Assembly (NCBI RefSeq): GCF_947623445.1
Contig: NC_135240.1
Coordinates: 28,086,001-28,150,000 of the forward strand
Source: Clavelina lepadiformis
Taxonomy: Eukaryota > Chordata > Ascidiacea > Aplousobranchia > Clavelinidae
DNA: 64,000 nt
Direction: 5' to 3'
Shown here: positions 1 to 64,000 of the stretch, in pieces
Numbering within the stretch: the first letter of the stretch is position 1
Layout of the letters: the number at the start of each line of letters is the position of its first letter
Made by a program: the position numbers and the translations under genes
The notes under the pieces: generated by a model
Databases searched by the model: none
The model's input: only the letters and a program-made list of their open reading frames with translations
What the model was told of the DNA's origin: nothing

Positions 1-634
1 TTGCTGAAATTTGGTATGTAAGGAGGTCTTAGCATAATTAGCCCAAATCCAAAATATTAGCTCAATCGGATCAGTGGTTTTAGAGATATAGGCCCTCGAA
101 TTTTCGAATTTTGGCAAAAACGGACGCGGTCGCCAAATTTTAGGCCCTGATATTTTGGTAACCGGTGGACCAATTTTGATGAAACTGGTGTCATTGGAAA
201 GGTAATTTCACAAGGAATCCAAATCTGTCATTCTTTTCTTGATAGGAGCAAGTTAAATGTCTGTGACCTTTTGACCTATTGTTTGACCTTGTGGCCCACG
301 TGACCTTGAAATTAAATTAAGTCCAAATTATACCCCAAGATGTTACCTACAACATATAAAAAATGCAGAGATGTAATATTTTTGGTTTATTAATAAAATA
401 CACTTCAGTGGGCATACCTGACCATAAAATGACTATTTTGAAACTTATAATGCATTAATATACACAAATACACTACAGGAGATATGTCATAGTTTAGTAC
501 AAATTCAAAGTATGATGTCATATTGTATTAACATTATGGCAGGCTTTGCTCATATTAATTGACATATTTTAATTAATTTATCAGGCCTTCACAATGCTTT
601 TCATTAAAATAATGCAAATTTACATAGGCTATAC

Positions 635-1495
635 TAGGGTTAGTTCGGATATCAATAATTTTTACTATCCGGATAACGGATATATCCGTATATTTGGAAT
701 TTATCTAACCGGTTAACCGGATAATAACTGCAAGTGAAACAATCGATTTCACGAGGTTTGCATGAAAAATGGATTGCAAAATCATTACACAGTTTTATTG
801 TAGATCTACGTACACGCGCAGTACGAGCGAATACGAGAAAAATCACGCAAATTTATTGTTCACTGCTTCTGCAACGCCCTCCTTATAAAGCATAATGCAT
901 CAATTGTGGAATCCTGTAGATGGGACCGGAGTTTTGTAACAAATAGTCTTATGTTTTAAACCAAGGTGGTTTCTCATTGCTCCTGTAGATCCACCTTTAC
1001 AAGAAATCGTGTTTTCACAGGTTTCACATTTTGCCCTCTCACCATTTCTTGATCATAGAAAGTAGCCCCAAACTGGATTATCACTTTTGAAACGTTTAAA
1101 TTCCATCTCTTAAATTTAGTCACTTCAAACTAGGTTGTAGTCAAAGCTTTTAAACTGACACTTCACATACTTTACCTTGCCATGAGAATGCAGTCTTCTA
1201 TTAAAAGAATCATTCATTATGCTTTCTTTGTGACGTGACAGTAAATTTCACTCGTGCATTTTACGAGTACGGTAGTTGAAAGTATAAGACAATAGAAGTG
1301 TGAACAAAGGTTTAATTGCGCTCAGCGGGAGTCAGCCTCTACGTAACAAAGAATGTTCAAACTTACTAAAAAGTGTAAAACGCATTAGCAACGATACTCT
1401 TTTAGCCGGTTAACCGGCAGAATTACATCCGGATATCAGATAGAAAAAAAAACTGCGGTTAATCGGTTAACCGTTATCCGGATAATCCAACCCTA
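635..1495. mobile_element. Nested hAT-like non-autonomous element
   Basis: It splits the left arm of the foldback element; the uninterrupted right arm shows the empty site. Ends are TAGGGTT at both tips as inverted repeats, followed by imperfect inverted repeats rich in CCGGTTAACCGG and ATCCGGATAA motifs. The flanks are a perfect 7-bp duplication GCTATAC (628-634 and 1496-1502), near 8 bp with one mismatch, which fits hAT. No transposase ORF is visible, so it depended on a transposase supplied elsewhere. Confidence 0.8.
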
Positions 1496-1662
1496 GCTAT
1501 ACAAATCAATGTAAAAGTAGGCTATTAACAATATGATAATACTCCTGAAGTTAACATTTCTATTTTTTACATAGTCCAGTTATTTTAATATAGTCAGGCT
1601 TGCTGATGCTGTACATCCGAGTGGAAAGTGTAAGAGATGGTGTGTTGATGACTTATTTTCAG

Positions 1663-2040
1663 GGCCATGGACAACTGTAGCTTTTACTCAGAAGAAAGTT
1701 CCTGCCACCAATTTCAACACACACGAACCAGTTTCATACGTAGCACAACCAAATACGAGGAAATCAGGTTGCTGAGACTCCGAACTGGGCGTAAAACGAA
1801 CGACATCAAGACGATATGTTCCCATCATGAGCAGGAACTCTTAACAAAGTTTTCTTCACTCAAGAAAAAATGTTGCGATCCGATGAATTAACATCCGGGG
1901 AAATCTAGGACTAAATCATTACGTGTCGTTATAGTTTGGATATGCTTGAGAAACTAAGTGATCCTCCGTGTGTTGTAGTACCTGGTGTTAAAGTGTGTTT
2001 CGAGTGTTTAATGATTCTTCAAAGGCAACATATCATGTAA
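1663..2040 (+). pseudogene. Broken coding cassette of a transposon-type cysteine-rich protein in the foldback loop
   Basis: A splice-acceptor-like tract TTATTTTCAG precedes 1663. The frame from 1667 reads an Arg/Thr-rich stretch, then ICSHHEQ, then KKCCDP, and stops at 1891. Similarity seems to resume in another frame near 1925-2040 with PGVKVCFECL. The order ICxHH, CCDP, PGxKxCxxC resembles a cysteine/histidine module I recall from transposon-associated proteins of aquatic invertebrates; that recollection is not checked. A frameshift and stops break it. It lies between the two inverted arms, as expected for internal coding DNA of the parent element. Confidence 0.45.
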
Positions 2041-2739
2041 AGAATGGAAATGTTAACTTCAGGAGTATTATCATATTGTTAATAGCCTACTTTTACATTG
2101 ATTTGTATAGCCTATGTAAGTTTGCATTATTTTAATGAAAAGCATTGTGAAGGCCTGATAAATTAATTAAAATATGTCAATTAATATGAGCAAAGCCTGC
2201 CATAATGTTAATACAATATGACATCATACTTTGAATTTGTACTAAACTATGACATATCTCCTGTAGTGTATTTGTGTACATTAATGCATTATAAGTTTCA
2301 AAATAGTCATTTTATGGTCAGGTATGCCCACTGAAGTGAATTTTATTAATAAACCAAAAATATTACATCTCTGCATTTTTTATATGTTGTAGGTAACATC
2401 TTGGGGTATAATTTGGACTTAATTTAATTTCAAGGTCACGTGGGCCACAAGGTCAAACAATAGGTCAAAAGGTCACAGACATTTAACTTGCTCCTATCAA
2501 GAAAAGAATGACAGATTTGGATTCCTTGTGAAATTACCTTTCCAATGACATCAGTTTCATCAAAATCGGTCCACCGGTTACCAAAATATCAGGGCCTAAA
2601 ATTTGGCGACCGAGTCCGTTTTTGCCAAAATTCGAAAATTCGAGGGCCTATATCTCTAAAACCACTGATCCGATTGAGCTAATATTTTGGATTTGGGCTA
2701 ATTATGCTAAGACCTCCCTACATACCAAATTTCAGCAAA

Positions 2740-4039
2740 ATCGAAGAGGTAGGGGTTAAACCCATTGGGTGATTTGACAGGGAATGACTCTATAACAGTA
2801 TCGAAGTACAGTACCGCGATACGTTTTCAGTTTATTTTAAAGATACTTTATTCGGTTCCGATACTCTTAAAGTATTTATTTCAAGGTTTTGTGTAGCATT
2901 TAAAAAAATCATATTGATCAAACCTTAATATCCATTCTAGCACACTCAATTGTTCTAAGTGACGTCACGTATATTTTGAACTGGAGTTATTTGTGGTGGA
3001 GCATTAATAGAGGCAATTATTGCATTTACAACAGGATCCTCTATACAAAAAGTACCGATACAGAGTGCCAAACTACTCTTTTGAAACACGACTTTTAACA
3101 TGTATGGTTTGCTAACACTGGTTTCTATGTTTGTACGTATATCACATGTAGCTGCTTACAACCCTCAGTATTGCACTGTAATAGCCGAGTTAATAATAAT
3201 CGCTATGTTCTTTCAAAGTACCCACTACCCACCTCTGGCAATGAAACATCATTGAATGAATTGTTACAGTTTAACCTTCTAACACCACCATTTCAAGCAT
3301 ATCTTTTTCACTCTCTGGTGCAGACCAACTAATTATAAAAGAATAGTATAATACCGAATATAATATCAGAATTCCATAAAAACAAGATACACTACCACTG
3401 CATCAGCTTAAGATATACTGTATCTATGACAAACAAATAAAAACAGACAAATATAACATACCGCAAAGCCGAAACCACACCTGTTGATAACTACTTTGAG
3501 CTGGTTCCTACAACTGATAATATCTTTGTATATGCGTGCACCATAACCTGCTGGTTTTTTTTTAAACTCCTGATGGCAGGCCAAGCATGCTTATGCCTAG
3601 TTCATTAAGTTTGGAGTATGGCAGCTGCTGGTTGTTTTCACAGCTTCTGCTAGAGAATTTAATAAATAACACTGCAACCATTTCATAATAACCGTAAAAC
3701 TAAAACACTACAAAGGAAAAAACTTACAATATTTCTCATTAAATATTGCTCTGACTTCTTTTATTAGAATGTTTAAACCTGTAGAAGTGGATGATTTGTC
3801 CAAAATATCGGAAAAAAAATTGAACACAATTTAATTTTTAATGACAACACGGCAATCACAGCAATGTAAAATCTGCCTGATAAAAATTCTCCAAAATTTC
3901 AATAAGTCAATGCTTTTAATATATACTATAAATGAAACTAAAAACAGCCTGAAACTGTCAATAACTGCCATAGTTAAGCAAGTAATTTCTAAAAGTCTGT
4001 CATTTTCTTCTCCATCAATTTTTAGTACTCACAGCATTA
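2740..4039. other. Intergenic, no supported gene
   Basis: AT-rich sequence with short chance ORFs. Near 2795-2835 and 3045-3080 there are AGTACCG and ACCGATAC motifs that might be the worn ends of another small element, but I could not pair them or find a target duplication. Confidence 0.5.
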
Positions 4040-4047
4040 GTTATAAT

Positions 4048-5046
4048 TAGGGCCCGCAAAAGTCAATAAAGTCAAAAATTTTTAAGGACCTCGTCTGACC
4101 ACGAATCAAAGAATAAAGTTGTTTTCAGCACCTAGGGGGTTGTTTCTAAGAAGTTTATAGGTCAAAATAAAGTCAAAATTTACAATAAAGTCAAAATTTT
4201 CAATAAAGTCAAAATTTGTCAAAATATGGCTTTTTACAAAGTTTTTGTGTTTCTTGAGAGTAATTCTTGTAAAAATCCTCGTGGAAGCATTGTAAATCAG
4301 GAACTGCGACACAATTAAACCATATTAACCCATAAAAGCAGGAAATAAGTCACAATGCCCACTTGGATCAGCTGTAACTTTTATCGCAAATTGTCCATTG
4401 TTTATTCATTGTTACGTATTTAAATAATTCTTATAAAACACTTCCTCTTCATAAACGTGGTATTTTCGAAGATCAACAGTTTGGATTTTAGGAATAGCCT
4501 ACTGACATTCTGTAATACAAAAATGCCTAATCAAGCTAAATCGTCTTCAGCAAAAGTTAGACAGATTTGTCGAGATTTTTCTGATGAATTTAATGCAACT
4601 CCCGGGGGTGATTAAAGGTGCAATTTTTGCGAGGTTATAGTGAAGTGCGATAAAAAGTATTTTGTTGAAAGCCACAGGAAAAGTAAACGCCATCAAGCTG
4701 GATTGGAGCAACAACAAGCATTCCCTGTTTAATTTGCTGTTTATTAGAATTTACCATGCGGAGAAAATCGAGGCAAAGTGCCCTTTTCACAAGGACAAAA
4801 TAACACAAGCTACCTAAATCTATCGCCAAAAAACACGACACACTTTTTATAATCCATAAAACACCTTGACTTTTCGACAAAATATTACGTTTGGGTCTGA
4901 AATCGACAAAATATTATGTTTGGTTAACTGGAGGAAGAACTGTGGCCTCTACAAATAAGCAATTTCGTTAGGTCAAAATAAAGTCAAAATTTGATAAAAA
5001 TAAAGTCAAAAAAAATTTTTTTTAGGTCAAAATAAAAATGGCCCTA
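4048..5046. mobile_element. hAT element, internally deleted, 999 bp
   Basis: Ends are TAGGGCC and GGCCCTA as perfect inverted repeats, flanked by a perfect 8-bp duplication GTTATAAT (4040-4047 and 5047-5054), the diagnostic size for hAT. Both subterminal regions are packed with the short motif AAAGTCAAAA and relatives, typical of clustered subterminal transposase-binding sites. The interior holds a short transposase remnant on the plus strand. Confidence 0.92.
4523..4732 (+). pseudogene. N-terminal remnant of a CGGBP1/ZBED-like hAT transposase
   Basis: Starting at ATG 4523, the frame reads a short leader and then RCNFCEVIVKCDKKYF with SHRKSKRHQ: a C-x2-C pair followed by an H-x5-H pair. This matches the BED-like zinc finger of CGGBP1-type hAT transposases as I know them. 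A TAA sits just before the finger where a lysine codon is expected, and the frame ends at 4732, far short of a transposase. Catalytic parts are absent, so this is a relic that also helps identify the element. Confidence 0.65.
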
Positions 5047-5436
5047 GTTATAATCTTTAACTCCCTGTTTTTTAGATGCTTGATTCGTGTTTCAGTCACT
5101 CGTGCCTTTCTACCAGAGTTGCTTTCTCACCTTCTTTTTCCCAAAACTTCTTTTACTCCTCACTCAATTGTTTCTATTTTGTTGCCCATTGTCTATAAAC
5201 TTTTGCAAAGAAAACCAAACAGCGTAATTAAACAATTGAAACAAGAAACACTATTTTAGAGAAAACTGGCAAGCCAAACTATTCAGGGGGATGAAAACTA
5301 GAAAAATTAACAGCAGTTTGTTTTTTTTAATACCATGTAGCTATGATGTTGCTTAGAAGAAATAGCACATGCAAATGTTAAATCATAATTGATAAGTAAC
5401 ACAATTACGAAATGTATGCTGCTAATTAGTTATAGA

Positions 5437-5847
5437 CTACACAATTTTGCAAATTTTTCTATTTCTATTGCAATTTTTAACGTAATCTAAAGCAAGCAAT
5501 GTACCAATTCCGTCCTTTTTAAGAGAAGAAGAATACAAGTTATAGCCTGACACTCTTCTTTTGCAAGAAATATTTGTAGGCTTTCCGAGGGAACTAGCGC
5601 TGGTGGAATGTTCTGTCCAAGTATCTTTTATCCAGACCTAAAATACAAAAAATGTTCTTCCAAGTTGAACGATGATTTTTTAAAACTTTCTAGTTTTTAC
5701 TAAGATTAACCTTTTTGTACCTTCACTTGATTCTCGGTCAAATATGCTGAAACAGCGGCTTCAGCAACCCTGGGATCTGAAAGATCCCGCATTCCTTGTT
5801 GCCAATACTCAGTCATTAACTCTACCTGAGTAGCCAGCAGATCGAGT
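5437..5847 (-). CDS. Unrecognised gene, last two exons (partial)
   Basis: Two exons join with consistent phase. Exon A (5847-5721) follows an acceptor TGTAATAG, encodes 42 residues including ELMTEYWQQGMRDLSDPR, and ends in phase 0 at donor GTAC. Exon B (5637-5437) follows acceptor TGTATTTTAG, stays open for 66 codons (SGYNLYSSSLKKDG) and ends at TAG 5437-5439. The amino-acid composition of exon A is unlike the surrounding AT-rich chance frames. Upstream exons lie at higher coordinates but I could not identify them. I do not recognise the protein. A transposon origin cannot be excluded because the region is repeat-rich. The splice sites are inferred by reading, not from transcripts. Confidence 0.45.
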
Positions 5848-6954
5848 CTATTACAATAACATACGACCTTAACTAAAGAAAACGTTGGATGACTGGAATA
5901 CAATTCAAACATAACAACTTTGGTAAAACAAATTACTATGTGGGTTGCAAAAGTGTCCGTAATATTAAGACATACGACATACATACCAACAAACTATTCT
6001 ACAAATGTAATTCTTGCTTACATGTATACAAGTTACGCTAAAACATTTAACAATACATTTGTGTGAGCTTCATTGCCTTCATGCTTACCTCTGTCTTTTA
6101 GGCATTTCACTTTGAAAAAATAACGTAAAACTTCAGAATTAAATACAGTATACACCTAAAAACATTCACATTATAATTAAATTCAATTTTGTAAGAAGTT
6201 AACACTTTAAACACTGTACAACGGGGTCTTATGACTAATTTATTTTCTTTAGCATGTATACACTTATACAGTACACATGGTTTGTGTAACAATTTGTGAC
6301 AAACAACATGTTCTAATCTGGCAAACACACCAACTACTCACTGTGTAAGTATTCCGAATATAATACAGTATCTCCAAAGCTACAGTGATGGTGGGAGTTT
6401 GTAATACTACCAACTTCTAACATTTGTAGTTTAAGGCATGGAGAATTTTAAACAATCCCCTGTATGCGTAAAATATGGGCGAACTTCTGCAAAGACGGTA
6501 ATCATGTTAAGATTGAATGAAAACACTGATATACTGCCATGCAGACAGCAAACTGGCATTCTTGTCACCATTATAGTACAATACGTAGGCTCAGCAAGAC
6601 ACCTACGGGTCCTTAAGCAACTTTCTGTAATGGGTCCATGTAAGGAAAATATCCCTTTTAAAACTAATGTTTCCTTATTAACTGATATCATACTAATTTC
6701 AAAAACGAATTAGAAAAAGAATTGTAATTGAAACACACATCACATATCAATTCCAGGACCCAGAAATCTTCATATGACTTACACTAGACAATGATTTCTA
6801 CTGGCCCGGCTATCTTACTATTCTGTGTACATTGCTATATTTTGATTTGCTATTTGTTCTGCCCAACTTTGGAACTATTCATCGGAATCACTGCAAATAA
6901 GAAAACATTTTTTACGCCTTGCTCAGGAACATTTCAGCAGTAGAACCACTACGC
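5848..6954. other. No further supported gene; possible missing upstream exons of the 5.4-5.85 kb gene
   Basis: Several overlapping short frames on both strands (for example near 6107-6713) have no recognisable motif. If the minus-strand gene is real, its upstream exons should lie in or beyond this stretch. Confidence 0.35.
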
Positions 6955-7016
6955 ATCAAGCAGGGATTCACACCATTGCAAGCTTGGCGCTCTAATCACT
7001 CCGCTACTGTGCCAAC
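6955..7016 (-). repeat. tRNA-derived SINE-like head
   Basis: Read on the minus strand, TAGCGGAGTGATTAGAGC resembles a tRNA A box and, about 30 bases on, GGTGTGAATCCC resembles a B box. Spacing fits an internal RNA polymerase III promoter, but no cloverleaf with a good acceptor stem forms, so it is not a functional tRNA. The body and tail of the SINE are not delimited. Confidence 0.45.
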
Positions 7017-7351
7017 ATAGCCTACAACATTTTGCTCTACATATACAGTATTTCTTGTTAAGTTTAAGCACTACTTATTCTATTACAGAGCCTGTGGATG
7101 GTAGCAACATTTACCTGAAATCAAATTACAGATACTGCATTTTCAGTAGGTCAAGACAGTACCACCTTAACTACTATCAAAAATTATACTTTTCTATCAA
7201 CCTGTCTCGTACTAATCTAATATTACTAATTAACAACAGAATTTAGCGTTGAAACAAGAAACGGAAGTTGGGTTGAGCATTTAAAAAAGTGTCGGTGGGG
7301 TTTCAGGACAAAGTATTTAAAAGAGAATCATCAGCTTACTACACGTAAGTA

Positions 7352-7807
7352 CAGTCAGACCTCATTCATCCGGACCACTTTGTTTCGTCATAAAATGTCG
7401 GTTTAGCGGGGTCTCCGGTTTATCGGAAAGCGGAAAATCAATCAATCTTGCACCGTGTTCAAAAAGCTGTATGCACCTTACTCCTATTCAAAGAATGCGT
7501 ATGTGTACGAGTTTAAAGAGTGAAACTGCATTATTATGCGTAGATAATCGGCTATTTTATTAATCAACAAACTACTATATCTAGGACATTCGTGAACCAT
7601 TTTCGCTTCACTCTTAATAATCCGGTTTATCGGATTTTATTGCTATATATTTAGCCCATTTGTTCCAAAAATTTTGTGTCTGAGTCGGACAGCGGAATTT
7701 CCAGATTAAAGGAGTAAAATGCATAGGAAGAAATCCGTTCCCGGCAGTTTTATGTCAGATAACGGGGATTCCGGTTGTTCGGGGTTCGGATTAACGAGGT
7801 CTCACTG
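7352..7807. mobile_element. pogo/Tigger-like non-autonomous DNA element, 456 bp
   Basis: Inverted ends read CAGTCAGACCTC on the left and CAGTGAGACCTCGTTAATCC from the right, both flanked by TA (7350-7351 and 7808-7809). CAGT ends with a TA target fit the pogo branch of Tc1/mariner. Internal sequence repeats the theme 'CGGTTTATCGGA'. No transposase frame survives. Confidence 0.85.
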
Positions 7808-7809
7808 TA

Positions 7810-8528
7810 TTTACTTTCCATTTAACTCAGCCACCAAATAGTTAATTGTTTATTAAAAATCTATCAATTGTGAATTATTTAGCGGTGACTTTGCACCTAA
7901 AATCAATGGCTTTAACGCATTCGGTAATTTTGTTTTCAAGTGTTTTGGGGTCGAAATTTGCTTTCAGAATTACATGTAAGTTTGGCGTGGTATTTTCGAG
8001 ATCACATTGGACCCGCGTTTACTTCTATTTGAGATACCACACACAGATTTATCTGTGTCAGCCATAAATTATCGCATTCTGCAAGTTCATTGTATGTCCG
8101 CATTATACATCAAAATGTTAAACCATGCAGATGCCATAAATATTGCTTTTAAATTACCGGCTGCACCACTGAGATACGTATAATTTTAAAGACATTTTTA
8201 TAAACATGAAATTCATTTGATTGGAAATTAGAATCTTCTAGATTGTTCAAGTTGTCACTGTAAATTTCAAGGTGTTTGTTTATCAATAATTGTTCAACTA
8301 AATCTTGTCTCGACTTTTTTCAGATGAAATTATTTTGTGGTTTTTCTTGAATTAGTCTGTTCCTAGTGGCAGAAATTTTGATGCAATGATATGGTTTATC
8401 CCTACCCAATGATGCACTTAGGTGACACTTGCTTCTGTTTTTGTTTCTGAAAACAACCAATAATATCAGAATAAACATATATTAATTGCAAGTAAGAGAT
8501 CTTATGCAGATAAAACACATTTAGAACA
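7810..8528. other. Downstream flank of the SUPT7L gene, duplicated at 41.0-41.4 kb
   Basis: The stretch from about 8160 to 8528 recurs, reverse-complemented and diverged by point changes, at about 41040-41400 together with the 3' part of the coding sequence. It contains an acceptor-like TTGTTTTCAG in the gene sense, so it may hold 3' untranslated exon sequence. No separate gene is seen. Confidence 0.5.
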
Positions 8529-9326
8529 TTAGTGACGAGTTGGTTGATTTGCTTTTGTTATCGGTCGCCATCTACCACTTCCACTGGCTTTATATGAACT
8601 AATCACTTCCACTTTCACATTTGAGTGTGTGGTGTTAAGTCTTGACCCTGCCCCCATATTAGATTGAACTTTGTCATATTTGTTCTTCAATTGCTTGTGG
8701 TGCTGGATAACGTCTTTCTCGTAGAAGTCTGTGAGTGCATGAATGTCTCCGATGTTCATGTCGTGGAGGAGTTGATCCAGGCAATCATAGAAACCAGTGC
8801 GACCTGTCAATGATTCGTTGTCAATCAAACTCCTTAGTGTGGTGCACATGTTACTCAGGTAATGCTTAACGACGTCACGCAAAACGCTGAGAGTTGATTT
8901 TGATGCAACTTCGAAACCGTGACACAAAAGTATCCTAGAAAGTCCCCACTCAATAGCGTCATCATTCATCAACATCGGAACAACTAAGGCACAGCTGGAA
9001 GTGTTGTTAAAATTTTGTTTCTTAGCTGGATCATTCATTGTGTTTCGGAATTCTGAAACTTTGTTGATAGTCATCGTTGCTGAATTCATATCGACATATT
9101 CGTCGAGTAACTTTTCTTTATTTTTAATTCCATGTACAAGTTCAAGGCTGTGCTCCACGTAAGGGCAACGAGGAACACTCACTTTGTCTGCATCATTCTC
9201 ATTGATACTTATTTCCTCCAGATGTTTTTCCTTAGAAAGATCAAAACATTTTGGATTTCTCATCTCCAGCATGGACCTCGTCATTTGACTACTTCCTTCC
9301 ACAGGCGGCATATCGCCCCAGTCCAT
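8529..9326 (-). CDS. SUPT7L: STAGA/SAGA complex subunit SUPT7L (STAF65-gamma) homologue
   Basis: About 265 residues from the chosen start (MDWGDMPP, ATG at 9326-9324); the open frame continues upstream to 9440, but those residues look non-coding. The N-terminus WGDMPPVEGSSQ parallels the short WGE-I-P motif of human SUPT7L. The core, about residues 120-225, contains EWGLSRILLCHGFE, a central helix region, and IHALTDFYEKDVIQ. It fits the bromodomain-associated histone fold and following helix of SUPT7L, which pairs histone folds in the SAGA/STAGA core and supports transcription co-activation in the nucleus. The Lys/Arg-rich tail KYDKVQSNMG and a C-terminal GSGRWRP follow. It is shorter than human SUPT7L (414 residues), mainly at the C-terminus. 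It appears as one exon; further exons cannot be excluded. A decayed 3' copy lies at 40841-41400. Confidence 0.72.
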   Translation of the reverse strand: MDWGDMPPVEGSSQMTRSMLEMRNPKCFDLSKEKHLEEISINENDADKVSVPRCPYVEHSLELVHGIKNKEKLLDEYVDMNSATMTINKVSEFRNTMNDPAKKQNFNNTSSCALVVPMLMNDDAIEWGLSRILLCHGFEVASKSTLSVLRDVVKHYLSNMCTTLRSLIDNESLTGRTGFYDCLDQLLHDMNIGDIHALTDFYEKDVIQHHKQLKNKYDKVQSNMGAGSRLNTTHSNVKVEVISSYKASGSGRWRPITKANQPTRH

Positions 9327-9440
9327 TTTAAAGTAATTCCAACTGGTGATGGTCAAGCTATTCAAATAACGCACGTTACAGGTCATATACCTGACAGTAA
9401 AACACACACCACATGCTAATTCATACAAGCCTACCAACAT

Positions 9441-10672
9441 TAAATTCCAGCAATTACTTAATCATTTTATAGACTACAAACCATAGTAGAAAGTGTAGCA
9501 ACAGCCAGCTAAAAATGCCAGCCGGTTTAGGTTTGCAATGGTTTTACAAAAATTGTGTGATTTTTGTAATTTTTGAATAATCTTTTAAACTTTTTTCCTT
9601 ATAATCCAATAAGCAGTACTTAGTGTGCCTATGCCAACCTTGCAGTCTGGGCTTTGGAGACATGTTATATAATAAAGGAGCTATTCTCACAAATCCACGG
9701 TCGGAATTTTATCAGCTTTCTTTGCTTAATCATCGTTTTTCAGGATGTTTTGAGACGATTAACTCTATTTTCAGTCTGAGAAAAATATTTGCACGACTTT
9801 GACGAGTCCAATGTGCACTAACTACAGTAAACCACTCGACTATCAAACACTATAGCCACTATAGATAGGAAACCAATCATTAAAACATGAACTCCTTGGT
9901 GTAGTTAAAAACTAAAAAAGTTTTTCTTGAATGCGGCTAGCATTTCTCACGTACATCGAAAACTGGTTATAACAATTTGTTGATAAATTTGGTACTAATT
10001 TCCTGACCATGATTGTAGAAAATATTCTGAAGCTTGAGAAGTCTGTTACTGAAAGTTAGCCAGATTGTTCAACTACGTCATTTATACCAATAATGCTACA
10101 TGTGACTTATGACTGTGACGAAGAACTATGGAGAAAAGAAATCTGAAAACCATATATCGCACATAACTACTCTCCACTTCAACCAACATCAAATTCAATA
10201 TGTAATTGATTGACCAACTGCAAGCCCCAAAAATAGGCCATACAGGAAACATGAATTGGAGAATTGCCAATGATGTAATAACTACTGTATGCGTGGGAGA
10301 TTATAGCGTATTTAAAGCGTGTTTGTGACGCATCTTGTTCACAGCCAAATCTGAGGTAAATATTTTCCAATTAAATGGCTGATAGTGATTAATAAAACCC
10401 GCCTTATACAAAGCGATTTAATGAAAGATTATGTGTATTACATTTATATATTTTCCTTTATAAAGTAGCATACACTCCATTGCTCCATGCTATCACCTTT
10501 CATTCAACATGTCCCAGTCAATGTTTTTTATTTATGTTGAACATCTACTTTTCTCGAGTATCATTTTTGGATATTCGAAAGTTGAGGAGAAGTAATATTT
10601 GTCAACTACAACTTCTAAACCATTCACATTCCCATGAATGATAATCTGAAATCAGGACCTGCGGTTTACTTT
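9441..10672. other. Upstream flank of SUPT7L, no supported gene
   Basis: AT-rich sequence expected to hold the SUPT7L promoter, but I see no convincing core promoter element. Short frames around 10082-10370 are overlapping chance ORFs. Confidence 0.4.
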
Positions 10673-10680
10673 GTATGTAG

Positions 10681-11077
10681 CAGGGGTGGGCAAACTGCGG
10701 CTCACCGGCATGTTTTTTTGTGGCTCTTCTAGTCAAATCATAAAATTCCAAAAACATTGTAAAGGCTACCAAGAGTACCGTTTATGAACGTTTCTGTCTA
10801 ATTTTTTCTTTATTTAGGCCAGCATTTAGTTTATGATGTAACACTAGACATAGAATCCGACATTATTTCATTATAGATTCTATACTTTATGGGAAAGATG
10901 GTCAAAGTGCTCCTTGTCGACATGTTTTTTATGAATCTTCTAGCTGAAAAGTAATATCCCAAAATGAATACTAATCATATAATAACCAAATTAACAATCA
11001 TTACTGATTTTGCGGCTCGCTGGTGTTTATAGTTTTCTGCAAGTGACTCTTTCTTTGAACAAGTTTGCCCACCCCCG
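10681..11077. mobile_element. hAT MITE, 397 bp
   Basis: The left end CAGGGGTGGGCAAACT pairs with the right end, which reads CGGGGGTGGGCAAACT in reverse complement. Flanks are GTATGTAG (10673-10680) and GTATATAG (11078-11085), an 8-bp duplication with one difference. The CAGGGGTGGGCAAACT terminus is characteristic of hAT (Charlie-like) elements across animals. No coding capacity. Confidence 0.88.
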
Positions 11078-11693
11078 GTATATAGCAAACATTTTCTTAC
11101 TTAAACTGCTTCTTCTCATATACGAGCAATTTTCTGTTCTAGATAAAAATGTGCAACAACGATTGTCATTTCAAAAAGTTAACAACAAACGCGATTCATC
11201 AGAATGACGCATCTGAACCATCGCGGATTTCAGCCACAACTGCGGCGGATTCGAGCTACGTGTTTGGCTTAATTTTTTGCAACAAACCGCACTCGTGACG
11301 AATCCGGGACAAATACGTGGCCCATGTGAAGGCTCCGGGCACACTTGTGCCACATTAGTGGCTCAATTTTTTGCCCCACTGGCACTAAATCGTGTAAACA
11401 AACTCACAGTCTACAACCGTGGTTGATCTAGTGGACAGTTTTAAATCCGGGCAATATTTTAAATATACACAAAAAAGCAAAATAATAAACCTGCAACAAT
11501 CGGAAACTGCACAAAAGGCTAGCTCGGTAACGGGGAATCTAATAATGAGGAATCCTAGCCTGGTTTAAGTCATGCAAAGGTTTTCTCAGTCCGAGAATAA
11601 ACATCAATTACACATTATGATCAATAGCGGCACAGTACCACACAAATATAACACACCAATATACGTGCCAATGTTTCTGGCTTACACCAGTTA

Positions 11694-12468
11694 CAGGGCT
11701 CTCACAAATGCAAACCAGAAAATCCCTAAAGCTATGCCAAAAAATCCCTATATGGTATGAAAAATCCCTAAACCATAATTAGCGCGTTATACTATTATTT
11801 TATCACTAGGGCGATTATTTTTTGACCTAAAAACGAAAGTTTTTGACCTAAACATTGAAAATTTTGAGAAATTGTCACATTAAAAAACTTTTTTTTGACA
11901 AATTGTCACGTATGAAGAACTCAAGTAGGTAATTGACTACGTAGGTAATTAACTACGGTTAATTGTCGTAGAACCGTAATCCTCTACTCTACAGTCTACA
12001 CCTATGTTCCCTCTAATTTTTTACGAATCTGAGCAAACACACTAACTCCCTGAGCGGTCCCTTGGACCACTGTGAGCAACATCCGATGTGCTTACTGTGG
12101 CCATTATTTTGCATTTATTTTATTTTCAATTCAGGTTGGATTTTTTTCTTGTGCGCAGGCGCAGCACAGATTTTCTGTGCGTGAAGAGTGAAGACCTTGT
12201 CAGTAGTGCACATTTGCGCATGCGCGCAGCTTAGAGGGAACATTGCTCTACACTCTAATCGCAATGCAGAATGCACACCAAGGATTCCTTGGCAAGGAAG
12301 CACATGTCAGAAGCATGACTAACATTGAAGTCTTAATACGTACTTTATACGTATCAACAATTTCAAAAATCCCCAAAAAATCCCTAAATCATCAAAATCC
12401 CTAAACTTGTCCCTAAAAGGGGCTAAAAGTTCCAATTTGGAACTAAATCCCTAAAAGTGAGAGCGCTG
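11694..12468. mobile_element. Composite hAT MITE, copy A (775 bp)
   Basis: Ends CAGGGCTCTCAC and GTGAGAGCGCTG are inverted repeats, flanked by a perfect 8-bp duplication ACCAGTTA (11686-11693 and 12469-12476). Subterminal regions repeat the motif AATCCCTA many times. A second hAT element (12002-12245) sits inside. Copy B at 13065-13839 has the same length and appears essentially identical in opposite orientation. Confidence 0.92.
12002..12245. mobile_element. hAT MITE nested in composite copy A (244 bp)
   Basis: Inverted ends read ATGTTCCCTCTAA on the left and, reversed, AATGTTCCCTCTAAGC on the right. The flanks GTCTACAC (11994-12001) and CTCTACAC (12246-12253) form an 8-bp duplication with one mismatch. 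The TGTTCCCTCTAA terminus and GCGCATGCGC interior resemble a hAT end type widespread in animal genomes. Confidence 0.85.
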
Positions 12469-12726
12469 ACCAGTTAGTTTCCAATTGAAATACTTCATTT
12501 CAGGATTCCCCCAATTTGATACTTAAATATCTTATCATAGAAATCTAGAAAGATTATGGTGGCTGAACTGTGTTAACCCAGTGAAAAGTAAAATATAAAA
12601 AAAAATAAGTTGGCATTCTATGAGGTTAACTTTTATTTTCAGATTTTTGACTACCCATAAAACTCTGAAAATTTTCATTATTCATAGAAATCTAATATGA
12701 TTGAGTGTATAGTCTACTCTATAGTG

Positions 12727-13053
12727 CAGAGGTCGGGAACCTATGGCTCGCGAGCCAGATGTGGCTCTTTTGATGACGACATCTGGCTCGCAGATAAATC
12801 TGAGCTGGCATTTCTTAGCACAATTGTTACGAATAAAACCCTTTCTGTGATTGTAAGTCGCATTAACAGTAAGAATCAGGTTATTAAAGAATAAATTCAG
12901 ACATTTACCGTTGTCTAAAATTGTTGGTTTTACTTCAAAATGCACACGTTAGTTGCACTAAGTGTTGAAAAATATTATATGGCTCTCATGGAAATACAAT
13001 TAAAAATATGTAGCTTTCATGGCTTCCTTAGCCAAAAAGGTTCCCGATCCCTG
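12727..13053. mobile_element. hAT MITE with CAGNGGTCGGGAACC ends (327 bp)
   Basis: The left end CAGAGGTCGGGAACCT pairs with the right end AGGTTCCCGATCCCTG; the flanking 8-bp duplication CTATAGTG is perfect (12719-12726 and 13054-13061). The interior begins with a palindromic CTCGCGAGCC and 'ATGTGGCTCTTTT'. From memory this terminus and subterminal sequence closely match hAT MITE families known in vertebrates; that comparison is unverified here. Confidence 0.93.
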
Positions 13054-13064
13054 CTATAGTGTAT

Positions 13065-13839
13065 CAGCGCTCTCACTTTTAGGGATTTAGTTCCAAATTG
13101 GAACTTTTAGCCCCTTTTAGGGACAAGTTTAGGGATTTTGATGATTTAGGGATTTTTTGGGGATTTTTGAAATTGTTGATACGTATAAAGTACGTATTAA
13201 GACTTCAATGTTAGTCATGCTTCTGACATGTGCTTCCTTGCCAAGGAATCCTTGGTGTGCATTCTGCATTGCGATTAGAGTGTAGAGCAATGTTCCCTCT
13301 AAGCTGCGCGCATGCGCAAATGTGCACTACTGACAAGGTCTTCACTCTTCACGCACAGAAAATCTGTGCTGCGCCTGCGCACAAGAAAAAAATCCAACCT
13401 GAATTGAAAATAAAATAAATGCAAAATAATGGCCACAGTAAGCACATCGGATGTTGCTCACAGTGGTCCAAGGGACCGCTCAGGGAGTTAGTGTGTTTGC
13501 TCAGATTCGTAAAAAATTAGAGGGAACATAGGTGTAGACTGTAGAGTAGAGGATTACGGTTCTACGACAATTAACCGTAGTTAATTACCTACGTAGTCAA
13601 TTACCTACTTGAGTTCTTCATACGTGACAATTTGTCAAAAAAAAGTTTTTTAATGTGACAATTTCTCAAAATTTTCAATGTTTAGGTCAAAAACTTTCGT
13701 TTTTAGGTCAAAAAATAATCGCCCTAGTGATAAAATAATAGTATAACGCGCTAATTATGGTTTAGGGATTTTTCATACCATATAGGGATTTTTTGGCATA
13801 GCTTTAGGGATTTTCTGGTTTGCATTTGTGAGAGCCCTG
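13065..13839. mobile_element. Composite hAT MITE, copy B (775 bp, inverted relative to copy A)
   Basis: Ends CAGCGCTCTCAC and GTGAGAGCCCTG; flanks TAGTGTAT (13057-13064) and AAGTGTAT (13840-13847), an 8-bp duplication with one mismatch. It inserted immediately beside the CTATAGTG target of the 327-bp element. Its length and visible sequence match copy A, but its target duplication differs, so A and B are independent insertions rather than an inverted duplication of the locus. Confidence 0.92.
13288..13531. mobile_element. hAT MITE nested in composite copy B (244 bp)
   Basis: Mirror image of 12002-12245 with the same ends and same position inside the host element. The nested insertion is therefore part of the mobile composite and predates spread of the 775-bp family. 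Confidence 0.85.
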
Positions 13840-13847
13840 AAGTGTAT

Positions 13848-14814
13848 GCTTAATGGTAAAAAGTACATGGAAAGATCGTAGCAAAGCGGGTAGCCCCAAA
13901 ATATATAGGTTCGCTTAGACTGGAAAACTGATTTGCAAATTATTTGAAACCGTGCATTTAGTTAGGCCTAAGTGATCGTGATTCTAAACACTGTTCTAAA
14001 CATAGGTTTTAAAACTTGCTACAAGTAGGCCTAAAGCACAAATTTTCAAGATCACTGTTTATTTTTCATTTGCTGACAACTTTATGGTTTACTATAGAAT
14101 GTCTTCTTACAGAAACAAAGAACATTTACACCGTGCATAGACGAATGTGAATTGAAGAAACAGCTATATAACAACTTATGTAACACAAAAATAACCTTCA
14201 CTTTATATTAGGATTGTAAAAAAAACAAAAGCATATAAAAAGAATGCAGTGCCCTTTGCTTGCCAGTGATTCAGCTCATGCAAAGGATAACCGCGGCACT
14301 TGCCTGTGCTTTCAGCTCGCTACCATGAAACATTGTTCACACTGCACATACATAAGTACGTATGCTTGTGCTATAAAAGAAGTTGTGACGATAATGAGAT
14401 ATTATACTGTTTTGTTTACGGAAATTGCTTTCATGAAACGTGACATAAAAATGCTGACGAGATTCTGGTTTTGCAAACCTGCTCATTGCTTTTGTTTGTG
14501 ATTGAATTTTGTATCGTCTAGTGTAATCATTACTTTGCGGTGTATTGTTTTAAATTCGCGACATAATTTTTGTGCCTGGCTATGTTACATAAGTCAGTCG
14601 CAGTCATTCAATCAATTCCTGTGTTAAGTTAATAGCTGCAACATGGCTGAATCAACATCTTATGCTGTTGATGTGCCAATGTACTGTTTATATGTAATCG
14701 CTTAAAGAAGCTTCAACATAATCAGTATATGTAGTTGTCATTCTTGTTTAACCTTGTTTAATACATATTAAGGCCGATGTAGTGCCAAATATTGACTTTA
14801 CTTTGTGACGCAGT
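13848..14814. other. Intergenic, no supported gene
   Basis: No motif-bearing frame. The 85-codon ORF near 14244-14501 has ordinary intergenic composition and no family resemblance. Confidence 0.45.
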
Positions 14815-15300
14815 AAATTCATTGTCTGTTCAATCATTCAAGTAGGTCAACATCTGTAACTTGTGTACGGTATTTTCTTTGCGAGTATACATGCATTCGA
14901 AAGAGTTACAGTATCATACTGTTCAGCCATTGAATACCACTCAAAGAACCTTTAAACTTTCATTCCCTAGTGTGTCTTCTGCGGGGCAAAGATATCCGAG
15001 GGTGAAATAGGAATATGCAAGCACCGGCTTTAATATGATCATTATAAGAAACCGTGTTCTACGAATATACCAGTACCGGCCATGATGTATAAATGTATGG
15101 TATAAGCACCGAGTTTTACGAATATGCCAGTACCGGTCTTTAATTGTATGGCATAAGCACAAGGTTTTACAAAAGTCCAAGCGCCGGGTTTTGCGAATAT
15201 ACAAGCTTGGCCGTTTTTAATCTTTACTGGAAATTCTAATTTTATGTGATGTCTATGCAATGGACAATGTTTAATTGTAGCGAGCTGAAGCACCGGCCTA
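14815..15300 (+). repeat. Dispersed repeat family with ~51-bp tandem ACCGG units, copy 1
   Basis: The 3' part is several imperfect units of about 51 bp, each with a GCACCGGGTTTTACGAATAT-like block and a GTACCGG block. The leader ('GTAACTTGTGT...CGGTATTTTCTTT' and 'CTTTAAACTTTCATTCCCTA') is shared with copies at 22670-23052 (+) and 58206-58775 (-). Leader plus tandem body recurring together means this is a mobile or formerly mobile family, not a local satellite. Superfamily unknown. Confidence 0.8.
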
Positions 15301-15384
15301 GTACCGGGTTTTAATGAAACCCTTTGATACTTGTGACAAAATTACTGCCATGTTGAATAGAATTGTCTTTAAGTTATAGAATGA

Positions 15385-15608
15385 AGAAAGTGCCGCATTT
15401 GAGAGCGAGGTTGTTGATTCTGAAACCTTGAATGAAAGAACTCATTCCCAGAATATAACATGTCAGCGAAAAAGTTTCTTGATGAATGCTTATCATGCGG
15501 TAAAAACTTTAAGAACACGTTGCTTGCTGTATCCTTCTTTTAACTTCAACAAAGTTAAAGATTTTCTCAACCACATGCCACCAAATTTGTTGTTGCCAAA
15601 CTCTAGAC
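15385..15608 (+). pseudogene. Zinc-finger gene remnant (acidic linker region), cut by a hAT insertion
   Basis: Around 15385-15440 the frame reads EVVDSETLNERTHS, matching the linker EVVDSENLNKENS of the intact gene at 17505. Similarity then fades and a hAT element sits at 15609-16054. Beyond it, 16240-16400 matches the 3' flank of the intact gene. This is unit 1 of the decayed tandem array. Confidence 0.7.
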
Positions 15609-16054
15609 CAGGGGTGGACAAACTTTTTGTACTGAGGGCCGCATTAGAAAAAATGTTGCAGCCGGCGGGCCGCACACTCTCATTACAAAGTAGGAAAATT
15701 TACCCGGTGTGTAAATAAACGCATATTCATTTTAAACACAATTTTTGCATTTCACACTCAGTTACGTTTAAAGCTACGCAATCTTCATCACAAAGACCTA
15801 CGGTAGCCGCTACCGTATTTGTATTTTATGATCAAACAATGCGTGAGAAGTGTACGGCTAGTTGCTGAAAGCATGTTGCAATACATGCGCGACTGACGTG
15901 TGTGTGTTTAGGCACTGAAAGTGAAGAGAAAAACACACTCGTAAAGGGAATAATATTTTGTCATGTAACCTGTTTAATTAAAACAATAAGTGATGAGTAG
16001 GAGTTTCTGCAAGTGCCGGCGGGCCGCATGCGGGCCGTAGTTTGCCCACCCCTG
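15609..16054. mobile_element. hAT MITE, 446 bp
   Basis: The left end CAGGGGTGGACAAACTTT pairs with the right end TAGTTTGCCCACCCCTG. A perfect 8-bp duplication CTCTAGAC flanks it (15601-15608 and 16055-16062). Subterminal GGGCCGC/GCGGGCC blocks are typical of Charlie-like hAT MITEs. A frame at 15428-15718 runs across the left boundary and is a shadow. Confidence 0.93.
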
Positions 16055-16239
16055 CTCTAGACATAGGCAGTAAGCATCCAGCACGCGCACGACAAGTACC
16101 TTTTGATAAAGCACTTTGATACAATGATGGTATTGGAAATTATGAATTGGATTAAGAAAATTATATGTCAGTCTGTTCATTTATTAACTTGTAAATTTTC
16201 AACACTCATTAGAGTCATTACACAACTATTTCGGATATT

Positions 16240-16760
16240 TACTGCAAATCTTATGAATACAGATCCCATATATGTAGATGTGGAAATGTTTTGGTTTTTG
16301 TTTACATTCGGCGCTATAGTAATGTTAGTATTAATTAATACTTCTACCAAGTAAAACTAGTTTGGTGATATGTTATTTATACCAACGATTCTTTTGTTTT
16401 GCACCATAAAAGTCTTTTCATTTTTAAACATTTGCAAAATTCATATTGCGAAATGTGATCCATTTTTGGATGTTTGTTTCATTTTGTCTTGATTTTCGCT
16501 GATTGCAATATCTCTGGATTGATGTAATAATTTTCCCAGTTTCTTTATATTTCTGTGTTCACGTCATATGCAGTTTTCTTCTATTCACATTCATTTTCTT
16601 TGACAATAGGTCATAAGTATAAATCACACCATATTCAACTATGGAGTTTCAACCAAATTGAAGACTGGTTGACGTTGTATTGAAAGCAATCAGTGATCTG
16701 ATTTTACAAGAACTTTGCTTTGACCCAAAGAAAAATAAGAATGACAAATTTTTAATGTTG
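16240..16760 (+). pseudogene. 3' flank of unit 1 and a decayed zinc-finger N-terminal exon
   Basis: 16240-16400 matches the 3' flank of the intact zinc-finger gene (compare 19290-19440 and 20630-20790). About 16638-16730 ('ATGGAGTTTCAACCAA', then 'CAGTGATCTGATTTTACAAG') is a worn copy of the intact gene's first codons (ATGGAGTGTCATCCAAG, then CAGTGATATGATTTTAGAAG). It has lost its frame. Confidence 0.6.
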
Positions 16761-17504
16761 ATAAAAGCTACAATACAATATTTTAAGAATTATATTAATT
16801 CTTCACCAAAGAGAGCAAAGTTATCGGCGAATAACTGCGTTAATTTCATCAAAACCTAAAAATTGTTTGCACCCAACCCCACACTCTCACAAATAGGCTA
16901 CTTCTATAGGCTAAAATAGCTATTGACCAATTTTCAAACTTTACTTTGGACTTTATTTGAAGTTTTTAGTTAACGTGTTAATACTAGTTAACGTTTATTA
17001 AAACAGAATTGCTAGTCCAAAAAAAATATAAATAGTTGCATAGGACGTGACTGTAAACTACATAACACTTATATAGATGAAGTCTTAGCATTAAGCAGCC
17101 GACCTGCCCACACTACACTTACTACTGAATAACGGCGTACAGATGAAAACCAACATAAAACGCAAAAATCAATTAAGGCGGCGTGATTATGTACGAGGCA
17201 GACAAGGGAAAACAAACAGAAAAAGGAATGTCACCGCAGGTGCATTGTTAAAATTATGCTTTGATGAAATGAGTTAGTACGTTGGACAGATAAAAACCAA
17301 CACACAACCAATTATGCGCGCGGCAGAAAATGAAGACAAAGGAATGTCATTGCTTATATTTACTTCCCCAGCAAATAAGTTACAAATATAAACAATGTCA
17401 CATATAATCCTAGCCTAGCCATTCATGTGGTATCCGTCCAACGCTACATTAAAGATCATTTTCTGTTTTTTTTTTTGTTTTAGCTAGCAACTTTATAGCT
17501 TAGT

Positions 17505-19274
17505 ATGGAGTGTCATCCAAGTGGTAAGCATGTCAAGATTATTTTGAGAAGAATCAGTGATATGATTTTAGAAGATTTAAAATCTATACAACAAGATGGT
17601 GTGAAGTTGGAATTTGCCAAAATACAAGAAAACATGGAAGACATGTATTTAAAGCTTCTTGCACAATCAAAGATAACTGAAACCATGAACAATGCAATGC
17701 CAATTGAAGAAACATTGCAACCATCAGCTATTCAGTCTGAGTCTGATACTAGCATTTGTATTCAGGAAGTTCATTCTGAGAAGGCATCAGTTGTAGCTCA
17801 TCTTGAAGCTATTGAAGAAACATCTTTGTCACTGCAGGAGATTGAAATTTTTCCGATTGAGACAGATGCTACATTTACTCTCATGTCAAATAATGTTTTC
17901 CCTCAGTTGGAGAATGAAGGGAATGCAACATTCGATGATGAGGTTGTTGATTCTGAAAACTTGAATAAGGAAAACTCACATGAGGAATACAGCAAATTGG
18001 CTACGAAATTTCCTGATAAAAACATAACAAATCGTGAGAGCAATTTTGGAGAAGTTAAATGTTCAACAATTGTTCGAATTGACAAAATAAAGCATTTCTG
18101 TTGCACGGTTTGTGATAAGTCTTTTACACAAAAATCTAACATGAAAATTCATTCAAAGACTCACAAGAGTATAAAGTTGTATCAATGTCGAGTTTGTTGC
18201 AAATCATTTTCACGAAACAACACTTTAAAGGAACATATGAGAGTCCACACTGGAGAACGTCCTTATCAATGCAAGGTTTGTTGCAAATCATTTTCACGAA
18301 ACAGCCATTTGCAGCTTCATATGAAATTCCATACTGGAGAGCGCCCTTATCAATGTGTTGTTTGTTGCAAATCATTTTCACGAAACAGCGATTTGAATCA
18401 ACATATGAAAGTTCACACTGGAGAGCGCTCTTATCAATGCAAGGTTTGTTGCAAATCATTTTCACAAAACAACACTTTGAAGCAACATATGAAAGTCCAC
18501 ACTGGAGAGCGCTCTTATCAATGCAAAATTTGTTGCAAATGTTTTTCACAAAATAACACTTTGAAGCAACATTTTAAAATCCACACTGGAGAGCGTCCTT
18601 ATGAATGTGATGTTTGTTTGAAATCATTTTCGCAAAATAGCCATTTGCAGCGTCATATAAAAGTTCACACTGGAGAGCGCTCTTATCAATGTGATGTTTG
18701 TTTGAAATCATTTTCGCAAAATAGCCATTTGCAGCGTCATATAAAAGTTCACACTGGAGAGCGCTCTTATCAATGTGATGTTTGTTTGAAAACATTTTCG
18801 CTAAACAGCCATTTGCAGCGTCATATAAAAGTTCACACTGGAGAGCGCCCTTATCAATGCAAAATTTGTTGTAAATCTTTTTCACTTTGCAGCCATTTGC
18901 AGCGTCATATGAAAATCCACACTGGTGAGCGCTTTTACCAATGCGATGTTTGCTGCAAATCGTTTTCAGAAAACAGCAGTTTGCAGCGTCATATGAAAGT
19001 CCACACTGGAGAGCGCCCTTATCAATGCAAGATTTGCTGCAAATCGTTTTCACTAAACAGCACTTTGAAGCAACATATGAAAGTCCACACTGGAGAACGC
19101 CATTATCAATGCAAAATTTGTTGCAAATCATTTTCACGAAACAGCACTTTGAAGCAACATATGAAAGTTCATACTGTAGAGCGCCCTTTTCAATGCAAAG
19201 TTTGCTGTAAAGCATTTTCACAAAACGGCCATTTGCAATGTCACATGAAAGTCCACACTGAAGAGTGCCCTTAA
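17505..19274 (+). CDS. C2H2 zinc-finger protein with 14 tandem fingers
   Basis: 589 residues, intact. Residues 1-195 form a charged, partly acidic N-terminus beginning MECHPSGKHVKIILRRISD, with helical propensity and no KRAB, BTB or ZAD domain. Fourteen C-x2-C-x12-H-x3-H fingers follow from about residue 198, most 28 residues apart with TGERPYQC-type linkers. Two recognition-helix types recur, NSHLQR and NSTLKQ, pointing to recent finger duplication. Such proteins bind DNA in the nucleus; target and effect are unknown. A polypyrimidine tract and TTTTAG acceptor just before the ATG, conserved in the decayed unit near 20090, suggest a 5' untranslated exon upstream. The N-terminus recurs in decayed paralogues at 16.6, 20.1 and 43.2 kb, so this is the surviving member of a local family. 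Confidence 0.9.
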   Translation: MECHPSGKHVKIILRRISDMILEDLKSIQQDGVKLEFAKIQENMEDMYLKLLAQSKITETMNNAMPIEETLQPSAIQSESDTSICIQEVHSEKASVVAHLEAIEETSLSLQEIEIFPIETDATFTLMSNNVFPQLENEGNATFDDEVVDSENLNKENSHEEYSKLATKFPDKNITNRESNFGEVKCSTIVRIDKIKHFCCTVCDKSFTQKSNMKIHSKTHKSIKLYQCRVCCKSFSRNNTLKEHMRVHTGERPYQCKVCCKSFSRNSHLQLHMKFHTGERPYQCVVCCKSFSRNSDLNQHMKVHTGERSYQCKVCCKSFSQNNTLKQHMKVHTGERSYQCKICCKCFSQNNTLKQHFKIHTGERPYECDVCLKSFSQNSHLQRHIKVHTGERSYQCDVCLKSFSQNSHLQRHIKVHTGERSYQCDVCLKTFSLNSHLQRHIKVHTGERPYQCKICCKSFSLCSHLQRHMKIHTGERFYQCDVCCKSFSENSSLQRHMKVHTGERPYQCKICCKSFSLNSTLKQHMKVHTGERHYQCKICCKSFSRNSTLKQHMKVHTVERPFQCKVCCKAFSQNGHLQCHMKVHTEECP

Positions 19275-19659
19275 TGAAATTTTTCGTTTAGGTGTTAATC
19301 AGATTTATTATAAATGTAGATGTGTCAATGTTTTGATATTTGTTTGCATTCAAAGCTACAGCAATGTTAGCATTAATATTTCCTCCACATAAAGCAATTT
19401 CTGTGATTTGTTATTTATGCCAATGATTATTATGTTTTGCCCTATCAAAATTTTGCTTCATTTTTTAACATTTGCAAAAGTCATATTACGAAATGTGAAC
19501 CATTTTTGAATGTTTGTTTCATTCTGTCTTGATTTTCGCTGATTGCAATGTCTTTGTCTTTGGTTCGATGTAATAATTTTCCCAGTTTCTTTATATTTCT
19601 GTATTCACGTCATATGCAGTTTCCTGCTATTCACATTCATTTTCTTATTAAACACATCA

Positions 19660-20640
19660 TAAGTATAAACCGCACTATGTTCAAGTATGACGTACCAACC
19701 AAATTGTAGACTGGTGGACATTGTATTAAAAGCACTCAGTGATCTGATTTCAAAAGAACTTTGCTTTTGACTTTTTGTGAAATATTCAGTTAACGAGTTC
19801 GTTTGATTCGTTACAAACGTAGAGGTTTCAATCATGAATTTTAACTTTAATGAACCTTTTAAACATGTTTTTGGTTTTTGTTATTGTGATGTCACCATTA
19901 GCATATGTTGCACATCAGCAATGCTTCTTTGCTTCACATGCAATGCCAGCACATGTTGTTCTCATTCATGTGATATCATATTCATGTGAAATATAAACAA
20001 TGTCATGTATAATCATGAAATGTCATTCATTTTGTGTCCATCGAACGCTTCAGTAAATATCATTTTTGTTTTTTTGGTTTTAGCTAGTCACATCATAGTT
20101 TAGAATGGAGTGTCATCCAAGTGATAAGCATGTCAAGATTATTTTAAAAAGAATCAGTGATATAATTTTAAAAGAATTAAATTCTATGTGACAAGATATG
20201 AAGTTGGAATTTGACAAATGCAAGAAAACATGAAAGATTCAAGGCTTCAAGGATTATTCTTCTTGAAGAAATAAAGAAATGTAAAACCATGAACAGTTCA
20301 ATGCCAAATGAGGAAATATTGGAACAATAACATGAAAGTCTGAAATTGACATTTGTATTAAGGAAGTTCATTTGGAGATTGCATTTGTTTCTCCTCATAT
20401 TGAAGCTATCAAAGGTAAGTTTTTATAACATACAAAAACTGTGCAAATGTAACTTTTGACTTGGTATATGCAACAGTTTAATTTGGTGCAGCAGTTTGGT
20501 TTGAATTACTTCTGTTCCGTGTTTTGTTGGAATAATTCAAATATACAGTAATATCATGAAAAGTCTGACATTGACATTTCGATTGAATGAGGAAACAGAG
20601 TAAGTTTTTGATGAAGTTTTTGATTTAGGTGTTAATCGCA
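19660..20640 (+). pseudogene. Zinc-finger unit without a finger array
   Basis: 20104-20416 aligns with the first ~100 codons of the intact gene, starting at ATGGAGTGTCATCCAAGTG and preceded by the same TTTTAGCTAG acceptor region. It has an in-frame TGA where CAA codes glutamine, plus frameshifts. Sequence matching the 3' flank begins around 20620, so the finger exon has been deleted. A more worn first-exon copy lies at 19676-19770. Confidence 0.75.
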
Positions 20641-20859
20641 TCTATTATAAATGTACATGGGACAATATTTTGGTATTTTATTACATTCAAAGTTATAGTA
20701 ATGTTAACATTAATCCTTATATCACATAAAGCTAGTTTGGTGATTTGTTATTTGTTATATATTTATGATTATTATGTTTTGTGCCATAAAGATCTTGTAT
20801 CATTATAAAAAATTTGCAAAACTCATGTTTCGAAATATCAAAGATTTTAGAATGTTTGT

Positions 20860-21480
20860 ATCATTTTGTTTTGGTTTTTGCTGATTGCGATGTCTTTGGA
20901 TTTATGTATTAATTTTTCTAGTTTCTTCATATTTCTGTATACGTATCATATGTTCATAACATAACCCGCTCCATATTCAACTGTAGAGTGTCAACCAGGT
21001 CGTAGACTGGTGGACTTTGTATTAAAAGCAGTCAGTGATCTGATTCCACAAGAACTTTGCTTTTGTTTTTTTGTGAAGTTTTCAGTTAACGTGTTAATAT
21101 GTTCTGTTATAAATGTACATGATGCAATCAAGAGATTTAACTTTAATAAACCTTTTTAAATGTGTTTTTGTTATTTAATTACGTACAGAGTTATCGTAAT
21201 GTTATTATTCACATTGCTCGCAAATAAGCAATGCTTCTTTGCTTTACATAGCAATGCTAGCACATGTTTATCTCAATTTCATGTGAGTTTTGTTGATTGC
21301 ACCGTTTTTGAATGCTTCTAGTTTTTTAACAGGTTCTATATATTGCCAAGCATTTCACAGTTTTGCATGTTCATTTACTTTCCCCAGCAAACAGGTTACA
21401 AATGTAAAAATGTCAAATATATTTTTGAAATGTCATTCAAATGGTATTGTCAATTGTCCTAATTAGGCGTACTTTTTTTA
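20860..21480 (+). pseudogene. Fourth decayed zinc-finger unit (5' region only)
   Basis: About 20980-21070 repeats the worn first-codon block ('GTCAACCAGGTCGTAGACTG', 'CAGTGATCTGATTCCACAAG'), and 21355-21450 repeats the upstream region 'TTCCCCAGCAAACAGGTTAC' seen at 17360. No fingers remain. Confidence 0.6.
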
Positions 21481-22669
21481 AATTTTCCAATTACAAGTTT
21501 GCTTGTGCATCAACTTGCAATAAGTCACTCTTGGGTTATAGGTGGTACTTTAAAAGTGGTGGTACTTTAATACACTTACTGTGCTTTCACATGACGTCAA
21601 AACATGTTCTAATTGGTCAACTTTTAATTGTTCTTAAAAGTCAGATTGCAATAAATAAGATAATTGTGGTATACACTAACCAGAGTGTAAATGTCAGTTT
21701 CTCTTCAATTTGAACGTTCATTGCGTGGTTTTCGTAAGGATAAAGCTTGGACTCACTTTCCATAACTTGCTTTAAAAAAACATGTTTCAGATTTTGTAAT
21801 AGTGGCGCATTATCCACACCAAATGTTTTGACCCAAAAACCCAATTTTGTTACTTTCAGAGCAATTTTTAGCTTAAGTTTGCAGTTTGCACGCGACCTAG
21901 TACGTTAGGTTATTCAAGCACTCCAACGGGTAGGGTAATTCCCAAGCTTACAAAACAAAAACAACCATACAGCTCTCTGATTGGTCTAGTTTGGTATTTA
22001 AATGTTTTTGTCAACAGAATCATAGAAATCTTAATTTTACCCTGTTTGACGGGACGCCGCATCCAATACAGCTTCGTATGTAATATATATACTCAAAGAT
22101 ACGAAGCACTTGTCACGCAAAATTAAGTAGCGCGTCTGAAACTCATTGTAAGACGCTCTTCGACAACAATGTTAAAGAATTTTAGAATAAGTTTAACCAA
22201 AGATTTACCCAAGATGTTTGCTCTTTGTCTAAGGCAATGAAAGTTTTCATCACCGGCACAATGTTGGTGAAATAGCTGAGAGATCGTCTGTGTAGCGTTG
22301 CTTTAGTCCAAGAGCAGCTTTCATACCTGTCCAAGTTTTATGATATAGATTTTGCATTAATGTAATCGCAATTTCATATATTTGTAAAGTAATATCTGTA
22401 GAAAATCTATGCATTACTTCACTTAGCGAAATGGTAAAAGTAATGGCGGACAAGGAAAACATATTCGGATACAGTATAAGGAAACTATATATTCGGATAC
22501 AGTATAAGGAAACTATGAGGAAACTTAATCAAGCGTAAATGTTCTGATTAAAGATTTACTTTCCCTGCATGTTTTGTTTTCTTGTTTGCAAGTTAAGTTT
22601 TTCATGTTGAAAGTTTTCTCTCAAATCGACGGTAATCTCCAAGGTTTTTGAGCGGAAAACGCAGAGGCA
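21481..22669. other. Intergenic, no supported gene
   Basis: No recognisable domain on either strand; short ORFs near 21641-21844 and 22250-22462 have no motif. A short direct duplication 'TATTCGGATACAGTATAAGG' occurs at about 22460-22520. Confidence 0.4.
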
Positions 22670-23052
22670 TGCGATATATCTACATCACAATGTCTTGAAC
22701 AAATGCTGCACGACACCGGTTTTGTAGCTGACATCAAACAACAGATGCAGCCGACCTTAGTTTGTAACGCAATAAATAGGCCAACTAGTGTAACTTGTGT
22801 TCGGTATTTTCTTTTCGAGTATATAGGCATTCATTAAAGTTACAGTATCATACTTTTGAGCTATTGAATACCAAACCTTTAAACTTTCATTCCCTAATTT
22901 GTCTTCTGCTGGGCAAAGATAACCGAATGTTAAATACAAATATACAAGCACCGACTTTAATATGTATATTATACAAGAACCGTGTTCTTCGATTATATGT
23001 AAGTACCGGCCATAATTTGTATTGGATAAGCACCGGGTTTTACGTATAAGTA
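22670..23052 (+). repeat. 51-bp-unit repeat family, copy 2, left part (split by insertion)
   Basis: It shares leader and tandem units with copies 1 and 3. It stops at ACGTATAAGTA and resumes at 40811 with ATCACCGGCC. The intact copy 3 reads straight through this point, so copy 2 is the empty-site reference that defines the ends of the element at 23053-40808. Confidence 0.85.
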
Positions 23053-23592
23053 GGCCTAATCAAAGAGATTTAAATACATGAGTAGAAACTTCTCTTTTGC
23101 GCATGACGTCATGTTTCTTTCTTTTATTCTCTTGGAGCATATTCATGAGCATATACATGCAGACGACGACAATGATTTTCAGATCTGTTTGCTGCTGGAA
23201 CAGATTAGTCTTATTATTAGGGTGCAGTTATTGGGATCCAATAGGTGTTAATTTTAATTGAAATTAATTAATGAAATCAGGTGGTAGTTTTAGGTTCAGC
23301 AATTAACTTAGTTTCAGTTCATTGAACTGATAATGCTGCTGTTTTGTATCAAGGCATGGCTTAGCCTACTTGAGTTGCGCGGGAAGATTTTTTCGTTCAC
23401 CACATTTAAGGTGAAAAATAAAATGAATGGATGAAAAATTTAGATAAACCGAGTCATATTGTATTGTTTCATCTGCGCATAAAATTACGCTCCACGCGCA
23501 GAATAAAAACTTTACAGATTAAGACTCAATAGTACAGGTCTTATGTTGCATGCAGGTTTTGAGTTATTGAAATAAGCTAAATAGTCTGAAAT
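23053..23592 (+). repeat. Left terminal inverted repeat of the THAP element
   Basis: Near-identical to the reverse complement of 40430-40808, then more diverged to about 40345. It includes 'GACGTCATG', a palindromic 'TTCAGTTCATTGAACTGA' and 'GAGTTGCGCGGGAAGATTTT'. The left tip carries an extra TAATC after GGCC relative to the right tip. Confidence 0.85.
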
Positions 23593-23656
23593 AATGGCAA
23601 ACTTGTGCTGTTTACCAATGTGCAACAACAGGTCACCTGCCGTGACTCTGTTTAAG

Positions 23657-23862
23657 CACCCGCTTCGTCAAGGATTAGCCCATAGGAAAGGGAAAAAGGA
23701 ATGCACGGATTACCCATTCGTATGGGCTAAAAAGAATATTTCCATCTTTCAAAGTAATTGTTGTAAGGCTAATCGTGTTGGAATGAGTAATCCATTTTAT
23801 GTGAAACTATGGCTGGTCATTGTACGGTGAAGGCTACTGCTGTACATTATTGAGATCTATAG
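23657..23862 (+). repeat. Left terminal inverted repeat of the 15.4-kb element
   Basis: The first ~140 bp are nearly identical to the reverse complement of the right end (for example 'CAAGGATTAGCCCATAGG'); similarity continues in blocks to 'TGAGATCTATA' at about 23862. Confidence 0.85.
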
Positions 23863-26033
23863 GCTGTTGTGTTGATACGAACTACAGCATAGTACAGTGT
23901 GATTACTCGTTAGTTTAGCATATAGCATAGGTTTATCTGTGCAAATGGCATTGGTAATGCAGTTACAACCGTTGGAGTGACTTCAGTGCATCTATAATAA
24001 ATAGTGTTATCTCGCATAAGGTAGGGCGCTGACGCACTTCGGAATTGACAGCTTTAGGTGCATTTTCGCACTTAATAATGGGGACAGAAGCTGCCAACTC
24101 AATTATTGGGTCTAACAGTGAACAACCAAAGGACGAACACAAGATCTTGCTAGAAACGACTACAATTAGCAGTCCGGGACGTTGACAATCACTACATGGC
24201 AATCATCATAGACGCAATATTTAACATTGTGACCCTTCTAGGCCTAGCCTAGTTGCAAACCTTCTAATATGTCGGTGCAGCACTGGACTACTGGTAAGTC
24301 TGTACTAAATGTCAGCACTAGATTATACCTATCTGTATACTTCTATGCCAAACTCTTCTATGGTTTGGGCAACTATCTCACCGGCTGCTAGCTATCCATT
24401 GTGGAATGCGTGGCGACTACATCCTCAAGATTTTTGAAGACTGTGCTTGCTACACCCGAACGTTTCACATGTAGACATTACCTCTTGAAAACGGAGCCCA
24501 CAGTTTCTGCATTTTGCCTACCAGACGGCAAAGTGCACCCAAATTTATTCATTCTGCACCCGGCCTTTCCATTACTGGCCATCTTGCAACCTTAATATCT
24601 TGTCGAAAAGTGCCATGATTTCCAGTCTGGCCTGATTCTGAATTCAGAAAAAGCTACTACAGTACATGCCCAGCCTGTTACGCTATTGGTATTTTTCTAG
24701 CCCACTTCGTTAGCCTGTGGCTGTTGAAGAAAACACTTCAAATATAAATATGGTAAACGACAATTAGGCTAGTCTGTCAATAGAAAGGTATGTTTACTCA
24801 GTGTTTAACGATTACAGTTGAGTAGTTGTGAAGATAACCTTGCTCTGCTGTCTACTTGTCGGGTCGTCTTGACTTTAACAAACACAAATAATTGATATTG
24901 ATTCCTCTTGATTGTATTATTTCTTAATCGGTTAAACATGTTGTTATATTACATCAACATTAGGTAGCATAATTTATCTTAAATTAGACTGAGTTTTTAA
25001 TAGAAATAAATAATGAAATAAACAAAAGGCTGTCACTAATTTGCCGGAAAACATCATGCGTTTGAAGCTATTTTTTACAGTTCCTTGTGAACCTAGCTTA
25101 AACATCATTCCATAATATACTGGTACGTGTTACTAACCTAAATCTTCCTTCCAGCAGGTTTAATGTAGCTTCAGTTAAACCTTAAATAACTAAAATCAAC
25201 TTTTTTATAACCTTTCTTTTAATCTAGCCGCCTTTTTTAAACAACAGGCTGCATGATGTACTTATAGTGATATTGACTCTTTAAACAAAACGGTGATACA
25301 GCAAGAGTGGCATAAATATAAATGGTCAGTTGTTTTCTATTGTTTGTGAAATTGTCATTGTCTGTGGTAGCGGGACGAAAAAAACAATGCTAGTCAGTGT
25401 AGTGTTATAAAATAAAATAAATTTCCACCAGCAAACAATGAGAGGGAAATGGCAGCAAAGCCCAAGGGCTTAAAATGTGCAAGGATATTGCAACCAAACA
25501 AAAAAGATGAATAAATGGTTAGTCTGGTCACTAATACCAGTAATACAGTATAAATAAACGCAATTATTAAAGTTTCATAAAATTCTTTTATGTTGGTTTC
25601 ACTGCTGCTTTGGATTTTGCTATACCTCTACATCTCAGAGCTGCATTTTACTTCTTTAACATACTGGTTACAGCGGTAGAGAGAATAAACAACTTCTATG
25701 GTACGGAATCACAACCTTTATCCTAGGATTGAGAAAAATCTTTGCACAGCTTGACTTGAGTCTTGATACTGACCTTGTCTTAGTCCAAGTTTCAACTTTT
25801 TTAATTGATTGTTTTATATTGTATTTCTCGAATTTGAAACTGTAGAATGAATTTGGAACAGCTAACTAGGACGGTAGCAAGCCGAGCCAGGTGATTTAAC
25901 TGCTACACCTTTGAGTTGGCATTTTGTGCATATTACAGCTAGTTTATAAGTAGCTGTTTGAAGATTAAGGTTTTCCTCACATCATACAGACTTTTATTAC
26001 AGGCACAGGATTTTAAAGACTAGATTAGACATC
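23863..26033. other. Left interior of the 15.4-kb element, no firm gene
   Basis: A 36-codon plus-strand frame from 24078 (MGTEAANSIIGSNSEQPKD) has coding-like composition and might be a first exon, but no partner exon was found. The rest is AT-rich without recognisable motifs. Confidence 0.35.
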
Positions 26034-29000
26034 ATGTATCAGCAGCCCCAGCGCCTGTGAGTTTTGTATAGTTCATACTCCAGTCCCTGTGTTCTCAATT
26101 GTAATGACATGAACTTTGTAAATATTTGCTGTTTATCGTAGTAGCAACTTAACTTAAATTGCTTAAATTTAACATAAAATGTCAGTATTCTATCTAACTT
26201 CTTTATAGGCAGATTAAATTTTACCCTTTTTTATAATAGTTGTTGTAAATCAGCGGTTCTTTGGGATATTACCAATCTATGCAATTCTTTCATGAACAGA
26301 AATTATATGCGCGAAAACGTTTTGTTGTTTATGAATATATTTTGTGGGCCACTTGCTAACCAGACCCAAAAAAATGTGTATAACTCCCACCTAACTCGGC
26401 GATAGGAGCTTTCGAGTATTAAATATATTGTTGAGCTGTGTATACTTTGTGTTTGTGATATATTTCATATCAAATTGTCGTGGCAAGCAAGTCACTGCAA
26501 CGGTATCCAGGTAAAAAATAGACAGTATGGGATGCACCCCCAGCTTGCTTGTGCGAATCACTCGTAAATATGGGTAACTTATGTATACTTGACCAAACGT
26601 TAATATAATCTTCAATGCTGTATTGTAAGTCATAAGTCACGGCACCTGTATCATAAATTTTTTGACATAGACAGATATTGAGACTGGGTATTCTCAACTT
26701 TTGTGCAATCGTATACAGTATATTTATATGTGCATTAGAAAGTATTCATGTTAGTTTGACTTCAGATATGGGTTTTACAGCTAATAGAAATTACACAACA
26801 ATATCTAAATGACTTGGTAGTGTGTCAATTTCAAATGACTATGTGCATACTTTTACTTAACTCCTCACTACTTGCAGGTTTGAATTTATTGTTGTTATTA
26901 TTAGACTAAAATATTTATAGCACAAGAATTTGCCTGTATGTTTACTGCAAATAGAAACTTGACCTACATGTCAAGGAATGGGAAAATTAAAAGGAGCAAG
27001 TACGTCTACTGTAAGATGTGGAAAGATGTACTTGGTTTCAAGTAGCCTACATCTTTTGGTTTGCTACTTACGTAGCATTGGTGATGACAAATGAAGTTAA
27101 GAACGGAACATATTGCATGTGTTTTGTCATTACTTACTGACATATTGCATATATTTTGTTGTGTTTCACCAGGCAATTATCAAAGTATCGTGAAGTAAAT
27201 GAGAAGAAAATACCAAGGTTTGGAGAAACACTTATTTGTTTTTTACACTTTTTTATGCAAAGTCTGTTTAAAAAGGATAGCTAATAAGATAGCAATAAAT
27301 TAGTTGTCATACCAGTTTCAAGCCTTAATACCAATAATTCGCTAATCTTAATCAGGGTAGTCCTGTTATTTTTGCTACATGGGCCAGCAATAATAGTGGT
27401 TACAATTTATTAATGATATATTTTGCATTGCATAGGCAACAACAAAAGCTAATTTTCGATATTGGATAAAAGGACCCAAAAAAGAACATGACTGGTTTGC
27501 CTCTTTTGCAAAACATTTGGTCCATTGTTGAACGCCAATACAAACAGTCACAGAATTACATGAGGTTCTGTGGGAGTTAATATAACTGCTACAAATCCTG
27601 AAATGCCAAGCACTAGTAATGTTAACAGTTCTTGTGGAGGTGAATGAAAGTAATTACTAATTAGTAAAGAGATTTCCAACATATTTGACATTTCTATTCA
27701 ATTTTTTTTACTGGAAATATTCACTTAACATTCACTTTGAATAATGAATATTGGTTTTCATTTTATCACAGGGTTGCAAGAAAACTTGAGTTACGAAATC
27801 AGAGAATCGGTTTTCAGATTGGCGATCACTTAAAGAAAAGTTGTTTAAGTTTTCCATAACCCTTTAATCGCCTGAGCGACACCCTTGCTGTGTCTGCTTT
27901 AAAGAAGTTGTCAACATAATGTGTGGTGGAGATTGTGGGCCAAAAGTATGTTACTGTTGTCAGTGCAAGGATAACTGTCATTCTTTTGTTTGGTATCATT
28001 TGCCAGACATATGGATGGTAATTAGAAACAATTACATTTTTTTACTTCCACTAAAACTAGTATTACACTATTTACTGTATAGAAATATTAAAAATAGGTA
28101 GTCAATCTTCACAAACTGCGAGTTTAACTAAACTTTCACAAATATTTGTATAATTATGTTCCTTGTTATTTATTTTCAGAAATGAGAGTGTAGCATTACA
28201 CTTTAAACCTTGCAGGAAAATTAATACAACATCCGTTAAAAGCAATAGCTTTGCAACCAGAGTCGTGTTCTTCTGCTGAAATGGCATCCTTTTCTTGGGT
28301 AGAAGAATACTCACTAAAACTACAAGAATACTATTGGTTGAAGTGAGTTGACTAAATGTTTTCTGAATGTTTACATTTCTCAATACAAAGTTTTTGTTTA
28401 TAAAATTTATGCTAGTTCCTGTTTGTAGATTGTATTGGAAAACTGAAAGTTGCGAAACTGTTGAACGTACAAATTTAAGTACTAATGCCTTTAGGAATAG
28501 AAGTATAGAATTAGAATTATGTATAATTGTATATGTATATATAATATTGTTAATTTGTAGAGAAAAAGTTGAAGGTCTGAGAGAGGACACAGCGTCTGAC
28601 ATACTTTCTGGAAAAGTTGACCAAATTGCTAAGTGAGTTGAAGGACATATCAGTGTTAAATTAAATTACTACAATAGCTCTCCATGCCAAAACCTAAACA
28701 AATATTGTAACGTCCCACTACTGCAATATAAGGAACCATTAAGAAAAGTTCCTGTGGTAAAGTTTAACTCACACATTGATGTTGGAAAGTAACAAATGAT
28801 ACAATGCTTACATATTTATCAAGTGCCATGACGAAAAAAAGAACAGAAATTTTGGAGAATATTTATTAATTAAATATTAAAAATTTTTTTTTGTCTACTT
28901 TCATTCAAAAATACCCAGGTAGTTTGTGCATGCACTATGCATAGAGGTACGTTATACAGGTAGATAAAGCTACTGTTCTATTGTTTCTAACTTAGTACAT

Positions 29001-29062
29001 GATGATTTTTCAGCTGGTTAAACAATTGTTCAACGGTTAGTGCGAAGCATCAAGAAGATTAA
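26034..29062 (+). CDS. Unrecognised eight-exon gene inside the 15.4-kb element (about 158 aa)
   Basis: Exons 26034-26056, 26955-26999, 27173-27217, 27772-27839, 28216-28342, 28429-28478, 28563-28632 and 29014-29062 join through GT-AG introns. All seven phase matches are correct and the total of 477 nt gives one open frame ending in TAA. The start at 26034 is the first in-frame ATG I could link and follows an acceptor-like TTTTATTACAG; an earlier start is possible. The N-terminal third is basic (MSRNGKIKRSKQLSKYREV, then KLELRNQRIGFQIGDHLKK). The middle is aromatic and acidic (SWVEEYSLKLQEYYW). The end contains REDTASDILSGKVDQIA. There is no signal peptide or membrane span. The basic start suggests a nucleic-acid-binding or nuclear role, but I do not recognise the family. 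It could be a captured host gene or an element gene. Confidence 0.6.
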
Positions 29063-31316
29063 CAAAAACATTCATCATTGGATAACTGTGTATAAAAAGT
29101 ACCAGAATGTTCCACAAAGTGATATGAAAAGCATAACTTTTTAAATGGTTGTCGGGTCTGGGCCAGTTTAAAATCAATGCCTGTCAATAGTAAATAGACA
29201 TAGTACCTATTCTTGCAGAAGGCTGTAAGGTTGTGAAACCATATGCGGTTACCCATCAGTTGCAAGCAGAGGTCGAACTTCTTTGTTTCATAAAGGGCCC
29301 AGTACCCTTTCAAGCAAATGGACCTAACGAAGACTGAAGATGGTGGACGTGAATAACCAATACATTTCTCTGAGCTTCAAGAAATTTTAACTGGATTTGG
29401 CTCGGAAAGCGAATGTTCAGATAACGAAGATGAAGATTAAACTAAGTAGTTTTAACCCATGCCAGTGAGCGAGTTATGCCACAAAATCACGTTTAAGTAG
29501 CTTGTTTCCATTTTTATACGCATTTTGGGTATTACACGTTCATCACATATACACTTGCCATATGTTTGTTTTGCCTCAGTAGCTTTTCTCAGGCAGTGAT
29601 AGTTCCTATGAAATATTTCAAAGAAAGAGTATGATGATTGCAAAAATCGGCAATGCCCGTTGACCTAAAACGAGCAAAGACTTGAACCCTTTGTTTTGCT
29701 ATAACGACGGCTACCCAACGCAGAAAGCGTTAACGGTAATACTGAACCAAATAATATTTATGCCGGAAAACATTTTTGAAAACTTAAAGAACATGGTTAT
29801 TGCACTTGCAGGAGTTGTTGATACGCACATGGATGGTTAAAATAAAACTCCGCTAAAAGAAACAGCATCCCAACGATTAAAACCCTTCTTCTGTGGCCAT
29901 AACACGACGTCAGGCCTTTAGTTGCACAAAAAAACATGCCAATAAACAAAATTTTTTAAAAGATTGAACCTGTATTTAGGTTACTACTGCTTATGATCAA
30001 CAAACTCCTCATTACTATACGTTTACTGGCCAAGGCAACAACGTTAAAAGTTTTTTAATTAAGTACAGGCTATAAGTTAAGGTTTACAATAAATCCCGTA
30101 GCTTTTCTTTAATGAATGACCAATGCACGATTCGGCTTAAAACAGTCCGCTCAAGAATGCAACTTGCAACATTGTTACGAGTCAATACTTAAACGATGTT
30201 GTACTCCCTTACAGCTACAACGATGGAAAATTTTTATTTCTGTGGCAAAATCTTCACCTAGTAAGTAACTAAAAAACTGTATTCGTCGTTGTGTGACCCA
30301 GCTGTTACTCAGCCCACCAAGCTAGATGTTGGGAAACGTGTGGAGTAACTACAGCGTTGTGTGGTGTCAACTGTCAATCAAACCCCGCAGATCATACCGA
30401 GTTTAGCGGATATGCCAAACACCGGTTAGCTAGGAGTTAAGTCGTACCCAGGCCATCCTGAGCAACAAAATCCGATTGTTTTGGACTGCGCGTCGGTACT
30501 GAATTTGCCAAGTCTGGGTAGGGTTTTCCTGCCACTCCATGTTTTATTTATGGTTGGTCCAAGAAGCCGCTTTGGATTTTCGGCTTGTTCTCGTAACTGA
30601 ATTTTGGTCGGTACCAACAGCTGTTTTGCTTTTAGTCGTCGGTATTGTATGTCTGCAAAGACAGAAAGCTTCGGGTGAAGCTGACGGGTTGGCTTTGTCG
30701 CCAGAAGAGCAAAGGAAAGAATGGCTTTATCGCGGTGAAACCCAGGAGGTTGGATGCCCGTAGCTTGTTAAACTGGCCGAACTGAACTGAACTGGCCGCA
30801 AGGAAGAGAATGTTCTCCAGTGGTGTGGGACCCAGATATCCAGTACAATACGTTAAACGTCGTAGTGTGCAAAACACCGTTTATGACAATATGTATTTGG
30901 TGATTGTGCGATGTAATCCCTTACACATGCGCAGGAAGCTACTCAGCGATGGGGTATAGTAGAACCACAGCTGTTGTACGAAGAGTAACAGCCAAGTGAC
31001 CATGCATGAGGTCATCATTTCTCTTTTCAGGGGGACCCGGGATGTACGTTTCTTGCGTAGTGACTCAAGTTATCGGCAAAACGTGAGCGAACTGTTCGAG
31101 ATTATTCCAAGATATTTGGGGTCTGGGCAGAAGAGCGCATAGATGTTTAAGGAGGACAAGGCTGCGGTGCCACATTGTATCATGGGCAGCTGTAAGTTGT
31201 AAAAGTACATCACCGGCCTTTTTCTTAGTTTTGAAGCTTTTCTTGATACCCTGGGTCATAAGAGTGATCTGTACTTCAGCCAGTGGGGAAGGAAGTCGAT
31301 TACGAGTAAAAAACGA
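29063..31316. other. Interior of the 15.4-kb element, no firm gene
   Basis: At 29350-29440 a short plus-strand frame ends in an acidic tail (FSELQEILTGFGSESECSDN). A minus-strand frame at 29059-29313 is rich in aromatic residues but overlaps the end of the eight-exon gene. Frames at 30426-30877 overlap on both strands. None has a recognised motif. Confidence 0.35.
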
Positions 31317-31430
31317 CTAAAAAAGACAATTTGTAGGCATAAAAATACTTACAATATTTCATATTAAAAGTTTAACAAACTTCTGTTTGCAGTTCATGTT
31401 TTTTTTTGTCTTGGAAGTATCACTCGACTC
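31317..31430 (+). repeat. ~110-bp direct repeat inside the 15.4-kb element, copy 1
   Basis: Almost identical to 34084-34192 in the same orientation, including 'GTAGGCATAAAAATACTTAC' and 'CTTCTGTTTGCAGTTCATG'. On the minus strand it contains a donor-like GTAAGT, so it may duplicate an exon edge of a minus-strand gene. Confidence 0.85.
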
Positions 31431-31439
31431 AGCGTAGAT

Positions 31440-33551
31440 CAAACGTTTGAGGACTTTCCAGAAAACTCGCAAAAGAGTTATGGGCGATAACTCTTTGGGT
31501 CCCCAAACGGTGCTTGAAGACTTGGGTCACGACGACAAAAGCTCTTCTTCACATTTTTAAATTTTATGGTGCCGCAAGTAGATAGCCGAAAGCTACTTAA
31601 CCAATACTTCAAGGCAGGACCGGCATGGAACTCTGGGCAGATGTATTTTAGACCCGGAACATTGATTGGCTTTGTTTGATGGAGGACGGCAGGGAACTCA
31701 TTTGGGGAGAAATGACCAGAGATGTTTTCGCCATCAGATGTTTCTAACCTCCAAAGGTCAAACACTTCTTTTCCCACAAGTCTGGTCCTTCTTTTCCTGT
31801 ATTCCGCATTTAGTCAGTTGTGTGGCGATCGTGTTGGATGAGAGAAGGGATGGACGAGGCAAGCGAACTGACCGGCCAGCGAGATTGTACTCCATTCCTT
31901 TCGGCTGCTGAACTGCGAGCAGTAGATAGTATTGAATTCGTAAAACCCTTCACTGCGCTAGCTTTTTTGTATTGAGTCTTTCCAAGAGCGAAGGGCTGCA
32001 TTAGCGGTGTCTAGAGAGTCGCCAGGTAAGACGAAATTTGGTAAAGGGATGGGATGTGACTCATAACGAGGTTGAAAGTCCTGCCAAGGTTTCCCTTCTG
32101 ATACACCGTTTTATAAAAGAAACCATTTATTTTCAGGAAATTTTCTTTTGATCAATCTTATCTACAATAATTGGCAAACCCAGAAACAAGGTTTTAAAAT
32201 GTGTTTTATTGATTTTGTTTTACCATGTAAACCTGAAAGAGGGCCAAAATGTTATACAATAAAAAGGCTATACTATTGTAAACGCATGTTGAACGTTAGT
32301 AAACAGTATTTTAAGTTCCGACGTGATATTGTTGGAGACATTTACGTAAAACTGGAAATTTATGGCCTTGTAGCGATTGAGCTCACCTACCACTTCGCTA
32401 ATATCACCCGAAAAGATGTCGTCCACCCATATGATAAGAGCTTTGGATTATATTGCATAGAACTTGCGTTGGTGGTTCCTTTTTAAAGTGGTGCCGGCAA
32501 GCGAGTCGTTTAAGCTTTACACTTCAAAAATCCGAAGCAGATGTTAATAATAGAGCGGAAACTTGCACGCGGACGATAACAAACAAGGTAAGGGTACAGC
32601 AAATTAACAGCTATGCCATCCGGCAACAACAAATTTATACTTTTACAGCAAATTTTTATACAAGGGGGTACACAGTTGTCGATGTTTAGACCAGATAAGA
32701 CAGTTGATGATCCGAAAACAAATTTCTTTCTGATTTAAACTTAACAATTTTCTTACTATTTCGTGGTTGTCATGCGGTGGGTATGCTAAAAAGGGGCGAG
32801 TAAAATTTTGAAGTTAACATCACGATTTTCTGTTATTAATGTGGTGACATCAAATTTGGCATGCGACCAACTTAACAAAGAAACCGTTTATCTTGTTTCG
32901 TCCATTTGTATTCGTATCGCAAAAGTGCGGCCTACATATCAAAGTTTTGCAGATATTGTAACTGCTTTTTAGTGTAAGTGTCAACCAACCAATTTAAAAA
33001 GGAATAATTTCACCAAGAAAATATGCCTTAATAGAAAATTACTTTACCAATTTAAAGCAGTGAGTCATTATCACTAAAAATGCTTTGATTCAGCAGAGTA
33101 TATTCCACGAAAGCACCGTCAAAAAGTGTAAAGCAAAAGAACGAAAATACTGAAGACAATAAAATAAAAAAACAACAAACAATTACATATGCATCCAATA
33201 TAGCTACAATTAATCAATGTTAACTTCTTAAAATTACGAAAATGCGGACATGAATGAAGGATGAAATCTTAAAATGGAATGATTGCAGCTTAAGTTAACA
33301 ACAAAATACTGTAAAAGGCGCACAGAACAAATGAAACCGTAGAAATATGGAAAAACAACGACCAGTAACTTTTCGCTCACCAATGCGTGTGTGATAATTG
33401 CATACCGTACAGTAAATTACCACAATAGATTGGCTTGATGAAATCATTGCACCGTCGTATGATAACGTAAAAATAACAAACATTACAAAAATAAGACTGG
33501 TAAATGATGTAATGTTTGATTAAAACACTGAATCATTTACAGATTTCCAAT
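31440..33551. other. Interior of the 15.4-kb element, frames of uncertain status
   Basis: Base composition is richer in GC from about 31440 to 32060 than in the neighbours, with minus-strand frames at 31478-31777 (99 codons) and 31810-32001 (63 codons) and a plus-strand frame at 32148-32486 (112 codons). No domain is recognisable. The composition shift may mark exons of another gene or a separately acquired segment. Confidence 0.35.
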
Positions 33552-34784
33552 CTACTGATCAATGTGTTGGTCTATCACCTCAGGAAAGTTCAAATTTTCT
33601 TCATTTTCACAATCATCAGTTATCATCAAAAGAACTAGATCTTTATCTGCCAGTTCTAAATTGCTATAAAGAGTATAACAGAAAAAGCACAGTGTAAAAA
33701 TTGTAAATTGTAATCTCTTTATCAATGCAAAGATTACAGAAATCACATCACTTACCCCCTTTTCAGAATCATAGTATTTTTTTGCTCATCAATACTTTTC
33801 TGGCAATCAACTGGACCACAGCTGCAGAGATTTTGAAATGGTATTCCACAAGGCATTCCAGTGATATTGAACTTGTTAATTTTAGCATATGTCAATGGGA
33901 TTTGTGCATTGTCTCACCTGAAAAGCACCAGATCAAAAATACCAAGGTATGCACAAAAACAACTTAATGTAATTAAGATGAAACAATTTCCATCAATTCT
34001 ATTTTATTTACCACATACATTCCATTGCTTGCAACAATAGGCAACACTAACGAAAACATTTCTCATTTTACACTGTTACGCTAAAAAAAGACAATCTGTA
34101 GGCATAAAAATACTTACAATATTTCATATTAAAAGTTTAACAAACTTCTGTTTGCAGTTCATGGTTTTTTTGTCTTGGAAGTATCACCAGCTGAATACAA
34201 ATATACAGAAAACATTACTTCTAACAAGAAATTTTTCATACTTCATGATTAACATGCTTAATTACAAAAGTTTACAAGAAAAGTACTACGAAAGTTCATT
34301 ATAATATATGCTTGCAGTATAGGTTAGTTAATCATGTTCTAGCAAATGTTTAGAAATGACACAGTTAATTACATAAAATTACCTTTTCAGCACTGTAAAA
34401 CCTCTATAAAGCCACTTAGATCAGTTTGCTCCAAGAAATATGCCCTTACATCCCTGTTTCAAAATGCATGGAATGTACCATTAACAAATGCCATTCCACT
34501 AACGGCCGCACCAGTTTCTTCAAGTTCATCACACTAAAACAAAAACAAGTTTCCTATGTTTGGTGTACACTGTACAGCACGGGTACAACATAGTATGGTA
34601 TACACAGCAACCTACAGCTTGAGTTATCGGAGCAATGGCATTCTTTCGAATTTTGTTTGTCATGTTTTCATCCAATTTACTTAGTGGCATACAACTTTCA
34701 GCATTAAAGATATTTGCTTTGTTATTTCCATAGTTGTTTTCTTCGGTTTGGAAGTTCTTTCCACTTGCAGGCAGAGTTTGAAAT
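33552..34784 (-). CDS. Unrecognised multi-exon gene inside the 15.4-kb element (3' part)
   Basis: Minus-strand exons 34784-34616, 34533-34479, 33912-33756 and 33663-33552 join through GT-AG introns with matching phase and end at TAG. Recognisable stretches include NKIRKNAIAPITQA, ELEETGAAVSGMAFVNG, GIPFQNLCSCGPVDC and an acidic tail DDCENEENLNFPEVIDQ. The third exon's acceptor is ambiguous (CAG or the GAG five bases on); only the second keeps the frame. A competing frame near 34380-34450 (DVRAYFLEQTDLSGFIE) may be an extra or decayed exon. 5' exons should lie above 34784, but I could not link them. No family is recognised. It is antisense to, and convergent with, the eight-exon gene. Confidence 0.5.
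34084..34192 (+). repeat. ~110-bp direct repeat inside the 15.4-kb element, copy 2
   Basis: Partner of 31317-31430; see that entry. It lies just below the 34479-34533 exon. Confidence 0.85.
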
Positions 34785-37700
34785 CTTGAAATACAACAAT
34801 CAAACATTACTACACAACATTTGAAAGCTTAATAAAAAAACTAAACATAAATTGAAACTGAGAAACACTGACAACTAGCAAGACATTACTTTATACAAAG
34901 CACCTGGATAACTTGTCTAAATAGTACTTTCACTGTTCAGCTGTGAACATAGTGAAACCTTCATTTATGTATATTAGCAAATTGCAAAGTAATTTAAGCC
35001 TCTTAAGCTTTAACAGTGTCAATCAGTATCTTTGGCTTTGTAACAAACAATGAACATAACAGTAAAACACAGTTTTGGAAATTTATTACACACATATCAT
35101 GTGAAGTCACAAACAGCATTCACTTCAAGTCATGTATACTAATCCAACTTACACTGTGACATAAATTTCACAATCAAACCTAGAAAATATAATTTCGACA
35201 TGCAAGTTTAGTAATGAGCACAGTTAGCATGAAATCAATGCATGCAACTTACCAGGTGAAAAATGATGTGAAGTTATATTGAGTGAGAACTTCGATTGTG
35301 TCTTTGACGGCATAATGCCAATGATTCATTGAAGCAAGCAATCAATTAAGCAAAACAGCCAGAATATCAGACCTTGTACATATCTTACATGAAATACAAG
35401 TGATGTTGTGTACAAACTTCTTCCTTGAAAATTTTTGAAAAAATCATGCAACTGCATAAAAACTACCAATTTTCAGTTCCTGAATAGAAGAAAAAAATAA
35501 ATTGTAGCCTGCGAGTGTTCTTTTTCGAAAAGGATTAACGCTTTGGATCTTTGGTTATATTTCTGCATTGTAATTGTAAATCCAACGTTAAAACACAATG
35601 GTTGTCAAAACGCTAGTAAACAAATAGCAATAGTTATAACTAGTGGCATTTAACACTCCCTCAAACAAGAAATCTAAAAAAGGACAAATTTTAATAATTT
35701 TGTAAGATCATGTAATAAACATGCAATTACAAAATACTTAAAGTTGGAGAGTTGTCCTGGACAACAAATGGTGCCTTCCTGTCCTTTGTAAAGTCAGTAA
35801 TTCAAAGTTAGCATTTAAAAAACGGACTAAAATTGACGAGGTAGTTGGATATTCCAAAATAATTCGAAGAATATGCAAAACAGATAACCAGAAAGTCAAG
35901 ACAGGCTTCAGAATTTCATGCTCCCAACTAGGGTAAAATTGGCACAAGAAAGCTTAGTAAAAGTAACATGTGAAAAAATGTTTTCAAGTTAAACAACTTC
36001 ATGCATTATAAATTTACTTCCAACATTCGGCGATAGCGAACTTTCACAATGTGCATCTGATGGAAGAATTCAGCAGGCAAACAATGCTTGGTGGTGGATA
36101 ATGTTGATTTCCAAATAATTTTGATTTAAGAACTTACAATACGAAATCAAATCAAAATACATTGAAAATTCTTCTTTACCCCTAGAAAATAATTACTACC
36201 ATCAAAAAAAAACTCTTTGCAGAAACCAATAAAACTTTCTTTTGTCTTAACACATTCAATAGAAGTAAATTTTGCTGAGAGCAGCATCTTAAATTGATCA
36301 GCACTACAATTCTCATATGGCAATTTCTGCCACAGCGTGTGCCTACTTATTCTGACTGCCGGTTGGTCACAATGTTTCGTTTTCTCTCTTTGAATTATTT
36401 TCTCCTTGTCCCGCTTGATGCTACTACTAACAACATGATCTGCAAATCAACAAGAACGTTCCAGCTATAAGAACTACACAGTATCGCTTAGTGGCTTGCT
36501 TACCATAGAAGGTCTACAAGTATATCGCCATTCTTCCTGTGACTTCCTGAGTAGGCGCAAACAATGTAAGCACAGCAAGATATATATGTTAAGCGAGTCT
36601 GGTTTCCCCAGCACAGACCTTGCGTCAGTGTCAAATACATGCCCAAGATACTTGACTGTGGCAATGACAGCAGCTTTGCCAATACACTTGTTGTTCTTAA
36701 CGACAAGAGGTAAATTGCCCATCACAGTTGAGCCAAGTGGTCAGTGAACTCAAGTGATGACGATCGACTAAACACATAAAGTAGTCTAAATACTACTATG
36801 CGGTGTACAACCTAGCGGTCGTGTACTCGGCCAAAAATTGGGAAACATTGAGCTGGCCCTTGGTCAAGACATGATCACTTAGCCATGGTGTATTTCCAAA
36901 ATTGGACAATAAAGCTCAACAATGAGTGTTAGCATCCATTTACCCTAACACCAAGGTAGCAAAAAGTGAGCTTAAAGCTAACATCAACAGCTCACCTTGT
37001 GACACCTTGCAGTAAATTTACATCTTTGGTCACCTCAAGTGAAAAAATGACTAATGGGCATGGGGCACCAAATCGACACTGTTATAGTAAACAGCATCCT
37101 GTGACTGGATGTAGAGCTATAGGACCCCACAGCATGACAATTTTTCTGTTTTTGTGAGCATTGAACCTGCTGGGCTTCAGTGCGATAGAGTCACTCCTTA
37201 CCTTGCACATTATTCAGCGGAGCCACTCTGATTGCTCCTCCCGAAACTATTTGCCTCAGCAAAAAAGCAAGCCGGATAAATAAAATCAAGATACCCATTG
37301 CTCACTGGCTCTACACTGCTAAGGATGGCGTGGGTGGAACTTAATTGCCTGCTATCTGGAGATGGTTGTTTCTGCTCAACCCTGTAAAAATAGGGAATGG
37401 CAAACATTGTAACTTGTGAACGTAGCGCAAAGGAGATTGCAAAATAAAGATTACAATATATCCAGCTATTGTATCCCCACGTTCCCCATGGAATACATAG
37501 TCATCAATTTTTGGATGGCAGCAAGACCCAGTTGTTACTTGACTCAAGCTCAAACATCTAGCTTGTGTTGCCAAATAACATCTTGCTCACAGGAAGCAGG
37601 CTGATGGTAAAACAGGGATATTTTGACACAGGACGTTGATTTTCTAGAGGCCGTTTATTATCATTTTTAATTTGTAATAATCTGCAAACTCATGAATGCA

Positions 37701-37929
37701 TATAATCGACAAATAGCACTCTTTAAAAACGATTGAAACCTTCGTTTGTCGAAAGTCAAGACAAATTAAATGATTGCCTTTTGCTTATGATCTGCATATC
37801 AGATGGATTTCCTTTTTGGAATACTAGAATGTTAAGTTGCTCTTTCACTCCACTCAGGATTTCGAAGTTCTCTGACAATCATACAAGATCACTGTACTCT
37901 GCAAGCTCGTTATGTAAGAAAGCAGCAAT
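34785..37929. other. Interior of the 15.4-kb element, probable unlinked exons
   Basis: A minus-strand stretch at about 35743-35800 reads TDFTKDRKAPFVVQDNSPTL before a GTATTT donor and looks coding. Overlapping frames at 36474-36747 and 37210-37604 on both strands have no recognised motif. This is where the 5' exons of the minus-strand gene would be expected. Confidence 0.35.
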
Positions 37930-37995
37930 GTTGAGTAGTAGCCGAATGGTTAGAGCTGGCAATTAGGCAGTGTTCACTACCCAGTAGCACTACCA
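37930..37995 (+). repeat. tRNA-derived SINE-like head
   Basis: TAGCCGAATGGTTAGAGC is a good A box; GTGTTCACTACCC about 25 bases later is a weak B box. No acceptor stem closes, so not a tRNA gene. A second tRNA-like fragment with a B-box-like GCCAGTTCAAACACC lies at about 38463-38512. Confidence 0.4.
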
Positions 37996-38824
37996 TTGTT
38001 ATGCCCTTGGGGTATTACCAATGCTTGCTCCAGTTCAGTGCTTCTGATAAACATACCTAAATCATTCAGAACTTGCTTAAAAGCTAGCCAGATAAGTGGG
38101 GCTGGAGCAATTAAAGATTACCACAAAGGTTAATGGAAGCGAACTAAATTGACATATGAAGTTCTAGATACTTCTATCCTATAGCCGCCAAATAAAGAAA
38201 ATCATGTCGATTGCTGTGAAACGCTTCGACCTTATGCCACACTGGGACTCTGGATAAATACAGTGGGTGAGTTAGAACTGCACGGACAAAGACCTTCCAT
38301 AACATGTTCAGCAGTGTATGCCGCGTGTATATAATTGATGCAATCACTCCAGCTTGAAGGCAAAACTATTTCAACCTGATGCTGAACAAAAGCACCATGC
38401 AATTACCACAATTCAATTTAATACAGTGCATGAGCACTGCAAACACGAAAAAGTGACTTTTGGCTACTAGAGTACCGGTCTATCGTTGGCTGGATTGCCA
38501 GTTCAAACACCATTGTGCATTGCACTATGTGCAACAATTAAGCAGTCTTTAGAACTTGCTTGGATTCTACATTCAGTAAGTAAGCATACAGCTATTCCAG
38601 TGCCTAGAAGCCCGAGGTAGATAACCTATATCTTGTCTACGAAACAGGACCAATTAAGCAGCGTTAATGCCAGACACACCAAACGCATGAAAGAACTGAA
38701 ATCGAAAACTAGGCTATTTTGTTCATTTCAGCCTTTTCAGATTTTTAGTGAGATCCGTTTATAGTTTGTGCAAGGCATTCCAACGTGCATCAATCACTAT
38801 ACAAACCTTATCCATACATTCCGG

Positions 38825-39075
38825 TATAGATCTCAGTAGTCTACACTCTACACCAGTAGCCTAAGCCATCCAATCGTACCGTACGATGACCAGCCACAGC
38901 AGTTCGACTGGATTACTTATTCAACCCACCGCTCGTTTGGATTACTCATTCGAACACGATTAGCCTTACAACAATTACTTTAAAAGATGGAAATATTCTT
39001 TTCAGCCCATACGAATGGGTAATCCGTGCATTCCTTTTTCCCTTTCCTATGGGCTAATCCTTGACGAATGGGGTG
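38825..39075 (-). repeat. Right terminal inverted repeat of the 15.4-kb element
   Basis: Reverse complement of 23657-23862, with about 35 extra bases around 38905-38940. The tip reads GGGTG at 39071-39075, followed by GTTTAAG. Confidence 0.85.
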
Positions 39076-39370
39076 GTTTAAGATATCTTCGAGAAAATTT
39101 GTAAAAAAGGAGAAGGAAAGCTGGGCAGAAAGGTTAGAGTGTATCGTGCTGGCTTGCAGAAGCGACGACCACATAAACAAGCTATTTGCTCGAGATGCTG
39201 TGAAAATGTGTGAAGTGCATTTTGAAAGATCTGACATCGTTTTAAGTAAAATTTGTTTTACATACACTTACATGTAGTGTAACTAGTGTATTGAGGAAAG
39301 ATATTTAATTTAATGGCATATCTAGCGTTTGATTTCCTTGAGATGGTTTGATGCAGAACTTCATTAAACT

Positions 39371-40191
39371 TCATGGAACTGTAAGATGTCCATAATTGTT
39401 ATTATTTAAAGCGGAAATCGAGGAACTATTAGTGGTTTCATTACTATAATCAGTTAAACAAGACAATAGATCTATTTCTCTCGGATTTATACAGCGCTTA
39501 GTGAGTTTCTGCAAAATATAACCACCTATGTACTGAATTATGAATTCTTCGTCTCGGCTTAACTTGTGTAATGTCAAGTGTTTCCCCTTTTTGTTGTGTG
39601 CAACAGTGGTAACGTGTGATAAAAATACATCAAACAATTTTCGTGTTAAACATAGTGACAATTTTCTTGGTAAGAAAAATAGTGATGGGATTCACGTAAT
39701 TCCATCACATGAGAATTTATGAAACAGTTCATCCGGTGAATTGTAGGAAGAAAATAGCTTCATAAAATAGTTAACCGCATCTGCAGTTAGATCTGTTTTA
39801 ACGCCACCCACCATTCCATCAGCTTTTCTCTTGTAACATTATTGCAAGAAGATTCTGCAAGACAAGTGTAAAATTAAGTTTACTAGATTTTTTTAACCGG
39901 AATCTGCCAATGATAGAGCTCGAAATGAAATAAGTTTCAAAAAAAAAAATATATACCATGAGCAGTTTTTTGATGAGCGAGCAAAGTTTCATTACTTGTG
40001 CAGTTATGCAAACATTGTCCACATCTGCAAATACATATTTTCATTATCAGATTAAATGACATCAATATATCAGTACAGTATTTCTTCAAATATTCGTTAC
40101 GACTTACATTAATTTGTTGTTTTGCTTGGCTGTTTAATATAAATTGGCGAGAACGTACACTCTGGGTGACCGCCATACATGACAAGCTCAA
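39371..40191 (-). pseudogene. Minus-strand coding remnants inside the THAP element
   Basis: The frame 40191-39937 contains CRCGQCLHNCTSNETLLAHQ, a cysteine/histidine cluster resembling a C2H2 finger. The frame 39661-39371 contains SRDEEFIIQYIGGYILQKL, a hydrophobic-helix motif like those near the C-terminus of several DNA-transposon proteins. They lie in different frames with stops between. They could be the ends of one deleted transposase or accessory protein reading toward the THAP frame. Confidence 0.45.
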
Positions 40192-40344
40192 CAGCAGTTG
40201 GCTAACTGATTAATAGGCATATCGTATCTTACATAAAGTTTGCTGCATCGTCTTCTGGGTCACAATCTATTTCAATAATTAACTTCAAATTGACATCCAT
40301 TAGATCCCAACAACTGCACCACAATAACAAGATTTTAAATCAGA

Positions 40345-40808
40345 CTTTCAGTAGCCTATTTTAATGACACAACACCTGCAACATAAGGCCTATGCTAATC
40401 AGTTTAGTTGCTAATTGCCTGGTCGAAGAGAAATGTGGGGAATGAAAAAATCTTCCCGCGCAACTCAAGTAGGCTAAGCCATGCCTTGATACAAAACAGC
40501 AGCATTATCAGTTCAATGAACTGAAACTAAGTTAATTGCTGAACCTAAAACTACCACCTGATTTCATTAATTAATTTCAATTAAAATTAACACCTATTGG
40601 ATCCCAACAACTGCACCGTAATAATAAGACTAATCTGTTCCAGCAGCAAACAGATCTGAAAATCATTGTCGTCGTCTGCATGTTTATTGTTATGTAGTGA
40701 ACCGTGACCGTGGAGAAAGTAGAATATGCTCCAAGAGAATAAAAGAAACAAATATGACGTCATGCGCAAAAGAGAAGTTTCTACTCCTGTGTTTTAATCT
40801 CTTTGGCC
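40345..40808 (-). repeat. Right terminal inverted repeat of the THAP element
   Basis: Reverse complement of 23053-23592. A partial second copy of one block ('GTGCAGTTGTTGGGATCTAA' in reverse complement) at about 40255-40330 indicates a local tandem duplication near the inner edge. Confidence 0.8.
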
Positions 40809-40810
40809 TA

Positions 40811-40840
40811 ATCACCGGCCTTAAATTGTGTTATGTAGGA
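40811..40840 (+). repeat. 51-bp-unit repeat family, copy 2, right part
   Basis: ATCACCGGCCTTAAATTGTG continues directly from the left part at 23052, as judged from the uninterrupted minus-strand copy near 58385-58425. It ends abruptly at the start of the duplicated SUPT7L fragment. Confidence 0.8.
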
Positions 40841-41400
40841 ACATTGAAGACATTCATGCACTCACAGACTTCTACGAGAAAGACGTTATCCAGCACAACA
40901 AGCAATTGAAGAACAAATATGACAAAGTTCAATGTAATATGGGGGCAGGGTCAAGACTTAACTCCACACATTCAAACGTGAAAGTCGAAGTGGTAAATGG
41001 CTACCGATAAAAAAAGCAAATCAACCAACTCGTCACTGATGAGCTAAATGTATTTTATCTGCATAAGATCTCTTACTTGAAATTAATATATGTTTATTGT
41101 AATATTATTGGTTGTTTTCAGAAACGAAAACAGAAGCAAGTATCACCTATGTGCATCAGTGGGTAGGGATAAACCATATCATTGCATCAAAATTGCTGCC
41201 ACTAGGAACAGACTAATTCAAGAAAAACCAAAACTTACAAAAGAATTTCATCTGAAAAAAGTCTAGACAAGATTTAATTGCACAATTATTGAAAAACACC
41301 TTGAAATTTACAGTGACAACTTGAACAATCTAGAAGATTTTAATTTCCAATCATATCCATAAAAATGTCTTTAAAATTATACGTATCTCAGTGGTGCGTC
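40841..41400 (+). pseudogene. Duplicated 3' fragment of SUPT7L
   Basis: The frame 40849-41010 reads IHALTDFYEKDVIQHNKQL and GAGSRLNSTHSNVKVEV, nearly matching the C-terminal third of the gene at 8529-9326. A ~28-bp deletion then removes the SSYKASG region and a stop follows. Similarity continues through the gene's 3' flank to about 41400. It includes flank DNA, so it is a genomic duplication rather than a retrocopy. It lacks the N-terminal two-thirds and any visible start. Confidence 0.85.
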
Positions 41401-41706
41401 GTTACTTTAAAAACAATATTTAAGGCATCATCAACTTCATGGTTTAACATTTTCATGTATAAGTTAATAGATAAAATACAGTAGATAATTTAAGACTGAC
41501 ACAAATAAAATTGGTCTCCTGAGTGAAACAAATCTGGTAACAGAATTGAGTTGCGATGGATAAACTTTAATAAAGATTATTTATATGTGCCTTGTAATTA
41601 TGTAGTAAACCATGCCTATGACTGCAAGGAATGATTTTTTCAACCAAAGCAGAGTGTGGGTTGAGATGACGATGCATAGTTTTAGCATTAAAGATTCTTC
41701 ATGGCA

Positions 41707-42560
41707 TCTTTAGACACCAGTTGAAATTTTAGCTATAGTTCCAACATCAGCATTTCCACCACAGAGAACAACCCCAATATTCTTGACGTCATCATGCATG
41801 CCTTTCGCTTTTGAGAACTTCTCACTGACGATGGCTGTGATGCCCACACCTGATGTTGGTTCAATTACAAGCTTAGCTCTTTCCCAAACCAGCCTTGTTG
41901 CCTCTATGATAGGCTCTTCTGACACAGTGATGACATCATCCACCAAATCTCTTATAATGGGCCAGGCACTTTCACCAATTGTCACTTTAACACCATCGTA
42001 ACCACAGGATGGTCCAATGGTGTGATGTGGCTGTTACATTTTGATATGTAGCAATCGTTTGCTTTTTCTGGTTCAGCTGCATAGATCTTGATTGAAGGTT
42101 TGATGTGTTTTGCAGCGATGGTGATGCCACTTATCAGTCCTCCTCCTCCAACTGGAACTACAATTGCGTCGAGATCAGGATTTTGTTTCAACATTTCAAA
42201 CCCGATTGTAGCATGACCACTGATTACTTCGGCTGTCTGATTTTCGTGGATAAAACATCCCCTTTTTTCACGACAATCTTTTTCTGCACATTGCACAACG
42301 AAACCGCCATAACTCTTCACTGCATTTTTCTTGCACTCGGGGGCATTGCTTGGCATCACAATATATGCGGGTATGTTGAAATTTTTAGCAGCTTTTGCCA
42401 CAGCTTGTCCATGATTTCCACTGCTGTGGGTGACAATGCAGTCGGGTTTGTTTTTCCTTTTCACAAGAGAAGTGACCGCATTTGTTGCTCCTCTGATCTT
42501 AAATGATCCGAATTTCTGCAAGTTTTCTGTTTTCATAAAAAACATTTCCTCCACATAACT
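41707..42560 (-). pseudogene. Serine racemase-like PLP enzyme, N-truncated and frameshifted
   Basis: Fold-type II PLP enzyme; serine racemases convert L- to D-serine and dehydrate serine. Visible motifs: GSFKIRGA with the Schiff-base lysine, THSSGNHGQA, the glycine loop VPVGGGGLISG, AAEPEKANDCY and, in the second part, WPIIRDLVDDV and IEPTSGVG. The first ~45-50 residues of the family are missing. A one-base-scale frameshift near 42000 separates the two parts: the first frame stops soon after ITPLDHPVV, and the second resumes at DGVK (ORF start 41985). No intron is visible across most of the enzyme, which may indicate a retrocopy, though no poly(A) tail was found. It directly follows a broken zinc-finger gene in the same orientation. 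Confidence 0.85.
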
Positions 42561-43244
42561 TGGAGATGGCCAGCTTGTAAAATGATTTGGAACAAACGTC
42601 GCATTGGTATGGCTACTCTCCTTTGTGACTCCTTAAATGAGCTTTCAGGCTTGAAAGGTTTACCACAAACTGAGCAACAGAAATGTTTGTTTTTGTCATT
42701 TTCAACAACTATTGGAGACTGCTTAACCTTGCTAGTATCGCTTTATCACTTGATGTACATTTGCGCAATCGAGATGCTTGGAATTCTACAAGTGAGTTTC
42801 TTTCATTTAAGTTTTCAAAATCGAAAACTTCATCCTTGATTGTAACATTTCTTTCAATCTCTGACTGAGGGACAATACTTTTTATCATGGGAGCAATTTT
42901 ATCACCAGTATCAAACCGTGACATCTCCCAATCCTGTAAAGGTTCTTCTTTAGTAGGCATAAGATGACGACAAACTGACGCCTTCTCTGAATAAACTTCT
43001 TCAATACAAATATCAGTTTCTACATTCGATGGTTGCGATGGTTCTTCAACTGGCATTACATTGTTTGTGGTTTCATTTTTTTTACTTCTGCAAGAATCTT
43101 TGAATACATATCTTTCATGTTTTCTTGCATTTCGGCAAATCCCAAATTCAGATCTTGTCGCATTGATTTCAATTCTTTCAAAATCAGGTCGCTAAATTCT
43201 TTTAATATAATGGCTACTGGCAAACCACTAGGATGACACTCCAT
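42561..43244 (-). pseudogene. Zinc-finger gene, broken, abutting the serine racemase fragment
   Basis: It starts at 43244 with MECHPSGLPVAIILKEFSD, clearly paralogous to the intact gene at 17505. A frameshift near 43075 moves the reading into MPVEEPSQPSNVETDI. The linker EVFDFENLNERNS is conserved. The first finger (HFCCSVCGKPF) suffers another frameshift, and the second reads PYQCDVCSKSF after an in-frame TAG. Homology ends at about 42565, where racemase sequence begins. The usual 10+ following fingers are absent, so either the racemase segment inserted here or a deletion fused the two. Confidence 0.8.
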
Positions 43245-44211
43245 ACTAATTAATAACACTTTTAAACTCCTATTGTAAAAAAACAAAAAATACGCTGTAA
43301 TGTCAAGTTTGAAATAAAACATATTTGGACACATTGCACACCGTGTTTGAATAACACAGCATAAGATGACAACAAAAACCATAACAGTTATGCTTAGTAT
43401 GGTAGTTTGCAGAATTTCAGACTTGCATCTCATGCAAAAGAACACTGAACAAAGAATTCAGCATCAGCAAAACTTAACAGTAAATCACTTGGATAACAAA
43501 CCATGTAAAGAGCTTCCTTTGCAAACATCATAATAATCAATTGAGCATTTGACAAAAAAAACATTGTAAAAAGTGTTATAAAGTTATTGCATTCTCAATA
43601 TTGACACAGACTTAAAGTTTATAGTTCGCTGGTTCAGGCTATAAACGCAGATGATATATGAATTATAGAAAGATCATGAATGGGAAAAAACCTAAAAACA
43701 TTCCATTTGACAAAACGTAAAAAATGTGAGAAACAGATTCGTAAAATTATCCTTTTACCGTAATTCTTGTAAATGAACAAAATGTTAACAATAAGTTTCC
43801 AATATAATATATTAAAAATATAAAATTAACCAAATAACACTCAGAACAACTTTGGAAGGCAATCAACAATAAAAGTTCTGACAAGAACGCAAATTACTGC
43901 AGTTACACGCCGATAACTTTCCTCTATCTCTATCATTTATCATAGTTCTATCAGTACAACATGTTTTCAAGTAAATGTTGTACAAAGAATGCTGTTATTG
44001 CATAACATAATTTTTGCTAATTACATTTTAGAAAAAATTTTTATTTGAAAAACAAAGTTAAACAATACGTATGTGTAAAATAACTTATCGGATGTCTATG
44101 TCGTCATGGATAGCACCTATACAGCATACAAAACAAAAGAAAGCAGCAAAAAACAAGAACTTAACATACGAAAGTGAAAAATGTTTAAAAAAAACAAGTT
44201 ATAACCAAGTT
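43245..44211. other. 5' flank of the broken zinc-finger gene, no supported gene
   Basis: AT-rich; the ORF to 43445 is only an upstream extension of the pseudogene frame. No promoter motif stands out. Confidence 0.4.
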
Positions 44212-44357
44212 TTTAACAAATTCATCTCTAGCTTTGCTCATTGAAGCTCAAGTTTTTAAATGACACTCAATCACTTACATGACAAAGTAAACAAATCTAA
44301 AACAAAAAATATTGTTATAAGATGTATGTCGACTGAGGCCTTAAACATATATGTCTG
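44212..44357. repeat. Left copy of a ~145-bp direct repeat flanking the retroelement
   Basis: It begins 'AACAAATTCATCTCTAGC' and ends at CATATATGTCTG. It recurs directly after the other LTR at 53689-53835 and again, more diverged, at 55684-55830 upstream of the minus-strand zinc-finger ORF. Far too long for a target duplication. Confidence 0.85.
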
Positions 44358-45363
44358 CAGAGGACTGCACTGTTTATCTTAACTTATAATATTCGGACTT
44401 AATTTACCTGCCGAATTAATGATCTCACTCCGTGGTTTCGTGCGGTTAGAATTCTCCAACCTAACGTTTTATTAGCCGAAAGCTCTTACGATTAATCAGA
44501 TACAGTTTATCAGAAACAATCCTTTATTGTAGGAACTGTACAGGTTCCGATTAATATTACACAATCACAAAACTTAGCATTTACCATTTAACACAAGTCT
44601 AACAGATTACATTTAACACGACTAACGTAATGTTCGTACGATTCAGTATCTCTCTGTCTGCGCGGTTACTCGCATATTAGCTCGAGTTTATAAAGCGAAG
44701 CGATGTGAACGGAAACACAATATACACAAATATTTCAGAATGCGCGAACGATAAAATAAGCGTTTGGGCAATGGGGATTATTTACGGTTAAAACTCGGAT
44801 GCTATGAAATCACCTGGCAACGTACTAAACGGCGCTTTCACATAAAGTTATTTAGAGAAAGTTTCCAAATATTAAGCGACAATTGCAGTTTCATCAACAA
44901 ACAACATGTAATGAAAGAGTGGTATATGGTCCCTTAGCCTGTAAGGTTTACCCACTTACACTACAAAGTCTGTTTCCTTGTGTAGTACTTAACAGTGAAC
45001 TTTGGTAGACTTCAGCAATAATGACACAGAAATGACTACTGTATAATCTGATTATATTTGAAGCTTCTTTGAACGAATACATCAAGATAGAAAACTGTGA
45101 CAGCAACAGCACAAAGACATGTTGCGGCGTTGAACGTAGAAACCAAAAAAGGACTGAGTAAATCAAAATGCACGCACAAGGGAACAATCGATTACGTCAC
45201 GCAGTGTTATGCTTCACTGATTCGATAGACGAGAATTCTATGTCGTATACAATTTTATATTACATTAATTGATATATTTATCACAAACATTTCAATAAAC
45301 AACTGGCGAATACTTTCCCACGAATGATATATTGGTATTGGTAGTGGCTCACATGCCACTACA
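44358..45363 (-). repeat. 3' LTR with internal insertion
   Basis: In element sense it starts TGTAGTGGCATGTGAGCC and ends CAGTCCTCTG. Without 44908-45290 it is about 623 bp, matching the 632-bp partner. Confidence 0.88.
44908..45290. mobile_element. Unclassified ~383-bp insertion in the 3' LTR
   Basis: It is absent from the 5' LTR, which reads straight from ACAAACAACAT into TTCAATAAAC. Similar edges (ACAACAT and CAAACAT) suggest a short imperfect target duplication. The middle is about 70% similar by eye to 59500-59640. No terminal repeats or coding potential were identified. Confidence 0.65.
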
Positions 45364-45376
45364 TTCCTCCCCCGCT
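45364..45376 (-). other. Polypurine tract of the retroelement
   Basis: Reads AGCGGGGGAGGAA on the minus strand directly before the TGTAGTGG start of the 3' LTR, the expected plus-strand priming site of reverse transcription. Confidence 0.8.
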
Positions 45377-45494
45377 ACGGAAGGGAAAAAATTGACAATT
45401 AAAAAGCAATATCCTGATTACGCGGGTAGCACAAAAACAACACAATGATTATTTACAGATAACAGAGTAAGTGCAGTTTTGCAACCACCCTCTG

Positions 45495-46100
45495 CTACCA
45501 GTTGGTGGGTGTCTCACACATCAATCGGTGTTTCATATAGCTTTTGAACTGTTCGTAAGCCTGGGTTCCAAGTGGCGTTGTGTCTCTCAGGCGGCCGAGA
45601 AACTCTAGCAAGTCGGCTGACTGGATAGTAGCTGTGGCTCCTATCATTGTAAAGATTTTTGTCTCGCAATCAATCTGTGGAACCAGTTCGAACATTGCTT
45701 CCAGACGCTGGAACCAAAGCTCCAGGTCCTCTGCCGAAGTGGTTGGTGGTGATGGAAATGCCAGGACCTTCGGTGAAATGTCTGGTCCTCATATCTCATA
45801 ATATTTGTATATCGGATGAAGTGCCGTTTGTTTCCAAACCGCCAGATCACGCCGTCGAGGAAGGAGGTAACTAGAGCCTTGTACGCCAGGTCTGATAATC
45901 GACAGTTGCGGAGCGGGAACCGACTGTTCATCCGGTGACTCTGGTGAATCGGGAATCGGTGAGTCGGGCATCGCGACGTCGATAAACGTAGGCCTACCCG
46001 CCGGCGTGTCAGACGTTGTATTGTTCATTTGAAAGTCAGCAGTCGATTCCAGAAACGTCAAAATGGTAGATTTGTTTGGCAGCAGTGGTAATGATGGCAA
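45495..46100 (-). pseudogene. Divergent Gag-like fragment between env and the 3' LTR
   Basis: A Pro-rich leader (VAMPDSPIPDSPESPDEQS) lies in one frame. After a frame change near 45790-45870 a capsid-like stretch begins, with LAFPSPPTTSAEDLELWFQR and EFLGRLRDTTP, ending at TNW plus TAG at 45495. The W-F-x-R-L-E-A pattern parallels the element's own Gag (PEAWISHLEHKFSL), but the sequences are clearly different, so this is not a simple duplication. It lacks the CHCC knuckle and the C-terminal half. It may be a captured or recombinant gag piece. Confidence 0.6.
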
Positions 46101-46383
46101 AATCTGTGGAGAAACTGCAAGGTTTGAGATCAGTTTGCTCGCATAACTAAGCTCATGCGTGGGAAAGATGAACATGCAAAACGACGGAAAATCGGTAACG
46201 ATATAAGCACAAGACAAAACGACGCAGCAAAGAGAAGGTTATTAGTTATTAGTATTATGCATGCACTAAGCGAGAGATATACTAAAAAAATTGTCGGCCG
46301 ACAGTTACAAAGGAAAATGTTAAAAGGTTATATGCATAAGACATTAGCGGCACCGAAAAACACGTTGATACAGATAATGAAAC

Positions 46384-48309
46384 TTAAAGTGTGTGTGTGT
46401 TCGCGAACTCATCACGGGACGACGCAGCGGGCGGCGCGTCATCAGAAGATCCAGAAGAAGACGGTTGGTCACGAGAACGTCGAAGCAAAGGCGACGGTTG
46501 AGTTTGTTGTGGACGTGCATCTCGTTGGTTGCGTCCAGCGCGAATACGGGATACAAGAGATCTGGCATACCGCAAATGCTGCGGAGATGATCGAATAAAC
46601 CCGATGGTATGGAAAAGGGCCCACATCATGGCAAGTAGCTGCAGGATGAAGATAAGGGCTGAGAGAAATGGATTCGTAATCTGCGACAGTGCAAGCAGTA
46701 ACGTTTGTTTTGCGGCGTGCGCGAATGTGTCTGCGACGTAGGATCCGTTGATCATAGTTTCATCAGTTGTAGTAAGACTTGTTATGACATCTCGCATTTT
46801 CTCCTTAAGCAGGTTGGCTTCAGACATAGAGCTGAGCAGCGATTGAAGGTCAGTGAACGAGTCGGAGTCAGGTAGCTCGTTGAGAATCTTCTCGTAGTCG
46901 GGAGCTTTGTAGTTGATGTGTATAGTCGACAATGGTAAGTTGAGTTGATGCACCTGCACATGTTCGTGCGATAAAGTGTAGTTGTGGTAAAGGACAGTGT
47001 GTCCCAGAACTCGGAAGACAAAACTTCTAGCTGTTCGATACGATTCCAGCAGATGTACTCCCGGTAAGACAATGTTGTCTGAGATGAGTTGGCCGTATTG
47101 ACTGCGGCCGTTTTGATCGCGATACTGGATGAGAGGACGTTGACTGAACGCGTTGTGGTACACAAGTGACGGTAAGACGGTACCGTTGATAGAGTGACAT
47201 GTTGCTCTGGACATAAAATCTCCAAGGTTGGAACCCATGGTTTGATGTCCAAGAGTGGAAGACAGTATCTCAGTAGGGAAAATCTTCCCAACTGCTTTGT
47301 AGAGTGTGCCAATCAGCTTCGTGAGTTGTATCGGCAATGTAGGAACTTCATCTCTACGCAGTGAGAACTTCGGAAATGAGATCGTCCTGTTGTCCGTCAA
47401 AGGTTGCCAGAAGTCGTGAGAATTCAGAGTGTGGCGTATGATCAGATACACGCCTTGGCAGGCTAGGGCGCAAAAGAGCGAGTCTGTCGAGCTCTGTACA
47501 TTGCTGGTAGCGAAAGATAAAGTTGTTGTTGTCGCAGTGGATATTTTCGCCATAGCAGCTTTTCGCACGTGTAGAACACTTTCTCCAGTGATGTACGGAG
47601 ATTCCGAAGTCAGGTAAGGAAACTCTATATAAAGACGTAGAGTTGTAATGGAGTAGCATCTTATGTGATCCCAGAGGTTTGTTGGTGGGCAGTTGATATT
47701 CGAGGGTACTCGCCATATAAACATACGATTGCCCGTTAAGCAATATCCACGCTCGATTGAGCACGATGCAAGCGATCCAAGCGACGACGTCATTGTGTCT
47801 GTGACGTAATCGTAGTAAATTGTAGTGTGAAACAGGAAGTCGTTTGTTATTGTCCCTGACGCTGTAGTTGGCCAGACAAACTTGTAATGAACGGCATTCC
47901 GTGTGGAGTACGCAGCAGGGTTAGATCGAATGAGTGGGCCATTTGATGAGACTTTGGTTTCATTCCAAGACGTACATTTTTTATTGTAAGGTGGGTGTGC
48001 GTCAATGGTATTGGCCGATTTTTGATAACTCCCAAAAAAGAAGTAAATAGTGCTCCAGGATGTAATCTGTGAAGTACAAACTGTTGCAGGAATCTTCTGG
48101 AGATGCAGATCTGGAGCAAACACGTTAGCAGAGCAGTTGTGTATGGTGAAGGATGTCTGCTTTTGGCAATGCATGTCGTCATCAAAGGTGTACAACCCAA
48201 GAGAGTGTGTTCGTTGACATAATTGAAATTCTTGGTCGGCCTGTTGAGGGTTCAACTGTTCGGCTGATGAGAACAAGCAGAGGCACGAAAGCATCAAGCA
48301 AATGAACAT
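46384..48309 (-). CDS. Envelope-like glycoprotein ORF of the retroelement (641 aa)
   Basis: Intact ORF whose ATG overlaps the end of pol by 16 bases. It starts with a hydrophobic signal-peptide-like segment (residues ~1-16, then A-E-Q). The ectodomain is Cys-rich with several N-x-S/T sites. One strongly hydrophobic span lies near the C-terminus (about residues 560-582), followed by a basic, Ser/Pro-rich cytoplasmic tail of about 60 residues. This is the layout of a class I or III viral surface glycoprotein; no furin site or fusion peptide was assigned and the viral source is not recognised. It is the longest undamaged ORF of the element. It would need a spliced or re-initiated transcript. Confidence 0.75.
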   Translation of the reverse strand: MFICLMLSCLCLFSSAEQLNPQQADQEFQLCQRTHSLGLYTFDDDMHCQKQTSFTIHNCSANVFAPDLHLQKIPATVCTSQITSWSTIYFFFGSYQKSANTIDAHPPYNKKCTSWNETKVSSNGPLIRSNPAAYSTRNAVHYKFVWPTTASGTITNDFLFHTTIYYDYVTDTMTSSLGSLASCSIERGYCLTGNRMFIWRVPSNINCPPTNLWDHIRCYSITTLRLYIEFPYLTSESPYITGESVLHVRKAAMAKISTATTTTLSFATSNVQSSTDSLFCALACQGVYLIIRHTLNSHDFWQPLTDNRTISFPKFSLRRDEVPTLPIQLTKLIGTLYKAVGKIFPTEILSSTLGHQTMGSNLGDFMSRATCHSINGTVLPSLVYHNAFSQRPLIQYRDQNGRSQYGQLISDNIVLPGVHLLESYRTARSFVFRVLGHTVLYHNYTLSHEHVQVHQLNLPLSTIHINYKAPDYEKILNELPDSDSFTDLQSLLSSMSEANLLKEKMRDVITSLTTTDETMINGSYVADTFAHAAKQTLLLALSQITNPFLSALIFILQLLAMMWALFHTIGFIRSSPQHLRYARSLVSRIRAGRNQRDARPQQTQPSPLLRRSRDQPSSSGSSDDAPPAASSRDEFANTHTL

Positions 48310-51300
48310 GTTGCTTTTATAATTCGCGAAACTTTCGGTGGAATGATTTTGCGACCAGTTCGAGACGTCTTTATAACCGCAGGAGGTTTTGTTGGCTCCG
48401 GAGCGGCGACCGTTGGTGGTACCGTTTCTTGTCTCGCTGAGGTGGGGGGCAATGGCTGCGGAGCAGGATCTTGTGTCTGCAAAGAAAAATTCTGTTGTTG
48501 ATGCGAAGGTGTTGATTTTAAAGGGGCATCAATATCGATAGTGTAGCTAGGCTTTAGACGGTCGAGGGAAACGCGGTCCGGTTTGCCCTGGCGAGAAATA
48601 ACAACATACTTTTCGTATCTCTCCAATACTGGAAACGGACCAACATAAGGGCGTTCCAACGCTCTTTTGACATAGTCACAGCGCACATAGACGCGGTCAC
48701 AATGTTTCAAATCCGGATGAACATAGGACTGTACGAATTTCGTATGAGCGGTCGTTGGTGTAAACTGAAGGTCGTTGATGAAGTCTGGATAGGCACCGAG
48801 GTAGCTGGATGTAGGAACTGCGGAGGCAAGCTTGGAGTCTGAAAAGAAACCTCCTGGATGACGTAAGGTGCGTCCAAAAGCTAACTCAGCTGGTGTACAT
48901 TTCAGGTCCTGAAGATAGCGATTGCGCAGAGCCAGGACAATAAACCCCAATTTGTGAAACCAACGCTCAGGTTCGTCGAAACGCTTGATGGCGCGCTTGA
49001 TCTCCGCATTTGCACGTTCCGTAATTCCATTGGACATGGGGTGGTAAGCGGTGGTCAGATTGTGTTGGATACCAAGAGAGCGCATAATTTCCGCCCAGGC
49101 AGAACTTGTGAAACACGGTCCACGATCACTTGTGAGGATGATTGTAACGCCGACCAAGGAGCACCAGTGATTTACAAAGTAAGCGGCGACGGTTTCCGTG
49201 GTGGCATCAGGGATTGGTATGGCTTGAACGAAACGCGTATATCGGTCAATGCAGGTAAGAATGTATTTATAACCGTGTGAGGTTGGAAGTGGTCCAATCA
49301 GGTAAATTGCAACATCGGAAAATCGACCATCCTGAATTTTAAATGACCCTGGTGCGGTTTTGGTGTGACGGAAAATTTTTCCTTCTTGACAGTTTGGGCA
49401 TTGCTGGACCCAGGTCGCGATCTCTTTACACATTCCTGTCCAGATAAATCGTTCCTTGATGAGCTTGACTGTGGCTTTCTTCCCAGGATGCGATAAGTTA
49501 TGTAAGTGCAGAAATACTTGACGCCGGAAGAATGAAGGAACTAGGACACGCTCTGTGTCGGCGGACACGTCACAAAGAATGGTTACGTCGTTATTGGGCA
49601 GCTTGCAGTCTTGAAGTTTGAGTACTGTTGTCGCGGCGCGTAGTTTTTGAATGGCAGGATCTGTGGTTTGAGCTTGTGCTATTTTCTCATATTCCAAAGG
49701 CGGCGGAAAATTGGAAATAGCGTTAATGTCGGGTGTTGCATTATGAGACCTTGACAAAAGGTCCACCACCACGTTATCAGAACCTTTGATGTGTTCCACG
49801 GTTGTCGTATATTCTGAAATGAACAACAATTGTCGGAATTGTCTTGGTGAGTAATGTTCTGAGATCTTCCCGAGACTAGAAACCAGGGGTAGGTGGTCAG
49901 TACGTAGGGTGAATTGACGACCTGTCAAGAAGTAGCGGAAATGCCGAATGGACTTGTACGCGGCCAGCAGTTCTCTGTCAAAGCAACTGTATTTCTGTTG
50001 ACTTGCACTCAGCTGTCTTGAAAAGAAGGCTAACGGAACTAGTTGGTTTCCTTGTTGTTGTTCCAACGTTGCTCCAATACTGGTCAATGAAGCGTCAACT
50101 GTTAAGTAAGTCGGCGCGTGGAGTTTCGGAAACGCCAAAGTGCTGGCATTTGCAATAGCTTGTTTGCTATCAGCGAACGCGCGTTCTGCATCCGCATTCC
50201 ATTGTAAAGGGGCGCGTTTGTTTCGATTGCCTGGAATTAGTTTGTACAGCGGCTGCAACATGGTAGAGCAATGCCTCAGGAAACGAAAATAATAGCAATA
50301 AACGCCCAAGTAACTTTTCAGCTGTTTGCAGGTTTTTGGCTGAGGGTAATCGAGAATGGCTTGCACTTTTTCTTGAGTTGGTCGTATCCCCTCAGAATTT
50401 ATGTGATGTCCTAGGTAGTCAAGAGACTTGCGGTTGAATTCACATTTGTCGAAATTCAGCGTTAAGCCAAATTCATCAAGACGTTGAAAAAGCATCTTAA
50501 GGTGTTCAAGATGTTCCGACAAGTTACTACTTCCAATGATGATATCATCGAGGTAGGCAAAGATTCCAAGGTGCAGAAGGGGACGTAGCAATTCTCCTAT
50601 GAGTCTGGAAAACGTCCGTGGAGCGCCGGACAGACCGAACGGAAGTCTTGTATATTCAAATTATCCAAGGGGGCAAACAAACGCCGTCTTATGAACGTCT
50701 TCAGGAGCCACCTGCATTTGATGATATGCAGCTTGGAGATCTAACTTGGAGAAGACAGTTTTACCATACAAGACATCTGAAAAGCTGTGTAGGAACGGAA
50801 GAGGGTAACAGCTGTCGGTTGTTTGTTTATTGACCAGTTTGTAATCAATGACCAGACGATATTTGTTGCCTGACGAGCCTTTAGGAACGAGTAACGCTGG
50901 GCTTCCGTAAGGCGAATCACTGTAGCGGATGATTTCCCGTTCCAGCAAGCTGTCAATTTCTTTCTTCAAGATTTCCATTGTTTCTGGACTATAACGACGC
51001 GGGCGTGAACGCACAGGCGGACCTGTGGTATGAATATGGTGAACGATGGAATGTTTCACCGGTTTAACAGCAGCTGACATGGGTTGTAACAGGTCCGGAA
51101 ATTGATGTAACAGATCGTCCACAGGATCTATCTGACTGAGAATGGATATTCGAAGAGGATCATGTGCAACCGGCTCTAATGTGTATTGTTGTTGGTTTGG
51201 TACATCTATCAGCTGTTTTGCTTTAAGGTCCAATACAAAGTTGTAGTTAGTGAGAAAATCCAACCCCAGGATGCAAAAGGGTGTGTCCGCCAGCACAAAC

Positions 51301-51571
51301 TCATAGGGATAAGAAAAGCGAGGATGCAGAGAAACATTAAGCTGTTTAATGCCATAGTAATAGGCGTACTGTTAGCAACAAACAGCGGCGTTTTTGGTTC
51401 GCGATTTGATTTGTCAGCTGAACTGGCCGACAACAGCGAAGTTGCGGCCGCGCTATCTACATAAAAATGATTGTCATTGCATTGATCATAAACAGTCAAC
51501 AAAGGGCAGCCTCTTGTGGCAGTTGTTGCGATCGACGGGGCTGAGCGTTCTAATGTTGCGTCGACCGCCAA
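48294..51571 (-). pseudogene. pol: Ty3/gypsy pol (protease, RT, RNase H, integrase), two lesions
   Basis: Protease: a VDSAAATSLL-type active site near 51460, variant of the usual D-T/S-G-A. RT: from about 51000, fingers LLEREIIRYSDSPYGSP and palm AYLDDIIIG at about 50555. RNase H: FDRELLAAYKSIRHF and the DNVVVDLLSR end. Integrase: an HHCC zinc module (HNLSHPGKK ... CPNCQ), then a DDE core with CIDRYTRF, TSDRGPCF and ERANAEIKR, and a long C-terminal region. Breaks: a one-base deletion between protease and RT near 51350, and TAA at 50661-50663 just before the L-P-F-G-L motif. The rest of the frame is continuous to 48294, so inactivation looks recent. Gag-to-pol expression would use a frame change near 51550. 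Confidence 0.9.
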
Positions 51572-52782
51572 GCGTTTTTTGTCGCTTGTGAATTATTTTC
51601 CCACATAGAACAGGATGGGTGACAGCGGCGCGCATCTCTTCCGAAGCGTGCGTGATAATAACATAAGCCATTAGAACCATAGGAAGCACCCGGGTAATCA
51701 CCAGGGGAAGCACCATGGTAATTGTTACGTTGATATTCTCGTTTCGGAAAAGTGGCAGATGAATTTGAAAACTTGTCATTGCGTCTGTTCGGGAAGTGAG
51801 AATCGGGTGATCGTTGATTATCTCGATCACAGACGTTGTAGTCACCTGATTCGTTGAACCTTCTATTGTTTGCGTGTGGCGATCGTTGTTGCCAAGTAGC
51901 GTTGAAAGCTTTTCGTTGGTTTGTTGGATTTTGGTTGGTGAAGTAAGGATTTCTTTCTCCCAAACTCTTTGCTGCATGTTGCTGTCCATCTGTATTAGTT
52001 ATAGCAAGCGAAAGGTTGTTCCGAGAAATTTGCGGTTGTTTAAGCAACAATACTTCGTGCGCTTTATTTGCCAGGCTTTGGAGATTTTCATGTTCCACGC
52101 TGGCTAGTGCAATTGCGATGTCTGGCGGTAACGCTTTGAGAAATTTTGCACGAATTAGCTTAACCACTGGCGGAGTAAGATTCTCTTGACCTACCGCACT
52201 CATTAATTCACGCATTAAATGCCTGGGTGACTGATCATGCAGCGTGAGGTCAGCCAACAAAAAATCCAAATGATCCTCACGTTTATCAAAGTTCCTCAAA
52301 ATTTCGTTGATCAAGGTGTCGTAACAGTCCAGAGCCGATGCAGAAGGCAAACGAAGTAATGCGAGGTCTTTAGCCGGTATTGCTTCTACTGCTAGCAAGT
52401 AACGGTTTGTTTGCGAAGCGATGCGATACAGAGAAAATTTGTGTTCCAGGTGGGAGATCCATGCTTCCGGATTGAATTTCCAAAAAGTAGGAAGTTTGAC
52501 GTGTGAAAACAAATCGTTCCGCGAGGTAGTGTCCTGTGTCCGCGAGGTAGTGTCCTGTGTCCGCACACTTGTCAGCTCTTTCCTGTCAGCCCCCAGACCA
52601 GAGGTTCCAGCTGCCTCACTGCTGTGGGGATCTGTCGATTGTTCCTCGTTTTCGTTCGACATGGTCATATTCTGAATTGACTCGACGGGCCGTGGGGTTA
52701 ATCGTGTGCTAACGTTATACTCTGACTTAGTTTTGCCTGGTACAGAAGTAAATTTTCGTAGTGTCGACAACGATTTTGGCAT
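51550..52782 (-). CDS. gag: Gag polyprotein of the retroelement (410 aa)
   Basis: Open from 52782. The N-terminal ~90 residues are Ser/Thr-rich and contain a tandem SRTQDTT duplication. A capsid-like helical region follows (about residues 95-260; LPTFWKFNPEAWISHLEHKF), then an Asn/Arg-rich linker, and near the end a single CHCC knuckle CYYHARFGRDARRCHPSC (C-x2-H-x9-C-x3-C). That knuckle, in place of the retroviral CCHC, is a hallmark of CsRn1-clade Gag. It would assemble particles and bind RNA. The end overlaps the protease frame by about 20 bases. Confidence 0.88.
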   Translation of the reverse strand: MPKSLSTLRKFTSVPGKTKSEYNVSTRLTPRPVESIQNMTMSNENEEQSTDPHSSEAAGTSGLGADRKELTSVRTQDTTSRTQDTTSRNDLFSHVKLPTFWKFNPEAWISHLEHKFSLYRIASQTNRYLLAVEAIPAKDLALLRLPSASALDCYDTLINEILRNFDKREDHLDFLLADLTLHDQSPRHLMRELMSAVGQENLTPPVVKLIRAKFLKALPPDIAIALASVEHENLQSLANKAHEVLLLKQPQISRNNLSLAITNTDGQQHAAKSLGERNPYFTNQNPTNQRKAFNATWQQRSPHANNRRFNESGDYNVCDRDNQRSPDSHFPNRRNDKFSNSSATFPKREYQRNNYHGASPGDYPGASYGSNGLCYYHARFGRDARRCHPSCSMWENNSQATKNAWRSTQH

Positions 52783-53034
52783 CTATCAGAACTGATAAAA
52801 AATTCGCCGACGCCCCGTAAAAATGTTGGTCACAAAAGAACCCGAAGGAAAAAATTTCACGACAAAAACTTTTATTTCATATTACAGCGCGATGTAAAAA
52901 TGATAGTCTAAGCTAAGTGAGCATGCATTACGTGCGCATGCATTATAATTTAGGGTTGCAGCTAGTTGTAAAAAAGACATGCAAAGATCCACTTACCAGT
53001 GAAAAACGGCTGTAACGATTGAAACACGTCGTGT

Positions 53035-53051
53035 CAACGACGGGGTCACCA
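53035..53051 (-). other. Primer binding site, tRNA-Trp type
   Basis: Reads TGGTGACCCCGTCGTTG on the minus strand, five bases inside the 5' LTR. The first 11 bases match the complement of the 3' end of animal tRNA-Trp, with small departures beyond. Confidence 0.8.
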
Positions 53052-53056
53052 AAATT

Positions 53057-53688
53057 CAGAGGACTGCACTGTCAGTCTTAACTTATACTATTCGGTCTTA
53101 ATTTACCTGCCGAATTAATGATCTGACTCCGTGGTTGCGTGCGGTTCGAATTCTCTAACCTTCACGTGTTACTACAGTTACTAGCCGAAAGCTCTTACGA
53201 TTAATTAGATACAGTTTATCAGAAACAATCCTTTATTGTAGGAGCTGTACAGGTTCCGATTAATATCACACAATCACAAACTTAGCATTTACCATTTAAA
53301 ACAAGTCTAACAGATTACATTTAACACGACTAACGTAATACGTTCGTACGATTCAGTATCTCTGTCTGCCTGCGTACTCGCGTATCAGCACGAGTTTATA
53401 AAGCGGAGCGATGTGAACGGAAACACAATATACACAAATATTTCAGAATGCGCGAACGATAAAATAAACGTTTGGACAATGGGGATTATTTACAGTTAAA
53501 ACTCGGATGCTATGAAATCACCTGGCAACGTACTAAACGGCGCTTTCACATAAAGTTATTTAGAAAAAGTTTCCAAATATTAAGCGACAATTGCAGTTTC
53601 ATCCACAAACAACATTTCAATAAACAACTGGCGAATACTTTCCCACGAATGATATATTGGTATTGGTAGTGGCTCACATGCCACTACA
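53057..53688 (-). repeat. 5' LTR
   Basis: 632 bp; starts TGTAGTGGCATG in element sense, ends CCTCTG. Carries small substitutions and indels relative to the 3' LTR. Confidence 0.88.
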
Positions 53689-53835
53689 AACAAATTCATC
53701 TCTAGCTTTGCTCATTGAAGCTCAAGTTTTTAAATGACACTCAATCACTTACATAAAAAAGTAAACAAATCTAAAACAAAAAATAACAGTATTGTTACAA
53801 GATGTATGTAAACTATGGCCTTAAACATATTTGTC
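53689..53835. repeat. Right copy of the ~145-bp direct repeat flanking the retroelement
   Basis: Matches 44212-44357 with a few differences, including a 5-bp 'AACAG'-type expansion. It belongs to the region downstream of the 54.2-55.5 kb zinc-finger ORF. Confidence 0.85.
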
Positions 53836-54192
53836 TTTGTATATAGAAAACAACTTTGAAATGTTGTAGCAAAAATGATTTCAAAACATGAATCATTAAA
53901 CAACAAAATCTTTAAGAATAAAATGTAAATGATTTTTAAACGTAGACTTATGTCCAAATAGATTTTTAAAATGTCATCATTTCGCTGGTGATCGTTTGTG
54001 TTAAACTTTCTTGTTAACTGACAAATACGACTTCAATCCAAACAAGTTCTCACAACAAGAAAACTGCTATCGTCGCTCTCCAGTGTCGCAAATATCTACT
54101 ACGTGAAAGTATTTCAGTATTTCAAAGCAAACACCGCATTTAAAAGCATTCTAGCCCCTGCGTACCGCCATATGACTTTGGAGATGGCCGTC

Positions 54193-55512
54193 TTATGAAA
54201 ATGATTTCAAACAAACTTCGCTTTGACGATGACGCTCGCCATTGTGGACTTTCGAATGACGCTGCAAATTGCTGTTATTTGAAAATGATTTGCAACGAAC
54301 ATCGCTTTGATAAGGACGCTCTCCAGTGTGGACTTTCATATGACACTGCAAATTGCTGTTATCTGAAAATGATTTGCAACAAAGCTGACATTGATAAAGA
54401 CGCTCTCCAGTATGGACTTTCATATGACGCTGCAAATGGCTGTTATTAGAAAATGATTTGAAACAAACATCACATTGATAAGGACGCTCTCCAGTGTGTG
54501 TTTTCATATGACACTGCAAATTGCTGTTACTTAGAAATGATTTGCAGCAAACATCGCATTGATAAGGACGCTCTCCAGTGTGTGTTTTCATATGACACTG
54601 CAAATTGCTGTTACTTAGAAATGATTTGCAGCAAACATCGCATTGATAAGGGCGCTCTCCAGTGTGGACGTTCATATGAACTTTCAAACTACTGTTTTCT
54701 GAAAATGATTTGAAACAAACATCGCATTGATAAGGACGCTCTCCAGTGTGTGTTTTCATATGACGCTGCAAATTGCCGTTCAGTGAAAATGATTTGCAAC
54801 AAACCTGACATTGATAAGGACGCTCTCCAGTGTGAGTTTTCATGTGATGTTGCAAATTGCAGTTTTCTGAAAACAATTTGCAACAAACCTGACACTGATA
54901 AGGGCGCTCTCCAGTATGAACTTTCATATGATGCTGCAAACTGCTGTTTTGTGAAAATGATTTGCAGCAAACATCGCATTGATAAGGGCGCTCACCAGTA
55001 TGAACTTTCATATGATGCTGCAAATAGCTGTTTAGTGAAAATGATTTGCAACAAACATCGCATTGATAAGGACGCTGTTCAGTGTGGATTTTCATGTGAC
55101 GCAGCAAACTGCTGTTTCGTGAAAATGATTTGCAGCAAACATCACATTGATAAGGGCGCTCATCAGTGTGGATTTTCATATGACGCTGCAAATTGCTGTT
55201 TTCTGAAAATGATTTGCAGCAAATTCGACATTGATAAGGTTGCTCACCAGTGTGAGTCCTTAAATGAGATTTCAAGCTTGATTTTCTTTTAAAAGATTTA
55301 TCACAAACTTTGCAGCAAAAATGTTTTCCTTTGTCTTTTTCCTTAGTTGCCATCAAACATCCAATATTGCTTTTAATGTTTTTACCCTTTGCCTTTTCTT
55401 TATCAGAAAACTTCAGAACTAACATGTTGCAATCGTTGTATTTTTGTACAAACTTTTGATTTAGGTTTTCAGACTCAGCAACGTCGCCTTTGAATTCATT
55501 TGCTTCATTCAC
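54193..55512 (-). CDS. C2H2 zinc-finger ORF (439 aa), probably decaying
   Basis: After a ~65-residue acidic leader (AESENLNQKFVQKYND, related to the linker of the 17505 gene), twelve good C2H2 fingers follow, starting HFCCKVCDKSF. Finger 13 has lost both cysteines (YQSDVRCKSF) and finger 14 stops at KSFS; worn finger sequence continues past the stop to about 54050. Fingers 9 and 10 are identical, a recent duplication. The usual MECHPS N-terminus is missing: upstream at 55560-55660 the paralogous region shows a TGA in place of Trp and a frameshift. Either translation starts internally at 55512 or the gene is dead. DNA-binding role by family. Confidence 0.6.
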   Translation of the reverse strand: MNEANEFKGDVAESENLNQKFVQKYNDCNMLVLKFSDKEKAKGKNIKSNIGCLMATKEKDKGKHFCCKVCDKSFKRKSSLKSHLRTHTGEQPYQCRICCKSFSENSNLQRHMKIHTDERPYQCDVCCKSFSRNSSLLRHMKIHTEQRPYQCDVCCKSFSLNSYLQHHMKVHTGERPYQCDVCCKSFSQNSSLQHHMKVHTGERPYQCQVCCKLFSENCNLQHHMKTHTGERPYQCQVCCKSFSLNGNLQRHMKTHTGERPYQCDVCFKSFSENSSLKVHMNVHTGERPYQCDVCCKSFLSNSNLQCHMKTHTGERPYQCDVCCKSFLSNSNLQCHMKTHTGERPYQCDVCFKSFSNNSHLQRHMKVHTGERLYQCQLCCKSFSDNSNLQCHMKVHTGERPYQSDVRCKSFSNNSNLQRHSKVHNGERHRQSEVCLKSFS

Positions 55513-55559
55513 GACCTGAGGAACAATACTATTTAATATTGAAGTAATTTGGTGACCAA

Positions 55560-55680
55560 TCTCAAAGCAAGACGCCTCTCAATGCTGCATCGATTCTTCT
55601 TTGACGGCTTCGATATAAAATAAACTGATTCAGACTTTATATCTGATGGTTGCGATTGTTCCTCTGAACTGAACTTGAAC
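55560..55680 (-). pseudogene. Disrupted N-terminal segment of the 54.2-55.5 kb zinc-finger gene
   Basis: Frames read EEQSQPSDIKSES and then, after a shift, VKEESMQH followed by TGA and EASCFEIGHQITSIL, parallel to the N-terminal region at 42.9-43.0 kb. Confidence 0.65.
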
Positions 55681-55683
55681 TGA

Positions 55684-55830
55684 AAGTTTTTAACAAATTC
55701 ATCACTAGCTTTGCTGATTGAAGTTCAAGTTTTTAAATGACACTCAATCACTTAAACGTGACAAAACAAACAAATCTAAAACAAAAAATGTTGTTACAAG
55801 ATGTACGTCAACTAAGGCCTTAAATATACC
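55684..55830. repeat. Third, diverged copy of the ~145-bp repeat
   Basis: Same order of blocks as 44212-44357 ('TTAACAAATTCATCACTAGC', 'AAATGACACTCAATCACTT'). It shows the repeat is a native part of the zinc-finger locus that was later used as retroelement flank. Confidence 0.8.
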
Positions 55831-56029
55831 TTGCTTTAAAAAAACAATTTTGAAATGTTGTAGCAAAAATGATTTCAAAACATGATTCAATAAACAACAG
55901 AATCTTTAAGATTAAAATGTAAATGATTTTTAAACGTAAATTTATGTCCAAATAGCTTTTTAAAATGTCATCATTTCTCTGGTGATTCTTTGTGGTAACT
56001 TCCCTGTTTCCGAATAAATACGACTTCAA

Positions 56030-56520
56030 TCCAAACGGCTTTCCACAACAAGAACACTGCTATCGTTGCTCTCCAGTGTCGCAAATAGCTCGATGTGAAA
56101 GTAATTTAAAGCAGGCACCGCATTTATAAGCATTCTAGCCAGGGTGTACCGTCATATGACTTTGGAGGTGGCCGGCTTGTATAAAAAATTTAAAACAAAC
56201 TTCGCTTTGATAAGGACGTTCTCCAATGCGGACTTTCATATGACGCTGCAAATTGCTTTGATTTGAAAAAGATTTGCAACAAACATTGAATTGATAAGAG
56301 AATTCTTCAGTATGGAATTTAAAAATGTTTGTAAATAGGCAGTTTGTGAAAATTATTTAAAACAAATTTGACAACGATAATAACCCAGCCCAGTGTGTGC
56401 TTTCATATGACAAATTCGAGATTGATACAACTTTATACTCATGTGAGTCTTTTAAATGAACATTCATATTTGCTTTTTGTGTGAAAGATTTATCACAAAA
56501 CAGTCCAACAGAAATGCTTC
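56030..56520 (-). pseudogene. Decayed C2H2 zinc-finger paralogue
   Basis: On the minus strand at least four worn fingers are recognisable by QCD/CCK and H-x3-H spacing plus TGE-like linkers (around 56165-56290 best preserved), interrupted by stops and indels. The flanking sequence 55840-56030 repeats 53860-54060, so this and the 54.2-55.5 kb gene are tandem duplicates. Confidence 0.75.
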
Positions 56521-57103
56521 ATTTTGTCGTTTTATCATTGTTTTTTGTCGTTCGTGCTGAAGCACTTATACAACAGAAGAGTTCCAAAGATGACCACAAC
56601 TACAGCACAAAAAATGTCTACCATACCTGGTATTAATTCAAGTCTAAGATCGAGGCAGCTTAATTACCCCATCAGCAGGTGTTGTAACTGTGGTCAGACT
56701 GACAGAGAAGCTCTTTTGAGCTGCTGTTTGTGGATTTAATTCACTAAACCCTAAAATTTGTATCAAGGATCATCTCAGTCTAAACCTGTGTGAATCAATT
56801 TATGAAAAAGTTAAAAATTATGATTCTTTTCCTTCCCTAAGAAACCATGATGACGATTTTGAGATTTGACGCGAAGATCTTCATTGTTTCCAATTACTAA
56901 ATAAAATTACTAAAGAATTTTTCACCATCAAGGTTTTTACCTGTGACCAGCATTATACCAAAACTGTGATACAAAAACACAAAATTGGTTACCGTCAGCA
57001 ATCAAACAAGCAAACTTGTTTAATTTAGCAATGTCTAAGTCATTATTCATAATGACATCTTTCGTAGAACATCCGAATATGTTTGAAAGGTATGGTATAT
57101 ATA
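56521..57103. other. Intergenic, no supported gene
   Basis: A 71-codon plus-strand frame at 56524-56739 ends with CNCGQTDREALLSCC, cysteine-containing but not matched to a family. Nothing else stands out. Confidence 0.35.
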
Positions 57104-57105
57104 TA

Positions 57106-57876
57106 CAGTCGAATCCGGTTAATTGCATAATCAATTTGCCAAGTTTTTTCATGCGATTAAAGTATTAAACGAATTATGCGTTTATGCAAAAGTGCAAATT
57201 CCACTTATTTTCTTACTTGACGTGCGAAGCTAGTCACGTGTAACGACGTCAACACGCACGCACACGAAATTCACTAACGTTTATTGTGTATTATGATCAT
57301 GAATTCATTCTAACAAAACAAAATACTCTGACCTTTATTGTTTAATAAAGAAAAATACTGCGTGATTGTTGTTTACTTAATTTTTTTTTGCTTTCTTGCA
57401 TTTGTGTTTCTAAATCTAAACGAACAAATGTGGCCATTTCCGCCCCTTCAAACTGTAGTCGTCGGCGAGTTGTATCATGTGCATGCAGAACTTTTTTTTT
57501 GTGCAGTCGAAGCGATTGCGTCAGCAGAGCTTTCTTCGTTGATGTCGTCTTTTTTCTCGTCTTTTTTTCTGTCTCTCGTCTTTTGCTGTGTGCTTTTGAT
57601 TGTTTCCTAACAAAGCGCAATTCAAGTCACAAAGCTCATTCATTGTGTGTGCGCTTCCATTGCGCGTTGTTTTCAATTTTATCTTTTAAAAACTTTTGAA
57701 TAATCGAATAAATTACTTTAATTTTTATTCATTTAAACGGATTATGCAATAAACCGCGATGCAATAAACCGAAGTATTATCTTTACAAATGATAGACTAT
57801 GGTTTGGGATTTGCGCTCTTCATGCAATAAAACGGATTATGCGATTATCCAGAATGCAATTAACCGGATTCGACTG
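57106..57876. mobile_element. pogo-like non-autonomous DNA element, 771 bp
   Basis: Inverted ends read CAGTCGAATCCGGTTAATTG from both sides, with TA at 57104-57105 and 57877-57878. Internal blocks 'ATTATGCGATTATCC' and 'TGCAATAAACCG' repeat near the right end. Overlapping frames of ~90-100 codons at 57338-57699 on both strands are compositional and not a transposase. Confidence 0.9.
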
Positions 57877-58205
57877 TATTAGATATGGTTTATATTAGGT
57901 TTTATAAAATTTCTTTTTGTGTCTTTCACTCTAACACCTGCTTTTGTAAAAAATATGTATCAATCAATTGCTTTGAATCATGCAACTCTTACTCGAATGA
58001 AGGGATACGCTATTCCCTTATGCTAGGCCTATACGGTACCGGTAGGCAATTAGCCTAGGCAAGCTTATTCATCGATACTGCTAAAATACAAATATTTACA
58101 AAAACAGTCAGTGATAGCGCAGTGCTAACACCTCGGCCTTTCGAAAAACTTCCATAGAATTAGGCCAATACAGAACAAATCCAATTTACAATTGGCTAAA
58201 AGCCT

Positions 58206-58775
58206 TTGCTCGCTACTAAAAATCATTATCCATTTTATAGACATCACATAAAATTGTCATTTCCAGTAGAGATTAAAAACGGCCATGCTTGTATATTCAT
58301 AAAACCCGGTGTTTGGATCTTAGTAAAAACTCGGTGCTTATACAATACAATTAAAGACCGGTACTGGCATATTCGTAAAACTCGGCACTTACACAACACA
58401 ATTTAAGGCCGGTGATTACTTATACGTAAAACCTGGTGCTTATCTATAACAAATTATGGCCGGTACTTGCATAATTGAATAACACGGTTCTTATAATATA
58501 CATATTAAAGCCGGTGCTTGTATATTCGTATTTCACATTCGTTTATCTTTGCCCCGTAGAAGGGAATGAAAGTTTAAAGGTTTGGTATTCAATGGCTGAA
58601 CAGTATGATACTGTAACTTTATGGAATGCCTATATGCTCGAAAAGAAAATACCGTACACAAGTTACAGATGTTGGTCTATTTATTGCGTCACAAACTGAG
58701 GTCGGCTGCATCTGTTGTTTGATGTCAGCTACAAAACCGGTGTCGTGCAGCATTTGTTCAAGACATTGTAAACTA
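58206..58775 (-). repeat. 51-bp-unit repeat family, copy 3
   Basis: On the minus strand it has the same leader and about five tandem units as copies 1 and 2. It is uninterrupted where copy 2 is split, so it serves as the empty-site reference. Its leader extends to the 'GACACCGGTTTTGTAGC' block also seen at 22710. Confidence 0.85.
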
Positions 58776-59499
58776 TAATGCAGTACAAATAATTTAATCC
58801 TAAAGTGCAGTCTATATTTTACCGACATTGTTGCTTCATTAAGTGACGCAGTGTGACCATTGCGTCACGAATCACAAGTTGTTTGAAATTTAATTTGCCA
58901 TTTTACAGCCATTTTTATATGATAATAGGGATCGTATTTATTTCTGTTTTCTTTATAGGCAGCATGGAACGCGACCTAGGTCCTAGGGGAGACATTTTCC
59001 AAAAATTTACAACGTAATGGCTTTGCCGTTGACGATCTCACAACTGACAACGATTAAAACTTTTTGACGGCTTCTACAAGCAAATGGAATCAAATCAAGA
59101 ACAACCGGTAATGCATCAGACATGCTGCGTCCATACCTTTCGATCCCTTGCTCGGCATCTTCGAGAGCTTCGCCTGTATAAGCTCTTTCTTATAGAAGAC
59201 ACTGTAATGGAAAATGGGTATACGGCACCTGAACTTGAGAGGTTGACCCACTTAACTACAATAAGTACTTGTATAAATGTCTATTGCGGGTAACAATATA
59301 TGATTCTCATGAGGTCATTGTCTGCTCTTCTTAACCACAGATTTCATTATTTACCTTGACGGCTTATTTTCTGAAGGCTATCTTCAATTAGCAGTGATCA
59401 ATATTATAATAACTTGTTTTCCACTGCTATAATATATGACCAAAGTCCTTGTTGGCTTTTAAACATTACAATAAAGTTGACTATCTTACAACTCAACGT

Positions 59500-59790
59500 C
59501 TTCAAATTGATATCAAGAATGGTTACACAGGAATGACAACTGTATATACTGACTATATTGAAGTTTCCTTGAACAATTACAGTTAGACCATAGCCTATAT
59601 TAGCACAGCAACAGCATAAAGACGTCCACGTTGTCGATAATCTTACTAGAAAAAATGCATTGAACAGCTGTGCATAACTCACGCAGGATAGGCAGGCACA
59701 ACTTAAAACGGAAACAGGAAGTGATCGGCTCGCAATGCGATGCATCACTAACGCCGTGATTCGCAAAGCAGACGTCCGAAAACAAGAATT
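59500..59790. repeat. Degenerate repeat related to the LTR insertion
   Basis: About 70% similar by eye to 45025-45235 ('AATGACAACTGTATATACTG', 'CAGCAACAGCATAAAGAC'). A 120-codon minus-strand frame over it is not supported as coding. Confidence 0.5.
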
Positions 59791-59799
59791 CTACATCGT

Positions 59800-61670
59800 A
59801 TTCGATCTTTATACTTTACTATAATATCCCCTTATTACAGCAACACTAACAGCGTGAAAGAAGCACGTTTTCGAAAGAAGTTTGCCATCGAGTGCCAGTC
59901 GAGGTTGTTTGCTGAGTACTAAGCCTGCATCGAAAAGCACGGGAAAGGTTTTGGAACTGTGACAACTCTGCTAAACAACGCAACAGAAGCTGTTTTAGCC
60001 TGCCTGCAATGATCACAGCGAATGTCGGCGGTTTTCTTTCGTTTCCTGTGGTAAATCGCGACCACTGTTATGGAACAACAACAAAGTACGTCTTGTACTG
60101 AATGACAAATCAAAAACGCTTTGCAAACAGACCGTTGCCAAATACTCCAGTCAACAAATTTTAGGTGAAAACCGTAGGTAAAAACACCAACAAATGCAAA
60201 AGTGTATACACTGCTGAAAGGCTGGCATTTTTAAAACACAATACCTGGTCGATTGCATCTTGCAGTTTTATGTCGAAACAATGGCCACGATTAATCGCGT
60301 AGCAGTTTAATCAATCCGATAAAATTGCTTTCATATAGCACAAAACGTTTACTATGTTTTTAGCTTATTAGTCAATGTTTTTATGGCATCCACCGAATAG
60401 GCACGAATATGGTACCCAACATGGAAAAATAAATTATTATTAATTTATGGCCATTTTTATATGACCTTAAAAAACCAATAGTCAACTTTGGACTATTGAC
60501 TATTGACTTTGGACGTTTGACTAGTCAACTTTGGATCGTTTACTGTAACCGTCTGTGACCAAGTGTTATGTAGGCTAATCCTACAGTTTGCCTTCGTTCA
60601 ATCAGAAATTGCCTTACTTTCTTAGTGCTTAATTGCTTCACCGCTTAAATTGGTACTTTTTATTTAAAGTATACAACGATATTATTATACATAGTCTGCC
60701 GCAGATGATTTCATTCAATCAGATGCAGTCTTATCGTTTTGTAGAAGTAATCAGATCATTATTTGCTGAGGCGTTAATCACCATATATCCCTAATCATTT
60801 CTTTCATTATTAACTCTGTGTGAATGGAAAACAATGCCAGTTGCTGCTGACATTTGCTAATGAACGGGAACACTGACATCGCAAAATGGGTTAAAACGCA
60901 ACATTTAGGATTTGCAGCGTGCGTTGCAGTTTGCAAACACCGATACCGGAACAAGCACGCATGCGTATCGCATTTGTTACGTCAACGCAGACGACGGAAT
61001 ATTTTTTATTAACTGGTTTCTTTATGCGCCGCACACACAAACAATGGAATTTGTAACGCTTGAATAGTGACATCAACAACAGCCAAGCATGCTTCCAGAA
61101 ATGTAATGTATCATCCATAATTTCCCAGTTGCACGAAGCCATAGGACGCATAACGTGATACATTGAAAGTATTGATATTCTTTTTCAACATAAATTTATT
61201 TAAGAGTTTAGTTAAAAGCTTGTTGGTTTTGGTCACGCACTTATAAAAGTTCGGTTAGTTGGGATAACAAATTCGTATCCTAAACTCATTCCAAAATAAA
61301 TAGTAGTTGTAGTTCGAAAATAATTTTCTTTAGCATTCACATATTTATGAAGCGTCTGCAACTTGATTTTCATGAAAATACTCTGATAAAGTTTTATCTG
61401 CAACTAATTAGCTTTATACATTAATGTATTTGCCTCCAGCTGTATTGGTTTTAGAAAGCTCTTGGTAATTTGTACTTTCATAACCTCAATTCATATCAAT
61501 AATTACTTCTCAAACTACTTGTTATTTCAGTAGTTCAAAAGGATTTGCTTCATACTTGAGGGCAGCTATCAAACCACAGTACTTGTACTTATAGTGACAT
61601 ACATTTTTTCAGGGAGAACAGAACTTCTACTTAAGTAACTAATGTGATTACTTTGACCACCACTGGTCAT
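59800..61670. other. Intergenic, no supported gene
   Basis: Includes a short simple-sequence region at 60480-60535 repeating CTATTGACT and CAACTTTGGA. No motif-bearing frames. Confidence 0.4.
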
Positions 61671-61679
61671 TGTTTTAAA

Positions 61680-62560
61680 AACAATCTCAACATAATGTAG
61701 TGTTGGATGGATACCACATGAATGACATTCTGCAATTATATATGACATTGTTTATATTTGTAACTATTTGCTGGGGAAAGAAAATGAATGCGTAAAACTG
61801 TAAAATGAAGAGGACACAAAGAAATTGCAAAAAATACAAGTATTTAGAAATGATGCATTCAACAAAATGAGAACAACATGTGCTAGCATTGCTATGTGCA
61901 GCAAAACAGGCGTGCTAATGTGAAAGCAGTTTCAATATTAACATTACAATAACTCTGTTTGTAAACAAACACCAAAAATACCTTTTAAACGGTTGACAAA
62001 GAAAAGTTTTATGATCGTATCATCTACATTTAAAACAGAGTTAAGGCGTAAACTGAAAACATCACATAAATTCCAAGGTAAAGTTTGACAGTCAATCAGT
62101 TTTGAAAGTAGTTGCAAGAGCTTTGCGATGGGTGCAAATTATTTTTGTATCTTGTTGAATTGACTGCAACTATATACCTATAACTTTGCTCTCTTTGGAG
62201 AAGGATTTATATAATTCGTAAAATATTGTGGTCGCTTTTATCAACTTTGAAAATGTTTTATTCTTATTTTTCTTTGGGGCAGAGCTAGGGATGCACAATA
62301 TAGAATACCTAGCTATTCTAAAATATTCTAGAATACTTAATTTCGAATCTATTCTGAAATTACGCGGCAATTTTCCGGTAATTGGAAAATTTCCAAAAAA
62401 GTGTGCCTAATTGGGACAATTGATAATACCACTAGAATGACATTCTAAAATTATGTATGACATTTTTATATTTGTAACCTGTTTGCTGGGGAAATTAAAT
62501 GAACATGGAAAACTGTAAAATGCTTGGCAGTATATAGAATCTGTCGGTGCAATCAACAAT
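61680..62560 (-). pseudogene. Remnants of zinc-finger-locus 5' flank, inverted
   Basis: 61690-61800 and 62430-62530 match, reversed, the region upstream of the intact zinc-finger gene ('TTCCCCAGCAAATAAGTTAC' at 17365). 62080-62260 matches 16740-16870. No coding exon remains. Confidence 0.6.
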
Positions 62561-62689
62561 ATTCAAAGCAAATTGAGATAAACATGTGCTAGCATTGCTA
62601 TGTAAAGCAAAGAGTTTGCTTATGTACAAGCAAAGTTAATACTAACAGTACGATAACCTCATACACGCGCGGGAACAAATTTTCAAAAT

Positions 62690-64000
62690 TAAGATTTATG
62701 AAGATTAACTAATGTAACAAATTTTGTTAAGCTCTTTTTTTTTAAAGTTGTTTGCAAACAAATTTTGTTCCTTGAAACTAAAACTCGTCGACCAGCAGCA
62801 GCTGGTGATAAAGATTGACTAGAAATGATTGCCATGTGAAATTTGCAGAATAATAACATTTTATTGGAGCTAGGTGGATGCATATACAGGGAAAGTAATC
62901 CCACAAAAAATTCTCAAAGTAATGCAATATTGCAAATCATTCCACTAATCACACAGTATTCCATACTTCAATAAAGATAGAGTACAGTTGCAAAGTATCA
63001 AGATAACATGATATAAAAAATGCTGCAGATAATGAACGCGAAACAGAAATTTGAAAATGAATGAAACAGAAGATAGTAAAAAAATAACTCAAACTACACA
63101 AGTTCAAGGAAAGGAAAGGTTTGAAGATCGAGGATGCCATTGACAGGGGAAAGTGGAGGCGTCGCTGCAGACAATGGTCGACCCTGAATTTGTTTCGGGA
63201 TGAAGACCAGGCCTGAACAACAGGCGAATGAAAGATGATGATGAGACACAAGTTCAAGCATATTCAAAGTTGGTAAATATAATTTTCTTTCTTCTTCTTT
63301 TGGCTGTCACTGGCAATTATACTATTTTTTGAGGAGAAGTGTCGGAATCTGAGTAATAAGTTCTTTCTCTTCGTTTCTTGGGCGTGCCTAAAAATATAAC
63401 ACGCACTTCCTAAGTCTGTTTGTACTAAATGACGCTATATTTTTTTGGAAAACAAACAGGTAGTAAAAGCTTAATGGTAGTGTGAAACTTCACCCAAATC
63501 CATACTAACTTACACAAGGATAAGTCAACTCTTGTAGCCAAATAAAACTGTTTGTCTGGAGGCCACCAAGCTAGACATTTTTTGCCCATTTTTATGTCAG
63601 CAAGTGACTGAACATCATTTCCCGAAACAAATCTGATGTCCAGGATAATTCGGTCATAGGTGAATTTCACTCTTATGACGTTAGCTATTTAGATATAACA
63701 AAACAGATTTTAGGCACATTGTTACGGAATGAAAGACCAACTTTGGTTAATGTTTTAATTTCAGTAAGAAAGCATAGCTATAAATAACCAATAATCACGT
63801 AGATACGATACCTTCAGAAAAAGAGATAGCAACACCTTTCGTTGGGCCTAAGAAACAGAAGGATTTTTTCTTTGAACCGATGAAAACATAAACAAAACAG
63901 ACTTTTCCAGAACAGCAAACAATATTCACTAACTTAACACACACCTACCTATAAATGTATCCTGACGTATTTACTAATTCAGTTTTTAACAAACTTGATT
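62690..64000. other. Intergenic, possible non-LTR retroelement tail
   Basis: At 63110-63230 a plus-strand frame reads IEDAIDRGKWRRRCRQW, reminiscent of the last residues of some LINE reverse-transcriptase ORFs, but nothing upstream supports it. Otherwise featureless. Confidence 0.3.

Follow-up and report, generated by a model that had tools for sequence, protein, structure and literature searches.

Within a 64-kb stretch of DNA from the sea squirt Clavelina lepadiformis (the window, meaning the whole stretch that was analysed), the two parts of a THAP-bearing open reading frame (ORF) lie 15.4 kb apart, which raises the question of what has come between them. The intervening segment is very probably a non-autonomous element that arose by internal deletion from a large DNA transposon of the KDZ (Kyakuja-Dileera-Zisupton) superfamily. 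An earlier, sequence-only reading had recognised the insertion of a single unit with terminal inverted repeats (TIRs) and a target-site duplication (TSD), but had left its class unnamed. The borders are made up of the following features:

23061–40805, outer THAP-bearing TIR element (arms 23061–23407 and 40431–40805, 94–97%) with its own TSD
23054–23060, outer-element TSD GCCTAAT, left copy
40806–40812, outer-element TSD GCCTAAT, right copy
23594–23656, plus strand, first part of the THAP ORF, beginning MANLCCLPMCNNRS, from comparison with the uninterrupted copy L038
39083–39277, plus strand, second part of the THAP ORF, from L038 and the empty-site joints
23657–39075, probable non-autonomous KDZ-type element of subfamily A, 15,419 bp, delimited by TIRs, TSD, three more whole copies and empty sites
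23650–23656, TSD GTTTAAG, left copy, present once at the empty-site joints displayed
39076–39082, TSD GTTTAAG, right copy
23657–23794, plus strand, left TIR, tip CACCCGCTTCGT
38938–39075, minus strand, right TIR, tip CACCCCATTCGT on that strand

An inverted-repeat search returned two arms of 144 nt (23651–23794 and 38938–39081, 95%), which include 6 nt of flank, so that the TIR of the window element measures 138 bp once the flank is removed. The CACCC tips, present as CACCC...GGGTG ends, and the 7-bp direct repeat GTTTAAG are those described in the sequence-only reading; the arms of ~206 and ~251 bp given there were not reproduced as ungapped arms. An assembly join, which had been named as a possible refutation, is not marked anywhere in the window, as no run of N occurs in the 64 kb.

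The THAP ORF lies in an element that is itself multicopy and measures ~2.3 kb once the insert is subtracted. The left flank of the insert (23408–23656) has at least 39 matches besides the window, with the best 40 of 58 candidates scored; for the right flank (39083–39500) 84 candidates were obtained, and the best 40, which were scored, include 39 outside the window. Thirty-four of these 39 right-flank matches abut a left-flank match with no bases between them and are thus insert-free sites, and the remaining five have no left partner among the matches listed. Eleven of the loci were fetched, and all eight joints displayed read ...CTCTGTTTAAG^ATA... with a single copy of the TSD (the other three, in reverse orientation, were not displayed). 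These empty sites are paralogous sites in the same genome, standing in for empty alleles of other individuals. In the uninterrupted copy L038 the ORF is rejoined in frame, as had been proposed from excision of the segment in silico, and its THAP domain is matched with E = 0.0022, below the Pfam cut-off. The “THAP gene” of the sequence-only reading stands as a THAP-bearing ORF, one that belongs to a multicopy TIR element and not to a demonstrated host gene. The window insert is a transposon inside another transposon.

Three more whole copies of subfamily A were found (C8:13924202-13939652, C8:13626732-13642181 and C3:158464-173914), which lie on two chromosomes other than that of the window, are 99.58–99.59% identical to the window copy and have different flanks. 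Two of them, A2 on C8 and A4 on C3, show no difference across an alignment of 15,451 bases and carry different TSDs, which suggests that the A copies moved recently. A fifth subfamily-A place, C5:5181106, was set aside, since it holds a 759-bp fragment only. At least 21 paired relatives of ~20 kb with the same ends form family B, and the three that were read (B1, B2 and B3) are 85% identical to the window copy over ~12,900 aligned bases; by its ends (same TIRs, 7-bp TSDs) and this identity the window copy was assigned to the KDZ superfamily. All element intervals were paired by hand from partly scored candidate lists (e.g., the best 40 of 132), so that copy numbers are lower bounds. The TSD was exactly 7 bp in six of seven whole A and B copies inspected by eye, in eight of ten further B copies and in both family-C copies, so that 16 of the 19 whole copies checked, which cover 13 of the 21 paired B copies and two of the five family-C intervals, have 7-bp TSDs that match within a copy and differ between copies. 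The exceptions are A3 and L074/L075, which have no TSD, and L062/L063, in which the two repeats differ by one mismatch.

These data bear on two ways of explaining the segment without transposition of the whole. Two separate MITEs with the same ends could by chance flank a 15-kb host segment, and short elements of ~500–550 bp with these ends do exist (C6:16854461-16854961; others in L005–L008). However, the entire 15.4 kb recurs three more times at 99.6% identity in different flanks, a single pair of TSDs brackets the unit, and 34 of 39 other sites are free of the whole of it, which makes such a coincidence extremely improbable and runs against both separate MITEs and the want of a second copy, the grounds on which the sequence-only reading would have given up its single insertion. 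Spread of the copies by segmental duplication would fit with two A copies that lie ~300 kb apart on C8 and with A3 and its lack of a clean TSD, but is very unlikely, since the similarity between A copies breaks off at the tips or a few bases away, no flanks align beyond them, and the TSDs differ from copy to copy in the way described above. Insertion as a single unit is instead borne out jointly by the TIRs, the TSD, the additional whole copies and the empty sites.

The class of the element emerges from its full-length relatives of ~20 kb, since all three that were read encode a spliced KDZ transposase. The spliced family-B transposase matches the KDZ profile PF18758 with E = 5.2e-45 over positions 4–210 of 217, and the CxC cluster (PF18803/PF18802) with E = 3.8e-12; PF18758 was also matched in three stretches of B1, and CxC2 was matched too. 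Eight core exons with AG/GT borders give an open reading of 385 aa in B3, and seven were found in B1 and B2, in which the eighth anchor is altered. The same core exons are spanned by a public Clavelina protein (P0001, 740 aa, 97% identical), in which the KDZ domain was matched. All three B copies read are damaged: a core exon of B1 contains a stop, the cysteine exon contains one in both B2 and B3, and the last core exon of B2 carries an additional base. A working source of transposase would presumably be found among the relatives. In a tree of 40 of 100 transposase homologues, hand-picked for spread, with long branches and midpoint-rooted for drawing only, the sea-squirt transposase falls into an animal clade with a Xiphophorus protein, which we take to be Zisupton, and apart from eight fungal rows, the tree containing no labelled Kyakuja or Dileera rows.

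By comparison with family B, the window copy retains parts of two genes:

27435–27644, plus strand, N-terminal transposase exon, decayed, interrupted by three in-frame stops, 59% identity with the family-B piece
27868–28017, plus strand, transposase exon of the cysteine-rich, CxC-like part, open, 78% identity with family B, unmatched in Pfam by itself
28025–28142, plus strand, core-deletion site, 118 bp in place of ~3.75 kb in B3 (element positions 3460–7207, KDZ core exons)
28215–28343, plus strand, transposase C-terminal exon, open, 88% identical
28559–28654, plus strand, transposase C-terminal exon remnant, one stop
28783–29434, plus strand, transposase C-terminal exons, decayed, with several stops and frame breaks
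35468–35587, minus strand, gene 2 remnant, end of the homeodomain-like and start of the HMG-like part, one stop
34616–34804, minus strand, gene 2 remnant, HMG-like exon, diverged
34384–34533, minus strand, gene 2 remnant, middle exon, two stops
33755–33895, minus strand, gene 2 remnant with the second half of the GTF2I repeat, open, 72% identity with family B, unmatched in Pfam by itself
33558–33662, minus strand, gene 2 remnant, C-terminal exon

The window copy is non-autonomous because the KDZ core exons are deleted at 28025–28142, and having lost the transposase core it must be moved by an enzyme made elsewhere. The absence of the catalytic core also explains why no enzyme had been recognised in the interior, and a six-frame Pfam search likewise gave nothing at E ≤ 0.05 and no KDZ domain; Rfam at the gathering threshold gave no match. 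The spliced genes that had been proposed on both strands are there, a transposase on the plus and a second gene on the minus strand, but in the window copy as decayed remnants only. Apart from the length of 15–21 kb, nothing speaks for a giant element of the self-synthesising (Polinton) or captain-driven (Starship) kind, or for an insert that resembles a virus. Against such an origin, neither polymerase, integrase nor tyrosine recombinase, nor any other Pfam family of Polinton, Starship, Tc1 or hAT enzymes, was found in the window copy (six frames) or the scanned parts of B, and the enzyme that is present is KDZ, so that it is hardly credible. In a KDZ-driven mechanism, transposase produced by the ~20-kb relatives would act in trans on the CACCC...GGGTG ends, excise the element and insert it at a 7-bp staggered cut.

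The minus-strand second gene came to light from comparison of families B and C, which are divergent KDZ families; scanning ungapped blocks of A and B for codon patterns yielded short windows for the most part and was not enough on its own to expose the gene. Its product begins with a homeodomain-like part, followed by an HMG-like segment and a single TFII-I/GTF2I repeat, and B and C have about one third of its residues in common (pS 0.77, pN 0.45 over 254 codons). Both gene models were typed, the C model being read across a frame break, and the donor of the second exon is GT in family C and not GT in B3 as read; no public protein was found to span all exons. The first GTF2I match was weak (E = 3.7e-4). 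Six of eight scanned proteins match the Pfam family, and the four that exceed the cut-off of 27 bits are the spliced models of B (33.5 bits, E = 5.3e-8) and C (35.3 bits, 1.5e-8) and the public proteins P0102 (37.3 bits) and P0103 (36.0 bits), with P0101 and P0104 below it. Against PDB, all seven matches of the repeat segment (E ≤ 10) are TFII-I or GTF2IRD1, as are nine of the 11 matches of a two-family profile (E ≤ 1), the other two being homeodomains. The 11 PDB matches of P0105 (E ≤ 1) are all homeodomains, of which only the best is below 0.01; the first 140 residues of the family-B protein gave no PDB match at E ≤ 1. The homeodomain family PF00046 reached 18.1 bits in C, below its cut-off of 22.9 (E = 0.0025), and was not listed for B, and HMG was matched with E = 0.26, below the Pfam cut-off. 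From this architecture, the protein is a putative DNA-binding accessory factor of the element that may serve in end recognition or transcription.

Genome-wide, 31 places match GTF2I, 26 of them below the cut-off as single exons. Twenty-five lie between both ends of an element, with every one of the 21 B intervals and four of the five C intervals holding one, and the B and C elements that hold them make up 0.25% of the genome. Two others are near one end, in intervals that assume a length of 21 kb, three are among element exons, and one was not placed. Gene 2 may be host cargo, a captured cellular TFII-I-like gene, and not an old component of KDZ transposons, an alternative to which we give somewhat less than even weight. 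Capture would agree with homology searches that returned four (E ≤ 0.001) and seven (E ≤ 10) proteins, all from Clavelina and none from outside, in searches that need common 5-letter words and may miss distant relatives. By contrast, the gene is present in both B and C despite their divergence, and in another subfamily gene-2 exons (C7:2638518-2640415) lie ~8.5 kb from KDZ exons (C7:2626385-2630026). Moreover, no host TFII-I gene standing by itself was recognised; an element, gene-2 or transposase-exon context surrounds 30 of the 31 places.

The split THAP ORF documents, cleanly and in a natural setting, how a KDZ element transposed in an animal: the ends, the 7-bp TSD and the empty sites are all present, together with a 15-kb non-autonomous element that was probably moved in trans. 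In addition, the TFII-I repeat domain of these tunicate transposons is a concrete candidate source of vertebrate TFII-I. Tunicates are the sister group of vertebrates, and to our knowledge the source of TFII-I is unexplained. Since TFII-I is termed vertebrate-specific (PMC9900109), an origin from a transposon becomes testable. Speculatively, and with the balance well against it, chordate KDZ transposons may long have carried a second gene for a DNA-binding protein that includes a TFII-I repeat, from which the vertebrate Williams-Beuren genes GTF2I and GTF2IRD1 would have been domesticated, with multiplication of the repeats, in the vertebrate stem lineage.

Compared with known systems, the element resembles Zisupton in its KDZ transposase with a CxC cluster, multi-exon gene, TIRs and place in the animal clade with the Xiphophorus protein, but differs in its TSD of 7 bp and in its second gene, which encodes a TFII-I repeat. 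For Zisupton a TSD of 8 bp is given, and two fungal Kyakuja families are described with 7-bp TSDs, 5′-CA...TG-3′ ends and no TIRs (PMC12730594). The TSD length and CA...TG ends of Kyakuja, known from fungi and algae, recur in Clavelina, whereas the TIRs of ~138 bp set its element apart from those two families. The Zisupton elements of Pristionchus likewise combine a multi-exon KDZ gene, TIRs and recent expansion, but are described as having no detectable TSD (PMC9297572), whereas 7 bp were found repeatedly here. With the TFII-I family (GTF2I, GTF2IRD1), gene 2 has in common a full GTF2I repeat that exceeds the Pfam cut-off and matches PDB sequences, but its single repeat is combined with homeodomain-like and HMG-like parts and resides in a transposon. 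A TFII-I repeat and a DNA transposon also meet in GTF2IRD2, a mammalian TFII-I gene with which a hAT-type transposon has become fused (PMC10641963), whereas here KDZ elements carry the repeat. Among the matches listed from open-licence literature, none combines KDZ, Zisupton or Kyakuja with GTF2I or TFII-I. As a separate observation, one hAT-like match (E = 0.012) lies in the flank L017, outside the element.

The sequence-only reading held that a THAP ORF is split by a single 15.4-kb insertion whose ends are inverted and which is flanked by a 7-bp duplication. Exactly this is seen in the window (C1:28086001-28150000 in the 209-Mb assembly), where the features are arranged as follows:

Features of the insertion and its target
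23061-23407, left inverted arm of the outer element
23650-23656, left target-site duplication (TSD), read as GTTTAAG
23657-39075, element A, window copy, bounded by the TSD pair
39076-39082, right TSD, read as GTTTAAG
40431-40805, right inverted arm of the outer element, 94-97% identical to the left, with the THAP ORF between the two

The tips of element A are CACCCGCTTCGT at one end and ...ACGAATGGGGTG at the other. A genome search for further copies recovered three more whole ones, two on contig C8 and one on C3, which align with the window copy over 15,394 bases at 99.58-99.59% identity. Empty sites were found as well, in paralogous form: 34 of the 39 other scored right-flank matches abut a left-flank match with 0 bases between, and all eight loci, of eleven compared, for which the alignment spans the joint have a single TSD copy there. 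An 88-nt direct repeat lies inside the element (31319-31406 and 34084-34171, 98% identical, 2.77 kb apart), and the remaining A copies contain related sequence, as does family B, the ~20-kb relatives with the same ends. Furthermore, an isolated 759-bp fragment of subfamily A (C5:5181082-5181840; element positions 4170-4928, 99-100% identical) occurs without ends.

The target of the insertion is itself a multicopy TIR element, as indicated by its arms, by their own flanking 7-bp duplication, GCCTAAT, and by 39 further matches to its left flank among those scored. This outer element (23061-40805) has CA...TG ends, and the THAP match of its ORF is weak (E=0.0022, below the Pfam cut-off); by THAP and ends together it presumably resembles P elements. 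Among the copies listed, all other matches to its right part stop at or before ~39371 (query position 289), so that the window copy differs further right.

No Pfam family was detected in any of the six frames of the window copy, in line with the lack of recognisable enzymes first noted. The class is revealed by the relatives: copy B1, which has the same ends as A, contains the KDZ transposase domain PF18758 in three stretches, plus CxC2/CxC1. In copy B3, splicing at AG/GT borders joins eight core exons into 385 open residues, and this core, preceded by the cysteine exon of B1, matches KDZ with E=5.2e-45; the reading of the public protein P0001 (30 member sequences) runs through the same core exons. 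PF18758 was found at 52 places genome-wide at E<=0.01, and at none in 14 control genomes of unstated identity at that threshold. By paired ends, there are at least 21 family-B elements (19.9-21.3 kb) and at least five intervals of family C, a divergent KDZ family (17.7-29.0 kb). The nearest homologues of the family-B transposase are annotated Clavelina lepadiformis (97% identical), and a tree of 40 homologues, selected from 100, places the sea-squirt rows with Ciona, inside an animal clade that includes fish and one EukProt entry, apart from eight fungal rows. The window copy is filed as KDZ, with no sub-branch given; it is a non-autonomous transposon nested within a second one, and a new member of a known superfamily.

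The TSDs are exactly 7 bp in 16 of 19 whole copies, a sample that takes in every A copy (four), 13 of the 21 B elements with paired ends and two of the five C intervals. These comprise six of seven A and B copies judged by eye, eight of ten additional B copies (of the others, one has a single mismatch and one has no TSD) and both C copies. A3 (L011/L012) and L074/L075 are whole copies lacking a matched TSD pair, and are perhaps recombinants between copies; a glance at short copies (L005-L008) gave a clear 7-bp pair in L007 only. For Zisupton and one Dileera family, 8 bp is reported (PMC12730594). Two fungal Kyakuja families described in that paper share the 7-bp TSD and CA...TG ends but are without TIRs, whereas the element here has TIRs of 138 bp. 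Once the interiors are aligned, the two TIR tip types, CACCCGCTTCG and CACCCCATTCG, are found at opposite ends of A and B elements, possibly through exchange between arms.

A and the three B copies read are 85% identical over ~12,900 aligned bases, but A holds 118 bp (28025-28142) where B has ~3.75 kb with the KDZ core exons. The transposase exons remaining in the window copy are partly decayed, with three stops in the N-terminal piece and several in the C-terminal ones, while two are still open. Nevertheless, copies without transposase have moved recently, since A2 (C8) and A4 (C3), each with a TSD of its own, show 100% identity across 15,451 bases. The A copies would have been mobilised in trans, by transposase from a putative B-like source; all three B copies that were read carry some defect.

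The part most worth following is a second, minus-strand gene (gene 2), which bears a TFII-I (GTF2I) repeat and sets the family apart as a new variant of KDZ transposons. Since family C is distant from B (its protein P0006 shares 51% identity with the family-B query), protein segments conserved between them mark genes, and four such segments lie on the minus strand, besides the transposase and the strands antisense to it. The protein has a homeodomain-like start, an HMG-like segment, a middle part and one GTF2I repeat. Its exons are backed piecemeal by public Clavelina models (P0101-P0106), none of which contains all of them, and the donor after exon two appears to be non-GT in B3, while it is GT in family C. 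The repeat exceeds the Pfam cut-off of 27 bits in the B model (33.5) and the C model (35.3), as it does in P0102 and P0103; P0101 and P0104, both lacking its first half, fall below. Against the PDB at E<=1, repeats of TFII-I or GTF2IRD1 account for 9 of 11 matches of the two-family profile (best E=6.9e-7), and all 11 matches of P0105 are homeodomains (best 0.0098), although its homeodomain is under the Pfam cut-off; the HMG part (E=0.26) is only a suggestion. Over 254 codons compared between B and C, pS (0.77) exceeds pN (0.45), as would be expected for a protein under constraint.

GTF2I repeats occur at 31 places in the genome (as single exons, five above the cut-off and 26 below), of which 21 fall one to each paired B element, four inside four of the five C intervals, and two at ~7.1 kb, the usual distance, from an unpaired B end. 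The other places are:

Remaining GTF2I places
C3:23641584, after a set of gene-2 exons
C3:23709309, after a set of gene-2 exons
C6:5723881, adjoining a gene-2 exon and a transposase exon
C3:14652749, without assigned context

The 21 B and five C intervals together make up 0.25% of the genome. At the sensitivity of the profile search, no host TFII-I gene standing on its own was recognised in it, and GTF2I was absent from the 14 control genomes, which, being of unstated identity, say little about animals. TFII-I is called vertebrate-specific in PMC9900109. The presence of its repeat in tunicate transposons points to one of two histories: the vertebrate TFII-I genes may descend from an element of this kind, or a chordate gene may have been captured by an element and then lost in Clavelina. 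All seven gene-2 homologues found are from Clavelina, which speaks against an old association of KDZ with gene 2; however, the search reaches only relatives sharing exact short words.

A further predicted Clavelina protein, P0107, joins the homeodomain- and HMG-like start of gene 2 to a DUF7041 part, and is either a gene fusion or an annotation artefact. In the window itself, 3600-5852 (minus strand) is a second KDZ-derived piece, with stop-containing remnants of family-C gene 2 that are 49-95% identical to P0105 and include homeodomain-like and HMG-like exons as well as later ones.
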